From NCBI GenBank assembly GCA_029339505.1, contig JAQISU010000251.1:584001-648000 (forward strand): a DNA stretch of 64,000 bases. Reading direction: 5' to 3'. A program made the position numbers and the translations under genes. Every line of letters begins with the position of its first letter. Positions within the stretch are counted from its first letter, which is position 1. The notes beneath the pieces were generated by a model. The model was given only the letters and a program-made list of their open reading frames with translations, was not told where the DNA came from and made no database searches. Of the stretch, positions 1-64,000 are shown piece by piece. The stretch comes from Unio delphinus. Lineage: Eukaryota > Mollusca > Bivalvia > Unionida > Unionidae.

Positions 1-2
1 AT

Positions 3-272
3 ATGCAAAGCTTTCGTCGTGGAAGCCTTGGTCCGTTACCATGTATTCGATGTGGAGTTGGGGTTAGGGGAAGGTCGCAATTATGTCTTAGGTGTGGCGG
101 CAAACGATACAGGGAACTAAAACGCTATTATGATAAACGAATAAAAAATGGACAATCAATCAGAAATTATGAACCTGACACTGACAAAGTCAGCGACAAA
201 ATCATAAAATCCCCTCAAGACTACATTGAAAGATTTTCCAGTGATGTTATTAATGAATTAGACAAACAATAG
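3..272 (+). CDS. small zinc-ribbon-like protein (hypothetical)
   Basis: An ATG-initiated frame of 89 codons. Two CxxC pairs about 14 residues apart (CIRC and CLRC, within residues 14-31) look like a zinc-ribbon or zinc-knuckle, followed by a basic stretch (KRYRELKRYYDKR) and an acidic helical tail. I do not recognise the family. It lies upstream of, and on the same strand as, the Polinton-like capsid genes, so it may be the last gene of the element's left half, which lies outside the window. The start is only three bases from the window edge, so a longer N-terminus is possible. Confidence 0.4.
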   Translation: MQSFRRGSLGPLPCIRCGVGVRGRSQLCLRCGGKRYRELKRYYDKRIKNGQSIRNYEPDTDKVSDKIIKSPQDYIERFSSDVINELDKQ

Positions 273-307
273 TTAGTATACAAATGAACCAAGGGAGTTA
301 TCTCCCT

Positions 308-666
308 CAGCGGCTGGGTATTGTTTTATAAGAAAAGAAATATTTTTTTTTTTTAGTGTTTAAGTCAAATATTCTGTCTCATTTAAATACCGTGAAACAT
401 CATTAATAAGTAATTTAAGAAAATAAAATAACACCCTGTGGATTGCTGTATTAAGTTCTCCCTTAGATTGTGTTAACTTGTTTTATGGGTTATTGCGATT
501 CAGCGGCTGGGCATTGTTTTGTAAGAAAAGAAATGTTTTCAAACAATTATATTCTTTTTTCTAGTGCTTTATGCAAATATTCTGTCTCATTTAAATACTG
601 TGAAACACCATTAATAAGTAATTCAAGAAAATAAAATAGCACACCTTGCGGATTGCTGTATTAAGT
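308..666 (+). repeat. two diverged direct repeats (~150-165 bp)
   Basis: Copy one runs about 308-456 and copy two about 501-666. Both begin CAGCGGCTGGG, share ATTCTGTCTCATTTAAATAC in the middle, and end GGATTGCTGTATTAAGT. The spacer is about 45 bp. No coding potential is seen. They lie between the small zinc-ribbon gene and the capsid genes and could be duplicated regulatory DNA or fossil repeat units. Confidence 0.75.
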
Positions 667-1365
667 CCCCTTATATACTATATGAATATTTACAACATAT
701 ATATGTTAAAAAACGTTATTCCTTATGGACGTGAACAGTGGTCTAACGGTATCGTGTTTGGCTTGTAAACCCAGACAATTATTCTTCACATGTTCGCGCC
801 CCATAGCAGACAAATTGTCTGATGGTGAAACGGTGGATGTTTTTTTTTCTATTTAATTGAGGGGAGGGAGGGCAACCCCTCTGTGTGCATACATATAACA
901 TGCAAACCCATGCTATCAAATTTACGGTAGCGGTGGGTTGTCGGTTTTTGACAACTTACGCGCAACCATGAATTTGATTTCATGGGTTGCATGTTGAATG
1001 TAAACACATAAATGCCCTAAAATAAATAACATCCATGGATGTAATTTGCTCTCCATCACATTTGGGTAGCCCCGTATGGTGTTCAAAATGAATTACCGGC
1101 CAAAAAAAGGTTCGTGGATGCACATTGGGTAACCCCAGAATGAATTATCGGCTAAAAGAAACGGTCATAGGGTCATATCTCAAAGAGCAAAAACATTCTG
1201 ATATAAAACAGAAACAGAAAAATGCTCTAACAAAGGAACCCTATGAAAAACACAAAGGCCTAATAAGGGACCCAATGAATGCAAATAGAACCACAGCGGC
1301 CTATATCAAGGGGGTCAAATGACTGATAACCGCTCATCATGGTTGATATTTATTTTTGTCTGCAT
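667..1365. other. intergenic DNA with an imperfect inverted repeat
   Basis: No convincing gene. An imperfect inverted repeat pairs TGCAAACCCATG...CAAATTTA (901-924) with GAATTTGATTTCATGGGTTGCA (about 971-992); a nested hairpin GTTGTC/GACAAC sits between its arms. A short direct repeat (GGGTAACCCC/GGGTAGCCCC, then GAATTACCGGC/GAATTATCGGC) lies at about 1065-1155. A 65-codon frame at 1125-1322 opens with TTG and is not convincing as a gene. Confidence 0.45.
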
Positions 1366-1970
1366 TTATATTTATATATACAGAATTAATTTAAAAAAAT
1401 ATATTTATATATACAGAATTAATTTTAAAAAATATATTTATATATACAGAATTAATTTTAAAAAATATATTTATATATACAGAATTAATTTTAAAAAATA
1501 TATTTATATATACAGACTGAATTTTAAAAAAGATATTTATATATACAGAATTAATTTTTAAAAAGATATTTATATATACAGACTGAATTTTTAAAAAAGA
1601 TATTTATATATACAGACTGAATTTTTAAAAAAGATAGTTATATATACAGACTGAATTTTTAAAAAAGATATTTATATATACAGACTGAATTTTTAAAAAA
1701 GATATTTATATATACAGACTGAATTTTTAAAAAAGATATTTATATATACGGACTGAATTTTTAAAAAAAATATTTATATATACAGACTGAATTTTTAAAA
1801 AAGATATTTATATATACAGACTGAATTTTTAAAAAAGATATTTATATATACAGAATTATTTTAAAAAAGATATTTATATATACAGAATTAATTTTAAAAA
1901 AGATATTTATATATATACAGACTGAATTTTAAAAAAGATATTTATATATACAGACTGAATTTTAAAAATA
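1366..1970 (+). repeat. 33/34-bp AT-rich minisatellite (~18 copies)
   Basis: The tandem unit is ATATTTATATATACAGAATT followed by AATTTTAAAAA. It drifts from a 33-bp form with GAATTAA to a 34-bp form with GACTGAA. The 33-bp copies give an artificial 11-residue repeat on translation, which ends once the 34-bp copies begin. No gene is inferred. Confidence 0.9.
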
Positions 1971-2022
1971 TTAACGGCTCATTTATTTTTGAAAAATGAA
2001 TTAGAAATATGTATTATCATAT

Positions 2023-2379
2023 ATGAATTCTGAAATTATGAATAGCATCATAGTTGAAATTGCAAAATTGAAAAATCAGAATATTAAATTGTCAGATGGG
2101 TTAAATACTGATCAAATCAAGTCGGATTTTCAGGATATAGAATACGGAGTTAGCACTAACAAGTATATGTTACCAAAGAAATATGCACTCATCAAAAAAA
2201 TTCAAAATTCTATTCGAGACTCTCTTGCATTTTCCAGTGAAGTAGATGTGTTTGTTCCGTTATATACTATCGTGGAAGGAATACGAAAAGAATTGGGTAA
2301 CGAATATGAATTGAAAAAGGAAGTTAATTCTAAAATTAGAAACTTACGAGCGTTAATTCAAGAAAATGAACTATTTTGA
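2023..2379 (+). CDS. hypothetical helical protein of Polinton-like element 1
   Basis: An ATG-initiated 118-codon frame of mixed charge with predicted helices; no signal peptide, membrane segment or cysteine motif. It is the first intact gene of the + strand block and is preceded by an AT-rich leader with ATATATG at the start codon. A hairpin AAAATC/GATTTT (2413-2431) lies 33 nt after the stop. I do not recognise the family. Its size and position suit a small accessory or regulatory protein of the element, but that is inference. Confidence 0.55.
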   Translation: MNSEIMNSIIVEIAKLKNQNIKLSDGLNTDQIKSDFQDIEYGVSTNKYMLPKKYALIKKIQNSIRDSLAFSSEVDVFVPLYTIVEGIRKELGNEYELKKEVNSKIRNLRALIQENELF

Positions 2380-2881
2380 TTGACCGACCCTCAAAAGATT
2401 TTGTCAGACAGTAAAATCTCCTTATGATTTTCATTTTTTTGTCATTTTTTGATTGAATCAGTAAAAATATTTCACACTGCGAAAATAAAATAGAATCCTA
2501 ACAGCTTTGAAAGTTCTTTTAAGAACTTTTCTCTATGGAAAATCGACTACTTGACCCTACGAGGTTTTTTGATGAAAATCGATGAAAAATGACCAAACAT
2601 CACTGAAAACAGGCAAAAATTGATGAAAAATGGCTAAAAATCATCAAAAATGAGTTTTAACAGCTTTTCCTTATGGAAAATCCCATGTAAAATCGACTAC
2701 TTGACTGTAAAATCTCTTTGAGATTTTCAACTGAAAACCACCAAAATGGCACCAAAACAGGCAAAATCAATGGATAAAAAATAAAAATATTTCACAGCAA
2801 TAAAAAATTGGACCGTTAAGGATGGAATCATCGATGGGAAAAATTGTTTTACAATTGAAAAATGGTTTCTGATTTCAAATA
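2380..2881. promoter_or_regulatory. hairpin-rich intergenic region
   Basis: Half a kilobase without a gene, dense in small hairpins: AAAATC/GATTTT (2413-2431), AAGTTCTT/AAGAACTT near 2510-2530, TTTTCC/GGAAAA near 2664-2682, AAAATCTC/GAGATTTT near 2708-2727, and AATTGT/ACAATT near 2842-2856. Several loops are TTT or TTAT. The stretch ends with AATTGAAAA (2853-2861) 20 nt before the next ATG. It probably separates two transcription units (3' end signals, then a promoter). Confidence 0.5.
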
Positions 2882-3238
2882 ATGGTCAATGAAGCATTAA
2901 CGACCCGATTGGCTCGTGAGCGACTAGATGCAATTAAGAAATTTATACCAATTCGCGACTCTGTAAGAAATAAACTGCAACAACGACAGAGTTTACAAAC
3001 TGATTTTGCTCTGGGGTCTGAAGAGTTGTTTAAACCAGTAACCACAGCAACGAAAGGGGTAGAGCGTGCTTTACTGGGAGATGGTCCCGAGACGGGAAAA
3101 TCTGTTATTGGTGAACTTGAAAAACTAGCAGCGAAAACTGAACAAACTGAAAAAACTGATCCGAAAAAAACGACTGTTTCTCTGTTGAATAAATTTACTG
3201 ATCATGCTAAAATATTAATAAAAAACCTATTTTATTGA
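2882..3238 (+). CDS. hypothetical protein, N-terminal half of a two-frame gene
   Basis: ATG-initiated, 118 codons, basic and helical (residues 1-40 rich in R and K), with a Thr/Lys/Glu linker around residue 85. It resembles N-termini of conserved hypothetical proteins found next to Polinton-like capsid genes (a stretch of the type EELFKPVT), but that is from memory. The frame stops at 3236-3238. The following open frame (3211-3915) has no ATG and would be reached by a -1 shift at A_AAA_AAC (3220-3226). The AATTGAAAA motif at 2853-2861 is a likely promoter element. Confidence 0.55.
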   Translation: MVNEALTTRLARERLDAIKKFIPIRDSVRNKLQQRQSLQTDFALGSEELFKPVTTATKGVERALLGDGPETGKSVIGELEKLAAKTEQTEKTDPKKTTVSLLNKFTDHAKILIKNLFY

Positions 3239-3915
3239 AATCAAAGGATTATCAAGCCTTTGGTAATTTTGCTGCTCAAAGCTATAATTCAAAAAAAGAT
3301 TTTTTAAAGGACGAGTATAAAAATGATAGAATATCAAGTAATGATTGGTTCGATTATTTGTATAAACTAAATAAAGGGATTGGTCGTTTGAATAAGGATG
3401 AGATAGGATACAAGGAATTTAAAAAGAGAATTAGTAATTATAAAAGAGAACAAATAGAAGAGCGACAACGAGAAATAGAAGAACGGCAAGAACTAAAACG
3501 TCAAACACCAACACGTAGACAAACAAGAAGACAAAAAAAACAACAACTACCACCTGATGATGATGATGATTTAGAAGAACGACGTCAAACACCAACACGG
3601 AGACAAAAAAAACAAGAAGACCCTAATGATGATTATTTACAAGAAACGAATTTAGAAAAACTAGATGAAGCAGCTGGTTATAGCGGAAGTGGACTGCAAA
3701 ATCCAAGAATTGGAAACACTTGTCCTGATAGTGTTATCAATGATATATCACGATTAGATGTTCTTGTAGGAGGATTCCGAGCTGGAAATAACTGTCCAGA
3801 AATAATTAATGAAGCAGCTGATATCTGTAGACGGTTATTTGCCGGCGGTATCATGGATATCAAAACATATCGAGATTTCATTGACGAGTTAGCAAATGGG
3901 TATCATAGGGATTAA
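3211..3915 (+). CDS. C-terminal half of a two-frame gene (RLxVLxGGFxAGNN domain)
   Basis: An open frame with no ATG near its beginning; the first possible near-cognate start is TTG at 3235. It encodes a charged N-terminal part, a disordered middle with TPTRRQ-type repeats, poly-Asp and poly-Lys/Gln (residues about 85-140), then a conserved-looking end with RLDVLVGGFRAGNN and a helical DELANGY tail. The end is of a kind I associate with Polinton-type minor proteins. Because the N-terminus is missing and a canonical slippery heptamer lies just before the zero-frame stop of the 2882 gene, it is best read as the second half of that gene, by programmed frameshift or through a recent indel. Confidence 0.5.
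   Translation, partial: NINKKPILLKSKDYQAFGNFAAQSYNSKKDFLKDEYKNDRISSNDWFDYLYKLNKGIGRLNKDEIGYKEFKKRISNYKREQIEERQREIEERQELKRQTPTRRQTRRQKKQQLPPDDDDDLEERRQTPTRRQKKQEDPNDDYLQETNLEKLDEAAGYSGSGLQNPRIGNTCPDSVINDISRLDVLVGGFRAGNNCPEIINEAADICRRLFAGGIMDIKTYRDFIDELANGYHRD
3220..3263 (+). promoter_or_regulatory. candidate -1 ribosomal frameshift site
   Basis: In the frame of the 2882 gene the sequence reads ATA AAA AAC, which contains the canonical X_XXY_YYZ heptamer A_AAA_AAC at 3220-3226. The zero-frame stop TGA follows at 3236. A -1 shift enters the long frame ending at 3915. A stem CAAAGG/CCTTTG (3242-3247 with 3257-3262, nine-base loop) begins about 15 nt downstream, farther than the usual 5-9 nt. A one-base indel in the A run would give the same picture. 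Confidence 0.4.
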
Positions 3916-3920
3916 ATAAC

Positions 3921-3941
3921 AATTGAAAACACTATTGTTTT
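3921..3941 (+). promoter_or_regulatory. AATTGAAAA motif overlapping a hairpin
   Basis: AATTGAAAA (3921-3929) ends 19 nt before the ATG at 3949. It overlaps the hairpin AAAACA-CTAT-TGTTTT (3926-3941). The same nonamer precedes the ATGs at 2882 (20 nt) and 7980 (23 nt). It is likely a promoter element of element 1 combined with a 3' end hairpin for the upstream gene. Confidence 0.45.
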
Positions 3942-3948
3942 TATAATA

Positions 3949-4380
3949 ATGATCATCCATTACAATCATGATAAACCAACCCTCGTCTATGTAGTTAATT
4001 CACGGTTTCCAGTTTATAAAGCATACTATGGAGATGGCCTCGGCAATAACATTTTAGGATTCTTTTCAAGAATGGCCCCAAAAGTGATGCCGTTAGCTAA
4101 ACAATTATCAATGAAAGCCATTGATGTTATTCGTGATAAGGGTATTAGTACTGTTGGAGATCTTGCCGGGAAAGCGTTTTCAACTGCGAAGGATAAAATA
4201 ACATCATTAGTGAGGCGAAAAAAGAAACCGTTACCGTCTACAGAAGAAATGCCTGCAAGTGTTAGTAAAATTATAAATAACGCAGTAGATGAAAAACTAG
4301 CGTCGATGGTAAATCAAGGGGACCAAAGCAATATTGCAAACATGATAGCAGGAAGTGGCTTTAAAAAACTACGACGATGA
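3949..4380 (+). CDS. pVI/pX-like minor capsid or membrane-active protein
   Basis: 143 codons from ATG. It has a glycine-rich amphipathic segment (residues 28-60: GDGLGNNILGFFSRM then a helix with KAIDVIRDKG), a basic cluster VRRKKK near residue 88, and a C-terminal GSGFKKLRR. This pattern (amphipathic helix, arginine-rich stretch, short basic tail) fits the membrane-lytic or core-binding minor capsid peptides of adenovirus-like viruses, known in Polintons as pVI- or pX-like. It directly precedes the capsid gene. The call is by pattern and position, not by a detected domain. Confidence 0.5.
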   Translation: MIIHYNHDKPTLVYVVNSRFPVYKAYYGDGLGNNILGFFSRMAPKVMPLAKQLSMKAIDVIRDKGISTVGDLAGKAFSTAKDKITSLVRRKKKPLPSTEEMPASVSKIINNAVDEKLASMVNQGDQSNIANMIAGSGFKKLRR

Positions 4381-4388
4381 AAATGGAA

Positions 4389-4404
4389 AAATCGTTTACG
4401 ATTT
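4389..4404 (+). terminator. intergenic hairpin after the pVI/pX-like gene
   Basis: AAATCG-TTTA-CGATTT is a perfect 6-bp stem with a 4-nt loop, 8 nt after the stop codon. It is one of a series of small hairpins that follow most genes of element 1. Confidence 0.4.
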
Positions 4405-4434
4405 CACTATTTAGACTCTGATAAATAGAATAAA

Positions 4435-5853
4435 ATGTTCAAAAGGTCATCTGATCCAGCATTTGATATAGACGCCCCAGTCCCCAAGAATGATTCTGTA
4501 CGCGATTATCAATATTACGCCTATCATGCCATAAACTCAAATAGTCGAGCAAGAATTGATCTTCAAGTCCATGATACCAGTAAATACTTTTTACCCTGTG
4601 AAGCATTTATTGAAGTAGAAGGAGAAATTGTAACAGCTGCTGATACTACTGCTGTACCAGCACCGTATCCAGCTGGTACTCAAGTCGGTTTTGTCAATAA
4701 TGGTATTATGGCGCTATTTGAGAGTGCTAGATATCTCATTGATGGAAAAGAAATTGAGTCGATAGATCGTGATGTTGATGTGGCTACAACAATAATCGGG
4801 TTAGCGAGATATTCCGATGATTATACAAGATCAGCAGGACCTTCTATGATGTTTGCAAAAGATGCTAAGAATACCGCTGGAGGAAAACAATTTATTATAA
4901 GACAACCAAGGGATCGTGCTGCTAACCCTGCTAATGTTGCTGGTATCGAGAATATGATTATAAACAACGATCCTAATTTCAATCTAGGAGCCGCAACACG
5001 AAACTCAATGTTGCAAGGAGAGCGTAAATCATTTTCATGCGCGATTCCACTGCATCACATATTTGGATTCTGTAGAAACGTCAGAAAAGTTATCTACGGG
5101 GCGAAGCATACAGTATCGCTTGTACGAAAAAGTGATGATAATGATGCAATTTGGAGGATTCCAGCAAATGCTGCAGCCGCCAATGCTGATGTCGGTAGAG
5201 TCGATTTAACAAAAATATCATTGTGGATGCCAGTGTTGACTCCAGCAATCACCTCAGAAGGACGATTACTATCATTTATGGATCAAGGAGGAAAGTCGTT
5301 GTTGAGTTGGCTAACCGTGAGTACAGATGTGAAGCAATCAAATATCAACGGGTTATTCACTTGGAACCTAGCATCAAATCAAGGCGTTTCTGCGCCACGT
5401 CATATATTCGTAGCGTTACAGGATACCACACGAGTTGGCAATCAACTCTCCAGTCATATGATATTTGATCAATTAGGTGTGAAAGACGTCTCACTGAGAA
5501 TAAACGGCCAGCAGGAACCATCCGAGGATATACAACTTAATTACACAGAAAATCATATTGCACGAGTTTATCATCGTCTGTTGTCATTTATGGCACGCGA
5601 CCAAAATGTCGATACTGGTTTGCAAATATCACAATATGATTTTAAAAATTTGTATCCGATCTATTACTTCTCACTGGAACATCTCGATTTGACAAGACAG
5701 TCAGTTGTTGATATACACTTTAGAGCTAATGTGACTCGTGGTGCTATTGCTGATTATAGAGCGGTTGCTGTCATTCTCAGTGATAAATCAATGCTACTCG
5801 AAGGTGTTGGTGGAAGAATGAGAGTAGTAGATGCCCCAGTAGAAAATCTTTGA
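4435..5853 (+). CDS. major capsid protein candidate (double jelly roll type)
   Basis: 472 codons, intact and ATG-initiated. The N-terminal half carries phrases typical of one animal Polinton-like capsid lineage: VNNGIMALFESARYLIDGKEI followed by an ATTIIGL..YSDDYT..AGPSMMF region (residues about 97-145) and IPLHHIFGFCRN (about 205). The length matches a compact double-jelly-roll MCP. Position between a pVI/pX-like gene and the protease is the usual capsid-module context. It would form the hexameric capsomers of an icosahedral particle assembled in the nucleus. No frameshift or stop is seen, in contrast to its neighbours. It is clearly different from the F54H12.2-like capsid protein at 54.8-56.2 kb, so the two elements are separate lineages. 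Confidence 0.6.
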   Translation: MFKRSSDPAFDIDAPVPKNDSVRDYQYYAYHAINSNSRARIDLQVHDTSKYFLPCEAFIEVEGEIVTAADTTAVPAPYPAGTQVGFVNNGIMALFESARYLIDGKEIESIDRDVDVATTIIGLARYSDDYTRSAGPSMMFAKDAKNTAGGKQFIIRQPRDRAANPANVAGIENMIINNDPNFNLGAATRNSMLQGERKSFSCAIPLHHIFGFCRNVRKVIYGAKHTVSLVRKSDDNDAIWRIPANAAAANADVGRVDLTKISLWMPVLTPAITSEGRLLSFMDQGGKSLLSWLTVSTDVKQSNINGLFTWNLASNQGVSAPRHIFVALQDTTRVGNQLSSHMIFDQLGVKDVSLRINGQQEPSEDIQLNYTENHIARVYHRLLSFMARDQNVDTGLQISQYDFKNLYPIYYFSLEHLDLTRQSVVDIHFRANVTRGAIADYRAVAVILSDKSMLLEGVGGRMRVVDAPVENL

Positions 5854-5861
5854 ACGATTTT
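5843..5861 (+). terminator. hairpin spanning the capsid stop codon
   Basis: AAAATC-TTTGAAC-GATTTT forms a 6-bp stem with the TGA stop in its loop. It has the same AAAATC/GATTTT arms as the hairpin at 2413-2431. Confidence 0.35.
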
Positions 5862-5902
5862 TCTCGATTTTTCATTGAATTAGAATCAATCAATTATATA
5901 TA

Positions 5903-6443
5903 ATGTCATATAGTGTTATTAGTGTTACGTTAACTCCTGGTCAAATCAAAAAATTGCAATCAGAATCGGCTAAAAAAATGTGGAACCACAATCACGTTGA
6001 AACCCAATCAAATGACTAGTGGTGCAAATAAATTATCGCTGACAACTCGTCAGGTGAAACATTTCAATGATGCTTTCAAGGATAAAAAAGGTGTTCAGAT
6101 TACTCTTTCTGCGGCTGCTATCAAAAATATGATTAAAACAGGCGGTATATTTCCATTGTTAGCTGCAATACCAGCATTGATTGCAGCAGCAGCCCCAGCG
6201 GTGGCTAAAGCAGCGGCGTTAGGAGCCGTTGGTACTGCAGCAGGAATGACGTTGAAAAAGGCAGCTGGACAAGGATATAAAAAAAAGAGACGATCCGTTC
6301 ACGGATTGGGTCTAAGACTACCAGGAACCCCGTATTCATGGTACAGCGGAAAAGGTCTAGGACTACCAGGAACCCCGTATTCATGGTACAGCGGGAGATC
6401 CGTTCACGGATCAGGCCTGAGACTACCAGGAACGGTTTATTAA
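5903..6443 (+). pseudogene. hydrophobic GG-motif core protein, frame broken in an A7 run
   Basis: An ATG at 5903 opens a 38-codon frame (stop 6017-6019) whose start, LTPGQIKKLQ, is the kind of N-terminus seen in a common Polinton-type protein. The rest of the same protein lies in the +1 frame to 6443: a KGVQITLSAAAIKNM segment, a hydrophobic alanine-rich region (residues 50-90, ending in a GG/A-rich part), a KKKRR cluster, then two near-identical 15-residue repeats containing GLPGTPYSWYSG. The switch falls in the A7 run at 5972-5978, consistent with one extra A. The hydrophobic segment suggests a membrane-active or capsid-interior role. It could be a true mutation or an assembly homopolymer error. 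Confidence 0.6.
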
Positions 6444-6447
6444 TTGA

Positions 6448-6462
6448 GGAACCTATGGTTCC
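6448..6462 (+). promoter_or_regulatory. hairpin around the protease start codon
   Basis: GGAACC-TAT-GGTTCC places the first protease ATG (6455-6457) in the loop and 3' arm. It could serve as the 3' end signal of the upstream gene or influence start choice; ATGs at 6473 and 6482 are alternatives. Confidence 0.3.
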
Positions 6463-6904
6463 CAAATCTTCGATGGTTCCCATGTCCAATTTTGATTTAA
6501 TGGATGCGGCTAAAAAACTAGTGATTAAAAATTTCAGAGGTGTTTTTATGAAAGATCAATTACCACATCAACCAAACAAAACTGAAACAGGTATTATTAA
6601 TCTCGATAACAGCACCGGACCTGGAACTCACTGGGTTGCATACGCTATTGATCCACGTGGGATTGTCTATTTTGATTCATATGGATTAGCCCCACCAAAA
6701 GAGTTTATGCGTTATATAAAACAATTTCCAATGAAGACTTGGTATTCTACGCTACCAACACAACAAATCAATGACCCACCAATATGCGGCAGTGAAGTAT
6801 TAAATTTCCTTGACGCTATTTCAGCATCTAGAAAACCACCTCATATTGTCGTAAATGACTACACCAGCAATCGCTTTTTAGAGAGAGAAAGAGTTTTACA
6901 ATAA
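6455..6904 (+). CDS. adenain-like cysteine protease (maturation protease)
   Basis: 149 codons from the first downstream ATG (6455), with alternatives at 6473 and 6482. The catalytic residues can be read in order: His59 in GTHWVAY, Asp74 in YFDSYG, Gln104 in TQQIND and Cys111 in PICGSE. This is the H-D-Q-C layout of the adenovirus/Ulp1 cysteine protease family that cleaves capsid precursors in Polintons and adenoviruses. It starts 11 nt after the broken core-protein gene. An in-frame extension reaching back to 6338 overlaps that gene in another frame and is probably not used. The product is intact and is the most secure call in element 1. Confidence 0.85.
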   Translation: MVPKSSMVPMSNFDLMDAAKKLVIKNFRGVFMKDQLPHQPNKTETGIINLDNSTGPGTHWVAYAIDPRGIVYFDSYGLAPPKEFMRYIKQFPMKTWYSTLPTQQINDPPICGSEVLNFLDAISASRKPPHIVVNDYTSNRFLERERVLQ

Positions 6905-7949
6905 CATAATTGATATTTGGGGGAGATCTTTGAAACCCAAACCCGATGGCACTGCAACCCCTGATTCTATCAAGGATATAACAAAAAAAATTAAAGATGA
7001 AATAGCTGAGACGTTGAATTTAGAAAGTGTTGAACCCAATGAAATAGTTGTATTTCAAGATCGCCAGGGTAAATTGAAATCTAGTAATATTTCTCTGGAT
7101 GATATTTTAGTTAAACAACAAAACGCAATCGAGAACACCGTTGCGTTATTTTCCGATCAGGGTAAATTGAAATCTAGTAATATTTCTCTGGATGATATTT
7201 TAGTTAAACAACAAAACGCAATCGAGAACACCGTTGCGTTATTTTCCGATCAGGGTAAATTGAAAACCAGTAATATTTCTCTGGATGATATTTTAGTTAA
7301 ACAACAAAACGCAATCGACAACACCGTTGCGTTATTTTCCGATCAGGGTAAACTCAAACCGGGTGTACTCGTTTCGACGATTACAGATCGATTGAAAATT
7401 CTCAACGATGAGTTAAACAATTCTGTGGTTGTACTAACAACACTTGAATCTAGAATTGAAGAACACATAAAACAGTTTACCGCATTTCGTAGAAATATCA
7501 TTGATAAATTTATTGGAACTACATTCGATAAAATTGAACTAAAACTCCCTGATATTAAAAAATCCATCGATGAGACGAAAACTTTCATCGAAGCCGTCAA
7601 AGGTGATTTTTCGAGGATGATAACAGTCATTGAAAAAACAAAAATTCCTCATGAGAAAACTAACAACATAGTATACACAATCCAACACGGATCATTTGAG
7701 TGGTCACCTACAAACAACAAATTAGATATCACTGCAACCGTTAAGGGTATTTATCGATTAACACTAGTAACACCATTGTCTCAATTTAATATTTCATCGT
7801 ACAGTTCATCTGGGGTCAATAATACGATTTCAACGATCATCGACAAGGGTACAAATGAAAAGTTCACTATAACATCTACTGATGAAACTTTGGCTAGGGT
7901 TTCAACAACATGGTATGTGGAATTCGTAGCGGATTTAAGTAAATCGTAA
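6882..7949 (+). CDS. fibre-like repeat protein without a visible ATG
   Basis: The open frame begins at 6882 after a stop at 6879-6881 and contains no ATG before the repeats; the nearest near-cognate start is TTG at 6930. From there about 340 residues follow. Three tandem 31-residue units (QGKLKSSNISLDDILVKQQN...) occupy residues 46-138, encoded by 93-bp repeats at 7065, 7158 and 7251; the first two are identical in DNA. A long coiled coil follows (residues 150-250), then a C-terminal beta-rich domain. Repeats, coiled coil and a terminal globular head are the layout of trimeric fibre or tail proteins. A receptor-binding role is inference. The missing start suggests N-terminal loss or a frameshift. 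Confidence 0.5.
   Translation, partial: REKEFYNNIIDIWGRSLKPKPDGTATPDSIKDITKKIKDEIAETLNLESVEPNEIVVFQDRQGKLKSSNISLDDILVKQQNAIENTVALFSDQGKLKSSNISLDDILVKQQNAIENTVALFSDQGKLKTSNISLDDILVKQQNAIDNTVALFSDQGKLKPGVLVSTITDRLKILNDELNNSVVVLTTLESRIEEHIKQFTAFRRNIIDKFIGTTFDKIELKLPDIKKSIDETKTFIEAVKGDFSRMITVIEKTKIPHEKTNNIVYTIQHGSFEWSPTNNKLDITATVKGIYRLTLVTPLSQFNISSYSSSGVNNTISTIIDKGTNEKFTITSTDETLARVSTTWYVEFVADLSKS
7065..7343 (+). repeat. three 93-bp in-frame tandem repeats
   Basis: Units start at 7065, 7158 and 7251, with a partial fourth at 7344 (CAGGGTAAACTC). Copies one and two are identical over 93 bp; copy three differs at a few positions (AAAACC for AAATCT, GACAAC for GAGAAC). The identity implies very recent duplication or gene conversion. 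Confidence 0.95.
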
Positions 7950-7966
7950 TTGAAAACGCTAGCGTT
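7948..7966 (+). promoter_or_regulatory. AATTGAAAA motif plus AACGCTAGCGTT palindrome
   Basis: AATTGAAAA (7948-7956) lies 23 nt before the ATG at 7980 and overlaps the perfect 12-bp palindrome AACGCTAGCGTT. This is the third instance of motif plus hairpin in element 1. Confidence 0.45.
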
Positions 7967-7979
7967 GTTAAAATAAAAA

Positions 7980-8627
7980 ATGATTTCATCATCGCAATAT
8001 CGCTATGATCAGGTCAGAGAATATCAAACTAGACTCAAAACCCTGTCTGAGGAGTATGCAATGAAAATTAAAAAATATCGCAGGAGAATTACCGCAATTG
8101 ATGTTACTGTGTATTCAGTGAGTGGTGTAATCACCGGAGCCGGTATTATACTGTCTTCAGTGACAATGATGGCTCCGATAGCTGTTCCAATTTGCATTTC
8201 TGCGGCAACAACAATCGCTGGAATTATTTCAATAATCACAAAAAAAATATCCTCATGCAGCCAACGGAAACTACAAGACTACATAATTCAATTTCATGTT
8301 GTGTCCACTGCATACTCGCAATTATCCTCATTGATATCGTCATCGCTCGATGATACAATTATATCAGAGAGTGAGTTTTCAGCGATGGTAGATATATATG
8401 ATTCTGCGATGTCAAAATTAGAAGTACAAAAACATGAGTATAATAACAATGACAACACAGATGGAATTACTTCAACAAATAGTGGAGAACACAAACCCAG
8501 TACAAACAAGCATGATCTCAATAACCTCAACGAATCCAGAATTCAGTGTGAATTTCCCCTCTCCGGTCCCAGTGAAGGAGATAGCGCTAGCAAAATTACG
8601 AGTATTCCACAGTTGGCCAAATATTAG
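7980..8627 (+). CDS. coiled-coil protein with a hydrophobic double-TM segment
   Basis: 215 codons from ATG. A basic coiled coil (residues 8-38) is followed by two adjacent hydrophobic segments (about 42-60 and 64-86), a KKISSC turn and a second long helix (residues 95-155). I have the impression of similar helix-TM-TM-helix proteins in Polinton-type elements of cnidarians and arthropods, where the function is unknown. A membrane or pore role is possible. The last 65 residues overlap the start of the next gene in another frame and look low in constraint, so the natural stop may have been lost and the real protein may end near residue 155. Confidence 0.55.
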   Translation: MISSSQYRYDQVREYQTRLKTLSEEYAMKIKKYRRRITAIDVTVYSVSGVITGAGIILSSVTMMAPIAVPICISAATTIAGIISIITKKISSCSQRKLQDYIIQFHVVSTAYSQLSSLISSSLDDTIISESEFSAMVDIYDSAMSKLEVQKHEYNNNDNTDGITSTNSGEHKPSTNKHDLNNLNESRIQCEFPLSGPSEGDSASKITSIPQLAKY

Positions 8628-9696
8628 GCCAAAATCATTTGGTGGTCAACAACCGAATAATTCCCTGGTATTTGCAAATAAGAATAAACCCGACGGTACC
8701 CCAGACTGGAATGTTGTTTCCATACCAACCGGATCATATCAAATTGAACAAATCAATGATGAATTCGCGCGTAGAATAAAATCGATTACTGGAGTAGAGT
8801 CAAAAATAGCTATAACAGTTCATGTGCCGACACTATCATCTGCCATTGAAATAAGCACAGAAGGATACGTCGTAGATATCTATCAGAGTTCTATTAGAAC
8901 CGTACTAGGATGGCCTGAATTACCACCCGGGGGAAAAACCGTTGATTTACCAGAACCAAAAAAAAACGATTATATCACAGACAGGATAAAATCTGATAAT
9001 CCAATAAAAAGCTATAGATATTATGATAAGTCGTATTTTTTCATTAGAGTAGAATATGATGAAAAAATACGACTTATTCATCATCTTGCTAACCGGGATA
9101 AAATCACTGAAAATTTCACAGCTTTCAATAACGATATTTCGTTGTTGTTTATATCCCTTAGATCCGGCACTCTAACCCGAGATGAATTTATCAGTGTCGT
9201 AGAAACATGTAACAAAATCATCAATGACATGGAAACATTTCATTCACAAATTATTCAAGATGTATTAGGTGACAGTAGTCCTAAAACAAGAGATTTATTT
9301 GCAATAGACTATAAGATCCGCATAGGAGATATTCCAACATTCAAACTACCAGGATATAATCTCTTAAAACTACAAAAATCTCTCGATGATGCCATCGATG
9401 AAGGTTTCAAAAAAATCCATGATACGTGGAAAAAAACACCATCACAACCACAAACAACTATCCTGACACACAATAATGACCCAGATGGTGGTGGCAGGCA
9501 TATTGCTCCGTTCAATGTGAATATTTCAACGGTGATTGCGCTCAATTTAGTATGTGATGTGATCGAAGGAAGCTATCAAATAAATTTAGAACGATCAAAT
9601 CAAGCTCAGCAGGGATATATTTTGTATTCATTTGCACCAACAGCTCCTCCAGGGTTTTTAATAATTGAGTCCCCGGTGAATCCAGTCTATATGTGA
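8434..9696 (+). CDS. penton-like (minor capsid) protein candidate
   Basis: 420 codons from the ATG at 8434 (alternatives 8449 and 8461). The N-terminal third has a jelly-roll-like pattern with NPEFSVNFPSPVPV, then a glycine turn SIPTGSYQIEQINDEF (residues about 105-125) and the phrase SSIRTVLGWP (about 160), all of a type seen in the second capsid protein of Polinton-like elements. A long helical insertion (190-310) precedes a beta-rich end. It overlaps the preceding gene by 194 nt. By analogy with the 313-residue protein at 56.7-57.6 kb it would form the vertex penton; that is inference from pattern and position. Confidence 0.5.
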   Translation: MSIITMTTQMELLQQIVENTNPVQTSMISITSTNPEFSVNFPSPVPVKEIALAKLRVFHSWPNIRPKSFGGQQPNNSLVFANKNKPDGTPDWNVVSIPTGSYQIEQINDEFARRIKSITGVESKIAITVHVPTLSSAIEISTEGYVVDIYQSSIRTVLGWPELPPGGKTVDLPEPKKNDYITDRIKSDNPIKSYRYYDKSYFFIRVEYDEKIRLIHHLANRDKITENFTAFNNDISLLFISLRSGTLTRDEFISVVETCNKIINDMETFHSQIIQDVLGDSSPKTRDLFAIDYKIRIGDIPTFKLPGYNLLKLQKSLDDAIDEGFKKIHDTWKKTPSQPQTTILTHNNDPDGGGRHIAPFNVNISTVIALNLVCDVIEGSYQINLERSNQAQQGYILYSFAPTAPPGFLIIESPVNPVYM

Positions 9697-11193
9697 TGTC
9701 ATAATAATTCATTAACCAGAATTAATTTCAAACTCACTGACCAGTCTAATAATCTGATTGATTTACAAGAGGAGGTTTTACAAATTAGTCTATTTGTAAA
9801 ATCGTAGTGATTTTCGTCGTAGTGATTTACATGACCCTCGAACACGATATCGTATCGGACTGGATCAAATATTCGGTTAACCCCAACTGAAAGTTTCAGC
9901 AGCAGAGAGGGTGAGTGACAACGACGTTGCGGCATCAACGAAAACGCGAATGCGAATCCCATGTTCACTGTCATTTTTTTTTTCTAGTTATTCGCGAGAA
10001 GGGTCTAGTGTTATTTGGAGGGTATAATCAAAAATAAAAACAAAAAATGTTGTAGGATTCACCCTCTCTGCTGCTTGAATTATGTGACAAGTTAGCAAAC
10101 GAGGTTATTGATATACCCTGGAACGTCATGATATTTCTAATATTCTATATTTGTACTCTTTGTTCGCACTCCACATGCGAGCTTCCCGATTTAAATTTTT
10201 TCACACATTTAGTTGTGTCGACTAAACCAGTTATATTCGTTTCAACTATACATGTCGAAAAAATACAACGTTAAGCGGCGTTGTTGCATATTTCAGTTGA
10301 ATGCCCATCAAGATCGCGAATGAATAATAGCGGTATGGTTCATTCTTTAATTAGGACATACATTTTGTTCGTTTAAACTGATATTTTTAAGAATTTATTT
10401 TTCCATTATGTTTTGTTGTATATTTATTATTTATGTTCACTCACCCACCATGCGCTCCAACAAGGGGACACCTAGCAAGTGCCAGATTTACACAGGCTAT
10501 TTTACTTATAAGGAAAAGATAACTCTCATTTGACAGCTGAAGCCAGCGCCCTCTATGAAGTCAATTCCTGGCGGAAAAGCAGTAAGAAAATATACCGGGA
10601 GAATAAGGTAAAGTAAAGGCCAAAACTTCATTTTAAGAATACTTCTAAGGCTTGAACTGACCGATCCCAGATAACCGACTGGTAAGAAGTAGAGGCCAAA
10701 GTAGTCTTTCCTTGGAGAGCCACTCATGGTTCATCTGTTCACTCAGGTATCAGGATACTTTCTTTATTTATGTACCGTTTAAAGTCGCAATAAGGTGGCA
10801 GGATCCAATGTTCACCCACCCACACCCGGCCTTAATTCCATTTCAATGCCTTGCTGGATCCCTGAGTGGTCCTGTACTAACTGATCCATTTGCTCCAACT
10901 TAAATCGGGTCTTGGATGATGCCATAATTCTTGCATTGAAAACAAAATAGGAAGCACATATTTCATTACATAATTAGTACACTCCTTAATATCTCTTTGT
11001 CTAAAAACATTAAGTTATCTTCATTATACATTGTATACATGAATTAATCATTTAAAGACAAACACTCCATCTCATTGTTATTTCCATGTTTAAAAATAAA
11101 TAGTTGTACATGGAACTAAAAGATGTTGAAATAGTCAATACTGCATACAGATACGAAGGATTTCCATTGGTAATAAAGTAATCTCATCCGACA
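9697..11193. other. non-coding stretch between element 1 and the LINE region
   Basis: No convincing gene. It includes a perfect 17-bp inverted repeat (AGCAGCAGAGAGGGTGA at 9898-9914, complement at 10059-10075) around a T-rich and an A-rich tract. Sequence from about 10460 to 10920 is locally GC-richer but gives no recognisable protein. This is probably host DNA plus a remnant of the right end of element 1. Confidence 0.4.
9898..10075. repeat. 17-bp perfect inverted repeat (178-bp unit)
   Basis: Left arm AGCAGCAGAGAGGGTGA (9898-9914); right arm is its exact reverse complement (10059-10075). No matching flanking target duplication is seen. It could be a small MITE-like insertion or a remnant of an element terminus. 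Confidence 0.6.
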
Positions 11194-11260
11194 ATGTCTA
11201 AACTACTATTATTGTTGCTCATTGCATCAACTGTGGCTGTTTTAATCGCTAGTACACAGG
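11194..11260 (+). CDS. candidate first exon: secretory signal peptide
   Basis: ATG followed by 22 codons reading MSKLLLLLLIASTVAVLIAS and then TQ, with one leftover G, immediately followed by GTAAGT (11261-11266), a near-perfect 5' splice site (CAGG|GTAAGT). Lys then a long Leu/Ile/Ala/Val core is a textbook eukaryotic signal peptide. The exon would be phase 1. Downstream exons are not identified with confidence: the putative intron is filled by a microsatellite, a LINE and the gypsy array. The mature product, perhaps a small secreted peptide, cannot be named. The host gene may be interrupted or simply have a very long intron. Confidence 0.45.
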
Positions 11261-11276
11261 GTAAGTAATTAAAATA

Positions 11277-11380
11277 ACATACATACATACATACATACAT
11301 ACATACATACATACATACATACATACATACATACATACATACATACATACATACATACATACATACATACATACATACAT
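11277..11380 (+). repeat. (ACAT)n microsatellite
   Basis: About 26 copies of ACAT directly precede the 5' end of the truncated LINE. A matching (CATA)n tract ends the LINE at 35095-35203. Confidence 0.98.
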
Positions 11381-11381
11381 C

Positions 11382-12874
11382 TACGAAATTGAATCTAACG
11401 GAAAAATCGTACGCGACCACGACTCTATAAGAGATTTATGGGCAAATCATTTTTCCAAGTTGTCACTACCTGACAACACCTATCTGTACGATGGCAATCA
11501 TTACCAGATGGTTTTAGCAGAGGTTAAAAAACAGAGTATAGAAACCCACTCCCACTTTAAGGAAGTTGTTGACAAAATTCCCACTAGAGAAGAAATCAAT
11601 AGTGCAATTAGTTCTCTCAATAAAGATAAGGCATGTGGTCACGACGGTATTGTTGCCGAGCATTTACTGTTTGCGGACACTCAAAGCAGTGTACAGTTAC
11701 TTGAAACTGTCTTCAAAAAAGTGTACGAGGCCGAGGAGTACCCATGCCATTTTAAACAAGGTTTAGTAATACCAATATTTAAAGGAGGGGGAAAAAGCAA
11801 TTTAGATATGAATAATTACCGTGATATAATTATAGTTCCAGTGCTTCAGAAAATCCTAGAGCGAATTATATATAATAGACTACTTATATTTTCTAAGCAC
11901 ATTAATTTTCCAAATCCATTGCAAAAAGGTTTTAGGAATAATTGTGGTAGTATCACTGCAGCGTTTTGTATCAAAGAATCTATATGCTACTATATGGATA
12001 AAGATACTCCTGTCTATGCAAAATTTCTTGATAATGCTAAGGCATTCAATACAGTCTGGCACAATGGGTTATTTTACAAGCTGTACAAACTAGGCATAAA
12101 AGGGAAGACGTGGCGCATCATGAAAGACTCGTTTAAGGGAGTAACCAGTTCTGTTTTATTTGCGGGCAAATTGTCCAAATATTTCAATATTAAGCAGGGT
12201 GTAGTGCAGGGTCGTATCTTGTCCGCTTGGTTCTTTCTCGTTATGTTAGACGATTTGATCACTGATTTAGATCAAACTTTGCGAGGCCTAAAACTTGTCG
12301 ATCTCCACCTGCCGTGTGTCTTATTAGCGGATGACACAACTGTAATGGCTAATTCGCATCATTCGATGCAGCATCTGCTCGATACAATCTCTAATTATGC
12401 GAAAAGATGGAGATTGAAATATAACGCAGATAAAAGTTGCAGCATACTCTTTACAAACAAAAGAAGAACTGACATCCCTTCTTTTCTATTCAACAAAACG
12501 CCAATTCCAGTAGTCAAAAGTAAGAAATATGCCGGTATACTTCTAAAGTACAACTTTAAACCTAATGACGCGATAAAAGAAGCATGCGATAATGGTAAAC
12601 ACTTATTAAACACTTTTTATTTTATTGGTATCAGAGACGGGGGAATGAACCCTCTAACAAGTATGAAAATCTGGAAAAGAATCATTCTACCCGCAGTCCT
12701 ATATGGATGTGAATTATGGTCGAATATGACAAGCACCAATATAGAAGAACTTGAGCTATGTCAGAGATATGCAGCGCGACGAATGCAAGCTTTCGATAAA
12801 TATTCGCCCACAGAGGCAGAGACAACACGTAGTACCTTAGGACTCTGGTCAATGGAAGCATACATAGATAAGAT
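11382..12874 (+). pseudogene. 5' part of a truncated LINE reverse transcriptase
   Basis: The frame is open from 11382, directly after the microsatellite, with no proper start, so the LINE is 5'-truncated and lacks its endonuclease. RT motifs are visible: NKDKACGHDGIVAEHL, GFRNNCGS, FLDNAKAFNTVW (first catalytic Asp kept), GVVQGRILSAWF, and LLADDTT in place of the usual Y/FADD (both Asp kept). The thumb region follows to the phrase EAYIDK. There the reading frame is cut by the gypsy LTR at 12875. It continues in phase after the array at 33859, which proves the nested insertion. Clade (CR1/I/Nimb-like) is not resolved. Confidence 0.85.
12870..12874 (+). repeat. left target-site duplication AAGAT of the gypsy array
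   Basis: AAGAT immediately before the first LTR is repeated immediately after the fourth LTR (33854-33858). Five bp is the normal Ty3/gypsy duplication length. No duplication flanks the inner LTRs. Confidence 0.9.
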
Positions 12875-14495
12875 TGTAACAGAATTGTTACCGAGAGGAG
12901 GGTGGATTAAATGAACAATACAAACACAATTTGTGAAAGAAAATATAAATTTATGTAATAAATTATAAATGAAAAAAAAATATAGATGTAACAACACAAT
13001 AATTCATGCACTCAACCCACAATTAAACTCACAATCATTCACAATACATGAAAAAATTAAATAACAATACAAAAGGAATCACAAATGTAAAGGGATCTCT
13101 TGGATTATACACAGATCCAAGAATCCTTTACGAAAGTTAAATAAATGCAAGTATGATTTACGAAAAAAATAAACACAAACGACAAACTATCTATCGCACG
13201 ATGGATTGCGATAACTAGCACGATCATATACTTGTATTCAATCAAGTTGCTAGCTTTTATTGATATCTATGTGATCACTTGAAATATTATTGCGATCTGA
13301 CATAAACATGCAAATACAACAATGTATTAAATTATATCACAATTTCAATACACCTATGTGTCTCCCCTGTATAACCGCACGATTCAGCAACAGTTGAATC
13401 GTCTCCCAGTTTCCCCGAGAACCGAGGGTTGACCAATACTATTATCGGACGTTTCCCTACACGGATCCACCACAGTTATACGTTCAGACAGCATACAACA
13501 TCTACCCGAACCAACGGTTCCTCACTCCCCTAGATGTCGACCCGGACGTTTTACAACTCTAAGACAGCTCCGACACTCGGACTTCTAGCTTTCCGGATAT
13601 TTACATGTTACACAGATGTTGACGAACAGACAGTTCGACACACAGACAGATACTTCAATTCCGTTTGCACAAATTAACGGCACAAGCACATTCAGATATT
13701 TATACAGAGATGTTCCAGAACAAACAATAGATGTCCCACAACAAATCAGACGATATCAAAGACGTTTATCAAAAGATGGTATCAGATGTGTTAACAGCTA
13801 CGGTATCAACGATGTTATTAGCAGCTACGGTATCAACGATGTTATTAGCAGCTACGGTATCAGATACATTGTAACAACTACGTTAGCAGCTACGGTATCA
13901 GAGACGGTATCAACGATGTTATTAGATGCGCTATCAGTGATGTACTTCTACGGTATCAACGACGGAATCAACGACGGAATCAGCTATAATAAACAAAACC
14001 AGACTAATAATAGTTGTCTCAAAAATAATCTAAGCCGTAGATTACGATATTGTATTTAAAGTCTAAAAGTGACTAGTAATTCCAAATATTCCACGTTTAA
14101 TTGCAATAAAAGCATCATTATACGAAATGATAATCTGAATAAAATTCACAATAAAACGAAATGTAAATTTAACACTCACCCCTTTGGCTGGAGATTTGCA
14201 AGACGAGGTTATCTATCCTTTGATTAGATATTTTGGTTCCCGTAAATAATAATGATAAATACTTCGCCTTATATACTCTCAATAGGTGAACATAAATCAC
14301 ATCGAGCTTGCCGTGCACCACGTAAAACGAGTATTTCGGATTTCATGTAAATTACAAATTGGCACATGCAAATCGTTACACGCCACTTAATCACCCCAGG
14401 TAATGAGTGTACGACGAAATCAAGAAAATGGTGAGTTTCGTTTGCAATTCAAGTACAACAAAAATCAGTTCAAATTTTCGCCTAATTCTGTGACA
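12875..14495 (-). repeat. LTR 1 (3' LTR of body 1)
   Basis: 1621 bp. In element orientation it starts TGTCACAG and ends TGTTACA. A TATA box (TATATAAG on the minus strand) lies at 14268-14275. It contains a GATACCGTAGCTGCTAATAA-type tandem motif (about 13790-13860, seen in reverse complement), which opens an antisense frame that is not considered a gene. Confidence 0.95.
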
Positions 14496-14511
14496 ATACC
14501 TCCCCCCTAAG
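14496..14511 (-). other. polypurine tract, body 1
   Basis: CTTAGGGGGGAGGTAT on the minus strand directly abuts the 3' LTR. It primes plus-strand DNA synthesis. The same tract recurs in bodies 2 and 3. Confidence 0.9.
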
Positions 14512-14644
14512 AATAAAAATGTACACATTTTTAAAACTAACACAGAATAGAAGAAAAATAACTACTGATGATATCTTACAACATTTACACTGGTTATACT
14601 ACAAACTGGATTTTATTACTGGGCAAATTCATACAAATTTCCCA

Positions 14645-17600
14645 TCATGCCCTACTCAAGTAGTCTGCGCCTATATTTTCAACTCCCCTTATTGCTTCTA
14701 CACGGAAACGATAAGGTTGTAGTGTTAGCGCCCAACGCATCAACCGAGCGTTAGCGACCTTGGCCTTGTTTAAATACAGTAGGGGTTGGTGATCAGTCTC
14801 AAGAACGAAATCTCTCCCAAATAGATATGCGTGATACTTCCCAATTCCCCATACTACGGCCAAACATTCCTTTTCTATAACGGAATAATTTTTCTCCCTG
14901 GGTAGCAATTTTCTACTCGAGTAAGCTACGGGTAACTTACTGTCGTCCTGCTCTTGCAGTAAAACTGCCCCCAACCCAGTTTCAGAAGCGTCTGTTCTTA
15001 GAATAAAAGGTTTGCTGACATCTGGCAATTTCAATATAGGTGCACTAACCAATTTCTCTTTCAGAGTACAAAATGCTTTATCTTGTGGCGGTCCCCATTC
15101 AATTTTGTTTGGTTGCCCCTTTTTGGTCAAATCAGACAGCGGGCTAGCAATGGCTGCAAAGTTCGGTATAAACTTTCTGTAAAAACCTACTAGACCTAGA
15201 AATGATCTTACCTGCGTTTTGTTGGTTGGCTTCGGTGCGTCTCTAATTGCTTCAATTTGCTTGGGATGAGGTTTTAACTGACCCATACCGCTGACCCTAT
15301 GACCCAAACAATCTAAATCTGTATAACCAATACTGCATTTAGTGGGTCTCACTGTAAGGTTCGCTTTGCGGAGTCTATTGAAGAGCTCGCTCAGGACGGA
15401 CACGTGCTCACTCCAAGTATTCGTGTACACGAATATGTCGTCTACAAAGCTATCAACGTTTGTTAAACCTTTAAGCAATTTACGCATCAAACGACAACAG
15501 GTGGCGCTGGCTCCAACTAACCCGAATGGCATCACTTTGAATTGATACAGTCCTTTCTGGGTTGCAAATGCTGTCAATGGTCGGGATCCTGGGACAATGG
15601 GAACCTGCCAATATCCCTTGGCCAGATCTAATTTGGAAATCCATCGGTTTCCCGACAACTTCGCAAATAGACCCTCCATATCTGGCATTGGTTCTGCATC
15701 GAACACAGTGATTTTATTTAACTGCCGAAAATCAATGCAGAATCGGTTCGTCCCGTCCATTTTCCTGACAAGCACTACTGGAGAAGAATATGGCGAGTTG
15801 GAGGGTTCAATCACCCCCAGATCCAACATTTTACCCACCTCTTCGTCCACAGCTTCACGTGCGTTGTATGGCACTGGATAGCCCTTGATTCGAATAGGGT
15901 CAGACGTATTCAGCTTAATTTTGAGGTCCAACAAAGTTGTACAACCTGGTCTGTCAGTGAATACATAAGAATGTTTAGCCAAGAGCGCATTAATCTGTTG
16001 ACGCTGGTCTTTCGTCAACTCCGCACTCACATCGACTTTATCTATCCCCTCCCCCGCAACTCCCAAGGGACATTCAAGGGAACTCTCTATATTCGAATCA
16101 GCTTCATCATCGTCTACGACTGCCGTACAAACGACATTTAAGACCCCCTTTCCAACATTGTCGCTCTGTCTCTTAATATACAACTTGAGCATATTCGCAT
16201 GGAATGTTTTTACATTACCGTCCATGTCAATTTTATAGTCCATGTCACCTTTTACTTCTTTAACTTCATATGGACCTTTCCACTGGACTAATAACTTATT
16301 CGAACTCGTTGGAAGAAGCAATAGCACCTGATCTCCCACAAGAAATTTCCTATTACGCGCTCTGCGGTTGTAATACTTGGCATATCTGCGCCCGGATTTA
16401 ATCAATTCGTCACGTACCATCTGGCATGTACTCTCAAGTTTATTTCTTAGATCTAACACGTACTGGTAAGTCGTTTTTATTTCCTCGTTCGCGACATCAC
16501 CAGTCCATAGTTCGCGTAGTATCCGCATCGGGCCTCGAACTGTCCTACCGTACAACAGTTCGAAGGGTGAAAACCCTAAACTTTCCTGCGGTACTTCACG
16601 ATACGCGAACAGAACAGCGTTTAAATAACGGTCCCAGTCTTGCGGACGTTCCGCGCACATCTTTCGTAGCATGCTTTTCAGGGTACCATTAAACTTCTCT
16701 ACCAGTCCATTGCACATCGGATGGTATGGGGTAGTGTTTAGCTGTTTGATGGATAACAGCCTACTTATTTCACCCATGAGGTCAGAGGTGAATTGGGCAC
16801 CACAATCAGTGAGGATTTCCTCTGGCACCCCTACCCTACTGAAGATATCAACTAATGCTTCAGCTACCCTTTCCGTTTCAATAGTTGGTAACGCTACGGC
16901 TTCGGGGTATCTGGTTGCGTAATCAACCAGAGTAAGTATGTACCGATTCTTTCTTTCGGTAACCGGGTGTATTGGTCCTACAATATCTACTGCCACTCTT
17001 TTAAACGGTGTATCTATTAATGGCATTTGTCCTAAGGGCACCTTTGTGACCCTTCCCTTACAAACGGTTTTCTGACATACGTCGCACGACCTACAGAACC
17101 GTGTGACATCGCCATTAACACCGGGCCAGTAGAATTCAGCGACTACCCTGCTAGTGGTCTTAGCCTTACCTAGGTGTCCTGCCATGCTTGACTCATGCGC
17201 CACCCTAAGTACTTGAGATCTATATCTCTGGGGTACGACCACTTGCCAATACTTCTTACCCTCCCGAGCGCTAAACTCCCTATGAATTAATCCGTTCTTG
17301 CGTACGAATCTAGAGCTACCCCCACGCTTGCAATGTTTAATCGCGCCGGACGTGATTTTCTCAACAATTGTTCTGATGGACTCATCACGTTCTTGCTCTT
17401 GTTTGAAATCATCACGGGAAATTCCTGAGATCGATTCAGGGACTATTAATTTATGAAACGCGGATTTCTCTCGCCGTGTTTGCGCTCGCGTTTCGACTGC
17501 CTGAGCCAAAGGTATTTTAAAGTCGGCCATAGTTGGAAGACGGGAACCTTCAACATTACCGATCGTCAGATCGTAAATAGGATTGTCCATACAAAGGGCA

Positions 17601-19114
17601 TCAACAGTTCCCGTTAAGAAAGGTGTTTTTACTGTGATCCTTGCTACGGGAATGCGACCCATCGTCTGATCAAGCAACATACATGGGGATTCCCACCCGA
17701 GCATTTGGTTATCCTGCACGAGACTACGTTTGATCACTACGCCCGTACAACCAGTGTCACGCAATACCACGACTTCTCGACCGTTGACAAACCCTCTCGC
17801 GGTTGGTACACGCGCTTCAGGAAATAAACACGTGCCAAGTGAATGAATACAAGGTTCTACATGTACGTTGTTATCGGATATACCTTTACTTTGTATAGCC
17901 ACTGCTACCTTATGTATAAGTGCCTTTCTTTTAGGACAGTCTTTTTGAACATGACCCAATGCATTACACAAGAAACACCGCACACGCTGAAAAACTGGAT
18001 TCCCAACTGACCTTTTTACCTCAGCTGATTTTACAGGCTCCCTAGGCATAGGTCTTACAGACTGGTTTCCAGACTTAAAATCTTTTAAAACCACGTTCTG
18101 GGTTCCCCCATGAGCTTCGGCAAATAAATCGGCTTGCTTAGCCATATCTTTTACGTTTGTGAAGACTTTCTCCTTCAGAAATTGATCTAATTCTCGCCCA
18201 ACTGTATTAAATAATTGATCTCTGAGCAAGAAATCAGTCAACCCTTCAAACGTTTTCACTGCTTTGCCGCATTCAATCCACCGCTCAAAATAGTTCGCAA
18301 TTCTGACGGTGAACTGACCAAAGGTTTCTCCCTTATCGGGCTTGCTATACCTGAACTTTTTTCGAAAACCTTGTTCAGTGAGCTCGTACCTTTTGAGAAG
18401 TGCTTCCTTTAGGACGTCGTACTTAAACACATCGTCCCTAGGAAGTCGCGAGTATACATCCAGTGCTTTACCTTTTAATAAAGCACTCAGATGCAGCGCC
18501 CAGTCATTTTGACTCCACTTCTGGTTTTCGGCATACCGCTCAAACCGATGAAGATAACTATCTATGTTATCTTTTTCATCGTCAAAGGGAGGTAATTTGG
18601 GGCCCCTTAATTTGCTAAAGGCAGAATCGTGTTCTCTTCCAGATGTCGCTAATTCTACCTTACGCTCATGATCCCGTTGTTTTGCTCTTTCTTCTAACTC
18701 TATTCGCTTTTGCTCCGCTTCCATTTCCCATCCTATCCTATCCTTTTCGGCCTGCTTCTCTAATTATATCTTTTCCTTCTCTAATCCTATCTTTTCCCTC
18801 TCAAAGGCCCATTTCCTATCTTCGGATTCCCTTTCTAATTCCCGTTTCCTTTCTTCGGATTCCCTTTCTAATTCCCGTTTCCTTTCTTCGGATTCCCTTT
18901 CTAATTCCCGTTTCCTTTCTTCGGCTTCCCTTTCTAATTCCCGTTTCCTTTCTTCGGCTTCCCCTTTTTCCCTTTCTAATTCCCTTTCTAATTCCCTTGC
19001 CCTTACCCTTTCTTCCCTTTCCCGGGCTTGTTCTTCCTGAATAAATTTCCTTAGACTTTCGCCTTCATAACCGAATTCTTTGCCTAAGGCAACCAAGTCC
19101 TTAAGGGATGACAT
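14645..19114 (-). pseudogene. gypsy Gag-Pol, body 1, with one nonsense codon
   Basis: Same polyprotein as bodies 2 and 3, but a C-to-A change on the + strand at 18766 turns a GAA codon into TAA (18764-18766), cutting the frame after about 116 residues of the N-terminal coiled coil. The remaining frame (down to 14645) keeps Gag, zinc knuckle, protease, integrase, RT and RNase H without further breaks. An internal ATG at 18722-18724 could restart translation. Private changes such as QMVRDEL versus QMARDEL distinguish this copy. Confidence 0.9.
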
Positions 19115-19308
19115 GACAATTGTAATATGAATATAGATATATAACCAAACCAATACTTTAAACACGTTTATACTGGACACACGGACCTAGGTAAACTAAA
19201 CAAAGATAAACTCCAACTAGAGTATTATCTTAACAGAAGGTCACGCTCAAATATAAACATTAAATGTATACCTTCACAAAAATGATTGACAGTTCACTTA
19301 ATCCAACG

Positions 19309-19326
19309 ATCCCACTTCTGACACCA
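19309..19326 (-). other. primer binding site for tRNA-Leu, body 1
   Basis: The + strand reads ATCCCACTTCTGACACCA, identical to the 3' 18 nt (with CCA) that I recall for a metazoan tRNA-Leu. It lies one base from the 5' LTR edge. Bodies 2 and 3 carry the same site. Confidence 0.85.
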
Positions 19327-19327
19327 T

Positions 19328-20948
19328 TGTAACAGAATTGTTACCGAGAGGAGGGTGGATTAAATGAACAATACAAACACAATTTGTGAAAGAAAATATA
19401 AATTTATGTAATAAATTATAAATGAAAAAAAAATACAGATGTAACAACACAATAATTCATGCACTCAACCCACAATTAAACTCACAATCATTCACAATAC
19501 ATGAACAAATTAAATAACAATACAAAAGGAATCACAAATGTAAAGGGATCTCTTGGATTATACACAGATCCAAGAATCCTTTACGAAAGTTAAATAAATG
19601 CAAGTATGATTTACGAAAAAAATAAACACAAACGACAAACTATCTATCGCACGATGGATTGCGATAACTAGCACGATCATATACTTGTATTCAATCAAGT
19701 TGCTAGCTTTTATTGATATCTATGTGATCACTTGAAATATTATTGCGATCTGACATAAACATGCAAATACAACAATGTATTAAATTATATCACAATTTCA
19801 ATACACCTATGTGTCTCCCCTGTATAACCGCACGATTCAGCAACAGTTGAATCGTCTCCCAGTTTCCCCGAGAACCGAGGGTTGACCAATACTATTATCG
19901 GACGTTTCCCTACACGGATCCACCACAGTTATACGTTCAGACAGCATACAACATCTACCCGAACCAACGGTTCCTCACTCCCCTAGATGTCGACCCGGAC
20001 GTTTTACAACTCTAAGACAGCTCCGACACTCGGACTTCTAGCTTTCCGGATATTTACATGTTACACAGATGTTGACGAACAGACAGTTCGACACACAGAC
20101 AGATACTTCAATTCCGTTTGCACAAATTAACGGCACAAGCACATTCAGATATTTATACAGAGATGTTCCAGAACAAACAATAGATGTCCCACAACAAATC
20201 AGACGATATCAAAGACGTTTATCAAAAGATGGTATCAGATGTGTTAACAGCTACGGTATCAACGATGTTATTAGCAGCTACGGTATCAACGATGTTATTA
20301 GCAGCTACGGTATCAGATACATTGTAACAACTACGTTAGCAGCTACGGTATCAGAGACGGTATCAACGATGTTATTAGATGCGCTATCAGTGATGTACTT
20401 CTACGGTATCAACGACGGAATCAACGACGGAATCAGCTATAATAAACAAAACCAGACTAATAATAGTTGTCTCAAAAATAATCTAAGCCGTAGATTACGA
20501 TATTGTATTTAAAGTCTAAAAGTGACTAGTAATTCCAAATATTCCACGTTTAATTGCAATAAAAGCATCATTATACGAAATGATAATCTGAATAAAATTC
20601 ACAATAAAACGAAATGTAAATTTAACACTCACCCCTTTGGCTGGAGATTTGCAAGACGAGGTTATCTATCCTTTGATTAGATATTTTGGTTCCCGTAAAT
20701 AATAATGATAAATACTTCGCCTTATATACTCTCAATAGGTGAACATAAATCACATCGAGCTTGCCGTGCACCACGTAAAACGAGTATTTCGGATTTCATG
20801 TAAATTACAAATTGGCACGTGCAAATCGTTACACGCCACTTAATCACCCCAGGTAATGAGTGTACGACGAAATCAAGAAAATGGTGAGTTTCGTTTGCAA
20901 TTCAAGTACAACAAAAATCAGTTCAAATTTTCGCCTAATTCTGTGACA
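19328..20948 (-). repeat. LTR 2 (shared by bodies 1 and 2)
   Basis: 1621 bp, nearly identical to LTR 1. It serves as 5' LTR of body 1 and 3' LTR of body 2. It has CACGTGC where LTRs 1 and 4 have CACATGC. TATA box at 20721-20728. Confidence 0.95.
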
Positions 20949-20964
20949 ATACCTCCCCCCTAAG
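20949..20964 (-). other. polypurine tract, body 2
   Basis: CTTAGGGGGGAGGTAT on the minus strand next to LTR 2, identical to body 1. Confidence 0.9.
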
Positions 20965-21097
20965 AATAAAAATGTACACATTTTTAAAACTAACACAGAA
21001 TAGAAGAAAAATAACTACTGATGATATCTTACAACATTTACACTGGTTATACTACAAACTGGATTTTATTACTGGGCAAATTCATACAAATTTCCCA

Positions 21098-24000
21098 TCA
21101 TGCCCTACTCAAGTAGTCTGCGCCTATATTTTCAACTCCCCTTATTGCTTCTACACGGAAACGATAAGGTTGTAGTGTTAGCGCCCAACGCATCAACCGA
21201 GCGTTAGCGACCTTGGCCTTGTTTAAATACAGTAGGGGTTGGTGATCAGTCTCAAGAACGAAATCTCTCCCAAATAGATATGCGTGATACTTCCCAATTC
21301 CCCATACTACGGCCAAACATTCCTTTTCTATAACGGAATAATTTTTCTCCCTGGGTAGCAATTTTCTACTCGAGTAAGCTACGGGTAACTTACTGTCGTC
21401 CTGGTCTTGCAGTAAAACTGCCCCCAACCCAGTTTCAGAAGCGTCTGTTCTTAGAATAAAAGGTTTGCTGACATCTGGCAATTTCAATATAGGTGCACTA
21501 ACCAGTTTCTCTTTCAGAGTACAAAATGCTTTATCTTGTGGCGGTCCCCATTCAATTTTGTTTGGTTGCCCCTTTTTGGTCAAATCAGACAGCGGGCTAG
21601 CAATGGCTGCAAAGTTCGGTATAAACTTTCTGTAAAAACCTACTAGACCTAGAAATGATCTTACCTGCGTTTTGTTGGTTGGCTTCGGTGCGTCTCTAAT
21701 TGCTTCAATTTGCTTGGGATGAGGTTTTAACTGACCCATACCGCTGACCCTATGACCCAAACAATCTAAATCTGTATAACCAATACTGCATTTAGTGGGT
21801 CTCACTGTAAGGTTCGCTTTGCGGAGTCTATTGAAGAGCTCGCTCAGGACGGACACGTGCTCACTCCAAGTATTCGTGTACACGAATATGTCGTCTACAA
21901 AGCTATCAACGTTTGTTAAACCTTTAAGCAATTTACGCATCAAACGACAACAGGTGGCGCTGGCTCCAACTAACCCGAATGGCATCACTTTGAATTGATA
22001 CAGTCCTTTCTGGGTTGCAAATGCTGTCAATGGTCGGGATCCTGGGACAATGGGAACCTGCCAATATCCCTTGGCCAGATCTAATTTGGAAATCCATCGG
22101 TTTCCCGACAACTTCGCAAATAGACCCTCCATATCTGGCATTGGTTCTGCATCGAACACAGTGATTTTATTTAACTGCCGAAAATCAATGCAGAATCGGT
22201 TCGTCCCGTCCATTTTCCTGACAAGCACTACTGGAGAAGAATATGGCGAGTTGGAGGGTTCAATCACCCCCAGATCCAACATTTTACCCACCTCTTCGTC
22301 CACAGCTTCACGTGCGTTGTATGGCACTGGATAGCCCTTGATTCGAATAGGGTCAGACGTATTCAGCTTAATTTTGAGGTCCAACAAAGTTGTACAACCT
22401 GGTCTGTCAGTGAATACATAAGAATGTTTAGCCAAGAGCGCATTAATCTGTTGACGCTGGTCTTTCGTCAACTCCGCACTCACGTCGACTTTATCTATCC
22501 CCTCCCCCGCAACTCCCAAGGGACATTCAAGGGAACTCTCTATATTCGAATCAGCTTCATCATCGTCTACGACTGCCGTACAAACGACATTTAAGACCCC
22601 CTTTCCAACATTGTCGCTCTGTCTCTTAATATACAACTTGAGCATATTCGCATGGAATGTTTTTACATTACCGTCCATGTCAATTTTATAGTCCATGTCA
22701 CCTTTTACTTCTTTAACTTCATATGGACCTTTCCACTGGACTAATAACTTATTCGAACTCGTTGGAAGAAGCAATAGCACCTGATCTCCCACAAGAAATT
22801 TCCTATTACGCGCTCTGCGGTTGTAATACTTGGCATATCTGCGCCCGGATTTAATCAATTCGTCACGTGCCATCTGGCATGTACTCTCAAGTTTATTTCT
22901 TAGATCTAACACGTACTGGTAAGTCGTTTTTATTTCCTCGTTCGCGACATCACCAGTCCATAGTTCGCGTAGTATCCGCATCGGGCCTCGAACTGTCCTA
23001 CCGTACAACAGTTCGAAGGGTGAAAACCCTAAACTTTCCTGCGGTACTTCACGATACGCGAACAGAACAGCGTTTAAATAACGGTCCCAGTCTTGCGGAC
23101 GTTCCGCGCACATCTTTCGTAGCATGCTTTTCAGGGTACCATTAAACTTCTCTACCAGTCCATTGAACATCGGATGGTATGGGGTAGTGTTTAGCTGTTT
23201 GATGGATAACAGCCTACTTATTTCACCCATGAGGTCAGAGGTGAATTGGGCACCACAATCAGTGAGGATTTTCTCTGGCACCCCTACCCTACTGAAGATA
23301 TCAACTAATGCTTCAGCTACCCTTTCCGTTTCAATAGTTGGTAACGCTACGGCTTCGGGGTATCTGGTTGCGTAATCAACCAGAGTAAGTATGTACCGAT
23401 TCTTTCTTTCGGTAACCGGGTGTATTGGTCCTACAATATCTACTGCCACTCTTTTAAACGGTGTATCTATTAATGGCATTTGTCCTAAGGGCACCTTTGT
23501 GACCCTTCCCTTACAAACGGTTTTCTGACATACGTCGCACGACCTACAGAACCGTGTGACATCGCCATTAACACCGGGCCAGTAGAATTCAGCGACTACC
23601 CTGCTAGTGGTCTTAGCCTTACCTAGGTGTCCTGCCATGCTTGACTCATGCGCCACCCTAAGTACTTGAGATCTATATCTCTGGGGTACGACCACTTGCC
23701 AATACTTCTTACCCTCCCGAGCGCTAAACTCCCTATGAATTAATCCGTTCTTGCGTACGAATCTAGAGCTACCCCCACGCTTGCAATGTTTAATCGCGCC
23801 GGACGTGATTTTCTCAACAATTGTTCTGATGGACTCATCACGTTCTTGCTCTTGTTTGAAATCATCACGGGAAATTCCTGAGATCGATTCAGGGACTATT
23901 AATTTATGAAACGCGGATTTCTCTCGCCGTGTTTGCGCTCGCGTTTCGACTGCCTGAGCCAAAGGTATTTTAAAGTCGGCCATAGTTGGAAGACGGGAAC

Positions 24001-25567
24001 CTTCAACATTACCGATCGTCAGATCGTAAATAGGATTGTCCATACAAAGGGCATCAACAGTTCCCGTTAAGAAAGGTGTTTTTACTGTGATCCTTGCTAC
24101 GGGAATGCGACCCATCGTCTGATCAAGCAACATACATGGGGATTCCCACCCGAGCATTTGGTTATCCTGCACGAGACTACGTTTGATCACTACGCCCGTA
24201 CAACCAGTGTCACGCAATACCACGACTTCTCGACCGTTGACAAACCCTCTCGCGGTTGGTACACGCGCTTCAGGAAATAAACACGTGCCAAGTGAATGAA
24301 TACAAGGTTCTACATGTACGTTGTTATCGGATATACCTTTACTTTGTATAGCCACTGCTACCTTATGTATAAGTGCCTTTCTTTTAGGACAGTCTTTTTG
24401 AACATGACCCAATGCATTACACAAGAAACACCGCACACGCTGAAAAACTGGATTCCCAACTGACCTTTTTACCTCAGCTGATTTTACAGGCTCCCTAGGC
24501 ATAGGTCTTACAGACTGGTTTCCAGACTTAAAATCTTTTAAAACCACGTTCTGGGTTCCCCCATGAGCTTCGGCAAATAAATCGGCTTGCTTAGCCATAT
24601 CTTTTACGTTTGTGAAGACTTTCTCCTTCAGAAATTGATCTAATTCTCGCCCAACTGTATTAAATAATTGATCTCTGAGCAAGAAATCAGTCAACCCTTC
24701 AAACGTTTTCACCGCTTTGCCGCATTCAATCCACCGCTCAAAATAGTTCGCAATTCTAACGGTGAACTGACCAAAGGTTTCTCCCTTATCGGGCTTGCTA
24801 TACCTGAACTTTTTTCGAAAACCTTGTTCAGTGAGCTCGTACCTTTTGAGAAGTGCTTCCTTTAGGACGTCGTACTTAAACACATCGTCCCTAGGAAGTC
24901 GCGAGTATACATCCAGTGCTTTACCTTTTAATAAAGCACTCAGATGCAGCGCCCAGTCATTTTGACTCCACTTCTGGTTTTCGGCATACCGCTCAAACCG
25001 ATGAAGATAACTATCTATATTATCTTTTTCATCGTCAAAGGGAGGTAATTTGGGGCCCCTTAATTTGCTAAAGGCAGAATCGTGTTCTCTTCCAGATGTC
25101 GCTAATTCTACCTTACGCTCATGATCCCGTTGTTTTGCTCTTTCTTCTAACTCTATTCGCTTTTGCTCCGCTTCCATTTCCCATCCTATCCTATCCTTTT
25201 CGGCCTGCTTCTCTAATTCTATCTTTTCCTTCTCTAATCCTATCTTTTCCCTCTCAAAGGCCCATTTCCTATCTTCGGATTCCCTTTCTAATTCCCGTTT
25301 CCTTTCTTCGGATTCCCTTTCTAATTCCCGTTTCCTTTCTTCGGATTCCCTTTCTAATTCCCGTTTCCTTTCTTCGGCTTCCCTTTCTAATTCCCGTTTC
25401 CTTTCTTCGGCTTCCCCTTTTTCCCTTTCTAATTCCCTTTCTAATTCCCTTGCCCTTACCCTTTCTTCCCTTTCCCGGGCTTGTTCTTCCTGAATAAATT
25501 TCCTTAGACTTTCGCCTTCATAACCGAATTCTTTGCCTAAGGCAACCAAGTCCTTAAGGGATGACAT
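21098..25567 (-). CDS. gypsy Gag-Pol polyprotein, body 2 (PR-INT-RT-RH order)
   Basis: 1489 codons from the ATG at 25567 (MSSLKDLVAL); an upstream ATG at 25633 adds 22 residues but is less typical. Domains in order: charged coiled coil with ERKRELERE repeats (25-150), Gag (170-360), CCHC knuckle CFLCNALGHVQKDC (about 380), aspartic protease VVLRDTGCTG (about 451), integrase with HHCC zinc domain (about 640-680) and catalytic D-D-E near 710, 771 and 805, then RT with FVDDIFVYT (about 1226) and RNase H with RTDASETG (about 1375). Integrase before RT is the copia-like order known from Gmr1-type gypsy elements. The frame is uninterrupted. Private changes include MFNG for MCNG next to the integrase Glu and GVPEK for GVPEE, which may affect activity. 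Confidence 0.95.
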   Translation of the reverse strand: MSSLKDLVALGKEFGYEGESLRKFIQEEQAREREERVRARELERELEREKGEAEERKRELEREAEERKRELERESEERKRELERESEERKRELERESEDRKWAFEREKIGLEKEKIELEKQAEKDRIGWEMEAEQKRIELEERAKQRDHERKVELATSGREHDSAFSKLRGPKLPPFDDEKDNIDSYLHRFERYAENQKWSQNDWALHLSALLKGKALDVYSRLPRDDVFKYDVLKEALLKRYELTEQGFRKKFRYSKPDKGETFGQFTVRIANYFERWIECGKAVKTFEGLTDFLLRDQLFNTVGRELDQFLKEKVFTNVKDMAKQADLFAEAHGGTQNVVLKDFKSGNQSVRPMPREPVKSAEVKRSVGNPVFQRVRCFLCNALGHVQKDCPKRKALIHKVAVAIQSKGISDNNVHVEPCIHSLGTCLFPEARVPTARGFVNGREVVVLRDTGCTGVVIKRSLVQDNQMLGWESPCMLLDQTMGRIPVARITVKTPFLTGTVDALCMDNPIYDLTIGNVEGSRLPTMADFKIPLAQAVETRAQTRREKSAFHKLIVPESISGISRDDFKQEQERDESIRTIVEKITSGAIKHCKRGGSSRFVRKNGLIHREFSAREGKKYWQVVVPQRYRSQVLRVAHESSMAGHLGKAKTTSRVVAEFYWPGVNGDVTRFCRSCDVCQKTVCKGRVTKVPLGQMPLIDTPFKRVAVDIVGPIHPVTERKNRYILTLVDYATRYPEAVALPTIETERVAEALVDIFSRVGVPEKILTDCGAQFTSDLMGEISRLLSIKQLNTTPYHPMFNGLVEKFNGTLKSMLRKMCAERPQDWDRYLNAVLFAYREVPQESLGFSPFELLYGRTVRGPMRILRELWTGDVANEEIKTTYQYVLDLRNKLESTCQMARDELIKSGRRYAKYYNRRARNRKFLVGDQVLLLLPTSSNKLLVQWKGPYEVKEVKGDMDYKIDMDGNVKTFHANMLKLYIKRQSDNVGKGVLNVVCTAVVDDDEADSNIESSLECPLGVAGEGIDKVDVSAELTKDQRQQINALLAKHSYVFTDRPGCTTLLDLKIKLNTSDPIRIKGYPVPYNAREAVDEEVGKMLDLGVIEPSNSPYSSPVVLVRKMDGTNRFCIDFRQLNKITVFDAEPMPDMEGLFAKLSGNRWISKLDLAKGYWQVPIVPGSRPLTAFATQKGLYQFKVMPFGLVGASATCCRLMRKLLKGLTNVDSFVDDIFVYTNTWSEHVSVLSELFNRLRKANLTVRPTKCSIGYTDLDCLGHRVSGMGQLKPHPKQIEAIRDAPKPTNKTQVRSFLGLVGFYRKFIPNFAAIASPLSDLTKKGQPNKIEWGPPQDKAFCTLKEKLVSAPILKLPDVSKPFILRTDASETGLGAVLLQDQDDSKLPVAYSSRKLLPREKNYSVIEKECLAVVWGIGKYHAYLFGRDFVLETDHQPLLYLNKAKVANARLMRWALTLQPYRFRVEAIRGVENIGADYLSRA

Positions 25568-25761
25568 GACAATTGTAATATGAATATAGATATATAACCA
25601 AACCAATACTTTAAACACGTTTATACTGGACACACGGACCTAGGTAAACTAAACAAAGATAAACTCCAACTAGAGTATTATCTTAACAGAAGGTCACGCT
25701 CAAATATAAACATTAAATGTATACCTTCACAAAAATGATTGACAGTTCACTTAATCCAACG

Positions 25762-25779
25762 ATCCCACTTCTGACACCA
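25762..25779 (-). other. primer binding site for tRNA-Leu, body 2
   Basis: Same 18-nt match (ATCCCACTTCTGACACCA on the + strand) one base from LTR 3. Confidence 0.85.
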
Positions 25780-25780
25780 T

Positions 25781-27401
25781 TGTAACAGAATTGTTACCGA
25801 GAGGAGGGTGGATTAAATGAACAATACAAACACAATTTGTGAAAGAAAATATAAATTTATGTAATAAATTATAAATGAAAAAAAAATACAGATGTAACAA
25901 CACAATAATTCATGCACTCAACCCACAATTAAACTCACAATCATTCACAATACATGAACAAATTAAATAACAATACAAAAGGAATCACAAATGTAAAGGG
26001 ATCTCTTGGATTATACACAGATCCAAGAATCCTTTACGAAAGTTAAATAAATGCAAGTATGATTTACGAAAAAAATAAACACAAACGACAAACTATCTAT
26101 CGCACGATGGATTGCGATAACTAGCACGATCATATACTTGTATTCAATCAAGCTGCTAGCTTTTATTGATATCTATGTGATCACTTGAAATATTATTGCG
26201 ATCTGACATAAACATGCAAATACAACAATGTATTAAATTATATCACAATTTCAATACACCTATGTGTCTCCCCTGTATAACCGCACGATTCAGCAACAGT
26301 TGAATCGTCTCCCAGTTTCCCCGAGAACCGAGGGTTGACCAATACTATTATCGGACGTTTCCCTACACGGATCCACCACAGTTATACGTTCAGACAGCAT
26401 ACAACATCTACCCGAACCAACGGTTCCTCACTCCCCTAGATGTCGACCCGGACGTTTTACAACTCTAAGACAGCTCCGACACTCGGACTTCTAGCTTTCC
26501 GGATATTTACATGTTACACAGATGTTGACGAACAGACAGTTCGACACACAGACAGATACTTCAATTCCGTTTGCACAAATTAACGGCACAAGCACATTCA
26601 GATATTTATACAGAGATGTTCCAGAACAAACAATAGATGTCCCACAACAAATCAGACGATATCAAAGACGTTTATCAAAAGATGGTATCAGATGTGTTAA
26701 CAGCTACGGTATCAACGATGTTATTAGCAGCTACGGTATCAACGATGTTATTAGCAGCTACGGTATCAGATACATTGTAACAACTACGTTAGCAGCTACG
26801 GTATCAGAGACGGTATCAACGATGTTATTAGATGCGCTATCAGTGATGTACTTCTACGGTATCAACGACGGAATCAACGACGGAATCAGCTATAATAAAC
26901 AAAACCAGACTAATAATAGTTGTCTCAAAAATAATCTAAGCCGTAGATTACGATATTGTATTTAAAGTCTAAAAGTGACTAGTAATTCCAAATATTCCAC
27001 GTTTAATTGCAATAAAAGCATCATTATACGAAATGATAATCTGAATAAAATTCACAATAAAACGAAATGTAAATTTAACACTCACCCCTTTGGCTGGAGA
27101 TTTGCAAGACGAGGTTATCTATCCTTTGATTAGATATTTTGGTTCCCGTAAATAATAATGATAAATACTTCGCCTTATATACTCTCAATAGGTGAACATA
27201 AATCACATCGAGCTTGCCGTGCACCACGTAAAACGAGTATTTCGGATTTCATGTAAATTACAAATTGGCACGTGCAAATCGTTACACGCCACTTAATCAC
27301 CCCAGGTAATGAGTGTACGACGAAATCAAGAAAATGGTGAGTTTCGTTTGCAATTCAAGTACAACAAAAATCAGTTCAAATTTTCGCCTAATTCTGTGAC
27401 A
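25781..27401 (-). repeat. LTR 3 (shared by bodies 2 and 3)
   Basis: 1621 bp. It shares CACGTGC with LTR 2. Private change: CAAGCTGC near 26150 where the others read CAAGTTGC. TATA box at 27174-27181. Confidence 0.95.
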
Positions 27402-27417
27402 ATACCTCCCCCCTAAG
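27402..27417 (-). other. polypurine tract, body 3
   Basis: CTTAGGGGGGAGGTAT on the minus strand next to LTR 3. Confidence 0.9.
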
Positions 27418-27550
27418 AATAAAAATGTACACATTTTTAAAACTAACACAGAATAGAAGAAAAATAACTACTGATGATATCTTACAACATTTACACTGGT
27501 TATACTACAAACTGGATTTTATTACTGGGCAAATTCATACAAATTTCCCA

Positions 27551-30500
27551 TCATGCCCTACTCAAGTAGTCTGCGCCTATATTTTCAACTCCCCTTATTG
27601 CTTCTACACGGAAACGATAAGGTTGTAGTGTTAGCGCCCAACGCATCAACCGAGCGTTAGCGACCTTGGCCTTGTTTAAATACAGTAGGGGTTGGTGATC
27701 AGTCTCAAGAACGAAATCTCTCCCAAATAGATATGCGTGATACTTCCCAATTCCCCATACTACGGCCAAACATTCCTTTTCTATAACGGAATAATTTTTC
27801 TCCCTGGGTAGCAATTTTCTACTCGAGTAAGCTACGGGTAACTTACTGTCGTCCTGCTCTTGCAGTAAAACTGCCCCCAACCCAGTTTCAGAAGCGTCTG
27901 TTCTTAGAATAAAAGGTTTGCTGACATCTGGCAATTTCAATATAGGTGCACTAACCAGTTTCTCTTTCAGAGTACAAAATGCTTTATCTTGTGGCGGTCC
28001 CCATTCAATTTTGTTTGGTTGCCCCTTTTTGGTCAAATCAGACAGCGGGCTAGCAATGGCTGCAAAGTTCGGTATAAACTTTCTGTAAAAACCTACTAGA
28101 CCTAGAAATGATCTTACCTGCGTTTTGTTGGTTGGCTTCGGTGCGTCTCTAATTGCTTCAATTTGCTTGGGATGAGGTTTTAACTGACCCATACCGCTGA
28201 CCCTATGACCCAAACAATCTAAATCTGTATAACCAATACTGCATTTAGTGGGTCTCACTGTAAGGTTCGCTTTGCGGAGTCTATTGAAGAGCTCGCTCAG
28301 GACGGACACGTGCTCACTCAGAGTATTCGTGTACACGAATATGTCGTCTACAAAGCTATCAACGTTTGTTAAACCTTTAAGCAATTTACGCATCAAACGA
28401 CAACAGGTGGCGCTGGCTCCAACTAACCCGAATGGCATCACTTTGAATTGATACAGTCCTTTCTGGGTTGCAAATGCTGTCAATGGTCGGGATCCTGGGA
28501 CAATGGGAACCTGCCAATATCCCTTGGCCAGATCTAATTTGGAAATCCATCGGTTTCCCGACAACTTCGCAAATAGACCCTCCATATCTGGCATTGGTTC
28601 TGCATCGAACACAGTGATTTTATTTAACTGCCGAAAATCAATGCAGAATCGGTTCGTCCCGTCCATTTTCCTGACAAGCACTACTGGAGAAGAATATGGC
28701 GAGTTGGAGGGTTCAATCACCCCCAGATCCAACATTTTACCCACCTCTTCGTCCACAGCTTCACGTGCGTTGTATGGCACTGGATAGCCCTTGATTCGAA
28801 TAGGGTCAGACGTATTCAGCTTAATTTTGAGGTCCAACAAAGTTGTACAACCTGGTCTGTCAGTGAATACATAAGAATGTTTAGCCAAGAGCGCATTAAT
28901 CTGTTGACGCTGGTCTTTCGTCAACTCCGCACTCACATCGACTTTATCTATCCCCTCCCCCGCAACTCCCAAGGGACATTCAAGGGAACTCTCTATATTC
29001 GAATCAGCTTCATCATCGTCTACGACTGCCGTACAAACGACATTTAAGACCCCCTTTCCAACATTGTCGCTCTGTCTCTTAATATACAACTTGAGCATAT
29101 TCGCATGGAATGTTTTTACATTACCGTCCATGTCAATTTTATAGTCCATGTCACCTTTTACTTCTTTAACTTCATATGGACCTTTCCACTGGACTAATAA
29201 CTTATTCGAACTCGTTGGAAGAAGCAATAGCACCTGATCTCCCACAAGAAATTTCCTATTACGCGCTCTGCGGTTGTAATACTTGGCATATCTGCGCCCG
29301 GATTTAATCAATTCGTCACGTGCCATCTGGCATGTACTCTCAAGTTTATTTCTTAGATCTAACACGTACTGGTAAGTCGTTTTTATTTCCTCGTTCGCGA
29401 CATCACCAGTCCATAGTTCGCGTAGTATCCGCATCGGGCCTCGAACTGTCCTACCGTACAACAGTTCGAAGGGTGAAAACCCTAAACTTTCCTGCGGTAC
29501 TTCACGATACGCGAACAGAACAGCGTTTAAATAACGGTCCCAGTCTTGCGGACGTTCCGCGCACATCTTTCGTAGCATGCTTTTCAGGGTACCATTAAAC
29601 TTTTCTACCAGTCCATTGCACATCGGATGGTATGGGGTAGTGTTTAGCTGTTTGATGGATAACAGCCTACTTATTTCACCCATGAGGTCAGAGGTGAATT
29701 GGGCACCACAATCAGTGAGGATTTCCTCTGGCACCCCTACCCTACTGAAGATATCAACTAATGCTTCAGCTACCCTTTCCGTTTCAATAGTTGGTAACGC
29801 TACGGCTTCGGGGTATCTGGTTGCGTAATCAACCAGAGTAAGTATGTACCGATTCTTTCTTTCGGTAACCGGGTGTATTGGTCCTACAATATCTACTGCC
29901 ACTCTTTTAAACGGTGTATCTATTAATGGCATTTGTCCTAAGGGCACCCTTGTGACCCTTCCCTTACAAACGGTTTTCTGACATACGTCGCACGACCTAC
30001 AGAACCGTGTGACATCGCCATTAACACCGGGCCAGTAGAATTCAGCGACTACCCTGCTAGTGGTCTTAGCCTTACCTAGGTGTCCTGCCATGCTTGACTC
30101 ATGCGCCACCCTAAGTACTTGAGATCTATATCTCTGGGGTACGACCACTTGCCAATACTTCTTACCCTCCCGAGCGCTAAACTCCCTATGAATTAATCCG
30201 TTCTTGCGTACGAATCTAGAGCTACCCCCACGCTTGCAATGTTTAATAGCGCCGGACGTGATTTTCTCAACAATTGTTCTGATGGACTCATCACGTTCTT
30301 GCTCTTGTTTGAAATCATCACGGGAAATTCCTGAGATCGATTCAGGGACTATTAATTTATGAAACGCGGATTTCTCTCGCCGTGTTTGCGCTCGCGTTTC
30401 GACTGCCTGAGCCAAAGGTATTTTAAAGTCGGCCATAGTTGGAAGACGGGAACCTTCAACATTACCGATCGTCAGATCGTAAATAGGATTGTCCATACAA

Positions 30501-32020
30501 AGGGCATCAACAGTTCCCGTTAAGAAAGGTGTTTTTACTGTGATCCTTGCTACGGGAATGCGACCCATCGTCTGATCAAGCAACATACATGGGGATTCCC
30601 ACCCGAGCATTTGGTTATCCTGCACGAGACTACGTTTGATCACTACGCCCGTACAACCAGTGTCACGCAATACCACGACTTCTCGACCGTTGACAAACCC
30701 TCTCGCGGTTGGTACACGCGCTTCAGGAAATAAACACGTGCCAAGTGAATGAATACAAGGTTCTACATGTACGTTGTTATCGGATATACCTTTACTTTGT
30801 ATAGCCACTGCTACCTTATGTATAAGTGCCTTTCTTTTAGGACAGTCTTTTTGAACATGACCCAATGCATTACACAAGAAACACCGCACACGCTGAAAAA
30901 CTGGATTCCCAACTGACCTTTTTACCTCAGCTGATTTTACAGGCTCCCTAGGCATAGGTCTTACAGACTGGTTTCCAGACTTAAAATCTTTTAAAACCAC
31001 GTTCTGGGTTCCCCCATGAGCTTCGGCAAATAAATCGGCTTGCTTAGCCATATCTTTTACGTTTGTGAAGACTTTCTCCTTCAGAAATTGATCTAATTCT
31101 CGCCCAACTGTATTAAATAATTGATCTCTGAGCAAGAAATCAGTCAACCCTTCAAACGTTTTCACTGCTTTGCCGCATTCAATCCACCGCTCAAAATAGT
31201 TCGCAATTCTGACGGTGAACTGACCAAAGGTTTCTCCCTTATCGGGCTTGCTATACCTGAACTTTTTTCGAAAACCTTGTTCAGTGAGCTCGTACCTTTT
31301 GAGAAGTGCTTCCTTTAGGACGTCGTACTTAAACACATCGTCCCTAGGAAGTCGCGAGTATACATCCAGTGCTTTACCTTTTAATAAAGCACTCAGATGC
31401 AGCGCCCAGTCATTTTGACTCCACTTCTGGTTTTCGGCATACCGCTCAAACCGATGAAGATAACTATCTATGTTATCTTTTTCATCGTCAAAGGGAGGTA
31501 ATTTGGGGCCCCTTAATTTGCTAAAGGCAGAATCGTGTTCTCTTCCAGATGTCGCTAATTCTACCTTACGCTCATGATCCCGTTGTTTTGCTCTTTCTTC
31601 TAACTCTATTCGCTTTTGCTCCGCTTCCATTTCCCATCCTATCCTATCCTTTTCGGCCTGCTTCTCTAATTCTATCTTTTCCTTCTCTAATCCTATCTTT
31701 TCCCTCTCAAAGGCCCATTTCCTATCTTCGGATTCCCTTTCTAATTCCCGTTTCCTTTCTTCGGATTCCCTTTCTAATTCCCGTTTCCTTTCTTCGGATT
31801 CCCTTTCTAATTCCCGTTTCCTTTCTTCGGCTTCCCTTTCTAATTCCCGTTTCCTTTCTTCGGCTTCCCCTTTTTCCCTTTCTAATTCCCTTTCTAATTC
31901 CCTTGCCCTTACCCTTTCTTCCCTTTCCCGGGCTTGTTCTTCCTGAATAAATTTCCTTAGACTTTCGCCTTCATAACCGAATTCTTTGCCTAAGGCAACC
32001 AAGTCCTTAAGGGATGACAT
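27551..32020 (-). CDS. gypsy Gag-Pol polyprotein, body 3 (PR-INT-RT-RH order)
   Basis: 1489 codons from the ATG at 32020, same architecture as body 2 and uninterrupted. All catalytic residues are visible: protease DTG, integrase D, D (TDCGAQF) and E (NGLVEKF), RT FVDD, and RNase H D-E-D. Private changes are few: VTRVPLG for VTKVPLG and NTLSEH for NTWSEH. With intact LTRs, PBS and PPT this body appears coding-competent. Whether it is transcribed cannot be seen. Confidence 0.95.
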   Translation of the reverse strand: MSSLKDLVALGKEFGYEGESLRKFIQEEQAREREERVRARELERELEREKGEAEERKRELEREAEERKRELERESEERKRELERESEERKRELERESEDRKWAFEREKIGLEKEKIELEKQAEKDRIGWEMEAEQKRIELEERAKQRDHERKVELATSGREHDSAFSKLRGPKLPPFDDEKDNIDSYLHRFERYAENQKWSQNDWALHLSALLKGKALDVYSRLPRDDVFKYDVLKEALLKRYELTEQGFRKKFRYSKPDKGETFGQFTVRIANYFERWIECGKAVKTFEGLTDFLLRDQLFNTVGRELDQFLKEKVFTNVKDMAKQADLFAEAHGGTQNVVLKDFKSGNQSVRPMPREPVKSAEVKRSVGNPVFQRVRCFLCNALGHVQKDCPKRKALIHKVAVAIQSKGISDNNVHVEPCIHSLGTCLFPEARVPTARGFVNGREVVVLRDTGCTGVVIKRSLVQDNQMLGWESPCMLLDQTMGRIPVARITVKTPFLTGTVDALCMDNPIYDLTIGNVEGSRLPTMADFKIPLAQAVETRAQTRREKSAFHKLIVPESISGISRDDFKQEQERDESIRTIVEKITSGAIKHCKRGGSSRFVRKNGLIHREFSAREGKKYWQVVVPQRYRSQVLRVAHESSMAGHLGKAKTTSRVVAEFYWPGVNGDVTRFCRSCDVCQKTVCKGRVTRVPLGQMPLIDTPFKRVAVDIVGPIHPVTERKNRYILTLVDYATRYPEAVALPTIETERVAEALVDIFSRVGVPEEILTDCGAQFTSDLMGEISRLLSIKQLNTTPYHPMCNGLVEKFNGTLKSMLRKMCAERPQDWDRYLNAVLFAYREVPQESLGFSPFELLYGRTVRGPMRILRELWTGDVANEEIKTTYQYVLDLRNKLESTCQMARDELIKSGRRYAKYYNRRARNRKFLVGDQVLLLLPTSSNKLLVQWKGPYEVKEVKGDMDYKIDMDGNVKTFHANMLKLYIKRQSDNVGKGVLNVVCTAVVDDDEADSNIESSLECPLGVAGEGIDKVDVSAELTKDQRQQINALLAKHSYVFTDRPGCTTLLDLKIKLNTSDPIRIKGYPVPYNAREAVDEEVGKMLDLGVIEPSNSPYSSPVVLVRKMDGTNRFCIDFRQLNKITVFDAEPMPDMEGLFAKLSGNRWISKLDLAKGYWQVPIVPGSRPLTAFATQKGLYQFKVMPFGLVGASATCCRLMRKLLKGLTNVDSFVDDIFVYTNTLSEHVSVLSELFNRLRKANLTVRPTKCSIGYTDLDCLGHRVSGMGQLKPHPKQIEAIRDAPKPTNKTQVRSFLGLVGFYRKFIPNFAAIASPLSDLTKKGQPNKIEWGPPQDKAFCTLKEKLVSAPILKLPDVSKPFILRTDASETGLGAVLLQEQDDSKLPVAYSSRKLLPREKNYSVIEKECLAVVWGIGKYHAYLFGRDFVLETDHQPLLYLNKAKVANARLMRWALTLQPYRFRVEAIRGVENIGADYLSRA

Positions 32021-32214
32021 GACAATTGTAATATGAATATAGATATATAACCAAACCAATACTTTAAACACGTTTATACTGGACACACGGACCTAGGTAA
32101 ACTAAACAAAGATAAACTCCAACTAGAGTATTATCTTAACAGAAGGTCACGCTCAAATATAAACATTAAATGTATACCTTCACAAAAATGATTGACAGTT
32201 CACTTAATCCAACG

Positions 32215-32232
32215 ATCCCACTTCTGACACCA
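32215..32232 (-). other. primer binding site for tRNA-Leu, body 3
   Basis: Same 18-nt match one base from LTR 4. Confidence 0.85.
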
Positions 32233-32233
32233 T

Positions 32234-33853
32234 TGTAACAGAATTGTTACCGAGAGGAGGGTGGATTAAATGAACAATACAAACACAATTTGTGAAAGAA
32301 AATATAAATTTATGTAATAAATTATAAATGAAAAAAAATACAGATGTAACAACACAATAATTCATGCACTCAACCCACAATTAAACTCACAATCATTCAC
32401 AATACATGAACAAATTAAATAACAATACAAAAGGAATCACAAATGTAAAGGGATCTCTTGGATTATACACAGATCCAAGAATCCTTTACGAAAGTTAAAT
32501 AAATGCAAGTATGATTTACGAAAAAAATAAACACAAACGACAAACTATCTATCGCACGATGGATTGCGATAACTAGCACGATCATATACTTGTATTCAAT
32601 CAAGTTGCTAGCTTTTATTGATATCTATGTGATCACTTGAAATATTATTGCGATCTGACATAAACATGCAAATACAACAATGTATTAAATTATATCACAA
32701 TTTCAATACACCTATGTGTCTCCCCTGTATAACCGCACGATTCAGCAACAGTTGAATCGTCTCCCAGTTTCCCCGAGAACCGAGGGTTGACCAATACTAT
32801 TATCGGACGTTTCCCTACACGGATCCACCACAGTTATACGTTCAGACAGCATACAACATCTACCCGAACCAACGGTTCCTCACTCCCCTAGATGTCGACC
32901 CGGACGTTTTACAACTCTAAGACAGCTCCGACACTCGGACTTCTAGCTTTCCGGATATTTACATGTTACACAGATGTTGACGAACAGACAGTTCGACACA
33001 CAGACAGATACTTCAATTCCGTTTGCACAAATTAACGGCACAAGCACATTCAGATATTTATACAGAGATGTTCCAGAACAAACAATAGATGTCCCACAAC
33101 AAATCAGACGATATCAAAGACGTTTATCAAAAGATGGTATCAGATGTGCTAACAGCTACGGTATCAACGATGTTATTAGCAGCTACGGTATCAACGATGT
33201 TATTAGCAGCTACGGTATCAGATACATTGTAACAACTACGTTAGCAGCTACGGTATCAGAGACGGTATCAACGATGTTATTAGATGCGCTATCAGTGATG
33301 TACTTCTACGGTATCAACGACGGAATCAACGACGGAATCAGCTATAATAAACAAAACCAGACTAATAATAGTTGTCTCAAAAATAATCTAAGCCGTAGAT
33401 TACGATATTGTATTTAAAGTCTAAAAGTGACTAGTAATTCCAAATATTCCACGTTTAATTGCAATAAAAGCATCATTATACGAAATGATAATCTGAATAA
33501 AATTCACAATAAAACGAAATGTAAATTTAACACTCACCCCTTTGGCTGGAGATTTGCAAGACGAGGTTATCTATCCTTTGATTAGATATTTTGGTTCCCG
33601 TAAATAATAATGATAAATACTTCGCCTTATATACTCTCAATAGGTGAACATAAATCACATCGAGCTTGCCGTGCACCACGTAAAACGAGTATTTCGGATT
33701 TCATGTAAATTACAAATTGGCACATGCAAATCGTTACACGCCACTTAATCACCCCAGGTAATGAGTGTACGACGAAATCAAGAAAATGGTGAGTTTCGTT
33801 TGCAATTCAAGTACAACAAAAATCAGTTCAAATTTTCGCCTAATTCTGTGAAA
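32234..33853 (-). repeat. LTR 4 (5' LTR of body 3)
   Basis: 1620 bp, one base shorter than the others in an A run near 32330. It shares CACATGC with LTR 1. Its outer edge reads TGTGAAA instead of TGTGACA (C to A), which alters the terminal TG..CA rule of the outermost end. TATA box at 33626-33633. Confidence 0.93.
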
Positions 33854-33858
33854 AAGAT

Positions 33859-34607
33859 GAAATTGTATTTTTTCAACCGGCTGTGTAGAGGCGATTGGAT
33901 TCTTATCTGGAAAAAAGATTTTCATTTTGCGCTTATGTCAGTACTTGACCAACCCACTAACACAGACGGGGTTTATAGCAGATATTGACAAAATATTCAA
34001 GAACTATGGTATGGGAATTGTTCTCTTAGACTATGCAGTAAGAGTACAAACCCAAGGTAAACTTGTTTGGAATCGGTATATTATTGATAATATTCAAAAA
34101 CTTGAAGAATCAACCTGGAATACAGATATTGAGCTAAGGGGCGAATTAATTCACTTCAGAAACATTCATTTGGACTTAAAACCAAGCAGTATATGGTTTA
34201 TTGGGCGTAAATTTCTATCTATGTTATGGCCTCTCTCTGAAATAGTGAAACTATAAATCATACCTGTTGGAAAAGTTATGATATGCAAACTCTGTGGAAA
34301 AGAGACTGACGATAGAGCGAAACATCTTATCTTAGGTTGTGAAATGCTACTTGAAGAACGAAACTTCTTCTTTGAGAGGGTGATTGACACTTTAGAGGTG
34401 AGAGACGGGGTTATTTTATTCAATCAAGAAGACGATATACTATTGGAGGCACTTCTTGGAAGCGGAGTTAATTGCTTGTCGTCTATCGACGATGACGTAT
34501 GGGATAAACTCATGTTGGTAACGGCAAAAAGCATAACCTCATTTTACAATAAAATGCATGCCCTACTCTCAAACAAAATGTCATATCATAACAGCAATAT
34601 ACAGTAG
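33859..34607 (+). pseudogene. 3' part of the LINE split by the gypsy array
   Basis: Directly after the AAGAT duplication the LINE frame resumes in phase (MKLYFFNRLC). A frameshift near 33955 moves it to the frame ending at 34256, and an in-frame TAA there (34254-34256) precedes the last segment. That segment has a C-terminal zinc-finger-like motif CKLCGK..HLILGC (34281-34340) typical of LINE ORF2 ends. The LINE is therefore dead independently of the gypsy insertion. Confidence 0.8.
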
Positions 34608-35094
34608 TTAAGCTAAATAAATAAATTAATTAATTAATTTAAAAAAAAACAACAAGCAAAAACAAAAGGCCATCCTGTTCATGTCAAATTCCGCAATTTT
34701 GTTGTATGACAGATCACGGAGATATAATTCTTTCTGTCTTATATAATATAAGAATGTCACATTTTGCTATCTTTTTAATTTGAGAATGGTTTCATGTTGT
34801 TCCACATATATATGTATAGATGTGTGTATGTGTGTGTATATGTGCATGTATGTGTTTGTGTGTGTATATGTATGTGTGTGTACATTTATATGTGTGTGTA
34901 TGTGTGTGTGTATGTCTGTATGCATAATCACATATGTCATGTAGAAAGAACTACATTGATAATTACACTGGTATACGTTTCGCCATTTTTTTTCTTTTCT
35001 ATATACACTTTTCTGTTGTATTTCATGATTTTGTATTATCTTGAATTTGATTAATCTGATGTAATCTCTGTTGAAGAGGAAATAAAGTCAGTCA
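34608..35094 (+). other. LINE 3' UTR with TG-rich stretch
   Basis: Non-coding tail of the LINE: an AATT-rich stretch, a TATG/TGTG simple-sequence tract at about 34803-34920, and AATAAA followed by GTCAGTCAGT just before the (CATA)n tail. Confidence 0.6.
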
Positions 35095-35203
35095 GTCATA
35101 CATACATACATACATACATACATACATACATACATACATACATACATACATACATACATACATACATACATACATACATACATACATACATACATACATA
35201 CAT
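35095..35203 (+). repeat. (CATA)n microsatellite at the LINE 3' end
   Basis: About 27 copies. With the (ACAT)n tract at 11277 it brackets the LINE, suggesting insertion into a pre-existing microsatellite or tail-templated repeats. Confidence 0.97.
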
Positions 35204-35719
35204 CGGTAAAAGCAAGCTCTTTACATCATGTGGCAGCCTGGAGCACCCATTAAAAACCCATTAAAAACTATATATAATTGATGCAATTGTTTGGGATGCA
35301 AGACACACATGTTTCAATTCATTCAATGTCGTGTTTTTAAGCTTCGTGCTCTGTTTGTTTTTCGGGGGTGGGGGTGGGGAGCATCGTCTGCACTTGATCG
35401 CATAGCCTCATACCAAGAGCTATTATGTTCTATTGTCCGTAGGATATTATTTATAAGACATCAAAAACAAAGCGAATATATTAATGTCAGCCTTAGCTTA
35501 AAGCGTATCCTACAGACAGAATATTGATAGGATCATTAATTCCTCAAGTCACGCCCATCTTAATTTGAGTTTTGAAAAATAGTTGCAAATATATCACAGA
35601 TTTAAATATTTTTCCAACTTCTGGTCAATATTTAAATTATTCATCCTAACCAAAATGTAGCTAAATCAAATACATCGTATTTAAATTTTTTGAAGCTCAG
35701 ATTTATTATGTATTCCCTG
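35204..35719. other. intergenic or intronic DNA, nothing recognised
   Basis: AT-rich without a convincing gene. CCTCATACCAAGAGCTA (about 35407) recurs at about 36701 and, diverged, at about 37309, so part of this region belongs to a local repeat. Confidence 0.5.
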
Positions 35720-35731
35720 TAACACTAAACA

Positions 35732-36051
35732 CTAACCGCTCCGGTGGCCTAGTGGTTAGAGCGTCCGCCACGGAAGCGGGAGGTCGTGGGTTCGATCCCC
35801 GGCCGAGTCATACCAAAAACTTACAAAAATGGTACTAACAGCTGCCTCGCTTGACGTTCAGCATTAAGAGGTTAGTGTTAGGACTGGTCAGCCTGGTGTC
35901 AGGATAATGTGACTGGGCGGGACATCATGCTACATGTCTGCGGCATGATGCCCCAGTGGTAGACATCACTATAAACTGCCTCACTGCAGACATCGTAGCG
36001 ATATGACTGAAAAATTGTTAAAGCTACGTTAAAAATCCTAATCAAACAAAC
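35732..36051 (+). mobile_element. tRNA-derived SINE with 12-bp target duplication
   Basis: The head contains perfect RNA polymerase III boxes: A box TGGCCTAGTGG (35745-35755) and B box GGTTCGATCCC (35789-35799). The body follows, and the tail is ATATGACTGAAAAATTGTTA and AATCAAACAAA. The tail resembles mollusc SINEs of the V-SINE/RUDI kind as I remember them. A direct repeat TAACACTAAACA flanks it (35720-35731 and 36052-36063), fixing the boundaries at about 320 bp. It is probably inserted fairly recently because the duplication is perfect. Confidence 0.85.
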
Positions 36052-36063
36052 TAACACTAAACA

Positions 36064-37375
36064 GTTACTCAACCGGGTTTATATGTAATAGAACTCCTAT
36101 ACTGGTCAATGTTAGTGAGTTTAGGAGGTGTTTGATTTGATTGGCCGACACAAATAAAACCATTACTAGTGTTTGAATGATTAATACCAATACACCAGTG
36201 TACAACGTTGCGGACGGTATATAATCGGTTAAATGCACTCTATCCTAGGGGCCACCGAACCAATCGCAGATCATCAACATTTTGCAGTTGATAGAAAGTG
36301 GAGCTCTTGCACTACACCTTATTATTTGATGTGCTTCATCAATCAGTGTAAAATATTCCAATCAATGTAGAGTATTCCAATCAATGCAAATTAATCCAAT
36401 CAATGTAAGGTATTCCAATTATTAGGACAGAATTTTTAGTGAAATTAATAAGTGTCATTTTCTCTAAATTGTATCAAAGTAATGTTTTATTTATTTATAT
36501 TAAAGTAAGTTTCTAAAATATATTAAGATTAATTTCATTTATCTCCAAAGCACAACTATATATTAATGGAATGAAAATAGTTGCTGTGCAAGCATAAAAA
36601 TGGTATCTCTGCTAGCCTGGTCTACTGAGGGATGGCCATATTTATGTCTTGACGTGCGCCAGACGAATATAAATAAGCGTGCATATCGCCCATGTCAATT
36701 CCTCATACCAAGAGCTAGCAAGAGTTTGTATTTTTCATTACAGGTAAGAACTGCATATGTCGTAAACTTCTTTTCGAAATAGGCATTTTTAATGTTTGAG
36801 ATTCTAATGGCAAAATTTCAGATACTTGCAACATTGTTCACTGAATTCTTTGTTTAATAATATATTGTTATGTAATGTTTAAATGTTTTAAAGAATTTAT
36901 ATTTAATTATATTTATGGTAAATATTTATTGTAAAAGACGAATTCGCTACCAACTTCGTGTTTAGATTTAATGATGAAATAAAGTATTTTTTAAGTAACA
37001 AAGAATAATATCTAGCAACATATTACAAATCAATATTCTATTTTAAAATGAGTAAAATACATTTCTTTAAATTAATTGTGGCATTAATTACAACTATTAC
37101 ATTTTATACTTTTGGCTATCATGAAATCGATCGAGAATTAACTATTTGTATAATATTCAAAATGCAGAAATTATACGAATAAATTAAGTCGGAAAGCTTA
37201 AAAAGGAAAGTGTAATTTTATATGTATTTAATGAATTTTTATATAAAGTTTATAGATGTATTTCTAGAATGTAGTAATATATGTGTTCTGATTATTTAAA
37301 TAAAATTCCTCATATCCAGAACCTAGCAAGTTTGTATTTTTCATTACAGATATAGCTGTATCTCATCATCGTGGC
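36064..37375. other. AT-rich non-coding DNA with splice-like repeats
   Basis: No gene is recognised. Short arrays of TCCAATCAATG occur at 36358-36420. Two related segments ending TTTGTATTTTTCATTACAG occur at 36743 and 37349. The first is followed directly by GTAAGA, the second by ATATAGCTG. Confidence 0.45.
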
Positions 37376-37395
37376 GACACTCTTTTAAGAGAGCC

Positions 37396-37419
37396 TGAAC
37401 ACACACACACACACACACA

Positions 37420-37512
<93 letters not shown>
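37396..37512 (+). repeat. (CA)n-(CT)n compound microsatellite
   Basis: About 12 CA/AC dinucleotides followed by about 45 TC dinucleotides. Confidence 0.98.
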
Positions 37513-37517
<5 letters not shown>

Positions 37518-37624
37518 AGCATTAACATTCCTTTACTTACGAGTAATTCCTTCTCATAGCAAGAAATGAGAAGAAGGTTATGATAAGCTAATCACAAACC
37601 TCTTACATAACAATTTTTCATAAC

Positions 37625-37950
37625 ACAATCAATGCAAAGTATTCCAATAAATGAAAAGTATTCCAATAAATGTAAAGTATTCCAATTAATATAGAATGTT
37701 CCAATCAATGTAAAGTATTCCAATCAATGCAAAGTATTCCAATCAATGCAAATTATTCCAATCAATGCAAAATATTCCTGTCAATGTAAGGTATTCCAAT
37801 CAATGCAAAGTATTGCAATCAATGCAAAGTATTACAATCAATGCAAAATATTCCAATCAATGCAGAATATTCGAATCAATGCAGAGTATTCCAATCAATG
37901 TAAGGTATTCCAGTCAATGCAAAGCATTCCAATCAATGCAAAATATTCCT
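37625..37950 (+). repeat. 19-bp minisatellite (TCCAATCAATGCAAAGTAT)
   Basis: About 17 diverged copies. The same unit seeds a short array at 36358-36420. Frames open across it are artefacts of the repeat. Confidence 0.93.
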
Positions 37951-38838
37951 CTATTCTGAAATGTTCGCAGTATCATTGTTGTTGGTGGTGGTGGAGGTGG
38001 TGAACATATGTGTTAGTAGCAATAAAATGTTACACGAAAATCGCGACGTAAAACTTGCTAAAGGCATTTGGATTCTCTCTAATAAACAAATATTTGATTG
38101 ATTAGTGTATGAAACGCACGTGAATATTTATTGCAGTGTTGTTAACATTGGAAGATGTTTACGCTGATTAACACTTTGAGAACCTAAAAGTATTTATTTA
38201 GGCTTTCATTAATTAGTCATGCTTGCAAACTGATTATCTAACCATATATTTGGGATGATGGCAGGTAGCATGAGATAAACTTATCAACGTTTGAACAAAA
38301 GTGTGGAAATCAAAAATGATATGTATCGTTAATAATGTAATTGTAATGAAAGCCGTTGTTGCCAAAAATAAAAATTTGAAACGAACAAAATTTTATATAA
38401 AGCAAGAAAAGCTAAAATAAGGACGTCGTGCTTATAAATAAAAGCTTTTCACCTTAGGCAAAATGATCATTCAAAACAAATGAGTCACCGGAGAAACAAA
38501 CACATTATATGTTTTCCATACAGTGGAACAAAAAGCAAACCAAACATACAGCAGAAGCTGATGCTGACGTCAGTTGACCAAAGTAAAATGAGACAAAATA
38601 GCATCCAATGAAACAAAAAAGACAAACGAATGTCAAATGGAAAGTACACGATGAAACAACCACAAACAAAAGCAATTTTAATGATATTCGTGCTTGTAAA
38701 CAGTGTATGATATTCCATGGTTAATACTGCTTTTGTCTAATTTAATATAGTTAATATTTGCACAAAATGTAAAAACCAGACATAACATATGAATACAAAA
38801 TATAACTAATTTATAAAATTTATATTTCATTATTATAG
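37951..38838. other. non-coding DNA, nothing recognised
   Basis: A GGTGGTGGTGGAGGTGG run at about 37984, then AT-rich DNA with no supported gene or RNA. Confidence 0.4.
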
Positions 38839-38947
38839 GATACAAACAATATCCCATCAGCCAGGAAAAATGTATAGTTTAGACTACTTAGACGCTGAAG
38901 ATCTCATGCGTTCTGGAAATAAACGAACACGTGTTTGGAGACTCTAA
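38839..38947 (+). other. possible terminal exon (low confidence)
   Basis: A pyrimidine-rich acceptor (TTTCATTATTATAG, ending 38838) precedes a frame that runs to TAA at 38945-38947 and encodes MYSLDYLDAEDLMRSGNKR plus six residues. Its phase does not join directly to the signal-peptide exon at 11194, so at least one further exon would be needed. Confidence 0.2.
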
Positions 38948-38963
38948 TAAAATAAATAGAGAC

Positions 38964-39137
38964 ATGGATTTACTTATGTTACTCAAACTTTTTGTGTTAA
39001 TATTGGTTATTTACATCACGTATGTTACTGCACGATGTGTAGATGCCTTATTAATTTATATTGTTTCTGTATTGGGTGCTGGAGTTGTTGTTTCTGCAAT
39101 ATCTCATTTTAGTCTTTTAGTCTCAACGAAATGGTAA
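38964..39137 (+). CDS. small hydrophobic ORF (uncertain)
   Basis: ATG-initiated, 57 codons, with a leucine/isoleucine-rich first segment (MDLLMLLKLFVLILVIYITY) and a second hydrophobic stretch (ALLIYIVSVLGAGVVV). It could be a small membrane peptide or a signal-bearing exon. Another open stretch of about 50 codons follows in a different frame up to 39294. No family is recognised and it may be chance. Confidence 0.2.
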   Translation: MDLLMLLKLFVLILVIYITYVTARCVDALLIYIVSVLGAGVVVSAISHFSLLVSTKW

Positions 39138-39708
39138 CCTGGCGATCCAAACAGTGAGTATCTGTTCAGAGAAATCTGGACTGCTAAGGTAAATGCGGTT
39201 GTTAATGCTGTTACAACCATGATTAGGCATCGACACGATATCCGCGTGGTTTACAACTGTACACTATTCACTAATGTTGGTGTCAATGTAAAATAATTCG
39301 CTTGAATTTGATCATCGACAATATATTTACATCAATCTATTTGAATTGTTATTTCTAAGAGAGGAAGGGTACTGGTTTTAAATTAGGCTTTGATTGTATT
39401 TTCAATTCAAGTTTGGTGATATTGATGTTATTTGAGCGCTTATTGGATAAATAAGTTACATTTTACCACGTGTTCTTCCTTTTACCTTTTTTTTTCTCCC
39501 CCAACATATATTGGTACATGTATTATTTACAGCTTTACCCTTGAATTTTACAGCTACAGGATTAATATTTTCATAGAAAATTTCATTAGCAAAATGTATT
39601 AAAGATGGCTATTTATTTGACTTACACAAAAGTTTCAAACCTCTGGGGTTATTTCATTTATTCGTGCTGTCTCGAATTTTTCTGAAACAATGGTTAGAGC
39701 TGAGAGGG
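39138..39708. other. non-coding DNA, nothing recognised
   Basis: AT-rich; the open stretch to 39294 noted for the preceding small ORF is the only coding-like feature. Confidence 0.4.
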
Positions 39709-40002
39709 TAACATGATTGATATTGGAGGTAGTAACATGATTGATATTGGAGGTAGTAACATGATTGATATTGGAGGTAGTAACATGATTGATATTGGAG
39801 GTAGTAACATGATTGATATTGGAGGTAGTAACATGATTGATATTGGAGGTAGTAACATGATTGTTATTGGAGGTAGTAACATGATTGATATTGGAGGTAG
39901 TAACATGATTGATATTGGAGGTAGTAACATGATTGATATTGGAGGTAGTAACATGATTGATATTGGAGGTAGTAACATGATTGATATTGGAGGTAGTAAC
40001 AT
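39709..40002 (+). repeat. 24-bp minisatellite (GTAACATGATTGATATTGGAG)
   Basis: Twelve nearly perfect copies; one carries TTGTTATT for TTGATATT. The 24-bp period keeps several frames open on both strands, giving spurious eight-residue protein repeats. Confidence 0.97.
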
Positions 40003-40383
40003 GGGTGGTGTAGATGGTGGGGTGGATCGTATTGCTTAAATAGAGCATTATATTAATTTCTTCCTGCTGTCACTTTTATTCTACCGTGAAATGGATTGTT
40101 ACATTTCGGCTGCCCTCTTAGAATTTATTGATTTAAAAAATGTTACTGTATAGTCTGGTTAATGGTTTTATTTCTGTTTTGACCTCGCTTTTACCAATTA
40201 TTTCACTTGTGCCTGTTTTGTATGCAACTATGTCTCTTCATTTGTGAAACGACATTATATGTAATTATATGTAATTATATTTATGAAGCCCATAGTAATA
40301 TTATGTATTATAAAATATAAATATAATATATTTATCTGAATCAGATACTGTTTCGTTATTGTTACTAGCGGCGGAATTACATA

Positions 40384-40970
40384 TATTTGTTTGAATAAGG
40401 ACGACTCATAGATTTGTTTGAATAAGGACGACACATCGATTTGTTTGAATAAGGACGACTCAGATTTGTTTGAATAAGGACGACACAGATTTGTTTGAAT
40501 AAGGACGACACATAGAGTTGTTTAAATAAGGACGACACATAGATTTGTTTGAATAAGGACGACTCATACATTTGTTTGAATATGGACGACTCATAGATTT
40601 GTTTGAATAAGGACGACTCATAGATTTGTTTGAATATGGACGACTCATAGATTTGTTTGAATAAAGACGACTCATAGATTTTTTTGAATAAGGACGACTC
40701 ATAGATTTGTTTTAAAAAGGACGACTCATAGATTTGTTTGAATAAGAACGACACATAGATTTGTTTGAATAAGGACGACACAGATTTGTTTGAATAAGGA
40801 CGACTCATAGATTTGTTTGAATAAGGACGACTCATAGATTTGTTTGAATAAGGACGACACATAGATTTGTTTGAATAAGGACGACTCATAGATTTGTTTG
40901 AATAAGGACGACACATCGATTTGTTTGAATAAGGACGACATATAGATTTGTTTGAATAAGGACGACACAT
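40384..40970 (+). repeat. 27-bp minisatellite (TTTGTTTGAATAAGGACGAC)
   Basis: About 22 copies of ATAGATTTGTTTGAATAAGG plus ACGACTC, with 24-bp variants. The array abuts a zinc-finger sequence and may have replaced its first fingers. Confidence 0.95.
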
Positions 40971-41551
40971 GGGAAAAGTATATGGTGAAATGTTTAGTCG
41001 GTATGGATATCTGAAGGTGCACATGGGGATACATACCGGCGAAAAACCATTCAAGTGTGAAAAATGTGATCAAAAGTTTATGCGCAATGGACACCCGAGG
41101 GTACATATGAGGAAACATACTGAAGAAAAACCATTTAAGTGTGAAATATGTGATGGAAGGTTTAGTGACACTGGAACCCTAAATATGCATGTAATGATAC
41201 ATACTGAAGAAAAACCTTTTAAGTGTGAAATATGCCATAAAATGACTTCCCGGTGTGCGGATCTGAAGAAGCATATGAGACAACATACAGGAGAAAAACC
41301 ATTTGTGTGAAATATGTGATAAACGGTTTAGTCAGAGTGGACATCTGAAGGTTCATACAAGGATAAACACTGGAGAAAAGCCATTTAAGTGTGAAGTGTG
41401 TGATAAAATGTTTAGTAATAGTGGACACCTAAAGGTGCATAAGAAGATACATACTGCAGAAAGACCATTTAGGTGTGAAGTGTGTGATAAACTGTTTATT
41501 GAGAGTACGAGACTGAAGAAGCATTTAAAGGTACATAATGGAGAAAAATAA
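40969..41551 (+). pseudogene. C2H2 zinc-finger remnant with 2-nt deletion
   Basis: Seven C2H2-type modules are readable, joined by HTGEKPFKC or HTEEKPFKC linkers. The first lacks its cysteines next to the minisatellite. At 41304-41310 the linker reads CCATTTG TGTGAA, where CCATTTAAGTGTGAA is expected, so two bases are missing and the frame stops (TGA); the following fingers continue in another frame to 41551. Beyond it, degenerate finger sequence with two stops continues to about 41620. It is a decayed zinc-finger transcription-factor exon or retrocopy. Confidence 0.8.
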
Positions 41552-42300
41552 TTTAAGTGTAAAGTATATGATAAGATATTTAGCTAGAATGGATATCGGA
41601 AAGAGAACAAAACGAAGCATACAGGAAAGAAAAGAAAACATGTAAGTGTGAAGTGTGTGATCAAATAATTGGTCAGCATACATGTCCTGAGTAACAAATG
41701 ACATCAAATAGTTGGTCAACACAGATGTCCTCAGGAACACATGACAACCCATTCTGGAGACAAGCAATGACAAGGTTGTACATTATATGATAACAGGCCT
41801 TAACTTTTTTACCTTCTGCAAGTACTTATTGCTCTGCCTACTAAAACTGATAACCCTTCTGGCAGCTGTTTGTATGCTGAACCCAGAGCATAATAATGGC
41901 TGCATGAGCGAAAGCTTCTTGAGTTAGCGCTCATGATGTCTACATTTTCAATATCAATCTTGTCCCATTCAAACTATGTAATTTAATGAAAACTAAAATT
42001 TTAAACACATACAATACTCATTTCTGCCAACAAATACATATATTTCTCAGGAAACAATGTCTATAAAACCATGTGATATGTTTATTTTATACTTTATTCA
42101 ATATGTGATTCTATGTGAGTGCAACAGTTGTGTTATACACTGATAAATACATATATATCAATATATCTAAACTAGTATATAAAAACAGCTGTATTATCGT
42201 CTGTACAACTGTATTGTTAAAACAATGTTAAAAATCCTAATCACATATAAATACAGCTCTAGTATCATCTGTATATCTACTATATAAATACAGCAGTAGT
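41552..42300. other. decayed zinc-finger tail and non-coding DNA
   Basis: Degenerate finger traces up to about 41620, two related CAACACAGATGTCCT/CAGCATACATGTCCT segments near 41680-41725, then AT-rich DNA without a supported gene. Confidence 0.4.
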
Positions 42301-42309
42301 AATAGGGGG

Positions 42310-42585
42310 CACTATAGGGTCTATGGAAAACCCAGTCAAAAACAGCTTGGGGCACTATAGGGTCAAGATTTATGGGGTCAATGGAAAATCCAGTCAAAAA
42401 CAGCTTGGGGCACTATAGGGTCAAAACAGCTTGGGGCACTATAGGGTCAAGGGAAATGGAACAGGGTGGGCCTATATAGCGTCAAGGGAAATGGAACAGG
42501 GTGGGCCTATATAGCGTCAAGGGAAATGGAACAGGGTGGGCCTATATAGCGTCAAGGGAAATGGAACAGGGTGGGTTTATATAGG
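42310..42585 (+). repeat. two adjoining minisatellites
   Basis: First, diverged copies of CAGCTTGGGGCACTATAGGG (42340-42450). Then four copies of a 35-bp unit starting GTCAAGGGAAATGGAACAGG at 42446, 42481, 42516 and 42551. They lie just 3' of the histone-type stem-loop of the next gene. Confidence 0.93.
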
Positions 42586-42621
42586 GACAAGGGAAAAAAA
42601 GGGCGGCAAAGAAAGCTACTA

Positions 42622-42657
42622 TCTTTTCGAGACCTATGAGTGGCCCTGAAAAGGGCC
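42622..42657 (-). terminator. histone-type 3' stem-loop plus HDE, gene A
   Basis: On the minus strand GGCCCT-TTTC-AGGGCC (42642-42657) exactly fits the histone mRNA stem-loop pattern (six-bp stem, UUUC loop). It is preceded by CCAAA and followed by ACTCA, and about 14 nt later by GAAAAGA (42622-42628), matching the U7-binding purine-rich downstream element. It lies 20 nt after the stop of the coiled-coil gene. Confidence 0.75.
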
Positions 42658-42677
42658 TTTGGATACTTCTTCTTCTT

Positions 42678-43253
42678 TTATTTTCTGTCGTTGTTCCACC
42701 ACTTTTTAAGTTTACCAATGATTCCCGTTTTCTTCTTCTTCTTTTCGTCCTCGGGAATCCAGTCAGGATGTCCCATAGCTCGAAACTTTTCCTGAACTCT
42801 CATCCATCTTAGATTGAGTAGATCAAAGTCCTCTTTCTTCTTTTTGTTCTTTTTTTCCTTTCTCTCCTTAGACCAGTTTTCTTTAATCTGGATCACCTGT
42901 TCTTCCATCACCATTCTCATCATTGCTTCTGCTTTCTTTAGCCTGTCTAGACCCCACTGCACATATTCCCACTCTATGAGATGTAATGTTTCTTCTAGAA
43001 AGCACCTGACTTTGATGACATGATCAAGTGCCTGCTTCAAATCCCCTATTCTTATATATTTTCTTTTAATACGTCTTCTTAATTTCTGGTCTTCCTCCTC
43101 TATCATACCTTCTAATAGATCTCTTGCTAATTTCAGTTGGCTTACAAAGCCATGGTTACTTTGAAATTCTTCCTCAAGTCTTTCCACTTCATATTCTGCA
43201 TCAAGGATCCCAAACCAGCTGTCTCGGAGTTGGATAAACAATTCAAAATTCAT
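42678..43253 (-). CDS. coiled-coil protein A with histone-like gene signals
   Basis: 191 codons from the ATG at 43253 (MNFELFIQLRDSW); an in-frame ATG at 43334 would sit upstream of the TATA box and is unlikely. The protein is almost all helix: an acidic coiled coil (residues 15-70), a second helix bundle (75-125), then a KER/KKKK-rich hinge and a basic tail ending KKWWNNDRK. No known domain is recognised. The motif MEEQVIQIKENWSKE resembles MEAIVEQTKIEKEEE and IEELFREEIQKEKEEW in the genes at 43754 and 53071, suggesting one paralogous family. A TATA/initiator module lies upstream and a histone-type stem-loop downstream. Function is unknown. Confidence 0.6.
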   Translation of the reverse strand: MNFELFIQLRDSWFGILDAEYEVERLEEEFQSNHGFVSQLKLARDLLEGMIEEEDQKLRRRIKRKYIRIGDLKQALDHVIKVRCFLEETLHLIEWEYVQWGLDRLKKAEAMMRMVMEEQVIQIKENWSKERKEKKNKKKKEDFDLLNLRWMRVQEKFRAMGHPDWIPEDEKKKKKTGIIGKLKKWWNNDRK

Positions 43254-43283
43254 CTTGATGTGTTCAAAATTGAATGGCTCAAA

Positions 43284-43345
43284 GGACTGACGATTGCGTA
43301 TATATATCTTAAGCACGGACGTGAAAGTAAACACCCCCTACATTC
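43284..43345 (-). promoter_or_regulatory. histone-like promoter module A
   Basis: On the minus strand: GGGGTGTTTACTTTCACGTC, then CGTGC, TATATATA (about 43298-43307) and TCAGTC (initiator-like, about 43284-43289), about 31 nt before the ATG at 43253. It is a diverged copy of the modules at 52693 and 53465. Confidence 0.6.
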
Positions 43346-43369
43346 ACTTTTCATATTATATACTATCCA

Positions 43370-43625
43370 CAAACCATATCATTTACTATCCCAAATCACA
43401 CTATATACTATCCACACACACACACGGGGAAGCAGCCAAAACACACCCTATCATTTACTATCCCAAATCACACTATATACTATCCACACACACGGGGAAG
43501 CAGCCAAAACAAACCCTATTATTTACTATCCAAAATCACACCCTATACTAACCACACACACACGGGGAAGTAGCCAAAACAAACCCTATCATATACTATC
43601 CAAAATCACACCATATACCATCTAA
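43370..43625 (+). repeat. ~70-bp minisatellite (3.5 copies)
   Basis: The unit contains CACTATATACTATCCACAC, ACACGGGGAAGCAGCC and AAAACAAACCCTATCAT. It lies between coiled-coil genes A and B and is upstream of module A. Confidence 0.9.
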
Positions 43626-43689
43626 ATAGAGTCAGTGTTTATAATCACACTACTCCTCTCTCACACCCATTGGCAATTGACATAGTATT

Positions 43690-43726
43690 TCTTTTCTAAT
43701 TAATTTGGGTAGCCCTGAGAAGGGCT
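43690..43726 (-). terminator. histone-type 3' stem-loop plus HDE, gene B
   Basis: Minus strand AGCCCT-TCTC-AGGGCT (43711-43726), preceded by AAACA and followed by ACCCA (the canonical histone flank). The purine-rich GAAAAGA (43690-43696) follows 14 nt later. It begins 27 nt after the stop of gene B. Confidence 0.72.
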
Positions 43727-43753
43727 GTTTTTTAAACTTCAAAATACACCTGG

Positions 43754-44254
43754 TTAATGCTGGCATCTCCCAGGTCTAGCCCCACACACACATCTTCTAC
43801 TCCAATCATTCTCCCAATTCACTCTTGTGATTGGGAGAGCAGAGGGAGAATGAGTGGCTTCACTATCCCAGTCTTCACTTTGTGGGATAGTGAAAGTCTC
43901 TTCATTTCTTCCTCTATTCCGCAACCGTGGATGAGATTGTGGTTGTTGCGGTTGAGGCTGTGGTTGTTGCGGTTGAGACTGTGGTTGATGTGGTGGGGAC
44001 TGTCCCTGTAGTGGACGAACTGGTTCCGGTGGTGAAGGTGTCCTCACCACGGGCTTGACTTTACTAGTCTGTCTCATCATGCGGTGAGGCAAGATGGGAC
44101 TTTTCTTCTCCTCCTCTTCTTTCTTTTTTCTTTCCTCCTCTTCTTTTTCAATCTTAGTCTGTTCTACTATGGCCTCCATAGCCAGTTCGTCCAGGAGACG
44201 CCTAGCATTCTCCAAATGCATTTGAAGTTCTCTTAATTTCTGTACTCTATTCAT
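43754..44254 (-). CDS. coiled-coil protein B with histone-like 3' end
   Basis: 166 codons from ATG. Residues 1-50 form a coiled coil (RVQKLRELQMHLENARRLLD then an E/K-rich run), residues 70-125 are Pro/Gln-rich with QPQPQQPQ repeats, and the C-terminus has a CVCGARPGRCQH cysteine/histidine end. No enzyme motif is seen. The E/K helix aligns loosely with proteins A and C. The leader at 44255-44293 contains TCAGTCTGGCT on the minus strand, the same initiator-like sequence as in modules at 52693 and 53465, and a LINE is inserted exactly there. The native promoter is therefore displaced 7 kb to about 51.33 kb. Confidence 0.55.
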   Translation of the reverse strand: MNRVQKLRELQMHLENARRLLDELAMEAIVEQTKIEKEEEERKKKEEEEKKSPILPHRMMRQTSKVKPVVRTPSPPEPVRPLQGQSPPHQPQSQPQQPQPQPQQPQSHPRLRNRGRNEETFTIPQSEDWDSEATHSPSALPITRVNWENDWSRRCVCGARPGRCQH

Positions 44255-44282
44255 CTTTGGTGTTGATGCGTCAAAGATGGGT

Positions 44283-44293
44283 AGCCAGACTGA
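44283..44293. repeat. LINE target-site duplication, left copy
   Basis: AGCCAGACTGA here and at 51329-51339 flank the minus-strand LINE. The complement TCAGTCTGGCT is the initiator motif of the gene family. Confidence 0.7.
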
Positions 44294-44606
44294 TTGATTG
44301 ATTGATTAATTGGATTTAAGACGTTTTCGCCCATTGGGCATTTACGTCTGTTTAATGCCCCAAAAGGGCTAATTAATTGTTTCGGGGGACGGAATAGTGC
44401 CACGTCCCCACGCATTATTGCACAATGTTATGCTAATTAATTGATACCAGCCGTCGGAAGCAGAAGAGGCAAAGGCGGAACGAGACTGCATTGGAAGGAA
44501 GGTGATATACCCAATAATTTAATCCCCCGAATATAATTTAGTATAATTGTCGTCCGGCATTTAAAAATAAGTGGTTGGGTAGGGACAATTGGAATGGGGT
44601 GCAGTA

Positions 44607-47600
44607 TTAAATACTGTCAGACTTGTCTATTTCCCGGAGGAATAATAGGATCAGTTCTGCAGTTAGGTTGGGATTAGGGTTTGTGATACTAAGAAATGAT
44701 GGGTAGGTTGTGCTCGAGCCTATTTTAATAAGAGAGCTTGCAAGTTTATTTCTTGCTACTCTATATGCTGGGCACACATTAAAAACATGTGATAGATCTT
44801 CTAATTGATTGCAAGATTGGCAAGAAGTATTTCTTCCAGGGTTGGATTTACTGAATTTGCCCATACTTCCGGCTAGTAGAGTTTTTCCTGTTTTGATGCG
44901 ATTGAAGATTCTTTCGAGATGTGTATGTTTAATCTCTGCTCCAATAATATTCCTGGATACTTGGTTTTGTATAGAGTATAGTTTACGTCCTTTCTGGCTT
45001 GAATCCCATTGTTGTTGCCATTTTGACATGATTCTTTTGGTAATGACATTATATAATTATGTTACCGAGTACTCTATATATTCAATTTCCACGTTGTTGA
45101 GGCTATTTTTTGCAGCACGGTCAGCTTGATCGTTTCCAAACAGATCTATATGAGATGGGACCCACATAAATTCAATTGTTTGGTTAAAGTTAGCAAGATC
45201 ATTGACAGTTAGCCTAGTTAGCTTTTGATAGTTGCCACGCCCTTTTGAACATCCAGATTCAAGTGTTTTTAGGACACTTAAAGAATCACTGATGATGAGT
45301 GATTTGGGAAATTTATTAATTTTGATTAGATTCAGTGCCTCTAAGATAGCCCAAAATTCCATGGTGTAGATGGAACATTGGTCCGGGAGTCGCCTCCCTA
45401 TTGTTATATTTAACTCTGGAATGGTGACTGCTGCAGCTGTTCTATCTGGATCTGTTGATTTGGATCCATCAGTGTATAATTTGGTATAATCCTTGTAGTT
45501 GACTTCTAAGTTATTGAGAATTTTTGTTCTTATTTCGTTCGCCATTGATTCTTTAGGTCCAACTGTTGTGGCTTCAAAGTTAATGTTTATTGGTATGTTC
45601 ATCCAGGGAGTATTGTCCGGATAGGCGATTTGAACAGCTTGAAGGCTGTTAATGCTTAGTTCTTTGCTTAAGGTGTGAATCCTTTTCCCGGAAGGTTGGG
45701 ATGGTACTAACCTTTTGCTAAAGGCTTTGTTGCAATTTTTAATTGTTGTTCTGGTGGGGTGATTTGCGTTATGAGTTGAGATTCTGACCGTATATCTAAG
45801 AGTTAGCTCATCTCTTCTAAGTGATAATGGCATTTCTCCAGTGATGATTTGCAATTCTTCTTTTGAGGTGCTTCTCAAGGTACCTGTGCAAATCCTTAGT
45901 GCTGTAGTTTGTATTTGATCTAGTTTCCCCAAAAGACTTTGTTTAGCAGATGCGTATACTTGACATCCGTAGTCCAGTTTGGATCTAATTAGGGCCCTGT
46001 AGATCATCAGAAGAGTTTTTTGGTTAGATCCCCATTTTAATCCTTTGATATTTTTCATGAGGGAAATGTCTTTTTTGCATCTACGGATCAGATCTTGGAT
46101 GTGGTACTTCCATGTTAGGTATTGATCAAATGTCATACCCAGGAATTTGATTGTTGTTTTAAATTTAATTAACTCCCCTTGAATGTATAGCTTTGGTGCT
46201 TCTACTGTTTTCTTTTGATTTGGCGAAAAAATTATACCCCTTGTTTTGCCCTTTGAGAGTTTGAACCCCCATTTGTCAGCCCAAGTTCCAATTTTGTTGA
46301 GGCTGATTTGGAGGGTGTTGATGACTTTTTGACTTGTTGGATCACCATCTTTCCATAGACCGCTATCGTCTGCAAATTGCGAGAGGTCTAATTCTTTGGG
46401 ATCAACGTTGATTTCCAGATCATTAATCATAATGTTGAACAGCGTAGGGCTAATGACACTACCTTGAGGTGTGCCGTTTTCCAATAGGAATTCCTCAGAG
46501 AGTGTATCTCCTATTCTAACTCTGATGCGCCTATTAGACAGAAATTGTTTTATCCAGGCATGCATTTCACCATTTATACCGTAGTGGTTAAGTTTGGCTA
46601 TAAGGCCATTTATCCAAACCAAGTCGAATGCCTTTTCAAGGTCTAGAAAAATTGCGGTCAAGTGTCGATTTGTTTTCCTTTTATTGTGAATTCCTTTTTT
46701 CATGGATTTAATTTTATTCCAAATTTGTTTGGAATTGGACTGTTTGATTATTAAAGTGGAGCAGTAGTTTTGCCACGACGTCTCTTTAGATGTTTTGATG
46801 ATCTGCTTTGCTAATTTTTCCTTTTTTTTGTAGTCATCGAAGTCCGTTGACTTGCCAGTGTGCCTAAATCTGTTGAGGGCTTTCTTCTTATCCTTGATCG
46901 CCTTCTTGCAGTTGTCGTTCCACCAAGGTATGGGCTGTTTATTTGTAATTTTTGTTCCCGTGGAAGGAATGCTATTATTGGCTGCTTCTTTGATACACTG
47001 GATTATGTTGTTATTAAACTGGTCGATGTTGTCGTCTTGTAGATCATGTATTGTCTTTTTTTCCAGTAGGGTCCGGAATTTCGTCCAGTTTGCTTTGTTT
47101 AAAATCCATTTGGAAGTTTTTTTAATGGGATCGATTGGCTTTGACAAGTGTATGTCAATAACTATTGGGTAGTGGTCACTACCTAGTGTAGATTCTCTGT
47201 CTACTTCCCAGTTGGTGATTGCAGCCAATCTGGGCGTACAAATAGTAAGATCTAATGCAGACATGGAGCCATTTGTTGGTGATAGACGGGTTTTTGTTCC
47301 GTCGTTTAGTATGACAAGGTTTCTTCTGAGTGCCCATTGTTCAATCAATGAGCCTCGCTTGTCAGTATGATCACCGCCCCATGACTTATTGTGGGCGTTA
47401 AAATCTCCACAAATCATGTATTCTTTTATGCAGCTGTTTAACTGCAAATAGTTTTGTAAGAGCGCTGGAGCTGCTCCACCAGGGTCATACACGTTAAGAA
47501 GTTCAAATGAAAAAGAACCAACGTGTATATGTACTGCTTGCTGTAGAATTATCTTGTTTTTGGCTAGTGTTAGTACAAAAATAAGTATTGGGTAGTAAGT

Positions 47601-47847
47601 CACTAATAAATATTCCTAACCCACCTCCCTTTAATCCGCTAGCCCTTGTCAGGTATTTATATTTGGAATATCCCTTAATTTTTGGTTGGGATTTTGATGA
47701 ACTGTGGGTGTGGGTTTCCTGAATACAAATGATGTCAGGTTTTTTAGTGGAATTTTGAATTTTAATTAATAATTCAGGTTTATTTATGTTTAAACCCCTG
47801 CTATTCCATTGCCAGATAGTTAATTTATGTTTCCCTTGTTTGTCCAT
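44607..47847 (-). pseudogene. LINE ORF2: endonuclease-RT-RNase H
   Basis: The endonuclease starts at 47847 (TIWQWNSRGL, IICIQETH). A frameshift near 47550 (A5 run) moves to the main frame, which continues with ICGDFNAHNKSWG and the GSDHYPIVIDI end of the APE fold. RT retains FLDLEKAFDLVW, NGTPQGSVISP and QFADDSG. Between KGIHNKRK and TNRHLTAIFLD (about 46675) the usual 150 or so residues of RT fingers are missing in frame. RNase H shows YTDGSK, MEFWAILEAL, ISDSLSVL and WVPSHIDLFGNDQAD. An in-frame TAA at 45057-45059 cuts off a final 150-residue region with a CQSC..HVFNVC zinc-like motif ending at 44607. Confidence 0.85.
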
Positions 47848-47886
47848 TTAAATTATGATAATTATTACCTTATAGCTATTTCCTAT

Positions 47887-50690
47887 TTAAATATGCAAAT
47901 GTTTTTCAAGGAGATTATTTAGTAGTTTAAAGTACGGTACACTAGGTACCCCCTGGTAATTTGAGATTTGAACAATCCCTAACAAAAGATCACTAAGGTA
48001 TTGTAAAATTTTTATGTGGGGAAAGGAATCAATCCCGCTATTAATGTTAAAGTTTATATTGTTTATATTATTTATATCGCCCCCTTTGTTATTAACAGTA
48101 CTAGTTGATAAATCCTTAGTTTTTTGCACGTTAGGATTTGTAGTACTGGTTTCTCTATTTCTATTATTTGGAACAAAATTATTTATCTCCGACGAAGTCG
48201 GTTTATTTTGTTTTAGGTTTTTTGAGGGCATAGATGAGGGCTGGGGTAATAGTGGATTATTACCCTTTTGAGTTAGTTTTTTAGTTTTGGATAAAGCAGT
48301 GATGCTTGGTGCTGTAACATTTTGGAGGTCTTTAATGTTTGTTGTCTGAGGGTTTGCAGCAGTTTGTTTCTGTGCTACCTCAGAACTGGATTTTGCCAAC
48401 TTATACGGGATTTTTTCTCTATTCATTATGGAAACTATTGTCATTTCCTTAATGGTATAAGGACAATCTTCGGCCGTTGGTCCGTGGGGTCCTTTACAAT
48501 TGGGGCATTTGGGTCCATCATGTTTACAAGGATCACTGTGATTACCTCCACAGTTTCCACATCTTGGCTTGTTTCTACAACTAAAAGTGTATTTATTGCA
48601 AAATCTTGGTTTATTGATGTAGTCTTCTAGTAGATAATTGGTTCCATAAAAATAAACAAGTATTGGAGCTATTGTGTAAAATTCCAGCAATATTTTCCTT
48701 GATATATGATCCTTTGTAGATCGAAGTCTGGTAACTTGTTTGAGGTCAGATCCCTGTAGTGTAAGCTCCTGCCCAATTTCTTCATCTGTCAAATGGAGAT
48801 ACCTCTTTGGAAGCTCAAACACTTTTTGATATCCTTTGGAATACATTTTGTTGTTTGGTTCCAATATGGAATTAGTAACCAAAGTGGTTTTATTTTCCTT
48901 ATGTATGATTACTTGAGGTCCTTTGTTGCCATTTTTTTCCACTCCAGGTGGTGGTAATTCAACGGAGGTATGTTTCTTAGGAGTAGTTTTGTTAGTGGAA
49001 GCTGTACTTTTGATATTATTGGTTACCGTCTTATGTCTGGATACTTGAATTTTCATTGTTCCAATTGTTTCCATTTCCATATATTTGGCAACTTGTGACA
49101 ATGTGCTGCAGTGCACTATGATATAATTTGTTCGTGGCCTTATTATTTCGAACGTTCCGCTATGTTTTTGTGTTAGTGCTGCAGCTATACTTTTTCCACT
49201 GAGATTGAAGGTTTTTGAGTTACCGCTTGTAATGAATACGGTATGTTCAGGGCTGTGGTACTTGGTACCTGCTGTCTTCTGATAGGCTGGAACTTTCGTT
49301 GTTTGATTTGTGACTTTTGTTTCTGGACCTTTCTTATTGTCACTTTTTGTATGTGGTGGTTTTTTAGTGTTTTTTGCTTTAGGTATGCCATTCTTTGGGG
49401 TTTTCCCTTTGCTCTTAACACTTGAGGGCGATGTTGATGCTTTTCTTCTGTGCTTGGATGGTTTTTGTTTGTCAGTATTTGTTGAGAGCATTTTGATGTG
49501 TTCTTCAGTATCTAGGTCCTCATCCATTGTTAATATTAAGTCTTCAATGGTGATTTCCTTTGAGGGTCCCGATGGTCCCGATGGTTGGCTATTGTGATAA
49601 AATGTTTTTTTCCCCTTTGTTTCTGTAAGTGGGGCCAGTGTATTCAAAGGAGATGTTGATGTTTGAACTTGGGTTGTATTTGGAGAAATAATATGGTAAG
49701 TGAGTGGGTCAAAAAATGAGGGAGGAGTTGGAGGGGGCATTTGGGTTAGGGGGTCAAAGAGCAAGGGTGATAAGGGGGACAAGGGGGACATCTGGGTTTT
49801 AGTGGATGGGGTGGGGTTACATTTATTGAGGGGGGATGCGGGAGGGATTACGAGAAGGGATACAGGAAGGGTTACAGGGTGAATCGATAAGTTTTGAGTG
49901 AGGGGGATTGTACTGACTAGATTTTCATCATTTTCATCATTGTCAGTGTTAGGATTGGGAGTATTAGTTGCAACTAATTTTGAACCAGTTTCTTGGTTCC
50001 CAATTGTGTTGTTTACATGTTTGTTGCATTTATTCATGCAACGTACCATGGTGTTCAAGAGTCCTGGCGAGTAACACTCGTCGTCCTCATCCACGAGTAC
50101 AAGCTGAGTTCCTGTATCCATGTTACTGTTGGATGCAATGGGAGGATGTGATTTGGGGGTAAGTTTAATTCTACCAGTGCACTAGTACCACTGTTTGGTA
50201 ATTGTTTGTCAGTCACTATTCTCTTGTTTAATTCAGGAGGAGCCATGACCGTGGAAGGAGTGGTAAATGTTTTGATAATTGGGGATGTTTGGTTGCGATC
50301 CAATACTTCTGATTGAAGATTTTGGTTCGTTGGACTAACTTCTGGGATGTGAGATGGGATGTGAGATGTCACTTTTAAGTCTCTTGCAATTACATTTCTT
50401 GTTGTTATGCTAGGACTAAAGTAGCCCACAGCTTTTGCATATGTAATTGGTTTGTTAACCGGGGAGACGTTACCAATTATGTTACCACTCCCATTGTTGG
50501 GAAGAATAGGGGTAGTGGTAGTGTTTGGGCTGTTGTTGGTGGTAGTATTGGTAGGAATAGGGGTAGAGGTGGGAGTACCGTCTATTTCTTTGGCCATTTT
50601 GAAAAGTTTATTAACCTTTCTGGTCATATAGCGGTTAGTATTCATCTTGACCTTATTCATCTTGACCTTCGACCTTGTTTCGCGAGACAT
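47887..50690 (-). pseudogene. LINE ORF1 (Gag-like, three zinc knuckles), frameshifted
   Basis: The N-terminal frame starts at 50690 (MSRETRSKVKMN) and is Thr/Asn/Pro-rich. At about 50140 the sense moves to the frame of 50121-47887. The second part has long Pro/Ser/Thr-rich low-complexity stretches, an RNA-binding-like segment around FEIIRPRTNYIIVHC, then three CCHC-type knuckles (CGNCGGNHSDPC, CPNCKGPHGPTAEDC and the preceding Cys cluster, minus strand near 48470-48590). This is the nucleic-acid-binding protein of I/Jockey-type LINEs. Confidence 0.8.
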
Positions 50691-50697
50691 GGTGAAG

Positions 50698-51328
50698 TAA
50701 GTGAATATTGTTCACAATATTTATATACTACTGTAGATTGTAGATTGTTGGCGGTTAAATCTCTTTGGTACAACTCCTATTTGATATCAAGGCCCAATTC
50801 TTTCGAGCGGTGACTCAGTTGGCTTTATAGTCGCTGTACACGTATAAGTCATAAGTGAATATTGTTCACAATATTTATATACTACTATGCGAATAGTAAC
50901 AAGGTGTATTGTAGATTGTTGACGGTTAAATCTCTTTGGTACAACTCCTATTTGTTATCAAGGTCCAATTCTTTCAAGCGGTGACCCAGTTGGCTTTATA
51001 GTCGCTGTACACGTATACACGTCTTGACAGGAAGAATGCTTGCTATCGAATAAGTGAATATTGTTCACAATATTTATAACTACTATGCGAATAGTAACAA
51101 GGTGTAAACAATTATGTGGATAGCGGGCTGCTAATGAAGAACGTAAATTTGTATGATGTGTAGACAGTAGACAGTAGTCAGTAGATTGTAGATTGTTGGC
51201 GGTTAAATCTCTTTGGTACAACTCCTATTTGTTATCAAGGTCCAATTCTTTCGAGCGGTGACCCAGTTGGCTTATAGTCGCTGTACACGTATACACGTCT
51301 TGACAGGAAGAATGAGTGAGAGGAATGA
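50698..51328 (-). repeat. LINE 5' UTR, three tandem promoter-like monomers
   Basis: Units of unequal length start at about 50698, 50852 and 51052, each with the palindrome AATATTGTTCACAATATT and the block CGGTTAAATCTCTTTGGTAC. Repeated 5' UTR monomers are known from some LINEs, where they carry promoter activity; that role here is inference. Confidence 0.7.
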
Positions 51329-52470
51329 AGCCAGACTGACTGAATTGGGTGTTTTTGAGTTGCCACCGCCCACTAGGGGCATATGGGCAACTTTTATAGC
51401 TACCATATCGGTAGCCATTTAGGTGGGAGGGGATGTTACTCCCTCCCTTAGAAGTGCTTAATTGCACTATCAGTTAAGGCGTTCCCCTGAATTACTAAAA
51501 AGTAACTATCAGGGGAAATGAAAGCCTATATTGGGGGTGGGTAGGAATAGTACCTACACACACCCACCCCTATCATCCAATCAAGCTTGTAAGGTAGCGA
51601 GGGGAAATGTTTCCTCATTTCGCTAGTAATTTGGTGAGTCGGAAATGGCAAAGGTGGAAAAGGCCCAGGTCCAGGAGGGCGTTGACACAGCAGCACACAC
51701 CAGAGCACGCCAACAGCAAGACAGCACAGCAAAGGACGCAGCCCACACCTGAAAAACCAAGGTCTTACTAAAGGTCAAATTCAGTCCAGTTGTACTAATG
51801 GACAAATTAACATCCAATATTGTGTTAGCCACCTGTGCAATTATTCAAATATTTAAGTTGAAGAATTATTATTTAAAGTCCTATCATTCAAATAAAACTA
51901 GTACATAAGCGTACATATAATAAGTCCCTAACAATTTTGTAAAATTAAAATGTCTAAGCGACATATAATAGTGTAGTCAATGGTAGTTTGTTTAAGTTAT
52001 GAATTTTGCTGGAGGTACCAATATAAGTCATATTAGATTTTTAGGGCCACGGAAAGTTGTTCAAAAAGGGGTACTCGTAACCAAATGAGTCCCCTATTAT
52101 TCAGGCAATGAAAAGATAAATGGCAATATCTTTTCGTTGAAACTGCTTCATTCGAGTAGTCCGATGCTGGCGACACATCAGAAGACCGCTGTAATTGTGT
52201 CAAAAAGCTGGCTATCTAAGGTAGTATTTCGCTGACTTGGTGATATCATCCTACGGCAGCCTGTGGGTTACTCAATACTTTGATATCACCAGTCAGCGCG
52301 CCTCAGGTCCGCCACATTGTTTAGATTTCCATGGCTGGTTACAATGTGGTTCCAGTAGTTTGACGTAGGAGCAAGTCCACTTCAATGCCCGCCATTTTTC
52401 TTCACCACGTGGTTATAGTGGGCTACTCAGTTTCCATATATCTTTGACTTCTGCCGCTTGTTAAAGGGAC
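51329..52470. other. hairpin-array region (no gene)
   Basis: Seven consecutive hairpins in 51358-51625: AGTTGCC/GGCAACT, GCTACC/GGTAGC, GGGAGGG/CCCTCCC, AGTGC/GCACT, TTCCCCTGA/TCAGGGGAA with inner TTACT/AGTAA, GGGGTGG-GTAGG/CCTAC-CCACCCC, and TAGCGA/TCGCTA with inner GGAAA/TTTCC. Further strong hairpins are at 52110-52135 (GAAAAGATA/TATCTTTTC), 52230-52298 (about 18-bp arms, one bulge) and 52312-52349 (CCACATTGT/ACAATGTGG). TATAAAAG on the minus strand lies at about 51391-51398. A 35-codon + strand frame at 51646 is not convincing. The stretch could be a non-coding RNA region or a fold-back insertion. Confidence 0.6.
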
Positions 52471-52620
52471 TTATAAACTCGCCGAAATATTTCCTCTGTA
52501 TAGTCCACCGCCCCACATCATGATTTTTCTCTTCGTAGTGGTAGTGAGTTGATAACGTCTTGAACTGTCCTTAACTGTTAAGCCCAGGAAAATGTGCTTC
52601 CGCACCCGTCGTGACGTCAT
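52471..52620 (-). CDS. small basic ORF downstream of promoter module B
   Basis: 49 codons from ATG (MTSRRVRKHIFLGLTVKDSS...), the first ATG after the initiator-like motif at 52693-52703. It is basic and Thr/Arg-rich with no recognised domain. Support comes only from the strong promoter module B upstream. No histone-type stem-loop was found after it, unlike the three sibling genes, so module B may instead drive a non-coding RNA. Confidence 0.25.
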   Translation of the reverse strand: MTSRRVRKHIFLGLTVKDSSRRYQLTTTTKRKIMMWGGGLYRGNISASL

Positions 52621-52692
52621 CAGGTCGCCAGCTCCAGAAAAGCCGTCCTACTCGATCTGCAGTCTTTGCCTGAATGTGATGAATGATGTCGA

Positions 52693-52755
52693 AGCCAGAC
52701 TGACGAGTGATTCTTTATATATAGTTCAAGCGCGGACGTGATGGAAAACACCCCC
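52693..52755 (-). promoter_or_regulatory. histone-like promoter module B
   Basis: Minus strand, upstream to downstream: TTTTCCATCACGTCCGCG, CTTGAAC, TATATATAAAG (about 52713-52722), then TCAGTCTGGCTTC (about 52693-52703). A second copy of the upstream box alone lies at 52800-52824. It is nearly identical to module D at 53465-53526. Confidence 0.7.
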
Positions 52756-52799
52756 TAGATCCAAAAATCTTACAGTATCCCTATCATTACCAAAAACAC

Positions 52800-52824
52800 G
52801 CGGACGTGATGGAAAACACCCCTC
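52800..52824 (-). promoter_or_regulatory. extra copy of the upstream box (module C)
   Basis: TTTTCCATCACGTCCGCG on the minus strand, without its own TATA/initiator on the downstream side; it sits about 70 bp upstream of module B as a duplicated enhancer-like box. Confidence 0.6.
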
Positions 52825-52994
52825 ACTTTTATACTTGACTCATATTAATTATACATTGAACAAGTTATTTTGAAAAAATACGTTGTGCTTATAGACGCAC
52901 TTCAAAACAAAAGTAAAAAGAGACAGTGATTATAGACTCACTTCTAATTTTTTTCTAACTTCCTCACATACCATAAGCAAATTGAATGATTAAT

Positions 52995-53030
52995 TCTTTT
53001 CGAGAATATTGGGTAGCCCTGAAAAAGGCT
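52995..53030 (-). terminator. histone-type 3' stem-loop plus HDE, gene C
   Basis: Minus strand AGCCTT-TTTC-AGGGCT (53015-53030, one G-T pair), preceded by AAACA, followed by ACCCA and, 13 nt later, GAAAAGA (52995-53001). It starts 40 nt after the stop of gene C. Confidence 0.72.
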
Positions 53031-53070
53031 GTTTTTTGTGTTTGTGTGTACGAGGAAGGATGGCAATCTT

Positions 53071-53433
53071 TTATCGTCTAAGATTGCGTCCTCGTTTGGC
53101 TACACGATAGGGTCTGCTTCTTCGGAAAGAGAAAGAGAACTCTTTCGTGTCCACACGACAGTCGACAAAACTTCTGTCTGGTTCCTGCTGCTGTTGTTGC
53201 TGTTGCTGCTGCTGCTGTTCTCTCTGCTCTCTCTGCTGCTTTTGAAGTCGATACTTCTCAGTCCATTCTTCTTTCTCTTTTTGAATTTCCTCTCTGAAGA
53301 GTTCTTCTATGAGGTCTTCCGTTACTTGTAGCATTCTCACATTCTCTATCTCTTCAGGCTTTGGCATCAGATTGTGTCTGATACGATGCAGAGTGACATA
53401 AGCTTCGTTCAGCTTAGCTAGTCTTGAGCACAT
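53071..53433 (-). CDS. coiled-coil protein C with histone-like gene signals
   Basis: 120 codons from the ATG at 53433 (MCSRLAKLNEAY), the first ATG after the initiator of module D; the longer frame to 53523 would run through the promoter. Residues 1-60 are helical, followed by IEELFREEIQKEKEEW, a QREQREQQQQ run (11 consecutive Gln, CAG/CAA mixed) and a basic serine/arginine-rich tail. No known domain. It shares helix pattern, promoter and 3' end type with genes A and B. It lies 300 nt from the second Polinton-like block, which suggests it is part of that element, but this is not proven. Confidence 0.6.
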   Translation of the reverse strand: MCSRLAKLNEAYVTLHRIRHNLMPKPEEIENVRMLQVTEDLIEELFREEIQKEKEEWTEKYRLQKQQREQREQQQQQQQQQQQEPDRSFVDCRVDTKEFSFSFRRSRPYRVAKRGRNLRR

Positions 53434-53464
53434 CTTCGTAGTAGGATGAGTCAAACAATGGATG

Positions 53465-53526
53465 GCCAGACTGGAGACTACCCCTGCTTTATATGGTTCA
53501 AGCGCGGACGTGATGGAAAACACCCC
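53465..53526 (-). promoter_or_regulatory. histone-like promoter module D
   Basis: Minus strand: TTTTCCATCACGTCCGCG, CTTGAACC, ATATAAAG (about 53487-53494), then CCAGTCTGGCC (about 53465-53475), 32 nt before the ATG of gene C. It is the best match to module B. Confidence 0.7.
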
Positions 53527-53653
53527 TCTGCGGTTTAGGGTTGGAAACGTTTAGATAGTTTGATGTGAGGGATAGAAAGAAAAGTCAAAGAGCATTTATA
53601 TGAATACAAAAGTAAAACAAACGACAGACTATTTGGTTTCAAAACACAACATT

Positions 53654-53659
53654 TTTATT
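53654..53659 (-). terminator. AATAAA polyadenylation signal of element 2
   Basis: AATAAA on the minus strand, about 75 nt after the protease stop. The main block thus uses a conventional poly(A) signal, unlike genes A-C. Confidence 0.5.
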
Positions 53660-53734
53660 CAAATAACAAAACAACTCACAAAACACAAACATTTCAAATA
53701 ACAAACATTTTTTTTCTTCCATAACACTAATACA

Positions 53735-54292
53735 TTATCTTTGACATGGTTGACAACGTTGTGAATTAAATTGAGATTTCCACTGTTGGAAATCATTGGG
53801 CCATTGATGTACACTACGTTTCCTAGCTAAAGACAACAGATAGCCATAATGGTCACAAAACCATCGATCTACTTTGTCATCGTTTCGAGACGAATGACGA
53901 TCAAAATAAGTCACTAAATGTTCTAAAGAATATCCAAGACTGCGATGATGCAGATAATAGATACAATATTGTCCACACACCATAGAATCTGTGCTTTGTA
54001 ATTTCACATTATTGAATCGTGTCGTCTGGGCATTTCTTATCATAAAGTCAATGATATCATCTTCGAAAGGGGGTAATCCATACGAATCAAAATATTCCAC
54101 ACAGCCCTCTTGAGGAAAGAAGACAGCTACCCAGTGAGTTCCTGGAAGATGACTATCATCTGTGTTGATGACATAAGCTTGATTCTCTTGAGGTTTGCGA
54201 TGAGGTAGTTCATCTTTAGCACACACGACAGGATTCCAAGAAGCAGTGTACGAACTACGGTTCAAAAGATAATAAAGTTCCCAGGTATCCAT
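53735..54292 (-). CDS. adenain-like cysteine protease
   Basis: 185 codons, ATG start. Catalytic residues are readable: His53 (GTHWVAV), Asp69 (YFDSYG), Gln99 (KLQSTD) and Cys106 (MVCGQYC). The order and spacing fit the adenovirus-type maturation protease of Polintons, which trims capsid precursors inside the assembling particle. It is the last gene of the block, 37 nt after the stop of the upstream gene, and is followed by AATAAA. It is clearly diverged from the protease of element 1, supporting two lineages. Intact. Confidence 0.88.
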   Translation of the reverse strand: MDTWELYYLLNRSSYTASWNPVVCAKDELPHRKPQENQAYVINTDDSHLPGTHWVAVFFPQEGCVEYFDSYGLPPFEDDIIDFMIRNAQTTRFNNVKLQSTDSMVCGQYCIYYLHHRSLGYSLEHLVTYFDRHSSRNDDKVDRWFCDHYGYLLSLARKRSVHQWPNDFQQWKSQFNSQRCQPCQR

Positions 54293-54329
54293 TTTTTGTT
54301 GTGTAGCCTTGTTTTTTTCTCTCCTTTCT

Positions 54330-54827
54330 TCACAGATGATGATAAGTCATCAATTCGATCCAGACTTTTTGCTTGAAACGGTCTGACAAGTAACTAATGG
54401 TTTGCTTCGTCTCTTTACTTTTGGCCAAGAGAGCTTCGATGCGATCAATTTCTCGAGCAAACAATGGAGGAGAGGAATGATCACGTAAGCCTTTATACCA
54501 CTGAAGTAACACGTCTTCTTCTGAGATGAGACTCCATGCTTCGTTCAGATAATCGTCCAATTTTTCTTCTTGACTCATCATCATACATTTATCGTGTTGA
54601 ATTTGACTGGGATGATCGATTTGACATCCATAACAATCTTTTTTAATCATGTCTCTCATTTTATCTTCCAAGTGTTGTGCAAAACAGGCCACTAACTGTT
54701 GTTCCTGTTCTGGCCATCTGGATTGCATGATCACTACTTCTTCTTTTTGGTCTTGAGGGTTTGCTTTCTCTGTAACCTCCCATTCCATGGATTCTCCACT
54801 ATTCAAAGAAGGACAAGGGTCTTCCAT
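54330..54827 (-). CDS. conserved Polinton hypothetical with CYGCQ motif
   Basis: 165 codons from ATG. It is acidic at the N-terminus, then has KKDCYGCQIDHPSQIQHDKC (residues about 62-81), a Cys/His cluster that may bind zinc, then a helical domain with EEDVLLQWYKGLRD. I recall the TCxGCQxxHPSQxxH pattern from proteins encoded beside F54H12.2-like genes in many animal genomes; their function is not known. It lies 5 nt downstream of the capsid gene and is probably co-expressed with it. Confidence 0.6.
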   Translation of the reverse strand: MEDPCPSLNSGESMEWEVTEKANPQDQKEEVVIMQSRWPEQEQQLVACFAQHLEDKMRDMIKKDCYGCQIDHPSQIQHDKCMMMSQEEKLDDYLNEAWSLISEEDVLLQWYKGLRDHSSPPLFAREIDRIEALLAKSKETKQTISYLSDRFKQKVWIELMTYHHL

Positions 54828-54832
54828 AGTGT

Positions 54833-56182
54833 CTAATAGTCTAGAATGACTTCTCTCAAACTGTTGATTTCTATGGTATTATCGAATTCGGCATACAGAA
54901 TGACATTCACCGTATGGTCAAGAGCTGGTGAAAACTGAAGTTCCACACGCAGTTGTCCAGATTTTATAGGGTGGAAATGTCCCTCGTCGCTGCCTTGGTC
55001 TGGAGTGAAATCAAAAGCCCACAAAGCGTAACCTCCTGCATAATCTTCGTAGGAAATACCGTGACTGGTGTTGGTTCCTAACTGTCCTCTGGCTTCGTGC
55101 AGCGACAAGTACGACCTCAAGTAATTCTTCGCGGCAAACTTGGGTTCGAAAGGTCGGGTACACAAAGTTTTGCCATCGCGACTGACTTCGATTTTGGTTA
55201 CTCCGCAGTGGTTAAACTCGAAAGGATTGATATTGTGGACACCGTTGAAGGCTGCATTGCTGACGATACCAATGAATAAACGTTTGGGTAACTGTCCTTG
55301 GAACAGATGATCTTCGATCTTAGATTGGAGTCCAGAGGCAATGGTGAAAGTTTTGACTTCCACGCGTCGTATCGGATACTTGGCTGTCGTTCTGCTCAAA
55401 GTGTGACTGATGTCATTTCCCACTTTAGGTAACACTTCCACACGACGCACGTATAACCTGGCTTCTTGGATGATGGTTTTGTATGTGTTGGCATCAGCCA
55501 TCAAATGGAAAGCAGCACTGCTACGATTCAGTCTCAAGCGAATATCTACTCCGTTCAGCAAATACTTCTCTTGAAACCACATGTCCAAATGCAAACGATC
55601 GAACATTTCTAAACTACGTCCTTGCTGAATTTTCTTTCGACGCTCGTTAAAACCTACATTGTGAGGATTGGCAGGAATGGCAGGATTGCTGCCCTCAGCA
55701 GCTGCTGCTGCTACGGACAAGGCTGTGATGTTAAACTTATCTGCGGTGTCAGGTTTCCATACCACACAAGCATCTAAATGAGTGTTCTTGGCTTCTTTTC
55801 CGTACGTCAAGAGATTTTCGAGGTACGCTCGGTAAGGGTAAGTATCCGTGCTACTGCTGATCAGTTTGTTATTCATGTACAAATCCACTTCGCTGAACAA
55901 AGAATGCATGAAATTGTTGACGGGAGCTACTTGGGCATCGGCTGCTGGATCGGTGTTGTCCGTTCTACTCACTTTCACTTTCAAATACAAGTAACTGTTG
56001 TTGAGATCGATGTAATCTTCGGGTTGTCCTTTGATTTCAAACTCGATGGGAGCTGAATCCGTCAAAGAGGAGACGGGATGAAATTCGACCCATTGGGCTT
56101 CTTGCATGGTCATCATCGTGGGTGGCATGGCAAAGAGATCTAGTTCCGACTTGGAACAGGCACAAGATTCTTGGTGCATCAT
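54833..56182 (-). CDS. F54H12.2-like major capsid protein candidate
   Basis: 449 codons from the ATG at 56182 (an ATG-ATG pair); upstream in-frame codons open with TTG and are unlikely. The N-terminus CACSKSELDLFAMPPTM and the segment SAPIEFEIKGQPEDYIDLNN with VNNFMHSLFSEVDLYMNNK (residues about 35-110) are hallmarks of the F54H12.2-like family common in animal genomes as Polinton relics. I interpret the family as the double-jelly-roll major capsid protein. A poly-Ala/Gly loop near residue 150 is low complexity. The frame is intact. It differs completely in motifs from the capsid protein of element 1. Confidence 0.75.
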   Translation of the reverse strand: MMHQESCACSKSELDLFAMPPTMMTMQEAQWVEFHPVSSLTDSAPIEFEIKGQPEDYIDLNNSYLYLKVKVSRTDNTDPAADAQVAPVNNFMHSLFSEVDLYMNNKLISSSTDTYPYRAYLENLLTYGKEAKNTHLDACVVWKPDTADKFNITALSVAAAAAEGSNPAIPANPHNVGFNERRKKIQQGRSLEMFDRLHLDMWFQEKYLLNGVDIRLRLNRSSAAFHLMADANTYKTIIQEARLYVRRVEVLPKVGNDISHTLSRTTAKYPIRRVEVKTFTIASGLQSKIEDHLFQGQLPKRLFIGIVSNAAFNGVHNINPFEFNHCGVTKIEVSRDGKTLCTRPFEPKFAAKNYLRSYLSLHEARGQLGTNTSHGISYEDYAGGYALWAFDFTPDQGSDEGHFHPIKSGQLRVELQFSPALDHTVNVILYAEFDNTIEINSLREVILDY

Positions 56183-56263
56183 TTTTTCTTTATGTTTTTT
56201 CTCTTCACTTTTAATAATCAAAAATGTCTAAGTCTCGAGCGGTTCTTTTTTTCTTCGTCTTTC

Positions 56264-56653
56264 TCACTTAAAGGTACGGAGACTTTTGAAAGGGTGTCTT
56301 CGTCGTCGCTTTCTACCTTGTCCTTGCTGTGTCGTCAGGGAAGCAGAAATGTCAGACTCGGTACCGTTCAGGGCATTTATAGGACTTTCTCGTCGACCCA
56401 AAATCTCTTTACCCGTTTGAAGTAAGACATTTTTGCCTGCTCTCAAAAAAGCTTCTTTAGGGTTTTGTTTGTCAATGAGAACATTGTGAAGAAAATCTTT
56501 GCCGTGAGTCAATGCGGCATCTTTTAAGGCGTGCAATCCTCGTGTCACCATCGGTTTTAAAACAGGGACCACGGAACGAAAGGCTGATTTAAACATATCT
56601 CCTAAACCATGTCCTCGTTGTCGAGTGACTCCTTGGTACACAGGATACATCAC
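56264..56653 (-). CDS. pVI-like minor capsid protein
   Basis: 129 codons. An N-terminal YQGVTRQRGHGLGDMFKSAF (a G-rich, potentially amphipathic segment, residues 6-25) leads into a helix-rich part with LKPMVTRGLHALKDA and a C-terminal cluster GQGRKRRRRHPFKSLRTFK. The arrangement (amphipathic start, basic end, about 130 residues) fits the pVI/pX-like endosomolytic or core proteins of adenovirus-like elements. It sits between the capsid and penton-like genes, 4 nt after the penton-like stop. Confidence 0.55.
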   Translation of the reverse strand: MMYPVYQGVTRQRGHGLGDMFKSAFRSVVPVLKPMVTRGLHALKDAALTHGKDFLHNVLIDKQNPKEAFLRAGKNVLLQTGKEILGRRESPINALNGTESDISASLTTQQGQGRKRRRRHPFKSLRTFK

Positions 56654-56657
56654 TTTT

Positions 56658-57599
56658 TCAGTTGTTCGAGAATCGTTTTTGAAAATGGAGTTTCACTGTG
56701 ACTTTCCCTTTGGTAAATGGAATATTTTGTCCTAGTTCTCCTTTTATAGAAATGTTGACACTGTCGAAATACGACTTACTGACGGGTAAATAATGAGGAT
56801 GTACAAATTCACGGTGAACGTGATTGGTATTTCCACCTTCCTCTTTATCGGTAGTGTCAGAATCCACTTTGAAAGGAATGACACGCAGTAACGGTGCAGA
56901 GGTGTGTCCTACCACGTTGTACTCTGCCACATCGGAGTACACAAACATCAAGTTGAGACCTTGGTTCAATTCAATAGGGAATCGAAAATATTTGGCAAAA
57001 TCCGAGTTACTGGTTATGCCTGGTATTTGCTTTTTGTTCTTGAGCATCTCGACGTCTCCACCTAAAATATCAAACAATTCAGGACAAAAAGTAATGGCCA
57101 TCATTTTCTCCTCTGAAAATGTCATCATGAGTCGACGAGACACTGAATAGTACTCAATGGTCACACTTTTTGGGTTTTTTGAGTTTGCAAAGAACTCCAT
57201 GGCTTTACCAAACACAACATTTAACCTGGTTACAATCGTAGTCACTAAATGTTGACCACTAAAATAATAACCTGGAGGAATGACGAACTTATGAGTGGAC
57301 AGGGCTTTAGTTGGGGGTCCATCTGATTTCTTTTCGCCACCTTTACCTCGTGCGTCTAAGGCTTTTTGCAATTGCTCGTCAAACACTTCTACTGTAAAAG
57401 TGTTTTGATTTTCGACGATGTTTTTGATTTGTGTCGGGTGTATTATTTCCACTAAAGCTCCTTCCCAATGATCATCTTGATCCAAATGCATGGTTTGAGG
57501 TAATTTAGCCGTGTAACAGCACAATGTGTTGTTAGGAAACACCTCCATAGAACTGTCACTGGATAACGTTAAGTAAAATTGGTTAATAGTGTTGTTCAT
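56658..57599 (-). CDS. penton-like minor capsid protein
   Basis: 313 codons from the ATG at 57599, which overlaps the stop of the upstream gene as ATGA. The opening NTINQFYLTLSSDSSMEVFP, the DDHWEGALVEIIHP strand (residues 40-55) and the glycine turn VIPPGYYFSGQHL (about 105) are typical of the second, single-jelly-roll capsid protein of F54H12.2-type Polintons. The C-terminal KVTVKLHF strand also fits a jelly roll. It is expected at the icosahedral vertices. Intact. Name assigned by family memory and position. Confidence 0.65.
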   Translation of the reverse strand: MNNTINQFYLTLSSDSSMEVFPNNTLCCYTAKLPQTMHLDQDDHWEGALVEIIHPTQIKNIVENQNTFTVEVFDEQLQKALDARGKGGEKKSDGPPTKALSTHKFVIPPGYYFSGQHLVTTIVTRLNVVFGKAMEFFANSKNPKSVTIEYYSVSRRLMMTFSEEKMMAITFCPELFDILGGDVEMLKNKKQIPGITSNSDFAKYFRFPIELNQGLNLMFVYSDVAEYNVVGHTSAPLLRVIPFKVDSDTTDKEEGGNTNHVHREFVHPHYLPVSKSYFDSVNISIKGELGQNIPFTKGKVTVKLHFQKRFSNN

Positions 57600-58015
57600 A
57601 TTTCCAATGTTCTTCTGTCCGAGGAGTCACTCGAGGTTAAAGGAGTATCTAAAAGAGGATTGTGATTGGAAGGGTGACTGTCAGGAGAAGGACTAACGTT
57701 GGTCGCAAGACTCCCAATATTGTTACTGTTGTTCCCGTTGTAAGAGTAAATCAGGGAAGGATTGGGAAGAAGATACCCGATGCAACTGCTGAGTAAAATG
57801 GTCCACAATTGTTTGTCTCCTTGTTGCAAACTCAGATTAGCAATGGCTGCACCAATGACACAATATACCACAAAGATTTGACAGAAAAAAACGATTTGCG
57901 TTTTAGGGACACGTTCTCCACACCACACCCACAAGGGTTGCTTTTGTAAATCTTGCAGAGATGATGTGGGTGAAGGAGTAGTCACTGTGGTCGCTGAAGC
58001 TGTATTTAAGGGCAT
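57596..58015 (-). CDS. small two-TM membrane protein
   Basis: 139 codons from the ATG at 58015; a GTG three codons upstream is not needed. After a Ser/Thr-rich start comes GERVPKTQIVFFCQIFVVYCVIGAAI (written in part: PKTQIVFFCQIFVVYCV), a first TM segment, then a second TM LWTILLSSCIGYLLPNPSL (residues about 75-93) and a disordered Ser/Asn/Pro tail. The SQIVFF...NLS...LWxSLLxSCxGYxLPxP pattern is one I recall from many animal Polintons. A role in an inner membrane or in entry is speculative. The end overlaps the penton-like start (ATGA). Confidence 0.6.
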   Translation of the reverse strand: MPLNTASATTVTTPSPTSSLQDLQKQPLWVWCGERVPKTQIVFFCQIFVVYCVIGAAIANLSLQQGDKQLWTILLSSCIGYLLPNPSLIYSYNGNNSNNIGSLATNVSPSPDSHPSNHNPLLDTPLTSSDSSDRRTLEI

Positions 58016-58020
58016 GATGG

Positions 58021-59133
58021 TCACTTCTTTTTATAGTCGATGACTTGGGCAGCGTCAATCCAAGAATCAAAACTAGGAGGATATCCTTTCCAACGTACTT
58101 TGACTTCTTTGACACGACGTTTTCCTACTTTACGGGTTCTTCGTTCGAGAATGCTTTCAATGTCGTACACGTCGTCTTCTTTTTTGGTGACACGTTGTAA
58201 CTCAGGCAAGTAAAACGTTCCTCTTAATACTTCTCCGTTCATGTCTTCCAATTTATAGACGGCAGGATGACGGCCACGCACTCGTTCAGTAACACGAAAC
58301 AATTCGGTGGTCCAATTGGGTAAGTAACCTTTGTCGAAAGTGCGTTTGGTTTTACCAATGCGTACCCAATCTCCCGGGGTTAACACTTCTCCACCTTTCT
58401 TGGGGACAGCCCTCGTTCGGGACGTACCAAACAGACGCTCAAAAACAGTCACTTCGTTGTCGGGTGTCACCTCTTGTGGGGCACGTCCAATGCTTATATG
58501 GTAAGATTGATTGTAGGCTTGGACTAAGTGCGGTAAGACGTCGATGTACTTGAGGGTGTGTTGATGCGTAAAATATTTCCACATGCGTTCTTTCAAGGTA
58601 CGTTGAAAACGTTCCACGATACTGGCTTTGGTTTCAGGATTTTCGGTGGTGAAAAAATGAATGTCACGTTTCTTTAATTCTCGTTGGAAAGCTTGGTTTA
58701 GAAATTCGGTGCCTTTGTCGGTTTGCCATCGAAGAGGGTGACGACCACTTTGTTTCAACACCAGTTGCAAAGCTCGTACTAACTCTCCGCTCGATTTGGA
58801 TGTCAATGGTACGACCCAGGCAAATTTAGAAAAGACGTCGATGACACAAAACAAATATTTGTAGCCACGATTGTAGGTGGCTAAATGAGAGACATCGGCT
58901 AAATCGGCTTGCCATTGATGATCGATGCCTTCCACTTGAGTGCGACTTCTGTGAAATTTTCGTCGAATGGGTTTGTGTAAAGTGTACGTCGCTTGTTCTT
59001 GTAACCATCGTTGTACTGTAGGTAAACGGAGCTTTTTCAAGCGAGTTTTTGTAGCACGATACAATTTCTGAATGCCTCCGTAACCTGCAGGGTGAGCTGG
59101 ATCGTAATAAATGCTGGCTAAGACCTTCTACAT
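58021..59133 (-). pseudogene. DDE integrase with chromodomain; TAG at codon 2
   Basis: Retrovirus-like integrase of Polintons. From the ATG at 59133 the second codon is TAG (59128-59130), after which 23 codons of typical N-terminus (IYYDPAHPAGYGG) run in frame into the long open frame. Numbered from that ATG, the catalytic triad is Asp77 (WQADLAD), Asp139 (WQTDKGTEF) and Glu174 (SIVERFQRT), the last two exactly 35 apart (D35E). An SH3-like region (PGDWVRIGK) and a C-terminal chromodomain (YDIESILERR..VRWKGYPPSFDSW) follow. It would insert the element's DNA. Apart from codon 2 the frame is intact; a TTG-initiated shorter product would lack the N-terminal 23 residues. Confidence 0.85.
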
Positions 59134-59141
59134 GGTTTAGG

Positions 59142-59879
59142 TTAATAAGTGACCCACTCTTCGAGGATATTGCTTTGGGTGGGACGAAATGCGGGTTGTT
59201 TGGAAACGGTTTTACGTGTCCGATGTGCCACAGGAGTTGACGTCGAGGGTGCTGGTGGTGGTGGTGGTGGTGGCGGCGGAGGTAATGAGATAGCTTTGGT
59301 CTTCTTTTCTTTTCTCACCTCTGGTTTCCTTTCTTTCTTTTTCACTTCTGTTGAAGCAGGAGTAGCCATCATCTTTTTAACCCAAGTTTTGAGTTCTTCT
59401 CGTTGGGGCGTGGGAGAAGGGGTCAATAAGGAAGCGGCAATCTTACTCGGAATGGGAGTAGCAGTGGGTGTTTGAAAGAGATCATGGGGTTCTTTTTCTT
59501 CCTTGGGTAATGGTGGGGTGACGTCTGTTTTGGCTACTGTAGAGGGTAAAGGCGACGGATTATTCATTAGTGCCTTCAAATCGGACAGTGTGGGTAGAGC
59601 TGTTTGTTCCACAGCTTTTCGATGAAAGAGTTGTAGTCGTTGCAGAAGTTGACCGTACTTTTGCGATTTTTCGGTTTCGGACAAATCGTGGCGATGCAGC
59701 AAGGATTGCAATTCGTGTTGTAATTGGGACATCTCGTTCAAATCATGATTGGGTGGTAAATGAGGGGTACGTTGTTCTTGCCAACGATGGTATTCCATCC
59801 ATCGTTTGTAAGGAACTAAAGTCAGTTTTCGTCCTTCCATGGGCTTCCAAAGGTTACGTCTGAGATCGTGGTGCTTCAT
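59142..59879 (-). CDS. conserved Polinton hypothetical, Pro-rich tail
   Basis: 245 codons; the ATG overlaps the upstream stop as ATGA. The N-terminal part has RKLTLVPYKRWMEYHRW and, after it, a helical hairpin with LLHRHDLSETEKSQKYGQLL (residues about 60-80), a pattern I recall in proteins upstream of Polinton integrases. The remainder is Pro/Thr-rich and disordered, with a run of ten prolines (residues 203-212) and a basic KKKERKPEVRKEKK patch. Possibly a scaffold or core protein; function unknown. Confidence 0.55.
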   Translation of the reverse strand: MKHHDLRRNLWKPMEGRKLTLVPYKRWMEYHRWQEQRTPHLPPNHDLNEMSQLQHELQSLLHRHDLSETEKSQKYGQLLQRLQLFHRKAVEQTALPTLSDLKALMNNPSPLPSTVAKTDVTPPLPKEEKEPHDLFQTPTATPIPSKIAASLLTPSPTPQREELKTWVKKMMATPASTEVKKKERKPEVRKEKKTKAISLPPPPPPPPPPAPSTSTPVAHRTRKTVSKQPAFRPTQSNILEEWVTY

Positions 59880-60406
59880 GGATCCCTTTTATCTTCTGGA
59901 AGGATCATACATATTGCTACCCATACCTTGGGGCCATCCCTTGGTGCATCCCTGGAGCCATCCCTTGCTGCATCCCTGGGGACATCCCTTGTGTCATCCC
60001 TTGTAAAAAAACCTGGTAATATGCTGGATAGGATACCGGATTTCGCTAATCCTCCCAACACAGGAAGAAGAAAAGGTAAAAATCCTCCGCGTTGCACCAA
60101 CATTTTTTTCTTTTGACGGACGGGTATTTTCTTTTGGACCATTTGACGAAGAACGTGTCAATGTTTGGCTAAGCATTTTTTCTGGTGTGAAGACAAAGGT
60201 ATCGTGCCTTTCAAGACATTCAAACAACATTCGCACACGGTATCGATGACATCTTTGGAAGCCGTTTTAATGATTTGTTTTCGCATGGGTGGAGAGGCTT
60301 TGGACAGGACAGACAACACGTCTCCGTGTTTGACCAAACGAGGAGGTAGTCCTTTCTTTTTCTTTCCTTTGTGAGGTGTAGAAAAATATTTTCTGCGAGG
60401 TGACAT
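59876..60406 (-). pseudogene. basic GG-motif core protein, copy 1; in-frame TGA
   Basis: From the ATG at 60406 (MSPRRKYF) the frame encodes a Lys-rich start, a helical domain with DTVCECCLNVLKGTIPLSSH and then hits TGA at 60158-60160. In the same frame it continues with a KKIPVRQKKKMLVQRGGFLP motif and a hydrophobic glycine-rich segment, ending in RD-repeats (59890-59990) at 59876. ICECxxNVLKGxxPL followed by QKGGFL is a family I recall as widespread in animal Polintons. The neighbouring paralogue has CGA (Arg) at the equivalent position, so the stop is a C-to-T change in a CpG. The role is probably DNA packaging or capsid interior. Confidence 0.7.
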
Positions 60407-60463
60407 CTTTGCTTGTTCGTTCCACAATACCACTGACGTCCATGACTTGAAACACACCCTCTT

Positions 60464-60694
60464 TTATCTTTTTTTTTGTTGTGCCATCACTTGATTTATA
60501 AGTGGTATCACTTTTTCTGGAAAGAGATCATGGGGTAGGAAAAATCCTCCGCGTTGCACCAGCATCTTTTTCTTTTGACGGACGGATATTTTCTTTTGGG
60601 CCTTTGGACGATGAACGTGTCGATGTTTGGCTAAACTTCCTTTCCTTTTCTTTCCTTTGTGGGGTGAAGAAGAATGTTTTCTGCGAGGTGACAT
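60464..60694 (-). CDS. GG-motif core protein, internally deleted copy 2
   Basis: 76 codons. The N-terminus MSPRRKHSSSPHKGKKRKG matches that of copy 1, then jumps directly to LAKHRHVHRPKAQKKISVRQ and KKKMLVQRGGFF, lacking the whole CECxxNVLKG helical domain. It ends with a different tail (FLPHDLFPEKVIP). This is a tandem duplicate with an in-frame internal deletion, keeping its own TATA-like GATAAAA (60750-60756). Such a short Arg/Lys-rich protein could resemble the adenovirus pVII/Mu type of DNA-binding peptide. Confidence 0.6.
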   Translation of the reverse strand: MSPRRKHSSSPHKGKKRKGSLAKHRHVHRPKAQKKISVRQKKKMLVQRGGFFLPHDLFPEKVIPLINQVMAQQKKR

Positions 60695-60770
60695 CTTTGC
60701 TTGTTCGTTTCACAATATTACTAGTGTCAATGACTTGGTACACACTCTCTTTTATCTACTTTTTGGGGAA

Positions 60771-61001
60771 CTACCGCTTCGTCAAAAAGGTAACAATGTC
60801 TTTCACAAAATTACCAAAGGATCCTCCTTTTTGGTGACTCTTCTTTTTCTTTAAAAGACTACGTCTTTGGAGGAAAGGACGTCGATGTTTGGTTTTTAAG
60901 CCTTTGGTACGATGACGAGATTGTCTTTTTCCTGTTCCTTTTTGGATGGTAGAACGACAAGGGTGGTGGTGGTGGTGGTGTGCACGTTTTTGAGGAAGCA
61001 T
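60771..61001 (-). CDS. protamine-like basic protein, copy 3
   Basis: 76 codons, extremely basic, with a run of six His (residues 8-13), RQSRHRTKGLKTKHRRPF and a final KKKKSHQKGGSFGNFV that aligns with the QKGGFL end of copies 1 and 2. It is probably a third, strongly diverged member of the tandem series. It is likely to coat DNA in the particle (inference from charge). A TATAAAAA box is at 61063-61070. Confidence 0.55.
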   Translation of the reverse strand: MLPQKRAHHHHHHPCRSTIQKGTGKRQSRHRTKGLKTKHRRPFLQRRSLLKKKKSHQKGGSFGNFVKDIVTFLTKR

Positions 61002-61065
61002 CCTTGAGTGTTCAGCAGTGGTACAGAAAAATACTGATTGACGCCGTGGTCTTCAAGTCATATTT

Positions 61066-61965
61066 TTATACTGGAATGCGTCGCCACTGATTATCTTTGC
61101 GTCGTATCAACTTCATGGCAGGTAACACACGTCGTGAAGGGGTTCGCAACGGACTCAATCGGGACAGTTCTTGTTTGGACAAATCTAGTAAACTCTTTAA
61201 CATGCCAGATCTTTCTTGGACTTTCACTTTCGGGGCAGGTACTTTGTGAGCAGCTGCTACTGCCGCTAATGTGGACGAGGGTGTCTCCGGTGGAGGAGAC
61301 GTTTTGGGAGACGCAGATTTCCAATGTTTCATCAAATTAGGAAAAACGGGTGTCAAATTGGGTTTGGCTGGCATCACCCGCAACGGAGAAGTGACAGCCC
61401 CTGAGGCTACTGGCAACGTAGTCCCTGCCAAACGTCCTTGTAGATCTTTTCTTACAGGTCGTGGTTGACGAAGGTAAGGTTGTGTCCTGGCCGAAGTGCC
61501 TTTCTTGCGGGTGACCGCTTTTGTCTGTGGACTTTTCTTTTTCTGTGTTTTGGTCTTGGCACCCTTGTTCTTTTTCTAAGGGGTTTGTTTGACTTTTTTT
61601 GTTTTCTTCTTGGGGTGAACTTTGGGAGTATTGGGATCCCATTTTAAAAGGGAACGAATGATGACACCTCCTAAAGAACCACTACCTCCAGGTTTCAATA
61701 TGATTTGCTTTTTGGTGTGAGAGTCAATGCGAGGATTGGCCAGTTGCGTCAAGGCTACTTTGTTTCTGTCAAAAAAGCGTTTGGTTTGATGTGGAATGTG
61801 AATGATGCCTTGCAGTATTTGACGTGCTGTCACCGTAAACCATCGTAAGACTTCTTTGAGACTGGCTTCTAAGACGTGAGCACGTATTTGTGGATTTTTT
61901 TCGCGACTGATGCCGTACAAGGCACGAATCAATTTGATGGGAAGATGAGACTGAAGGGACGTCAT
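61066..61965 (-). pseudogene. GG-motif protein with long basic tail; in-frame TAG
   Basis: From the ATG at 61965 (MTSLQSHLPIKLIRALYG) a helical domain comparable to the CECxxNVLKG region (LRWFTVTARQILQGIIHIPH) leads to KKQIILKPGGSGSLGG and a basic stretch. TAG at 61576-61578 then interrupts, yet the same frame stays open for 170 further codons (KKNKGAKTKTQKKK, a Pro-rich middle, a basic end) to 61066 with no ATG for the first 80. It is best explained as one gene with a recent nonsense change or a read-through codon. TATAAAAA at 62004-62011. Confidence 0.6.
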
Positions 61966-62035
61966 GTTGACGATGTATGAGACAAGGTCAAAGTAACCCA
62001 AGGTTTTTATAGATTTTTTTTAGTGCTTCATAGTG

Positions 62036-62767
62036 TTATGTCGACGAGGAGGACGTGTACACGACAGGTCCTCCGTCTTGACACCAGTCGTGAAACAAAT
62101 CGGTACGAAATCGCAAATAATCAGGGGTAGTGGGTTTTAAATCCACGAGTAAATAGGCGTGTGGCGTTTGAGTGGCATCATCGTACGCATGAGTTAGCCA
62201 AGGTGTTCCTAACTGTTTGGCTAAAACTTGCACTTGTGATTTATCTCGAGGACTTTTAAACAAGACCACGTAATGAGCATTAAGACTAATGGTACGATGG
62301 GCTTTACTTTGTTGAAATAAATTTTGTGTAATGTAAACGACACTGGCATTACGATGATGCCCTTTACGCGTAAACCATAGTTTAATTTCTTCTTCGTCTT
62401 CTCCTAACATGTCGTCAAAAATAACCCAATGAGTTTGACTAGGGTCAGACACGATCCCTTCGTCTTCTTTAGGAATGCCTGCTACAAACACAATGGAATC
62501 ACCTTGACTTTCTTGCAAGAGGCTGTATGCCGATTGCCACTCTTTGTAACACCACACGATGCGTTGAGGTGGACGATCGATCAAATGATGTTTATGTTCG
62601 ATCAAACGTTTGACAAATTCGGTTTTGCCTGAACCGCTCGGTCCAGCAATTAACATGTTAAAAGGATGACGAAGATACAAGGCTTTCCAACTAGCATAAT
62701 CTAAGTGTTCGTCAATGACTTTGAATGTGGAGGAGGAAGGAGTAGTAGAAAGAGTAGAGTGAGCCAT
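62036..62767 (-). CDS. A32/FtsK-HerA-type genome packaging ATPase
   Basis: 243 codons from the ATG at 62767 (MAHSTLST). Walker A GPSGSGKT is at residues 42-49; Walker B HWVIFDDML at about 113-121 with the Asp-Asp pair; a sensor-like VVYITQNLF follows (about 140). This is the packaging ATPase found in nearly all Polintons and related dsDNA viruses, which pumps DNA into the capsid. The length is normal and the frame intact. TATAAAAA (62819-62826) lies about 52 nt upstream of the ATG, giving a short leader. An alternative in-frame ATG at 62809 adds 14 residues. Confidence 0.9.
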   Translation of the reverse strand: MAHSTLSTTPSSSTFKVIDEHLDYASWKALYLRHPFNMLIAGPSGSGKTEFVKRLIEHKHHLIDRPPQRIVWCYKEWQSAYSLLQESQGDSIVFVAGIPKEDEGIVSDPSQTHWVIFDDMLGEDEEEIKLWFTRKGHHRNASVVYITQNLFQQSKAHRTISLNAHYVVLFKSPRDKSQVQVLAKQLGTPWLTHAYDDATQTPHAYLLVDLKPTTPDYLRFRTDLFHDWCQDGGPVVYTSSSST

Positions 62768-62860
62768 AGTCGTGTAGTGGTATGATACGATTGACACAAA
62801 AACAGACAAGACAAGAGGTTTTTATACTTTTTTTCAAGACACGTTTATTTCAATGCATGT

Positions 62861-63229
62861 TTAAATTCGAACAACACAAAAGACAAAAATACATAAAAGC
62901 CAAATGGATAAATACAAGAATAAAAGACACAGGGAAACGATCAAAGTGGCATATAAACAAGTCACTGTACAACATTCTTTGTTGGGTAACAAACGTCTCC
63001 TAGAGGTAGTGTGTAATGTTCTTATAGTCTCCTCTACATGGGGTATAGTCACATACGTGTCCTCTCGAAAGGGTCTTTGTGGGGAAATGTCCATGACAGT
63101 TCTGTCTTGAACAGAGGGATTGTCTTCGGTGACAGATTCTTTCTCTTCTTCTGGTACTGTCACTAACACAGGTTTAAAAGTGACTTTTTTCACTCGACGA
63201 TGAATTTTAGGAACACAACGCTTGGGCAT
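62861..63229 (-). CDS. hypothetical membrane-anchored protein
   Basis: 122 codons from the ATG at 63229 (MPKRCVPKIHRRVKKVTF), chosen because the longer frame to 63310 overlaps the upstream gene. A basic N-terminus, an acidic middle (VPEEEKESVTEDNPS) and a single strong C-terminal hydrophobic segment (LYATLIVSLCLLFLYLSIWL, residues about 95-115) indicate a tail-anchored membrane protein. The family is not recognised. Confidence 0.5.
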   Translation of the reverse strand: MPKRCVPKIHRRVKKVTFKPVLVTVPEEEKESVTEDNPSVQDRTVMDISPQRPFREDTYVTIPHVEETIRTLHTTSRRRLLPNKECCTVTCLYATLIVSLCLLFLYLSIWLLCIFVFCVVRI

Positions 63230-63455
63230 AATGGGATGCTTCGTTTGTCCAAGCCTCAAAATCCCAACTTTTCCAGTCACGTACATCTGTCCAATGAGGG
63301 TGTAAATCACAAGCTACACACACATCTTCGTACACTGCTTCCGTACGTAAAAGTTGACGAATCTTTTTTTCTTGGAGAGGTCGAGACGTATCCAGATGAA
63401 AGCGTAAGGCTTTGAACAGAATAAGTCTCTCGTGGACATTTAAAGGAGTCACCAT
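63207..63455 (-). CDS. hypothetical 82-residue protein
   Basis: ATG at 63455 (MVTPLNVHERLILFKALRFH). Helical start, then CVACDLHPHW, a possible partial zinc site, and a Trp-rich end (DWKSWDFEAW). It overlaps the next gene's start. No family recognised. Compact spacing with the neighbours supports a real gene. Confidence 0.45.
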   Translation of the reverse strand: MVTPLNVHERLILFKALRFHLDTSRPLQEKKIRQLLRTEAVYEDVCVACDLHPHWTDVRDWKSWDFEAWTNEASHYAQALCS

Positions 63456-63461
63456 ACTGTC

Positions 63462-63680
63462 TTATTTTTTTGATAGGTAGTGTTCGTAAAGTGTCCACAA
63501 GGAATCGACAGGTAAACGAAATCCTAGAAAGCAAGTCACTAAAACACACACGACACGTCGACCCCAATTCATAGGGTACAGTTCTTGCAATAAGTGTTCG
63601 TAATCTTTCACCGTGTGAATCTTCTCATTGATATCCTTCCACGGAATCTGTTGGATCACCAATGATAAAGGTTGTGGCAT
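63462..63680 (-). CDS. hypothetical 72-residue protein with hydrophobic segment
   Basis: ATG at 63680, with TATAAAA only 10 nt upstream (63691-63697), so a later start or a different promoter is possible. A hydrophobic segment VVCVLVTCFLGFRLPV (residues 43-58) follows a helical N-terminus. Ends six bases before the next ATG. No family recognised. Confidence 0.45.
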   Translation of the reverse strand: MPQPLSLVIQQIPWKDINEKIHTVKDYEHLLQELYPMNWGRRVVCVLVTCFLGFRLPVDSLWTLYEHYLSKK

Positions 63681-63720
63681 GGTCGTTCACTTTTATACTT
63701 CTTTTTTAGGTCGAAGACTA

Positions 63721-64000
63721 TCAGTGTAGATTCAACCCAGAATTAAACACAGAATTAAATTTGCACAAAAAGCAAAAGTGATTAATATAACGTATAATTT
63801 CGTCCCACTGCCATTCAGGGTAACGGTCAAGAAGGATCAAAACATCTTCAGATGTAAACGTAGTAAATTGGTAACAGAGCAAAAAAATACCCTTAATCCA
63901 GAGAAATCTAATACGTTGGTTAATTTTTGTCACTTGCCTCTTGTGAATTTCACGACACAAATGTTCTATAGTCACCCATTGAGATTTTTCTTTAGCAAGA
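63721..64000 (-). CDS. hypothetical protein, 5' end beyond the window
   Basis: The frame is open to the window edge (LAKEKSQWVTIEHLCREIHK...) and has no ATG inside, so it is partial. It shows alternating helices, a YPEWQWDEIIRYINH segment and a Cys-containing hydrophobic end. No family recognised. It is 24 nt upstream of the TATA box of the next gene. Confidence 0.45.
   Translation of the reverse strand, partial: LAKEKSQWVTIEHLCREIHKRQVTKINQRIRFLWIKGIFLLCYQFTTFTSEDVLILLDRYPEWQWDEIIRYINHFCFLCKFNSVFNSGLNLH

Follow-up and report, generated by a model that had tools for sequence, protein, structure and literature searches.

Histone-type mRNA 3' signals on a three-gene cassette of a multi-copy Polinton in the bivalve Unio delphinus

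Can a mobile DNA element end its messages in the manner of histone genes? Among animals, 3' ends of this type are considered almost exclusive to replication-dependent histones. The original prediction, made from sequence alone, was that three minus-strand genes in the window (the 64,000-nucleotide stretch of Unio delphinus DNA analysed here) end in histone-type hairpins followed by GAAAAGA, with the canonical ACCCA flank at two of the stems. Direct reading and the Rfam Histone3 model confirmed this arrangement, the remaining stem being flanked by ACTCA.

Three hairpins and the genes they follow

The genes and their 3' signals, which we term the cassette, are located as follows.

53071..53433, minus strand: gene 1, 120 amino acids
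53015..53030, minus strand: stem-loop of gene 1, then ACCCA (sequence, Rfam, shuffle control)
52995..53001, minus strand: GAAAAGA of gene 1, like a histone downstream element, 13 nt past the stem
43754..44254, minus strand: gene 2, 166 amino acids
43711..43726, minus strand: stem-loop of gene 2, then ACCCA (sequence, Rfam, shuffle control)
43690..43696, minus strand: GAAAAGA of gene 2, 14 nt past the stem
42678..43253, minus strand: gene 3, 191 amino acids
42642..42657, minus strand: stem-loop of gene 3, then ACTCA (exceeds the Rfam gathering score)
42622..42628, minus strand: GAAAAGA of gene 3, 13 nt past the stem

All three hairpins have the 6-bp stem and 4-nt loop of the metazoan histone type. 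Read on the minus strand, they are GGCCCT-TTTC-AGGGCC at 20 nt from the stop of gene 3, AGCCCT-TCTC-AGGGCT at 27 nt from that of gene 2 and AGCCTT-TTTC-AGGGCT, with one G-U pair, at 40 nt from that of gene 1. Rfam RF00032 (Histone3) matched the stems of genes 3, 2 and 1 with 34.9, 31.5 and 27.9 bits (E = 1.1e-6, 1.9e-5 and 4.4e-4), respectively; as the gathering score is 34, only the gene 3 stem passes and the other two fall below. The pattern GCYYTTHTCAGRGCYACYCA matched the window exactly three times, at these three stems, as compared to a mean of 0.00 in shuffles (n = 100), and a search of the IMG/VR collection gave two matches, both on contigs with phage genes. A looser stem scan returned four window sites (the three gene stems and position 2512) versus 0.28 per simulated window. 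Single-strand folding recovered the expected stem in all three cases, with z-scores of -2.48, -2.74 and, for the third, a weaker -1.52.

The encoded proteins were said not to be histones, and Pfam indeed gave no histone match for any of the three. Gene 1 has 12 homologues at E <= 0.1, whose alignment exhibits conserved ends around a poly-Q stretch, and gene 2 has at least about 150 copies in its own genome among the matches listed. Five homologues (54–96%) were obtained for gene 3, a family with no detectable relationship to the gene 1 and gene 2 proteins. The gene 3 protein is predicted, with low confidence, to be helical (mean pLDDT of 60 in an AlphaFold model). The best solved relative of this protein (E = 0.011) was a stretch of a cilia protein, an unconvincing match.

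The Polinton and its LINE insertion

The LINE sequence, which lies between genes 1 and 2, and the Polinton genes upstream of the cassette are located as follows.

44294..52693, minus strand: LINE sequence with endonuclease, RT and RNase H, its boundaries marked by TCAGTCTGGC at 52694, 51330 and 44284
53735..54292, minus strand: adenovirus-type protease (weak Pfam match, E = 0.022; 36–41% identity to proteins of the Polinton contigs L001 and L003)
54833..56182, minus strand: major capsid protein (MCP)
56658..57599, minus strand: minor capsid protein, which we take to be penton-like (30% identity to L001 7947-8741)
58021..58584, minus strand: C-terminal half of an integrase, with chromodomain (Pfam Chromo, 4.3e-8; matches residues 187–358 of the L001 integrase)
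62036..62767, minus strand: A32-like packaging ATPase (Pfam, 7.1e-7)

These include the hallmarks of a Polinton, namely a double-jelly-roll MCP, a minor capsid protein, a protease (by its weak Pfam match), an A32-like ATPase and a retrovirus-like integrase with chromodomain, of which a single ORF here holds the C-terminal half only. A protein-primed PolB and the terminal inverted repeats are expected to lie beyond position 64000. The order of genes in the element is MCP, gene 1, gene 2 and gene 3, with the protease between MCP and gene 1; in the window copy, the cassette is interrupted by 8.4 kb of LINE sequence, apparently the product of two successive insertions.

Each cassette gene is associated with a candidate promoter motif.

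53505..53526, minus strand: motif GGGGTGTTTTCCATCACGTCCG of gene 1, then TATAAAG and CCAGTCTGGC
52801..52822, minus strand: additional motif copy upstream of gene 2
52733..52754, minus strand: motif of gene 2, then TATATAAAG and TCAGTCTGGC, with the LINE now between motif and gene (by comparison with intact copies)
43316..43337, minus strand: motif of gene 3, with 3 mismatches, then TATATATA and TCAGTC

The motif occurs four times in the window, as compared to an expectation of 0, and also precedes most of the cassette copies, so that one putative promoter type is common to all three genes.

In its MCP, protease, minor capsid-like protein, chromodomain integrase and A32-like ATPase, the element resembles animal Polintons/Mavericks and adintoviruses, and its gene order is that of the L001 Polinton. 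It differs in its downstream three-gene cassette, whose genes have histone-type 3' ends. The Polinton contigs L001–L003, which are filed under symbionts of other animals, gave no Histone3 match at E <= 1, L001 and L003 stopping soon after the protease; two scans of IMG/VR with the MCP yielded no confirmed relative. The histone-type signal on Polinton genes is thus seen in copies from one genome. No report of such ends on Polinton genes was found in the literature searched, and a passage search of an adintovirus survey (PMC11071296) gave no occurrence of 'stem-loop' or 'polyadenyl'.

Conservation among copies and likeness to host histone 3' ends

Absence of the stem from orthologous loci would speak against the original prediction, and was looked for within the same 2.5-Gb genome. 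Copies of the cassette genes were fetched (104 copies from 103 distinct places, with L006–L035 picked by hairpin score), a sample skewed to recent copies because the best protein matches were examined. The hairpin was present 3' of the gene in all 104 copies, with all six pairs in 102, and GAAAAG followed 13–14 nt past the stem in 103. All 74 rows for genes 1 and 2 had the flank ACCCA, and 28 of 30 rows for gene 3 had ACTCA. Diverged copies of gene 2 kept the stem in 8/8 cases (six pairs in four) while carrying AACCA or ACCAA rather than ACCCA in 7/8. Paired changes that preserve the stem were present among the copies. The hairpin was confined to the cassette among the genes examined, being found 3' of none of the 24 proteases and none of the 8 MCPs fetched. 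Separately, the diverged gene 1 copies in L029 and L030 enter foreign sequence ahead of the stop.

The tandem histone genes of the host have the same stem as the cassette genes. One histone unit carries GGCCCT-TTTA-AGGGCC with GAAAAAGA 14 nt further on (the one unit readable that far), to be compared with GAAAAG at 13–14 nt in the cassette copies; another hairpin, GGCCCT-TTTT-AGGGCC, lies 3' of a core-histone gene. Replication-dependent histone mRNAs, which are processed with SLBP and U7 snRNP, share with the cassette the 6-bp/4-nt stem-loop with G-C as its second pair and a U-rich loop, the ACCCA-like flank, the purine element at 13–14 nt, the short 3' UTR and the uninterrupted ORF. The cassette differs in that its proteins are not histones and its genes are part of a mobile element, and in that two of its three stems open with A-U where the histone stem has G-C. 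The claim of histone-type signals on the element's genes is strongly supported by the copies, the paired changes, the host histone ends and the absence of the hairpin from structural genes.

A search for host U7 with the Rfam model, in which 65 of 695,180 candidates were scored, gave no match at E <= 0.001, nor did a control genome. A U7 pattern matched six host sites versus four in the control genome; of three host sites read, two reached 18.3 and 17.7 bits, where the gathering score is 34.

Proposed mechanism and alternatives

We consider it probable that the three genes form an accessory cassette carried downstream in a Polinton that exists in many copies, with their own promoters and with mRNA 3' ends made through the host histone pathway. 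Each gene would produce a short, apparently intronless mRNA from its own promoter; host SLBP would bind the hairpin and U7 snRNP would pair with the GAAAAGA downstream of the stem. From this layout we infer cleavage just past the ACCCA or ACTCA flank, with poly(A) not being added. More tentatively, and as the original prediction proposed, the benefit may be that the cassette proteins are made during S phase, a time at which SLBP is plentiful and the element is able to replicate. It is about as likely as not that this amounts to an early/late switch taken from the host cell cycle, in which an S-phase cassette dependent on SLBP/U7 is paired with structural genes whose block has a conventional poly(A) end.

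The histone route might be used for a gain other than timing, such as short, stable, unspliced, poly(A)-free messages or escape from a silencing directed at polyadenylated transcripts. The sequence bears no sign of timing, in keeping with this possibility, but SLBP-dependent messages in animal cells are bound to S phase, so timing would be expected unless SLBP is constant in the cells used; we regard such a gain as possible but the less probable account.

Alternatively, the hairpins could be real conserved RNA elements that serve stability, translation or termination in mRNAs that are polyadenylated. Two AATAAA sequences bear on this reading.

53654..53659, minus strand: AATAAA past the protease stop, where the structural block ends
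42677..42682, minus strand: AATAAA overlapping the gene 3 stop, a possible poly(A) signal that speaks against a histone-type end

The second favours polyadenylation. However, the combination of stem, loop, flank and purine element is that of the histone layout and of the host histone ends, and no AATAAA or ATTAAA occurs within 400 nt past the stops of genes 1 and 2, an absence that is weak by itself because AATAAA is likewise missing within 400 nt of certain other genes of the element. Minus-strand AATAAA ends the structural block, and none lies between stem and gene. A role of this other kind appears improbable.

The genes had been described as lying next to a Polinton. The Polinton is present, but the genes are its own downstream genes, split in this copy by the LINE, and not mere neighbours. 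That the cassette is instead a host gene group or a separate mobile unit beside or inside the Polinton is very unlikely: a cassette gene was found downstream of at least 37 of 94 MCPs among the matches listed, a fraction that leaves room for independence, as does the fact that the sequence examined stops short of the Polinton ends, but strand and order are the same in those 37, just one MCP in the same matches has a cassette gene that departs from this order or strand, and 24 complete protease 3' ends lie inside the 60 cassette loci. Chance inverted repeats are an extremely unlikely explanation: a 6-bp stem is common by itself, but the shuffles, the two phage-contig matches in IMG/VR, the retention of the stem in every copy and the paired changes all argue against them.

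If the proposed mechanism holds, a selfish DNA element with many copies would here be making natural use of SLBP/U7 for three non-histone genes; it would offer a new test system for hairpin requirements and a hint of how Polinton-type elements time genes to host DNA replication, and the cassette transcripts would escape poly(A)-selected RNA-seq. Histone-carrying viruses similarly have genomes that draw on the histone system; a bracovirus, for example, encodes histone H4. Some adomaviruses encode 'Histoid' genes (PMC11071296). Histone-carrying viruses encode a histone-like protein, whereas the window Polinton shares the mRNA 3' signal alone.

The Polinton and its downstream genes

A Polinton was located on the minus strand of the window, with the same gene order as L001, a contig deposited as tubeworm endosymbiont sequence. 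Genes 1, 2 and 3 (the cassette) lie downstream of its protease.

Polinton and cassette genes in the window
62036-62767, minus: A32-like ATPase
58021-58584, minus: chromodomain integrase, C-terminal half
56658-57599, minus: minor capsid-like protein
54833-56182, minus: major capsid protein (MCP)
53735-54292, minus: protease
53071-53433, minus: gene 1
43754-44254, minus: gene 2
42678-43253, minus: gene 3

The integrase of this copy is probably broken, as its ORF corresponds to just residues 187-358 of the L001 integrase. Of the 120 MCP relatives listed, the animal-named ones came mostly from bivalves (Mercenaria, Crassostrea, Ostrea, Saccostrea), plus one from a sea cucumber, which makes a bivalve the probable host. 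Polinton sequence within symbiont MAGs (L001, L002 and L003; Escarpia and Bathymodiolus hosts) is apparently host contamination; L002 also has a weak twister-P1 ribozyme match at 11734-11798 (28.9 bits; gathering score 67.2). Directly downstream of gene 3, 35-base tandem repeats at 42400-42600 may belong to the terminal region of the element.

The same genome contains at least 150 copies each of genes 1 and 3, at least about 150 of gene 2 and at least 94 of the MCP. Among the 94 MCPs listed, 37 were followed within 25 kb, in the same orientation, by one of the cassette genes listed, and one had a cassette gene in another order or strand. The gene 3 protein is predicted, with low confidence, to be helical, and its relatives come from short contigs of no more than 628-1103 nt. 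Seven aligned gene 1 sequences exhibited conserved ends flanking a poly-Q. Comparison of gene 3 with its family copies in loci selected by hairpin score gave dN/dS values of 0.14-0.56 in the 24 of 27 rows with a finite value; given partly broken copies and a dS that frequently approaches saturation, these values only indicate that the protein was long under selection.

Histone-type stem-loops after the cassette genes

The original prediction placed a histone-type stem-loop 3' of each cassette gene, and direct reading of the window sequence confirmed all three. Scores against the Rfam histone 3' stem-loop model (Histone3) were 34.9, 31.5 and 27.9 bits, one above the gathering score of 34 and two below (E = 1.9e-5 and 4.4e-4). 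A pattern fitting all three stems gave three matches in the window versus 0.00 in shuffles; its two matches in IMG/VR were both on contigs bearing phage genes.

Conservation was examined in the loci of the best gene-3 and gene-1 matches (30 each), counting cassette genes with their 3' end and 120 nt beyond. A stem was present within 90 nt after gene 3 in 30/30, gene 2 in 44/44 and gene 1 in 30/30 copies, and no such stem followed proteases (0/24) or MCPs (0/8) in the same 60 loci. Absence of the stem from orthologous loci, named beforehand as evidence against the prediction, was thus not observed within this genome: all 104 cassette gene copies examined had it. These include the window's own three and represent 103 distinct places, as L039 and L091 overlap and one gene-2 place was counted twice. 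All six pairs were intact in 102 of the 104. The remaining 14 of 118 stem-like places, which lay at the edge of a locus, close to one, or close to an unassigned gene, had gene-1 (13) or gene-2 (one) 3' sequence.

A gene-3 family copy preceded the hairpin in 22 of the 30 best Histone3 loci, with eight lacking a match; as these loci were picked by hairpin score, their gene-3 stems are no test. Eight of these loci also contain a diverged gene 2, 50-94% identical over the pieces matched. A gene-2 stem was seen in all eight, with six pairs in four, five in three and four in one (L025, by eye). GAAAAGA, which lies 13-14 nt beyond the window stems, was retained in seven of the eight.

Compensatory changes, a check proposed with the prediction, were also found. 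GGCTCT/AGAGCC, a form specified beforehand in the pattern, occurred at 10 places, identified by pattern and adjoining sequence, versus 0 in the reversed control; at least eight of these had gene-3-like sequence immediately beyond the stem. The gene-2 stem of locus L007 has a T-A to A-T paired change, and pair 1 is G-C in the gene 3 stem versus A-T in genes 1 and 2.

Host histone ends and processing factors

Core-histone genes are tandemly arrayed, with units of 6.8-6.9 kb, on C15 among other contigs, and Histone3 matches on C15 are spaced by 6817 bases, the same as the histone units there. Two host 3' ends were read: GGCCCT-TTTA-AGGGCC followed by ACACAATTTATCCC and GAAAAAGA, and GGCCCT-TTTT-AGGGCC followed by ACACA, where the stretch stops before the downstream element. 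The latter follows the core-histone gene at C15:4057-4434, which we take from its last residues to be H3.

PMC5636114 and PMC7026596 describe SLBP as the protein that binds the stem and U7 as the partner that pairs with the downstream element. No host U7 gene was firmly identified among the Rfam-scored and pattern-matched candidates; one U7-like stretch, TCTTTTCAAATTTGTCTAG, was found in L096 (G000:C338), with 18.3 bits against Rfam U7 and a weak 3' hairpin. Its spacing is presumably that known for human U7. Processing of cassette mRNA 3' ends by host SLBP/U7 is the simplest reading and a likely one; S-phase timing of the genes would be expected from general biology. No report of histone-type 3' ends on Polinton genes was found among the titles and abstract openings retrieved from the open-licence PMC literature by searches that also covered adintoviruses, viral mRNAs, DNA viruses and transposable elements.

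Promoter motif, poly(A) signals and LINE insertions

With up to 3 mismatches, GGGGTGTTTTCCATCACGTCCG had four matches in the window against an expected 0: once upstream of gene 1, twice of gene 2 and once of gene 3, with TATA and CAGTC downstream of this promoter motif. Its core, TCACGTCCG, was upstream of gene 3 in 27/30 and gene 1 in 21/30 copies, and within 150 nt of gene 2 in 33/44 rows; among the 22 hairpin-selected loci with a gene-3 family copy, nine had the motif (up to 6 mismatches). From the protease stop to 62843, the minus strand contains a single AATAAA, the one that follows the protease, with another at 62844-62849. ATTAAA lies 48 nt downstream of the 56264 gene and also 185 nt downstream of the MCP.

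Both gene 2 copies of GGGGTGTTTTCCATCACGTCCG are now separated from the gene by a LINE. In this copy, the 8.8-kb distance between genes 1 and 2 is due to LINE sequence (44294-52693) lying at the gene 2 start site; gene 1-to-gene 3 start distances in other copies had a minimum of 1.8 kb and a median of 2.0 kb (47 pairs found).

Window sites at LINE boundaries
44284-44293
51330-51339
52694-52703

Two insertions seem to have occurred successively at one site. Foreign sequence with a LINE-like tail adjoined the CAGTCTGGC start site in 9/30 gene 1 copies and 11/44 gene 2 rows (10/43 places), and the gene 3 start in 2/30. Tails of the inserted sequence in the window and cassette loci L036-L095 were LINE-like, with (AATC)n, (ATTC)n, (TATC)n or A-runs. 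LINE lineages appear to target these Polinton genes at their start sites. Elsewhere, 14645-32020 comprises three tandem 6453-base units with a Gypsy-type polyprotein, in which integrase precedes reverse transcriptase (read for the unit at 27551), presumably as in Gmr1-like elements.
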